Shown here piece by piece: positions 1 through 20,000 of a DNA stretch of 20,000 bases; positions within the stretch are counted from its first letter, which is position 1, and each line of letters opens with the position of its first letter. The notes under the pieces were generated by a model, which saw nothing but the letters and a program-made list of their open reading frames with translations, searched no databases and was not told the DNA's origin. This DNA comes from Neocallimastix lanati (nom. inval.). Its lineage: Eukaryota > Neocallimastigomycota > Neocallimastigomycetes > Neocallimastigales > Neocallimastigaceae. Location: positions 1-20,000 of the forward strand of contig JACVTC010000161.1 of the NCBI GenBank assembly GCA_016946835.1, in the 5' to 3' direction. The translations under genes and the position numbers were made by a program.

Positions 1-1796
1 AAAGAAGCTAATTCTATAGGATTATTATTTTCATCAATATGATATAAGGTATCATTAACTAAATTTATATCAAATCTATTTCGTTTAAGTGTGTCAATAC
101 CTATTAATATATCAAAGATATCATCCTTATCAATTTTCCTAAAGTAATCGATAAAAGTGTAATTTCCAATAGATATTTTTAGTTCATAAATATCTGAACA
201 AGTTGAATTGTTGGAATATACCTGAAAAATTTTTTCGGATATTCTCCCAATAGGATTTTTATTAATTTTAAATTTTTTTAAAGCCGTAGTGGTAATCAAA
301 TTAACGCTAGCACACGAGTCCAAGAAAATTTCAGCTGGTTTCTTATCCACAGTGCCTTTAACTTTAATCACTTTATGTTGGCTTATAATTGTCATTACAT
401 TTATTAAAGATGTATTCAAATTTTTCTTTATTTTCTCTTTTCCTTCGGTTAATTTTAATGCTTTTGTAAATTCTGACCTGAACTTTGGAAACAGGTCTAA
501 CAAATATACTAACTTCGTTATGACTTCGGTTGATGCTACTTCCTTGATAAAGTCCTTAATTTTAAATTCATTAAAATCTTCCATCATTTTTATGTGTTTC
601 TCTGGCTTGGAATAACTTTTAACATTGATGGGTATATCATCTTTGTTACTGCTCAGCATTTCATTTATTTTATTCAATTTATTCGCTTTTTTTACATTTC
701 TAATATTTGGTTGATTGATATAAGAAAGATCCAAATATTCTAATTTATTTGTATTATTATTAGTTATTGTTTGATTAGTTGGTGGTTGTGAATCCTCAAA
801 AATTTCAATAGATTCATTGAAAGTAACATTTTTATGATCTTTATTTTCTTTAAATTCTTTACCTTCTTCTTTTTCTGTTGATAGTTTGACATTCGTTCCT
901 CCCTCATCTATTATCATATCAGGTGTTCCTGTAGTTGCTAATTTATTAACGTTTAATTTTCTTTTCATAATAGTATTTTTCTTCATAGCATTTGTAATAA
1001 TTGGAACTGGATTATCTATAAGCTTTTTCTTTATTTCTTTGGTATATGGGGAGATTTTTATTGAATTATTTTTACCTTTCTTTTGGGCAACAGCGATAAT
1101 TTCCTCATTATGGTAATTATCAAAATTATTATAAATATTATTTGAATTAGGTTCATTATTAATTTTCTTTTCATTATCATTTATAGAAATTCTATTTAAA
1201 TCAATTTCATTGTTACTTTGATCATCATTATTATTTTTATAAGTATTATTTATATTAACATCATTGTTAACTTGTTTATTAATAGTGTCATTTTCATAGA
1301 TGTTGTTATGATTACTATTATTTAATTTATAACCGTTACTAGTATTCTTACTAAGATATTCTATATTATTTAAGTTATTATTATTATTATTATTGGAATA
1401 AATATTATCAATACTTGTATGATTATCATCAAATAAACTGTTTGTATAATTTATTTTATTATTCTTATTTAAATAATTATTGTTTATATCATAATTATGT
1501 GAATTATCATTATAAGGATATCCATTATTTATTACATCATTATTTGAAGTTGCACTAGCATTATATGAATTATTATTATTATTATTATTATTATGTAAGT
1601 TATTATTATTATTATTATTATGTAAATTATTATCATTAGTATTATTATAATTATTTTTTGTTTTCATAGTATTATTATTTAACTTGGGAGAGTATGTTAA
1701 ATTTACATATTCTTCATTAATACTATTATTTTTATTATAAGTTTGAAGTTTGGTTTGGTTAACGGGAGTTGTCCTTCTCCCATTATTTAGTTTAAA
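1..1796 (-). CDS. Retrotransposon pol, N-terminal 598 codons: Asn-rich linker plus aspartic protease (partial)
   Basis: This frame is open without a stop from 1796 to the window edge, in -1 register to gag. I checked every codon; the first upstream stop in this frame is at 1797-1799. It has no ATG of its own at the start, so it should be made as a Gag-Pol fusion by frameshifting at TTTAAAC. About 200 codons of Asn-rich linker (beginning L-N-N-G-R-R-T-T-P) are followed by a Lys/Glu-rich region. The retropepsin-like domain has FLDSCAS, with the catalytic Asp at about residue 493 (318-320), and ILIGID at about 563-568, matching the second retropepsin signature. The usual D-S/T-G triad reads D-S-C. 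Protease would mature Gag and Pol inside virus-like particles. Reverse transcriptase and integrase are expected beyond the window but not seen. Confidence 0.88.
1764..1796 (-). promoter_or_regulatory. Programmed -1 ribosomal frameshift signal at gag/pol junction, element 1
   Basis: On the - strand gag ends ...TTA AAC TAA. The heptamer T TTA AAC (1796-1790) has the X XXY YYZ form in the correct gag frame. It is followed by an 8-nt spacer (1789-1782) and a hairpin with stem GGGAG/CTCCC (1781-1777 with 1768-1764) and an 8-nt loop. Slippage by -1 enters the pol frame one codon before the gag stop. The same heptamer, spacer length and stem recur at 12984-13016. The 5-bp stem is short, so a pseudoknot or extra structure may contribute. 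Confidence 0.82.
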
Positions 1797-3094
1797 TTAT
1801 TAAAGCTATCTCCATTATTATTATTATTATTATTTACATTAGCTTTGAAATTACTATTAATATTTGAACTAGTAGTATTAATATCCTGATTTATTCCATT
1901 AGAATTTCTATTAAAATTATTATTTCCAGTGGGAATATTATTCTCATTAAAATTATGATTATTTCTATTAGCAATATTATTTCCAGTAAATTTATTATTT
2001 TTATTAAAGTAATAATTACTACCATTAAAAGAATTATTGTAGCCATTTTTATTACTATTATTATAATAATTGTTATATTTATTACTATTATTATTATAAT
2101 CAAAATTATTATTATAATTATTACCCATATCATTATTATTCATATTATAAAGATTATTATTTCTATTACTACCATTATTTTTATTATTAGGACATTCATA
2201 AGCTTTATGTCCTACTTGTTTACATGAGTAACACATAACTGATTTTCTAGCTTTTGGTTCGTAGTTATTATAGAATCTTCTTGTATCATAAGTATTATTT
2301 TGTTGAATTTGTTCTACTCCGTGATAATAATTATTATTATTATTAAAACTTTTATTTTTATTGTTACTATATCTACCTGGTGTAAACATTCTATTATTGG
2401 TGGAGTTTTCATTTATATAACCCATAACATATGATGACGCTTGATATGAATTATCTAAATTATTTCCATGTTCTCTTAAGCTCCTATAAATTGGATGATT
2501 TAATAAATTGTTATTATTTTTATTTATGTTGTTTTGATATACCATAACATTCTGAGAATTTTTGTTTGTTATAGTTCGTACTTCAGCTTTTTCTGCACGT
2601 TCTGCTACTTCGAACGCTTCTGTTAATGTTTTACAGTTGGCCAAAATTACTTGAGAATGTACATATACCCTATCATGTATAGCATTTAAATAATCATCGA
2701 CACATATTAATTTTTTATATTCCAAGTCAAGTCGATGATAAAGAGTTAAATAATTATAATTAAATCCTTTAATTGTTTCATTTCTTTTTATTTTTAAGGC
2801 CTTTAAAATTGAACACTTATCATTTTGAGTAATTTCTAAATAATCTTCAATGGCTCTCTGGATTTCTTTATATGAGGGAAACCTTTTAACATTATTTCTT
2901 GTAGTACATAAAGATTTTAAAAGGTTTTTTATGTCAGCCTCTACTGCGTTCTTTACCCAAATAAAAATTCTGTTTGGTTCCTCGATGTTGTAAATTTCCA
3001 TAACATTTTTGAAATCTTCTATCCAAGAATCTATGTCCTTACCATAATTTGCTAAGTATGGTAAGTCTCTTCTAATTTTCGAAGCGTCCGCCAT
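1787..3094 (-). CDS. Retrotransposon Gag (capsid/nucleocapsid) of element 1, 435 aa
   Basis: This is the structural polyprotein of the retrotransposon particle. Residues about 10-175 are a helical, charged capsid-like domain shared with the Gags at 11665 and 15438. Common landmarks are LPxL near residue 11, a D-I-x-x-W motif near 20-24, a YLEIT motif near 85-89, LKALKI near 98, and a DDY.N.I..R stretch near 133-142. A CCHC zinc knuckle (C288, C291, H296, C301; bases 2192-2233) would bind the RNA genome. From about residue 185 onward the protein is largely Asn, encoded mostly by AAT, around and after the knuckle. The ATG at 3094 begins the conserved domain and lies in an A-rich context. The stop TAA directly follows the TTA AAC slippery codons. 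The protein probably acts in cytoplasmic virus-like particles. Confidence 0.92.
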   Translation of the reverse strand: MADASKIRRDLPYLANYGKDIDSWIEDFKNVMEIYNIEEPNRIFIWVKNAVEADIKNLLKSLCTTRNNVKRFPSYKEIQRAIEDYLEITQNDKCSILKALKIKRNETIKGFNYNYLTLYHRLDLEYKKLICVDDYLNAIHDRVYVHSQVILANCKTLTEAFEVAERAEKAEVRTITNKNSQNVMVYQNNINKNNNNLLNHPIYRSLREHGNNLDNSYQASSYVMGYINENSTNNRMFTPGRYSNNKNKSFNNNNNYYHGVEQIQQNNTYDTRRFYNNYEPKARKSVMCYSCKQVGHKAYECPNNKNNGSNRNNNLYNMNNNDMGNNYNNNFDYNNNSNKYNNYYNNSNKNGYNNSFNGSNYYFNKNNKFTGNNIANRNNHNFNENNIPTGNNNFNRNSNGINQDINTTSSNINSNFKANVNNNNNNNGDSFNNLN

Positions 3095-3153
3095 TTATCT
3101 AATTATTATTTTAATTTGAAATTATATTCTTATATACTTTTACGAGTATAATA

Positions 3154-3196
3154 ATGTTATTTTTATTATTGTTATTATTATTGTTATTATTATTAC

Positions 3197-3227
<31 letters not shown>

Positions 3228-3660
3228 TCTTATTTTATATACTATTACTAAAATATTACTATTATTAAAATATTATTTATTATTATTAATTATTAATTCA
3301 CTATTACTAAAATATTATTTATTATTATTAATTATTACTTAATTCACTATTACTAAAATATTATTTATTATTATTAATTATTACTTAATTCACTATTACT
3401 AAAATATCATTTAATTATTATTATTATTATTATTAATTCTTATTTTATACACTATTACTAAAATATTACTATTACTAAAATATTATTTATTATTATTAAT
3501 TATTACTTAATTCACTATTACTAAAATATTATTTATTATTATTAATTATTACTTAATTCACTATTACTAAAATATCATTTATTATTATTAATTATTACTT
3601 AATTCACCATTACTAAAATATTATTTATTATTATTATTAAAATATTATCTATTATTTTTT
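3154..3660. repeat. TTA microsatellite and 46-bp tandem repeats in element 1 leader
   Basis: A TTA/TTG triplet run (about 3154-3225) is followed by tandem copies of a 46-bp unit beginning CTATTACTAAAATATTATTT. Units start at 3301, 3347 and 3393, and again at 3515, 3561 and 3607, with a partly altered stretch between. The Leu-rich reading frame through it is an artefact of the triplets. It lies in the untranslated leader between primer-binding site and gag. Confidence 0.85.
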
Positions 3661-3758
3661 TTTTCTAAATATTATCACATATACTATTAATAAAATATTA
3701 TTTAATATTAATTTTTATACTAAACTATTACTACTTTTTATTATAATATCATTTCTTA

Positions 3759-3910
3759 ATTAAAGGTTTATTCGTTTTTATACTGGTCCGAATTCCCAGT
3801 TGTCTTTAATTACTAATAAAGATGATAATAAAAAAAATTAACTATACTAATAATAATAATTAAAGACTTATTCGTTTTTATTCTGGTTCGAACTCCCAGT
3901 TACCTTTAAT
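3759..3910. repeat. Pair of 52-bp hairpin repeats with tRNA T-arm-like core, exactly 100 bp apart
   Basis: Copies at 3759-3810 and 3859-3910 are each bounded by ATTAAAG and CTTTAAT, a 7-bp stem. Each holds a conserved TTATTCGTTTTTAT stretch and an inner CTGG/CCAG stem. The second copy reads GGTTCGAACTCC, which fits the Pol III B-box consensus; the first is degenerate (GGTCCGAATTCC). Position in the retroelement leader suggests an RNA structure or packaging role, or a captured tRNA fragment. That role is inference. Confidence 0.7.
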
Positions 3911-4100
3911 TATTATTTAATAATAATCATAATAATTTTAGGTGTTTTTTTTTTTTTTTTTTTTTTTATATAAATTTATATATTACTATTATAAAAAAAT
4001 TAATTATTTAATTTTAATTTAATATTAATTATTTAATTGTCTTTATTTTTTAAAAAGTAAATATCAATATAAATATAAATTTCATAATATTCTTGGTTTG

Positions 4101-4120
4101 CACGCCCGGATTCTCCACCA
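4101..4120 (-). promoter_or_regulatory. Primer-binding site of element 1
   Basis: On the - strand the sequence TGGTGGAGAATCCGGGCGTG starts four bases after the LTR end (CGTATCA). It begins with TGG, the complement of a tRNA CCA tail. The same 20 nt occur at 15218-15237 in element 3. The implied primer 3' end is CCCGGATTCTCCA plus CCA. It does not match any tRNA in this window beyond the first nine bases (tRNA-Trp), so the primer tRNA is unidentified. Confidence 0.8.
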
Positions 4121-4124
4121 TTTT

Positions 4125-4743
4125 TGATACGATATTTTATTAAATACCGTATATGTTAGTTGGGCGTTTGTGCAAAAGGGAATTACTCCAAGAATATTAT
4201 ATTACAATAATTATATTTACTTTTTAGTTATTTATCTTTTATTATTTTATTTATTATATTTTATCATAAAAAAAAAAAATACATGTTTTATTATTATTCC
4301 TTAAAAAAAAAGAAAATATTTATTTATAAATTATTTTCATAATTATATTTTTTACTAATTTTATAAATTTTATTTATCGAAACACTAAAATTAATTAATA
4401 AATATAAATATTCATAACTTTTTACTTATAACTATTAATTCATCTTGTTTAACATTATTTAAAAATTATTTTAATATTAACATCCATTTAATTAAACATT
4501 CAATCTCCGTTATAATTAATATAACTAATTTTACTATATTATCAACAATTCTTTTAATATTTTTAATATTATTATTTAATTTAATATTTTAATAATTAAT
4601 AATAATAAATTGTCTTTAATAATATATTAATAATATATTTTAAGATTCATTATATAAAATTAATTTTTAATAAATATTTATATTAATAATTTTTCTAAAT
4701 AATTTTTCTATTATTTTCTATTATTTTTACTGGACATGCATCA
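4125..4743 (-). repeat. 5' LTR of element 1 (LTR family 1, 619 bp)
   Basis: On the - strand it begins TGATGCATGTCC and ends ATATCGTATCA, with TG...CA ends and TGAT/ATCA inverted termini. A near-identical copy in opposite orientation lies at 14127-14741. Its last bases (AATAAAATATCGTATCA) are shared with LTR family 2. The boundary by the tRNA is fixed by the second copy, and the inner boundary by the primer-binding site. Confidence 0.9.
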
Positions 4744-4758
4744 TTAAAAATCAAAGAA

Positions 4759-4830
4759 GGAGGGTTGGCGCAACGGTAGCGCGTCCGCCTCCAGAGCGGA
4801 AGGTTGGGTGTTCGAATCACTCACTCTCCA
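4759..4830 (+). tRNA. tRNA-Trp(CCA), copy 1
   Basis: The 72-nt gene folds into a full cloverleaf. The acceptor GGAGGGT pairs with ACTCTCC (one G-U). The D stem is GCGC/GCGC. The anticodon stem TCCGC/GCGGA encloses loop CTCCAGA, so the anticodon is CCA. The T arm is GGGTG-TTCGAAT-CACTC and the discriminator base is A. No intron is present. T runs begin at 4833 and serve as Pol III terminator. Fifteen bases upstream is the edge of element 1. Confidence 0.97.
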
Positions 4831-5457
4831 AATTTTATTTTTTAAATTTTTATTTTTTTTTTTTTAAAAATTTTTTTTTTTTTATTTTCTTTTTTTTTTT
4901 TTTTTTTTTTGAGGTCTTTTTTTTCGTTTCGTCTTGTCACCTTACTGATAAGGATAAGAATAAAGATTTTTTTTTAACTTTTTATTTTTATTCATGTTCT
5001 ATTCTCCCCTCTCTTTCTCTATCTTTAATTAAAAAAAAAAAAAAGTTTATGTATGTATATATATAATACCATGGCATTGTGTTTGCTTTTAAATTTTTTT
5101 TTTTTTTAAATTTGATTTTTTTTTTCAAATTTTGATTTTTTTTTTTTATTGAAGAATGTAATCTATTAGCCATGGGATATACATGCTCAAAGGAAAAAAA
5201 AAAAAAGAAAAAAAAAAGAGGGGAAGTCATCAATACAATTATTAAATTTCTAAAATGTATTGACAATCGAAAGAAAAAAAAGATATTTTTTTTTTCTTTT
5301 GTTTAAAAAGGGACAAAGGTCAAAAATATAGTAATAAAATAATAAATATACGTATAAGTATTAAATTATAAGTATATATATATATATAAAAACCTATAAT
5401 AATAAAAAAAAAGTTGAAAAAAAAAAAAAAAAATTGAAATTAAAAATTAAAAGTAGA
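4831..5457. other. Spacer between tRNA-Trp and tRNA-Cys, copy 1; no gene recognised
   Basis: The spacer is mostly T- and A-runs, with a few higher-complexity islands. One island (about 4910-4966) carries a short CCTTA-CTGA-TAAGG hairpin followed by a T run. Another pair contains CCATGG in opposite context (about 5070 and 5170), and one has AATACA...TGTATT inverted arms (about 5232-5261). The same islands occur at 13298-13942, but the copies are a recent duplication, so this is not evidence of selection. A Phe/Lys-rich reading frame here is homopolymer noise. Confidence 0.6.
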
Positions 5458-5529
5458 AGGGGCGTTCCGGATTTGAACCGAAGACCTATTGATCTGCAGT
5501 CAATTGCTCTACCGCTGAGCTAACACCCC
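5458..5529 (-). tRNA. tRNA-Cys(GCA), copy 1
   Basis: The 72-nt cloverleaf is on the - strand. The acceptor GGGGTGT pairs with ACGCCCC, and the discriminator is U, as usual for Cys. The D stem is GCTC/GAGC. The anticodon stem ATTGA/TCAAT encloses loop CTGCAGA, giving anticodon GCA. The T arm is TTCGG-TTCAAAT-CCGGA, with C56 intact. It lies 14 nt after tRNA-Ser with no T run between. TTTT tracts follow it on the - strand (for example 5452-5449), so the pair is probably one dicistronic Pol III transcript. Confidence 0.97.
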
Positions 5530-5543
5530 TATCAATATTGAAG

Positions 5544-5625
5544 CGTCAGCTGCAGGGTTTGAACCTGCGCGGGCAGAGCCCACCAGATTTCAAGTCTGAC
5601 TCCTTAACCACTCGGACAAACTGAC
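5544..5625 (-). tRNA. tRNA-Ser(UGA), copy 1
   Basis: The 82-nt class II tRNA is on the - strand. The acceptor GTCAGTT pairs with AGCTGAC, and the discriminator is G. The anticodon stem TCAGA/TCTGG encloses loop CTTGAAA, giving anticodon TGA. A long GC-rich variable arm (GGGC...GCCC) and T arm GCAGG-TTCAAAC-CCTGC support Ser. It is first in the Ser-Cys pair. The first insertion upstream begins 14 nt from its 5' end, at 5640. Confidence 0.97.
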
Positions 5626-5639
5626 TACTTCAATATTTC

Positions 5640-6647
5640 TGGTAAAGAATGAATTAATAACCTTTATTTTATTATTAATAATTCTTTACTAAATTGTACT
5701 TTCCTATATTCTTGATAACCTAAACTTAATAATAAAATTTAATTTATTTTGATATAAATTAATTTTAACTTGTAAATAATGTAAATAAATTTTAATTAAT
5801 TATTTTATTGTTATATTATTAAATATATGTATATTAAAATACAATTGTAAATATTAAAATTATACTTTTAAGATACTAAACTATTAAAACTATTAATTAA
5901 ATATTATTATAAAAATTATTATAAAATTATTAAAATTATTAATTAAATATTATTATAAAAATTATTATAAATTATTAATATTATAAAATTATTAAAATTA
6001 TTAAATATTATTATAAAAATTTATTTATTATAACTATTAAATATTATTATAAAATTATTAAGATTATTAATTAAATTTATTATTAAAAATTATTATTAAA
6101 AATTATTACTTATTATAAAAATTATTATTTAAATATTATCAAATTTATTAATTAAATATTATAAAAATTTTATTTTATTTTGAAAATAATTACAAGTATT
6201 ATTTAAAATAATTAAAGATTATTAAATTTATTATATTAATCTTTAAAAACAATTTATTTAACTTAAAAATATCAAAGAAAATAGTAAAAACTATTTTCTA
6301 TATATTTATTTTATAATTATTTTTAATTAAATTATATTTGAATATTATATTATTATATTTATAAAAATTAAAACAAAAATGAATTATTGATATAAAATTA
6401 ATTCAATAATTCTATAAAATTACTTAAATTATAAACAATTAATTATACTTTAAATTTATAAAAAAATATAAATATTGTAACAATTTCTTAAAAATTAATA
6501 TGTGTACTTTAAATAATAAAATTTTATATTAATAAAAAAAATAAATAACTTTTAATAAAGAATTATTTTTTTTAAAATCAAAGCAGGGTAATACCCGTCC
6601 CCCCCTGCTTGATTTTAAATATCTAAGTGTCAACCTCGAGTCTACCA
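5640..6647. mobile_element. Insertion W: LTR-like element, 1008 bp, target duplication TTTC
   Basis: It starts TGGTAAAG and ends AGTCTACCA, so the termini form TGGTA/TACCA. The 4-bp TTTC at 5636-5639 is repeated at 6648-6651, after which the native GC resumes, giving TATTTCGC as in cassette copy 2. A large stem-loop (GTAAAGAAT 5642-5650 with ATTCTTTAC 5681-5689, extended by ATTAATAA/TTATTAAT) follows the TG. There is no reading frame of note. The interior (about 5700-6560) is almost purely A/T with degenerate AATTATTATAAA repeats. It is probably a solo LTR of an uncharacterised family. Orientation is unknown. Confidence 0.66.
6571..6619. other. GC-containing hairpin near the end of insertion W
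   Basis: TTTAAAATCA-A-AGCAGGG (6571-6588) pairs with CCCTGCT-TGATTTTAAA (6603-6619), leaving one bulged base, around a loop that can itself fold as GGGTAATACCC. It stands out in surrounding A/T-only DNA. Its function is unknown. Confidence 0.7.
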
Positions 6648-6653
6648 TTTCGC

Positions 6654-7564
6654 TGTAATAATTCTATTAAGAACTAACTCAAAATAGAATTATTAACTAC
6701 AACTTAACGACTAATTCATTAAGTTGAGAAAATAAAATAAAATAAATTTTTTTTACCTTTAATGTAGAGTTTATTATAAAATTAATTATAATAATAACAC
6801 AAAATGTAAGAGAAGAATTGTTTGTATAAATTGATCTTAAAAATATGTTTTTGAATAAAATATTTTTATTAATTTATTAAAGTTAAAAATATAAAAATGT
6901 TACTATTATAACTATGTTTTTTATAATAATAACTCTTGATTTCTCAAAGAGAACTCAAGAGCCTTATTTATATTTTTTTATGAAAATAAGGTTAAATAAG
7001 AAAGGGTTTTCTAATCTTAACAAATCTCTTATCTAGGAAAAGATTAGATAGAAAAACCTAGATAAGTTTTCGATTGATATTCTATCCATATCGATCATCG
7101 CATTAATTAAGTAAAACCGATTACTTCTAAAAAGTAATTGGAAAAAATCTTAATTAACCGATTTTCCAATCTAATGATCGAAAATAAAAGAATAAAATAA
7201 TAAAGGATATTTCGATCATATAATTTATCCTTATATTAAAAATATAAAATTAAATAGTTAATAAAATACAGAATACATTATAAAATACAGAATACATTAT
7301 AAAATACAGAATACATTATAAAATACAGAATACATTATAAAATACAGAATACAATACAAAATACATTAGTTACAGTAGAGAATTTAGCATATTGTAAATA
7401 TATTATTTAAAATTAATTAAATAAATTTTGTTAAATTAATGAATATTTAAAATTAAATTAAATAAATTTAATAAATATTATACGTAATTAAATAAAGTTA
7501 TAGTTATAATAACTTAACTAAGAAAATATAATTATTTGCTAACAAATAATTATAGATTCTTACA
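6654..7564. mobile_element. Insertion X: LTR-like element, 911 bp, target duplication TTCGC
   Basis: It starts TGTAATAATTC and ends GATTCTTACA, so termini are TGTAA/TTACA. TTCGC at 6649-6653 is repeated at 7565-7569. A 13-bp perfect stem (6656-6668 with 6683-6695) follows the TG. Further stems include CAACTTAA/TTAAGTTG (6700-6726), CTCTTGA-TTCTC/GAGAA-TCAAGAG (6933-6961), CCTTATTT/AAATAAGG (6962-6991), CTTATCTAGG/CCTAGATAAG (7028-7066), nested stems within 7092-7180, and AAGGATA/TATCCTT (7203-7232). It codes for nothing visible. It is probably a solo LTR or a structured short element. Confidence 0.62.
7263..7370. repeat. 19-bp minisatellite
   Basis: The unit AAAATACAGAATACATTAT repeats with starts at 7263, 7282, 7301, 7320 and 7339, followed by a degenerate partial unit. 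It lies inside insertion X. Confidence 0.92.
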
Positions 7565-7569
7565 TTCGC

Positions 7570-8031
7570 TGATACGTAACCACTATAAATATAATATTTA
7601 GGTAGATTCTTTAGGTTAAAGAAATACTTAAATATTATTGGTCAATAATAATTTTAGAATAATATATATAATTTTAGAATAATTATTAAACGGGGAATTC
7701 TTTTATTTATAAGTTTATACTTATGATAAATTAATTCATATAAATAGCTATTTTATATTTTATTTTAGTATAGTTAAAAAGAGATATTATATATATTTGA
7801 GATAATTAATTATAATATTTATATAAGAGAGTAATAATAATAATTTATGTAATAATTAATAATTAATAATAAATAAAGAGAACATTAAAAAGATATATTT
7901 ATTACTTTATTTTGTATTATTGTATGTGTTATTTCTAATTAATATTAGAATATATTATTTTATCATAATTCCTTATTGTCATTGCCCATAAATAAATATT
8001 AATTTAGATACATAAATAAAATATCGTATCA
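7570..8031 (+). repeat. Solo LTR A (LTR family 2, 462 bp), target duplication TCGC
   Basis: It starts TGATACGTAACC and ends ATATCGTATCA, with 7-bp inverted termini TGATACG/CGTATCA. TCGC flanks both sides (7566-7569, 8032-8035). It is homologous along its length to the LTRs at 10881-11363 (inverted), 14746-15213 and 17178-17645, but more diverged from the latter two. The absence of internal sequence points to LTR-LTR recombination. Confidence 0.92.
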
Positions 8032-8035
8032 TCGC

Positions 8036-8900
8036 GGTGAAATTTTTCTTATTCATTTTTTTTGTTTATTTTTATTTGTTTTTTTATTAATTATTAAAAT
8101 ATTAATACGAATATATGTTTTTTTTTTTTTTTTTTTTTTTTTTTTTGTTTGTTTGTTTTTTGTTTTAATTAATTTATTAATAATTCTAATATTTAAAATT
8201 ATTTAAGAAATTAATATTTACTACTACCAAATATAATTTAAAAGGTCTTTTTTTTTTTTTTTTTAACAAATTAATTCAAGGATTAGATTCTAAATAAAAT
8301 TAATTTTAAACTATTAATTGTTAAAATAATCACATTTTATTTTATATTTTTATATTATTAATATTATATTTTTATATTCTTATATTATTATCAATATTAT
8401 ATTCTTATCTTATATTAATATTTTATTCTTATATTTTTATGTTGTGTAACATTTATCTATGTGTATTAATTCATAGAATCATCACATGATTAAATATGTA
8501 ATTTTTACTATAAAAAATAATTATTTTTATTATCTTAAAAAAAATGAGTTCTTTACATTAATAAAATTTATGTATTAAATAAATACAAAAATAAATAAAG
8601 TTTATTATAAAAAACACACATACTTTTCTCATTAATCTTAAAAAAAAATAATAATTTTTATTTATATTGTTACTTTTTTTTTATCAAAATAATTAAAGGA
8701 TTAGATTGTAAATAAAATTAATTTTAAACTATTAATATTAAAAAAAAAAATAATTTTTATTTAGATATTTACTTTTTTTTTTTTTTTTTAAACTTTTTAT
8801 TTTATTAAGTAATAGGAATAGGATATATATTATATCCCTTTAAAAATAAAAAAAAAAAAAGAAGAAAGAAAAAAAAATTAATATCCAAAAAGTAAAAGTA
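8036..8900. repeat. Duplicated non-coding block, copy 1 (host flank upstream of tRNA-Ser)
   Basis: The block begins GGTGAAATTTTTC and matches 19330-20000 base for base over long stretches, with length changes at homopolymers. Copy 1 carries extra A/T-rich sequence around 8300-8690. The left boundary coincides exactly with the TCGC target site in both copies, so it is the original flank beyond the insertion hotspot. Long T runs occur at about 8120 and 8250, and a long A run at about 8930. No gene is seen. Confidence 0.85.
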
Positions 8901-8923
8901 AAAGTAGAATAAAAAAATTAAAA

Positions 8924-8975
<52 letters not shown>

Positions 8976-9095
8976 GTAATTTATAAATTAAAAAAAAAAA
9001 TAATATAAAAAATGAAGAAAGAGTAGTTAATAAATAAATAAATAAATGAAATGAAATGAAATAAAAATTAAAATTAAAATTAAGAAAAAAGAAGA

Positions 9096-9167
9096 AGGAA
9101 CATTTTGAAAATGAACCGAAAATTAATTCATCTGTAATCAATTACTCTACCTCTGAGCTAACAATCC
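9096..9167 (-). pseudogene. Decayed tRNA-Cys
   Basis: It aligns without gaps over 72 nt to tRNA-Cys at 5458-5529. Many positions differ, mainly G/C to A/T, including the acceptor stem, T stem and anticodon (GCA reads ACA). The acceptor stem no longer pairs. Its position next to a Ser remnant 14 nt away preserves the Ser-Cys pair layout. Confidence 0.85.
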
Positions 9168-9181
9168 TTTCAATAATGAAG

Positions 9182-9211
9182 CGATAACTGTAAGGTTTAA
9201 AACCAGCAATC
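9182..9211 (-). pseudogene. Truncated, decayed tRNA-Ser 3' end
   Basis: Only the 3' acceptor strand and T arm are recognisable by comparison with 5544-5573, with several G/C to A/T changes. Beyond about 9211 similarity is lost. Spacing to the Cys remnant equals that of the intact pairs. Confidence 0.75.
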
Positions 9212-10314
9212 CAATACTTTAGTTCTCCCTCTTTTTCTTACAACTTTATTTTTTTTTATAATATTCTTTTAATATTTTCTTAAGTTTAAATAAGTAATTT
9301 AAAATAGTTTAGAATAGATAATTAAATATTTTGAATTATTATTATTTTTAATAATATTTTCCATATCTACCCTAATACCTCGCTTTTATTTCATTTATGT
9401 TATTAATAATGAATAATTATAATTATTTTTTATATTATAAATTTATTCTTATCTTGATTAAAATTCATTACTATTAAATATAACTTACAAAGTATAAAAG
9501 AAGAATTATTAAATTCATTCATTATATTCATTATGTTTTTTGTAAAGTTATTGTGTGTATATGTGTATTTAAGTATCGAATTATTAATATATACTTATTG
9601 TGAAATAATTATATATTAATAATAATTATAATAAATAAAATAATATCGAATTATTAATATAAACTTATTGTGAAATAATTATATATTAATAATAATTATA
9701 ATAAATAAAATAATATCGAATTATTAATATATGTTTATTTCACAATAAGCTACTATCCTTATTCTTTTTAATTTTAATTAATTATTATTAATTTCTTTAT
9801 TTAATTAACATTATTTTTAGTTAGATAGTTTTTATAAATAATTGATTAGTAAGTTAATATTATATTAATTAAATGGGCATCCGATGATAGAAATTATTAT
9901 TATGTATAAATAATTCATGTAATTGAACATGTAACGCACCAGTGTTACTATTACTGTAATTTGTATTAATAAAAATTTTTTTATAATTAAAAAAAAAAAA
10001 AAACAGAAATAATTTAATTAATAAATTATATATTCTTAGTATAAACCCAGTCTAATATTAACGAGTAGTGTGAATAGTGCTGTGTTATATTCTTAAAGAT
10101 AGAACTAGAATTATTTATTATAGAATATTAAAAGTTTTTTCAAGTACAACTCGAATAGAAAGGTTTCAATCTATTTTAGGATTTTGTTTATTCATTTTTT
10201 TGTTAATGTTTTGAGATAATTTGGTCTTAACGAATTGAAATTCAGTTATTATCTTTACATTTTTGTTGTTTTAGTTAGCCGTAAACTTACCTTTTACAAT
10301 ATACATTTAGTTAA
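9212..10314. other. Intergenic DNA left of the tRNA-Trp copy 2 insertion site; no gene
   Basis: There are no coding frames of substance. Higher-complexity stretches occur at about 9870-9960 (with a GTAAC...GTTAC hairpin) and 10040-10310, but I recognise nothing in them. The stretch ends in TTAA (10311-10314), the target site of the next insertion. Confidence 0.6.
9574..9756. repeat. 70-bp tandem repeat with inverted end
   Basis: Units begin TATCGAATTATTAATAT at 9574, 9644 and 9714. The first two are complete. The third changes after about 20 bases to TTATTTCACAATAAG, the inverse of CTTATTGTGAAATAA found inside the earlier units, so the array ends in a fold-back. Confidence 0.88.
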
Positions 10315-10874
10315 TGGTACGTTATTTTTATATATTGTACCTTTTATATGATTTGGGGAAAGCAAGTTGTAAAATTATAAAATAATATATTCTAATAAAA
10401 GAAATAAATAAAAAAATTATAACACAAAATTAATAATAAATTTTTAATAAATAATAATATGTTACTTTTAAGTCTTTATTTTATTTATAAGTTTTGTTCT
10501 TTAAATAAGTACATATAATTTTATTATAACTTTATTATATCTTTAAATTTATATTTTAATAATAATATTAATCAAAATATCCTAAATATTTATTCACCCG
10601 AATAAATATTTTATAATTCCTATTCTAACTATTATATTCCTTAAAGATAATAGATTATTAAGTTCCTCCTTTATTAATATTTTATCTTTCACTTATTTTT
10701 ATACTATGATTTATCTTAATTCTTATTGGTTATCTATTAATTAAAATTATTTTTATTAATATTATAATTTTATATACTAATTAAACCTTATACCTATTAT
10801 AATAAAATAACTAAAGAATTATTTATTTTATTATATTTTTAATAATTTATTCTATTTTAGTGAGTAACGTACCA
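10315..10874. mobile_element. Insertion V: 560-bp element with 10-bp inverted termini and TTAA duplication
   Basis: Termini are TGGTACGTTA and TAACGTACCA, a perfect 10-bp inverted pair, flanked by TTAA on both sides (10311-10314, 10875-10878). A GGTAC/GTACC stem-loop (10316-10341) follows the first T. No coding capacity is seen. After removing V and the adjacent block 10881-13212, the TTAA falls 15 bp before tRNA-Trp copy 2, the same position occupied by element 1 at copy 1. TG...CA ends favour a solo LTR; a TTAA-specific DNA transposon derivative is the alternative. Confidence 0.72.
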
Positions 10875-10880
10875 TTAAAA

Positions 10881-11363
10881 TGATACGGTATTTTATTTAT
10901 GTATCTAAATTAATATTTATTTATGGGCAATGACAATAAGGAATTATGACAAAATAATATATTCTAATATTAAATAGAAATAACACATACAATAATACAA
11001 AATAAAGTAATAAATATATCTTTTTAATGTTCTCTTTATTTATTATTAATTATTAATTATTACATAAATTATTATTATTACTCTCTTATATAAATATTAT
11101 AATTAATTATCTCAAATATATATAATATCTCTTTTTAACTTTACTAAAATAAAATATAAAATAGCTATTTATGTGAATTAATTTATCATAAGTATAAACT
11201 TATTAATAAAAGAATTCTCCGTTTAATAATTATTATTATAAAATTATATATTGTTATAAAATTATATATATTATTATAAAATTATTATTGACCAATAATA
11301 TTTAAGTATTTCTTTAACCTAAAGAATCTACCTAAATACCATTTTTATAGTGGTCACGTATCA
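10881..11363 (-). repeat. LTR B (LTR family 2, 483 bp), acting as a 3' LTR
   Basis: It is the inverse of the LTRs at 14746 and 17178, with TGATACG/CGTATCA ends. On the - strand it is preceded by the same polypurine tract and hairpin that precede the 3' LTR of element 3, so it is the 3' end of a family-2 element. It begins six bases after insertion V, with AAAA (10877-10880) as a possible target duplication matched at 13213-13216. Confidence 0.9.
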
Positions 11364-11417
11364 AGACGCCCCCACTTAAATTAGACTTCGTCCCCTGAAG
11401 TCTCTATAACCATATAA

Positions 11418-11451
<34 letters not shown>

Positions 11452-11472
11452 GTTATTAAAATTTATTATTGG

Positions 11473-11547
<75 letters not shown>

Positions 11548-11594
11548 TTAAATTTTTGAATTAATGATTATTATAATTTTTGAAATTATTTTTG
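11364..11594 (-). mobile_element. 3' internal end of a family-2 element (polypurine tract, long homopolymers)
   Basis: It is an inverted copy of about 16970-17177: the purine tract by the LTR, the AGACTTC/GAAGTCT hairpin (11383-11403), two very long T runs (about 11425-11450 and 11484-11540) and the following A/T-rich tail. Homology stops near 11594. An AT dinucleotide run then joins it to a gag reading in the opposite direction. This is a rearrangement junction. Confidence 0.8.
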
Positions 11595-11597
11595 AAT

Positions 11598-11637
<40 letters not shown>

Positions 11638-11664
11638 TATATATAATAATTCAAAAAAAAAAAA

Positions 11665-12996
11665 ATGAAGATTAGCGAAATAGCTAAATTATTGCCACGA
11701 CTTGGTAGTTTCGATAGGGACATAGAATCATGGGCTGAAGAGTTCAATAGGGTAATGGAACTCTCAGATATTGATGACCCTAGAAAAATGTTTGCTTGGG
11801 CAAAAGAATGTGTTCCTGGACGATTAAAAGGAGTAATTGAAGATCTTAAAGAAGAAGATGAAGAGGCTGAAATGATCATATATCCAAGTATTACGGATAT
11901 TAAAACTGCCATTGAAAAATTTTTAGATATTACTCCTCAAGAAAAATGCTTTAACCTAAAATCACTCAAAATACAAAAGGGTGAATCAATTAAAGACTTT
12001 AACTGGAGATACGGTAAATTATACGGATCACTTACTCCAGAAAGTCAAGCATTTATTACTATTAATGATTACACGGATTCATTATTAAGTCGTCCATATG
12101 CTAGAAAGGAAGTAATAACTTCTCAACCAGCTAATTTAGAAGAAGCATTTAAAATAGCTGAACTTGCAGAGACTGCTTCTGAAATGCCCAATATAAATAG
12201 AAATGTCGTTATGTTTACCAATACTTATGGAGGTCTAAATTCTATTTTTCCAAATAATTATAGTAATAATTATAATAATAGAAATTATGACAATCCTAAT
12301 AATTATGAATACAATAATTATCGCTCTAATTATAATAATTATAACTATAATAATTATAATAATTATAATAAAAATAATGGTTATAATCATTCAAATAATT
12401 ATAATAATAATTATCGAAATTCTTATAATAATAATTATAATAACTCTATTAATAACAGAAATATAAATCATTTCCGAAATGGTTATAATAGTGGTAATAA
12501 TTATAATAACAATAATCCAAATTTTAACAACATGAATAATAATTTTAGCAATAATAAAGTACCCGGAATTAAAAATAATTTAAGAAATCAAAATTTTATG
12601 TCTAATAATATTAATCTAAATTGTTTTAAATGTCATCAACCTGGTCATAGGATGCAAGATTGTCCTTATACTTATCAAGAACTAGCTGATATGGAAGCTA
12701 CTTGAAGACTTAATAACAATAATCTCTACATTACAAATAACAGCAATACAAACAGAAATCATAACCTAAACAATAATAATAACTATGATGGTAATTATAA
12801 TATTAGTAATTTAAATAGAAACTCTAAAATTAATACTAATAATGTAAATAATTATAACTCAAATGGAAACTTTAATGTTAATACTAATTATAATAATACT
12901 AGTTATAACAGTTCAAATCCTAATCATAATAACATAGATCCTATTAATAATAACCAAAATTTCTTTAATAACAATAATCAACATTTAAACTTCTAA
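11665..12996 (+). pseudogene. Retrotransposon gag with one in-frame TGA, element 2
   Basis: The frame runs 346 codons to a TGA at 12703-12705, then stays open for 96 further codons to TAA at 12994-12996. The full frame would be about 443 residues, close to the 435 of Gag 1. The N-terminal capsid-like domain (residues 10-170) matches the other two Gags: LPRL, DIESW, FLDIT, LKSLKI, and a DY...LLSRPYAR stretch. Asn/Tyr-rich sequence precedes a CCHC knuckle (C320, C323, H328, C333; 12622-12663). The TGA lies just after the knuckle, in a region that Gag 3 continues through, so it is probably a nonsense mutation. The truncated 346-residue protein would still keep capsid and knuckle. No LTR in the same orientation precedes it. 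Confidence 0.85.
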
Positions 12997-13016
12997 ATGG
13001 GAGAAGGAATACTCCC
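12984..13016 (+). promoter_or_regulatory. Programmed -1 frameshift signal, element 2
   Basis: T TTA AAC (12984-12990) is in gag frame, followed by an 8-nt spacer and stem GGGAG/CTCCC (12999-13003 with 13012-13016) with loop AAGGAATA. It matches the signal of element 1 in heptamer, spacer length, stem and most of the loop, while surrounding sequence differs. Confidence 0.8.
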
Positions 13017-13091
13017 ATAAATCAAACCAATACAACTCTTTTAACTAATTCACTTACTGGAACAAATAATTTTAATTTTAAATTTAAATAA
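12984..13091 (+). pseudogene. Remnant of pol start in -1 frame, element 2
   Basis: The -1 frame entered at the slippery site reads L-N-G-R-R-N-T-P-I-N-Q-T, closely matching L-N-N-G-R-R-T-T-P-V-N-Q-T at the start of element 1 pol. It stops at TAA 13089-13091. The protease and everything downstream are missing. The conserved residues in this frame support it being the true pol frame. Confidence 0.75.
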
Positions 13092-13225
13092 AGAATATTT
13101 TAAAATTTAATTTTTTTTTTTCTTGTTTCCAAACTTATTTTTATAGTTATGTGTTAATATTTATTTTTTTTTTGTTTTGAATATCTTAGTGTTTCAACCC
13201 CAGCCAGTATCAAAAAACCAGAGAG
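13092..13225. other. Right end of the element-2 block and native flank of tRNA-Trp
   Basis: T-rich sequence leads to CCAGCCAGTATCA, ending at 13212, which resembles a retroelement CA terminus. The next 13 bases (13213-13225) lead to tRNA-Trp. Taking AAAA as target duplication, TTAAAA (10875-10880) joined to ACCAGAGAG gives 15 nt. That differs from the 15 nt before tRNA-Trp copy 1 (TTAAAAATCAAAGAA) by three transitions only. Confidence 0.55.
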
Positions 13226-13297
13226 GGAGGGTTGGCGCAACGGTAGCGCGTCCGCCTCCAGAGCGGAAGGTTGGGTGTTCGAATCACTCACTCTCCA
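13226..13297 (+). tRNA. tRNA-Trp(CCA), copy 2
   Basis: The 72 nt are identical in sequence to the copy at 4759-4830, including the CCA anticodon and all stems. T runs follow from 13300. It belongs to the duplicated cassette. Confidence 0.97.
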
Positions 13298-13942
13298 AAT
13301 TTTAATTTTTTAAATTTTTATTTTTTTTTTTTTAAAAAATTTTTTTTTTTTATTTTCTTTTTTTTTTTTTTTTTTTTTTTTTTAGAGGTCTTTTTTTTCG
13401 TTTCGTCTTGTCGCCTTACTGATAAGGATAAGAATAAAGATTTTTTTTAACTTTTTATTTTTATTCATGTTCTATTCTCCCCTCTCTTTCTCTATCCTTA
13501 ATTAAAAAAAAAAAAAAAAAGTTTATGTATGTATATATATAATACCATGGCATTGTGTTTGCTTTTAAATTTTTTTTTTTTTTAAATTTGATTTTTTTTT
13601 TTTCAAATTTTGATTTTTTTTTTTTTATTGAAGAATGTAATCTATTAGCCATGGGATATACATGCTCAAAGAAAAAAAAAAAAAAAAAAAAAAAAAAGAG
13701 GGGAAGTCATAAATACAATTATTAAATTTCTAAAATGTATTGACAATCGAAAGAAAAAAAAGATTTTTTTTTTTTCTTTTGTTTAAAAAGGGACAAAGGT
13801 CAAGAATATAGTAATAATTTAATATATATACGTATAAGTATTAAATTATAAGAATATATATATATATATATATATAAAAACCTATAATAATAAAAAAAAA
13901 GTTGAAAAAAAAAAAAAATTGAAATTAAAAATTAAAAGTAGA
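13298..13942. other. Spacer between tRNA-Trp and tRNA-Cys, copy 2; no gene recognised
   Basis: It is collinear with 4831-5457, differing by homopolymer lengths and scattered substitutions (for example GTCACC versus GTCGCC in the small hairpin island). The Phe/Lys-rich frame on the - strand at about 13461-13652 is homopolymer-derived. Confidence 0.6.
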
Positions 13943-14014
13943 AGGGGCGTTCCGGATTTAAACCGAAGACCTATTGATCTGCAGTCAATTGCTCTACCGC
14001 TGAGCTAACACCCC
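13943..14014 (-). tRNA. tRNA-Cys(GCA), copy 2, with T-loop C56 changed to T
   Basis: It is identical to the copy at 5458-5529 except that the T loop reads TTTAAAT instead of TTCAAAT. The base concerned is C56, which normally pairs with G19 at the tRNA elbow and is a key base of the B box bound by TFIIIC. Anticodon, acceptor stem and U73 are intact. The gene is therefore probably weakly transcribed or an incipient pseudogene. It lies 14 nt after tRNA-Ser, as in copy 1. Confidence 0.88.
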
Positions 14015-14028
14015 TATCAATAATGAAG

Positions 14029-14110
14029 CGTCAGCTGCAGGGTTTGAACCTGCGCGGGCAAAGCCCACCAGATTTCAAGTCTGACTCCTTAACCACTCGG
14101 ACAAACTGAC
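14029..14110 (-). tRNA. tRNA-Ser(UGA), copy 2
   Basis: The 82 nt match the copy at 5544-5625 apart from one base in the variable-arm loop (GGGCTCTGCCC becomes GGGCTTTGCCC). All stems, the TGA anticodon and the B box are kept. Retroelements begin 16 nt upstream of its 5' end (14127). Confidence 0.96.
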
Positions 14111-14126
14111 CACTTCTATATTTCGC

Positions 14127-14741
14127 TGATGCATGTCCAGTAAAAATAATAGAAAATAATAGAAAAATTATTTAGAAAAATTATTAATATAAATATTTAT
14201 TAAAAATTAATTTTATATAATGAATCTTAAAATATATTATTAATATATTATTAAAGACAATTTATTATTATTAATTATTAAAATATTAAATTAAATAATA
14301 ATATTAAAAATATTAAAAGAATTGTTGATAATATAGTAAAATTAGTTATATTAATTATAACGGAGATTGAATGTTTAATTAAATTGATGTTAATATTAAA
14401 ATAATTTTTAAATAATGTTAAACAATATGAATTAATAGTTATAAGTAAAAAGTTATGAATATTTATATTTATTAATTAATTTTAGTGTTTCGATAAATAA
14501 AATTTATAAAATTAGTAAAAAATATAATTATGAAAATAATTTATAAATAAATATTTTCTTTTTTTTTAAGGAATAATAATAAAACATGTATTTTTTTTAT
14601 GATAAAATATAATAAATAAAATAATAAAAGATAAATAAATAAAAAGTAAATATAATTATTGTAATATAATATTCTTGGAGTAATTCCCTTTTGCACAAAC
14701 GCCCAACTAACATATACGGTATTTAATAAAATATCGTATCA
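14127..14741 (+). repeat. Solo LTR of family 1 (615 bp), target duplication TCGC
   Basis: It runs from TGATGCATGTCC to ATATCGTATCA and is nearly identical to the inverted 5' LTR of element 1 (4125-4743). TCGC flanks it at 14123-14126 and 14742-14745. No internal sequence follows; element 3 starts right after the TCGC. The left edge is 16 nt from tRNA-Ser. Confidence 0.92.
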
Positions 14742-14745
14742 TCGC

Positions 14746-15213
14746 TGATACGTGACCACTATAAAAATGGTATTTAGGTAGATTCTTTAGGTTAAAGAAA
14801 TACTTAAATATTATTGGTCAATAATAATTTTAGAATAATATATATAATTTTAGAATAATAATTATTAAACGGAGAATTCTTTTATTTATAAGTTTATACT
14901 TATTATAAATTAATTCACATAAATAGCTATTTTTATATTTTATTTTAGTATAGTTAAAAGAGATATTATATATATTTGAGATAATTAATTATAATATTTA
15001 TATAAAAGAGTAATAATAATAATAATTGATGTAATAATTAATAATTAATAATAAATAAAGAGAACATTAAAAAGATATATTTATTACTTTATTTTGTATT
15101 ATTGTATGTGTTATTTCTATTTAATATTAGAATATATTATTTTGTCATAATTCCTTATTGTCATTGCCCACAAATAAATATTAATTTAGATACATAAATA
15201 AAATATCGTATCA
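14746..15213 (+). repeat. 5' LTR of element 3 (family 2, 468 bp)
   Basis: It has TGATACG/CGTATCA termini and matches 17178-17645 over its full length. A possible TATA box TATATAAAAG (14999-15008) and AATAAA motifs (about 15050-15059) could define promoter and polyadenylation sites. In DNA this AT-rich such motifs are weak evidence. Confidence 0.94.
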
Positions 15214-15217
15214 AATT

Positions 15218-15237
15218 TGGTGGAGAATCCGGGCGTG
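15218..15237 (+). promoter_or_regulatory. Primer-binding site of element 3
   Basis: TGGTGGAGAATCCGGGCGTG starts four bases after the LTR and is identical over 20 nt to the site in element 1, although the two LTR families differ. It would prime minus-strand DNA synthesis from a tRNA ending CCCGGATTCTCCA-CCA, which is not identified here. Confidence 0.82.
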
Positions 15238-15437
15238 ACAATAGCAAAATAATATGAAAATAATATTAATAAAATAATACGTCTATATAATAAATATTAT
15301 TTAGTATGTATATAAAAAGAATTTAATTAGTTTAAATTAGTTACTAATAATTATAATAGTAATAGTTATAATAATATTAAATTGAAATAGAAAATTATAA
15401 TAAAAAAATATATAAGAATAAATAAAATTTTTTAAAG

Positions 15438-16880
15438 ATGAATGTTTTTAAGATATTAAGTACGTTACCATTATTAGAAAATTATAATAATGATATCAAT
15501 GAATGGATAGAAGAATTAACTGAGTTATTTGAATTATGGAATATAAAAGAACAAGAAAGAAGATTTATTTTATGTAAAGAATGTGTAAATAAAGAAATTA
15601 GGTATGTTCTTGATGAATTAAAGGAAAAAAATAATCAGGTTCCTAGCTTAAAAGAAATAAAAATAGCCTTAGAAGAATATCTAGAAATAACATCAAGTGT
15701 AAAATATTGGAACTTAATTAATTTAAAAATTAATTCAAATGAATCAATTAGTAATTTTAATTATAAATACTTAAGAAAATATAATGATATTGATAGTAAT
15801 ATAAAGAAATTAATTACTGTTAATAATTATGTTAATTCAATCAGGTCCAGAATATATCCTTGTTTAAGAATATTAGAAGAAGAAATCGAAGATATAAAAG
15901 AAGCTATCAAATATGCAGAAAAAGTTGAAAGAATTGAAAAGAAATTAAATTTAAATTTATATAATATTTATAAGAATAATAAACAAAAATGGAATAATAA
16001 TAATTTCAAAATGAATAAATTAAATAGTAACATAAACAATAAGAATAATAAAATTATGTGCTTTAGATGTTATGAGTTAGGTCATAAAGCTGTTAATTGT
16101 AGACACACATTTAAAGAATTAGCGGAATTAGAAAGAACTGGAATTTTGGAAATAAATAAAAGAAGAAATTTTATACCTGGAAACCATAATAATTATAATT
16201 ATAAATTTAATTCATATGATAGAAATAAAAGCTATAATAATTATTATCGTAGAAATTATAATTTAAATAGTAATATTGCTGAAAATCATCATAATATGAT
16301 TAGTTTTAGTAAAAAGCATAATGGAAATAAAGAAATTTATAGAAATAATTATAATTTAAATAATAATTTTGGTAATAATAATTATAATAATTTAAATAAT
16401 TATCTAAATAAAAGTAATTATGATTTAAATAAAAATTTTGGTACCAATAACAATAACAGTAGTTTAAATGAGAATATGAATACAAAAAAAAATAGAATAT
16501 ACAATAATCATGGTATAAATTATAATATGCAAGGAAATAAAGATGTAAATATTGGAAATGAAATTAATTTCAACAATAATTTAAATAATAATTGTGTAGA
16601 AAATACGTTTAATTCAAATATAGATAATACTCAAGATAATATAATTGGAAATAATATAAATAAAAACAATAATGGATATAGTAGAAACATAAATTCAGTA
16701 GGAAATAATAGTGGTTTTAATAATAACAATACTAATAACAATAATAATTATACAAATAACGAAAATAAAAATGTTAATAATATTAACGAAATGAATTATA
16801 ATAAAAACAATAATAACAATAACAATAACAATAACAATAATAATAATAAAAATAATAATAATAGAAATAAAAAAAAATAA
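15438..16880 (+). CDS. Retrotransposon Gag of element 3, 480 aa
   Basis: This is the intact structural protein of the non-autonomous element. The capsid-like domain (about residues 8-170) aligns with the other two Gags: LPLLENY, DINEW, YLEIT, LKIN.NESI..FNYKY, and VNNYVNSIRSR. The CCHC knuckle is at C208, C211, H216, C221 (16059-16100), closer to the capsid domain than in the others because the preceding Asn-rich linker is short. It is followed by FKELAELERTG, similar to YQELADMEAT in Gag 2. Residues 250-480 are an Asn-rich tail ending in a short Lys run. There is no TTTAAAC signal at its stop, so no Gag-Pol is made. Its retention with identical LTRs suggests the protein is used, perhaps to package its own RNA. 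Confidence 0.92.
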   Translation: MNVFKILSTLPLLENYNNDINEWIEELTELFELWNIKEQERRFILCKECVNKEIRYVLDELKEKNNQVPSLKEIKIALEEYLEITSSVKYWNLINLKINSNESISNFNYKYLRKYNDIDSNIKKLITVNNYVNSIRSRIYPCLRILEEEIEDIKEAIKYAEKVERIEKKLNLNLYNIYKNNKQKWNNNNFKMNKLNSNINNKNNKIMCFRCYELGHKAVNCRHTFKELAELERTGILEINKRRNFIPGNHNNYNYKFNSYDRNKSYNNYYRRNYNLNSNIAENHHNMISFSKKHNGNKEIYRNNYNLNNNFGNNNYNNLNNYLNKSNYDLNKNFGTNNNNSSLNENMNTKKNRIYNNHGINYNMQGNKDVNIGNEINFNNNLNNNCVENTFNSNIDNTQDNIIGNNINKNNNGYSRNINSVGNNSGFNNNNTNNNNNYTNNENKNVNNINEMNYNKNNNNNNNNNNNNNNKNNNNRNKKK

Positions 16881-17015
16881 ATAAATAATTTAATTATGAT
16901 GAAGTATTAATAAATAAATAATTATATATATAACAATAATTTAAATTAAATTAATTCGAAATTTCAAGATTTCGAATTTCAAAAATTATAATAATCATTA
17001 ATTCAAAAATTTAAT

Positions 17016-17067
<52 letters not shown>

Positions 17068-17177
17068 CCAATAATAAATTTTAATAACAAAAAAAAGAAA
17101 AAAAAAAAAAAAAAAAAATTTTATTATATGGTTATAGAGACTTCAGGGGACGAAGTCTAATTTAAGTGGGGGCGTCT
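16881..17177 (+). promoter_or_regulatory. 3' tail and polypurine tract of element 3
   Basis: The tail contains a perfect 10-bp stem AATTCGAAAT/ATTTCGAATT (16953-16978, loop TTCAAG), long A runs (about 17023-17058 and 17090-17118), a hairpin AGACTTC/GAAGTCT (17138-17158), and AAGTGGGGGCG (17164-17174) three bases before the 3' LTR. The purine tract is the expected plus-strand primer. The hairpin and tract are conserved in the inverted fragment at 11364-11403. Confidence 0.8.
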
Positions 17178-17645
17178 TGATACGTGACCACTATAAAAAT
17201 GGTATTTAGGTAGATTCTTTAGGTTAAAGAAATACTTAAATATTATTGGTCAATAATAATTTTAGAATAATATATATAATTTTAGAATAATAATTATTAA
17301 ACGGAGAATTCTTTTATTTATAAGTTTATACTTATTATAAATTAATTCACATAAATAGCTATTTTTATATTTTATTTTAGTATAGTTAAAAGAGATATTA
17401 TATATATTTGAGATAATTAATTATAATATTTATATAAAAGAGTAATAATAATAATAATTGATGTAATAATTAATAATTAATAATAAATAAAGAGAACATT
17501 AAAAAGATATATTTATTACTTTATTTTGTATTATTGTATGTGTTATTTCTATTTAATATTAGAATATATTATTTTGTCATAATTCCTTATTGTCATTGCC
17601 CACAAATAAATATTAATTTAGATACATAAATAAAATATCGTATCA
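17178..17645 (+). repeat. 3' LTR of element 3 (family 2, 468 bp)
   Basis: It appears identical to the 5' LTR. It is followed by TCGC, then TG of the next candidate insertion. Confidence 0.94.
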
Positions 17646-17649
17646 TCGC

Positions 17650-18682
17650 TGATTTATACCTAATATTCTTAATCTACAAAAATTAAATTTTGTAGAAGTG
17701 AATAAAAGGATAAATACTGAATAAAATTGATTTAAGAAATTTTAAAAAAAATAAATATGTTTTATTATTAAACACAAAAATGTTTTATTAAAAATTTATT
17801 TTTATTTTAATATTAATCTTTATTTATTTAATAATTAATTTTGTTTAAATTAATAAAATAATTGTTAAAACTAATAAAATAATAAAATGAAATATTTATT
17901 ATTTATACTAATTTATTTTAAATTTTAATAATAAAATTGATTATTAATAACTAATAAAATATATAATAATTTATCAAATAATTAATAATCATAAAAATTG
18001 ATTATTAAAAACTAATAAAATATCTATAATAATTTATTAAATAATTAATAATCATACTTTTTGATTATTAAAACTAATAAAATATCTATAATAATTTTAT
18101 TAAATAATTAATAATAAAGAATAATTTATAAGAAATATTTACATGTTTTTATATTTTTCTTTGATTTTAAACTATTTACATTAAAAATAATAAAATTAAT
18201 AAAAGAGAAATAAAGAATAATTTATTATTAAATTAAACAATATTTACAATTAAAATGTTGATAAAGATGAGTTTTAAAATGTTATTTTAATTACAATTTG
18301 TTTATAAGAGTTGAGTGATAAAATAAATAAAATAATCATTATTTTAAATAAAAGTAACTTAAAAAATTATTTAACTATTTAATTTTAATTTTGCGATGTT
18401 TATAAGTTTGTTTATTTGTTATTTATAATTTATTAAATATGTTTATTATTTTGTTTATTTGTAGTTTTAGAAAAATATTATTTATTAATTTATTTTAGTT
18501 TTTAATTAAAATTATTAATGATTAATTAATTTATTATTATTTTATTTTAATTATTTTTATTTAATTAATTTTTCTTAAATATGGATTTAATTTTTTTTTT
18601 AGAATGGATTAATTCTTGGGTTAAGTTAGACAGAATTTGTTCTTTATTATTTATTTTAATTTAATAATTTTGTTATTTATCA
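17650..18682. mobile_element. Insertion Y: LTR-like element, 1033 bp, target duplication TCGC
   Basis: It starts TGATTTATACC and ends TTATTTATCA (TGAT/ATCA). TCGC precedes (17646-17649) and follows (18683-18686). A stem-loop with TCTACAAAA/TTTTGTAGA (17673-17696) lies near the start. The rest is A/T-rich with repeated AAAACTAATAAAATAT...TAATAATCA motifs at about 17940-18120 and no coding frame. It is probably a solo LTR of another family. Evidence is from ends and flanks only, as no second copy is in the window. Confidence 0.58.
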
Positions 18683-18686
18683 TCGC

Positions 18687-19325
18687 TGTTAAGGAATGAA
18701 CAAATAATGTTAATTTTATTATTTTTCATAAAAATAACTTAACCACTAAAATTAAATTATTTATTTCCTTACTTGGGGAACTTTCTTATGTTCTATTACT
18801 GCCAAATTATTACTAATATTAAATTTATTATTATTAATATAAATTCTTTATTAATATCAATACTTTATTATTAAAATTAATACTATATTATTAATATCAA
18901 TATTATTATCAATATCTAGTTTTATTAATATAATTTATTCTATCAATATTTTATTATTAAAGAAAATTTTATTTTACAAATATTACTAATACAGATTATT
19001 TATTATTAATAAAAATTAATATAATTAATAATGATTTAAAAATATTTTACTTAAATCCATGATCCTTGTCATTAAAATTAGTAATACTTCCTTCCAAAAT
19101 ACACCCTATTTATAATAAGATTAATAATAGATAATAATCTAAAATACTTTTATTTAAAAATAGTATAAAATTAAATAATACTCTATTACTAATAGTTCTA
19201 TAAAAGTAATAAAATTATTTTTAAAATATATTATCACTACAATTAATAATAAATAGTTTAGAATTTAATAATATGTAATAATTATTTATTATAATAGAAT
19301 AGATTATGAATTTATAATTTAAATA
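18687..19325. mobile_element. Insertion Z (tentative): LTR-like element, 639 bp
   Basis: It starts TGTTAAGGAATG directly after TCGC and reaches the duplicated block at 19330. A long imperfect stem-loop follows the TG (TAAGGAA 18690-18696 with TTCCTTA 18775-18781 and inner A/T pairing). The right end reads AAATA then TCGA rather than CA then TCGC. Either both have mutated or the boundary is elsewhere. It is non-coding. Confidence 0.4.
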
Positions 19326-19329
19326 TCGA

Positions 19330-19410
19330 GGTGAAATTTTTCTTACTCATTTTTTTTGTTTATTTTTATTTGTTTTTTTATTAATTATTAAAATATTAAT
19401 ACGAATATAT

Positions 19411-19442
<32 letters not shown>

Positions 19443-20000
19443 TTGGTTTGTTTTTTGTTTTAATTAATTTATTAATAATTCTAATATTTAAAATTATTTA
19501 AGAAATTAGTATTTACTACTACCAAATATAATTTAAAAGGACTTTTTTTTTTTTTTTAACAAATTAATTCAAGGATTAGATTGTAAATAAAATTAATTTT
19601 AAACTATTAATCTTAAAAAAAAATAATAATTTTTATTTATATTGTTACTTTTTTTTTATCAAAATAATTCAATGATTAGATTGTAAATAAAATTAATTTT
19701 AAACTATTAATCTTAAAAAAAAAAATAATAATTTTTATTTATGTTGTTACTGTTTTTTTTTATCAAAATAATTCAAGGATTAGAATGTAAATAAAATTAA
19801 TTTTAAACTATTAATCTTAAAAAAAAATAATAATAATAATAATAATTTTTATTTAGATAATTACTTTTTTTTTTTTTTTTTTAAACTTTTTATTTTATTA
19901 AGTAATAGGAATAGGATATATATTATATCCCTTTAAAAATAAAAAAAAAAAAGAAAAAAGAAAAAAAAAAAAAAAATTAATATCCAAAAAGTAAAAGTAA
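19330..20000. repeat. Duplicated non-coding block, copy 2, with ~100-bp tandem repeat
   Basis: It is collinear with 8036-8900 and runs off the window end at the equivalent of about 8900. An internal unit (AAGGATTAGATTGTAAAT... to ...TATCAAAATAATTC) is tandemly repeated, starting at 19571, 19671 and 19775; copy 1 has fewer units and other filler. By analogy with 9096-9211 a decayed Cys/Ser pair may lie just beyond the window. Confidence 0.85.

Follow-up and report, generated by a model that had tools for sequence, protein, structure and literature searches.

Stacks of LTR elements close upstream of tRNA genes in Neocallimastix lanati point to serial insertion by several Ty3/gypsy-type families

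The closest described systems in which LTR retrotransposons insert beside tRNA genes are Ty3, DGLT-A and Tj1. According to the available part of one account (PMC8632968), Ty3 of Saccharomyces cerevisiae inserts at -2/-6 of the start, duplicating 5 bp, and its chromodomain acts as the ruler. DGLT-A, from Dictyostelium and relatives, is a gypsy-type element with a GPY/F integrase that has a short tail and no chromodomain, and most of its copies lie 10-34 bp ahead of tRNA genes; the same partly available source, by Spaller and co-workers, describes later elements in Dictyostelium at tRNA genes already bearing earlier ones (PMC5006619). Tj1 of Schizosaccharomyces japonicus is also gypsy-type and, in the part of PMC4600332 consulted, is placed 5-11 bp before tRNA genes, always in one orientation, and is said to have also struck 5S genes. 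The consulted parts of PMC5911963 and PMC10085805 held nothing closer than these three. A literature search, with most subscription papers outside its scope, returned no account of this kind in anaerobic fungi and none of stacks as deep as those described below. Serial insertion at one tRNA gene is already known from Dictyostelium, and what looks new is the depth and breadth of it here.

The window, meaning the whole stretch of 20,000 nucleotides that was analysed, is bases 1-20000 of contig C70 in an assembly of 199 Mb and 762 contigs, and its G+C is 17%. In it ARAGORN found two Trp-Cys-Ser cassettes and one relic Cys gene. Each cassette copy has LTR elements that stop 13-16 nt ahead of tRNA-Trp and of tRNA-Ser (Table 1), and the 4-6 nt between neighbouring stack members are consistent with target-site duplications. 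TCGC recurs at tRNA-Ser copy 2, standing before LTR1 and at the LTR1/element 3, element 3/Y and Y/Z junctions; the spacers at tRNA-Ser copy 1 read TTTC+GC, TTCGC and TCGC. The LTR1 copy beside tRNA-Trp copy 1 is 98.9% identical to the solo LTR1 beside tRNA-Ser copy 2.

Table 1. Positions of the tRNA genes and LTR elements in the window
Feature	Position	Strand	Remarks
Element 1 interior	PBS 4101-4120(-), gag 1787-3094(-)	-	contig start cuts element
LTR1, 5' LTR of element 1	4125..4743	-	nearest LTR edge, 15 nt before tRNA-Trp copy 1
tRNA-Trp copy 1	4759..4830	+	ARAGORN
tRNA-Ser copy 1	5543..5625	-	ARAGORN
W, LTR	5640..6647	.	14 nt before tRNA-Ser copy 1; flanks TTTC
X, LTR, family with 5 bp duplications	6654..7564	.	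edges and duplication counts
LTR A, solo LTR, family LTR2	7570..8031	+	followed by TCGC, then native DNA
V', LTR at tRNA-Trp copy 2	10315..10874	.	TTAA flanks; search query began 2 nt inside its start
V, mosaic at tRNA-Trp copy 2	10881..13212	.	nearest LTR edge, 13 nt before the gene
tRNA-Trp copy 2	13226..13297	+	ARAGORN
tRNA-Ser copy 2	14028..14110	-	ARAGORN
Solo LTR1	14127..14741	+	edge 16 nt before tRNA-Ser copy 2; TCGC both sides
Element 3	14746..17645	+	TCGC both sides
Element 3 parts	LTR2 14746-15213, PBS 15218-15237, gag 15438-16880, PPT before 17178, LTR2 17178-17645	+	
Y, LTR	17650..18682	.	TCGC at either end
Z, LTR without 3' part	18687..19325	.	edge reading, family search

An earlier note on this DNA had proposed serial insertion just upstream of tRNA-Trp and tRNA-Ser in both cassette copies, and the edges at 13-16 nt with their duplication-like spacers bear this out. 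Reading of the edges also gave the stack orders it had proposed, namely, W, X, LTR A at tRNA-Ser copy 1 and LTR1, element 3, Y, Z at tRNA-Ser copy 2, where it had placed Z tentatively. It had further predicted an empty tRNA-Ser site, and such a site was found in two other cassettes, L073 on C147 and L075 on C256, where the place is unoccupied and the two flanks are joined, so that the insertion ends are not continuous native DNA. These empty sites align to the joined flanks of tRNA-Ser copy 1 with no length difference and differ from those of copy 2 by one base, which can be traced to the chosen cut point. Two of its descriptions need changing: the orientation of the elements is mixed rather than "head to tail", and "long-lived" is not borne out, since the two LTRs of element 3 are 100% identical and identity among the 30 best LTR1 copies is 99.7-100%. 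The stacking in two duplicates is real but is not peculiar to them, as many sampled tRNA loci of the genome have stacks.

The V insertion is composed of a reversed LTR2 with its 3' internal part, a forward gag (11665-12705) of another family, whose orientation opposes the LTR, and roughly 155 nt from the end of a third LTR. We rejected V as an ordinary family; its joint was absent from all 39 other places that were scored. Template switching or rearrangement is a possible origin of this mosaic. For W, the 40 other best matches in the genome are almost all full length.

The open frame of an LTR1 element on C303 encodes reverse transcriptase (RT), RNase H and the zinc and core domains of an integrase; its protease match is under the Pfam cut-off (22.3 of 26 bits). 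The order protease-RT-RNase H-integrase in one LTR1 element (L109, L110) is that of Ty3/gypsy elements (Metaviridae), as are LTRs bounded by TG...CA with a short target-site duplication, and the best PDB match of the Pol is Ty3 Gag-Pol, over RT-RNase H (E 1.7e-94). The C-terminal half of the integrase matches PFV integrase and not Ty3, and by eye it has GPY/F-like residues and a short tail. A Pfam search for a chromodomain in the LTR1 integrase gave no match, and that of Ty3 itself is known only from structure. Element 3 has only gag between its LTRs, and over the 240 residues searched its Gag is 98% identical to a Neocallimastix sp. 'constans' protein. Because it carries gag only, and its PBS and LTR end are common with LTR1, element 3 was probably mobilised in trans by the Pol of another element, as judged from its sequence. 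Five further LTR2 pairs lie about 2.9 kb apart, on C445, C412, C113, C187 and C107, which suggests a family of gag-only elements like element 3. A short pattern of the PBS common to elements 1 and 3 was present in 29 of 169 loci, in many at the LTR inner edge, and the pattern search over these 169 loci yielded no primer tRNA.

In all eight loci checked the 5' end of LTR1 faces the tRNA gene, so that transcription runs away from it; among LTR1 outer edges, a tRNA gene or relic is faced by 7 of 12 5' ends and by none of nine 3' ends. The elements resemble Ty3 in their gypsy-type Pol and in inserting just ahead of tRNA genes, where Pol III starts, the start sites here being predicted. They differ from it, as far as the available part of the account goes (PMC8632968), in that LTR1 and LTR2 duplicate 4 bp and not 5 bp (X, known from LTRs alone, duplicates 5 bp), no chromodomain was recognised, and many families occupy one site in deep stacks. 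With DGLT-A they have in common the GPY/F integrase as judged by eye, the short tail, the lack of a recognised chromodomain and the upstream tRNA targeting, a likeness in the way of working; DGLT-A has tens of copies in the part of the source consulted (PMC5006619), whereas here there are hundreds of candidates per family and multi-LTR stacks that reuse one duplication. Like Tj1, LTR1 is gypsy-type, lies close upstream of tRNA genes and keeps one orientation in the loci checked, but Tj1 is described in the part available as parallel to the tRNA gene (PMC4600332), in contrast to LTR1 with its 5' end toward it.

The pattern extends beyond the window to other tRNA loci of the genome. In eight cassettes (L001-L008), which include the two of the window and of which L002 nearly repeats L001, an LTR-like edge lies 12-18 nt before both Trp and Ser, and ten different ends occur among the eight. 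Genes were scored by a script that looked 8-22 nt upstream for a 26-nt stretch 75% identical to a recurring LTR end. Positives were 17 of the 17 Trp genes reached, 11 of 16 Ser (two more being the empty sites, L073 and L075, which match each other and were classed by reading and not as script positives), 8 of 10 Asn, 6 of 10 first-position Arg and none of 10 second-position Arg. With look-alikes removed these became 14/14, 7/12, 8/10, 6/10 and 0/6, respectively. Control windows ahead of first-position genes gave 5/46 at 30-44 nt and 0/46 at 50-64 nt. The Trp genes L003 and L070 are outside the script count; L003 was judged by eye, and its end recurs at the Ser gene L086. Asn L098 and Arg L103 score weakly (0.77), and the edge at L082 is at 10 nt. 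A stricter version requiring TG gave 7/10 for Asn and 5/10 for Arg, its three second-position Arg matches, at 24 nt, being the end of the Asn gene.

The Trp/Ser set is biased because the cassette query contained 144 nt of LTR1. The Asn/Arg set is 20 of 63 matches fetched on tRNA score alone, and its rate is therefore independent of LTRs: a recurring LTR end lies 13-18 nt upstream of 14 of the 20 first-position genes (12 of 20 under the stricter version). The second genes of the Asn-Arg pairs served as an internal control, and none of the ten has an LTR edge; with a neighbour a few bases upstream, such a gene probably lacks a Pol III start of its own. The fixed distance was also seen at Ser(cga), Thr, Ala, Gly and initiator Met genes. 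A genome-wide lack of enrichment 11-20 bp upstream of tRNA genes was one of the two results that the earlier note had named as fatal to its reading, and LTR edges are enriched there in both the tRNA-first and the LTR-first counts.

Among the 23 LTR1 and LTR2 copies with both outer edges, three of them rows of one repeated locus, the 4 bp duplication is perfect in 21. For X, five of eight copies show a duplication of 5 bp; W has a readable one in two of five (two of the five being inner edges) and Y none in five. Over all 41 copies 23 match at 4 bp, while shuffled sides gave a mean of 1.3 and a maximum of 7. The letters of the duplication vary between loci and are common within one stack, and therefore it is the place and not the sequence that is recognised; the 4 bp duplications of LTR1/LTR2 and the 5 bp ones of X mean that there are at least two kinds of cut. 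With LTR ends carrying 4 or 5 bp duplications, a fixed spacing, many families, empty sites and a Ty3-like Pol all directly observed, we consider it very probable that several Ty3/gypsy-type LTR families integrate serially at a place that the tRNA gene sets, some 12-18 nt upstream of its mature 5' end, at the predicted Pol III start. TFIIIB, or some other component of the Pol III initiation complex, would tether the integrase, and a staggered cut would spare the last 12-16 nt and leave a target copy beside the gene. The next element could then land at the same place, pushing the older ones outwards, and LTR-LTR recombination would give rise to the solo LTRs.

The pattern was also surveyed from the LTR side. 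From 118 outer edges of six families, 103 were left when look-alikes were removed and 102 when one inner edge was removed. TG stands at outward offsets 3, 4, 5 and 6 in 18, 38, 13 and 16 of these 102, and at offsets 7-39 in 0 to 10 (mean about 3). Another recurring LTR end adjoins 48 of the 102 at 3-6 nt and none at three sets of control offsets; five lie 14-16 nt from an intact tRNA gene, and four, judged by eye, adjoin a degenerate one. In 68 longer loci there are 63 LTR-LTR junctions, with spacers of 3, 4, 5, 6 and 7 nt in 11, 32, 8, 11 and 1 of them, and the reversed-end control on the same loci gave no such junctions. From coordinates alone, 15 pairs lie within 10 nt among 283 best matches of seven families, about 0.005 being expected. 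An LTR edge is correctly spaced before a B-box-like sequence in 11 of 60 LTR-first loci and on the wrong side in two of 60, both inside the cassette. Most LTR-first loci have no tRNA gene within 1.5 kb, and ARAGORN found none in six stacks read out to 3.5 kb in both directions. In one of these six there is an initiator tRNA gene that ARAGORN missed, 13 nt from a family Z LTR, so that the tRNA gene at the base was traced in only one of six stacks followed outwards. A different explanation is that elements are drawn to existing LTR ends, so that stacks grow anywhere once seeded and the tRNA gene matters for the first insertion only. The many LTR-first loci with no tRNA gene within 1.5 kb favour such attraction, as does the position of the young Z outside Y in the window, and the five stacks that reached no tRNA gene favour it too and count against the tRNA-set model. 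However, four of these five run into the inner edge of a long element and so continue beyond the stretch read, which puts the base of at least that many out of reach, and the tRNA-proximal distance is steady at 12-18 nt for ten LTR ends in eight cassettes, a distance that growth at the outer edge could not renew. We therefore judge attraction to LTR ends improbable.

Insertion might instead be loose, with selection purging all but the harmless copies ahead of tRNA genes. At U6 genes, where the upstream promoter DNA matters, LTR ends are almost absent, as this would predict: one of the four U6 genes above cut-off passes, weakly (0.77 at 7 nt, A/T-rich). Purging is unlikely, though, to confine insertions to a few bases and have one duplication used again and again, and near-identical LTR1 copies are already at these places, so that we give this explanation very little weight. 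That one stacked cassette was duplicated, or an assembly artefact multiplied a single event, is hardly credible, for though the cassette exists in several copies and near-identical places occur (L001/L002, L076/L078/L080), the LTR family at a given place varies between cassettes, and one junction type is found at tRNA genes and on contigs that are unrelated.

Other results count against integration at a place set by the tRNA gene: no chromodomain was recognised (though Ty3's too came to light only by structure), W and Y have few readable duplications, and four of the ten first-position Arg genes have no scored edge. Of the eight 5S genes above cut-off, five of which have one array spacer in common, a single one has an LTR-end match (0.77 at 8 nt), and the scarcity of LTR ends at U6 and 5S genes also counts against the model since a TFIIIB tether might be expected to target them more. 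Under the model the LTR adjoining the tRNA gene would be the youngest, and a time order within the stacks would follow. The best relatives of Z are 99-100% alike and those of Y 98%, and Z outside Y fits only if Y had already diverged when it inserted. Dating stack members by the nearest relative was discarded as unusable because the families keep diverged lineages.

A broader reading, for which we see the balance as even, is that most tRNA start sites are self-renewing landing pads for many LTR families of 4 bp and 5 bp lineages, that LTR ends and not native sequence precede most tRNA genes, and that a stack is an ordered record of invasion with the newest element at the tRNA gene. If true, Ty3-like Pol III targeting extends to anaerobic gut fungi, and these loci show how full a 'safe haven' may become. 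If stack position is time order, tRNA loci would date many families relatively, at once and without a molecular clock. These results raise the question of how Pol III initiation copes with an ever-changing upstream sequence, and of which part of the integrase gauges the distance when no chromodomain is seen.

At L053, L057, L061 and L152 LTR edges adjoin decayed-looking tRNA-like sequences, as if a tRNA gene can die while its stack persists. Between the two cassettes of the window, at 9094-9220, there are relic Cys and Ser tRNA genes, which suggests an older, decayed cassette copy. Among 49 distinct LTR ends most start with TG, 71% have A at position 5, and G+C is 0.34 in the first 15 nt and 0.17-0.19 in the next 45. 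A TATA-like box at a fixed offset inside these 49 ends, which would rebuild a TFIIIB site, was rejected: three 15-nt bins held 16, 15 and 18 matches, with no overall enrichment, although 10 of the 16 in the first bin fell at offsets 15 and 17. The 49 include a few sequences other than true LTR ends, and V' started 2 nt late. On C273, L062-L064 are three LTR1 copies at 8475 bp spacing whose two outer ends carry one 4 bp duplication, a tandem element with common LTRs. A first-look list of tRNA candidates in the genome, unscored, has 9278 entries, and in a single contig, C555, many tRNA-Arg copies of one sequence lie at about 170000-400000, often 0.5-1 kb apart.
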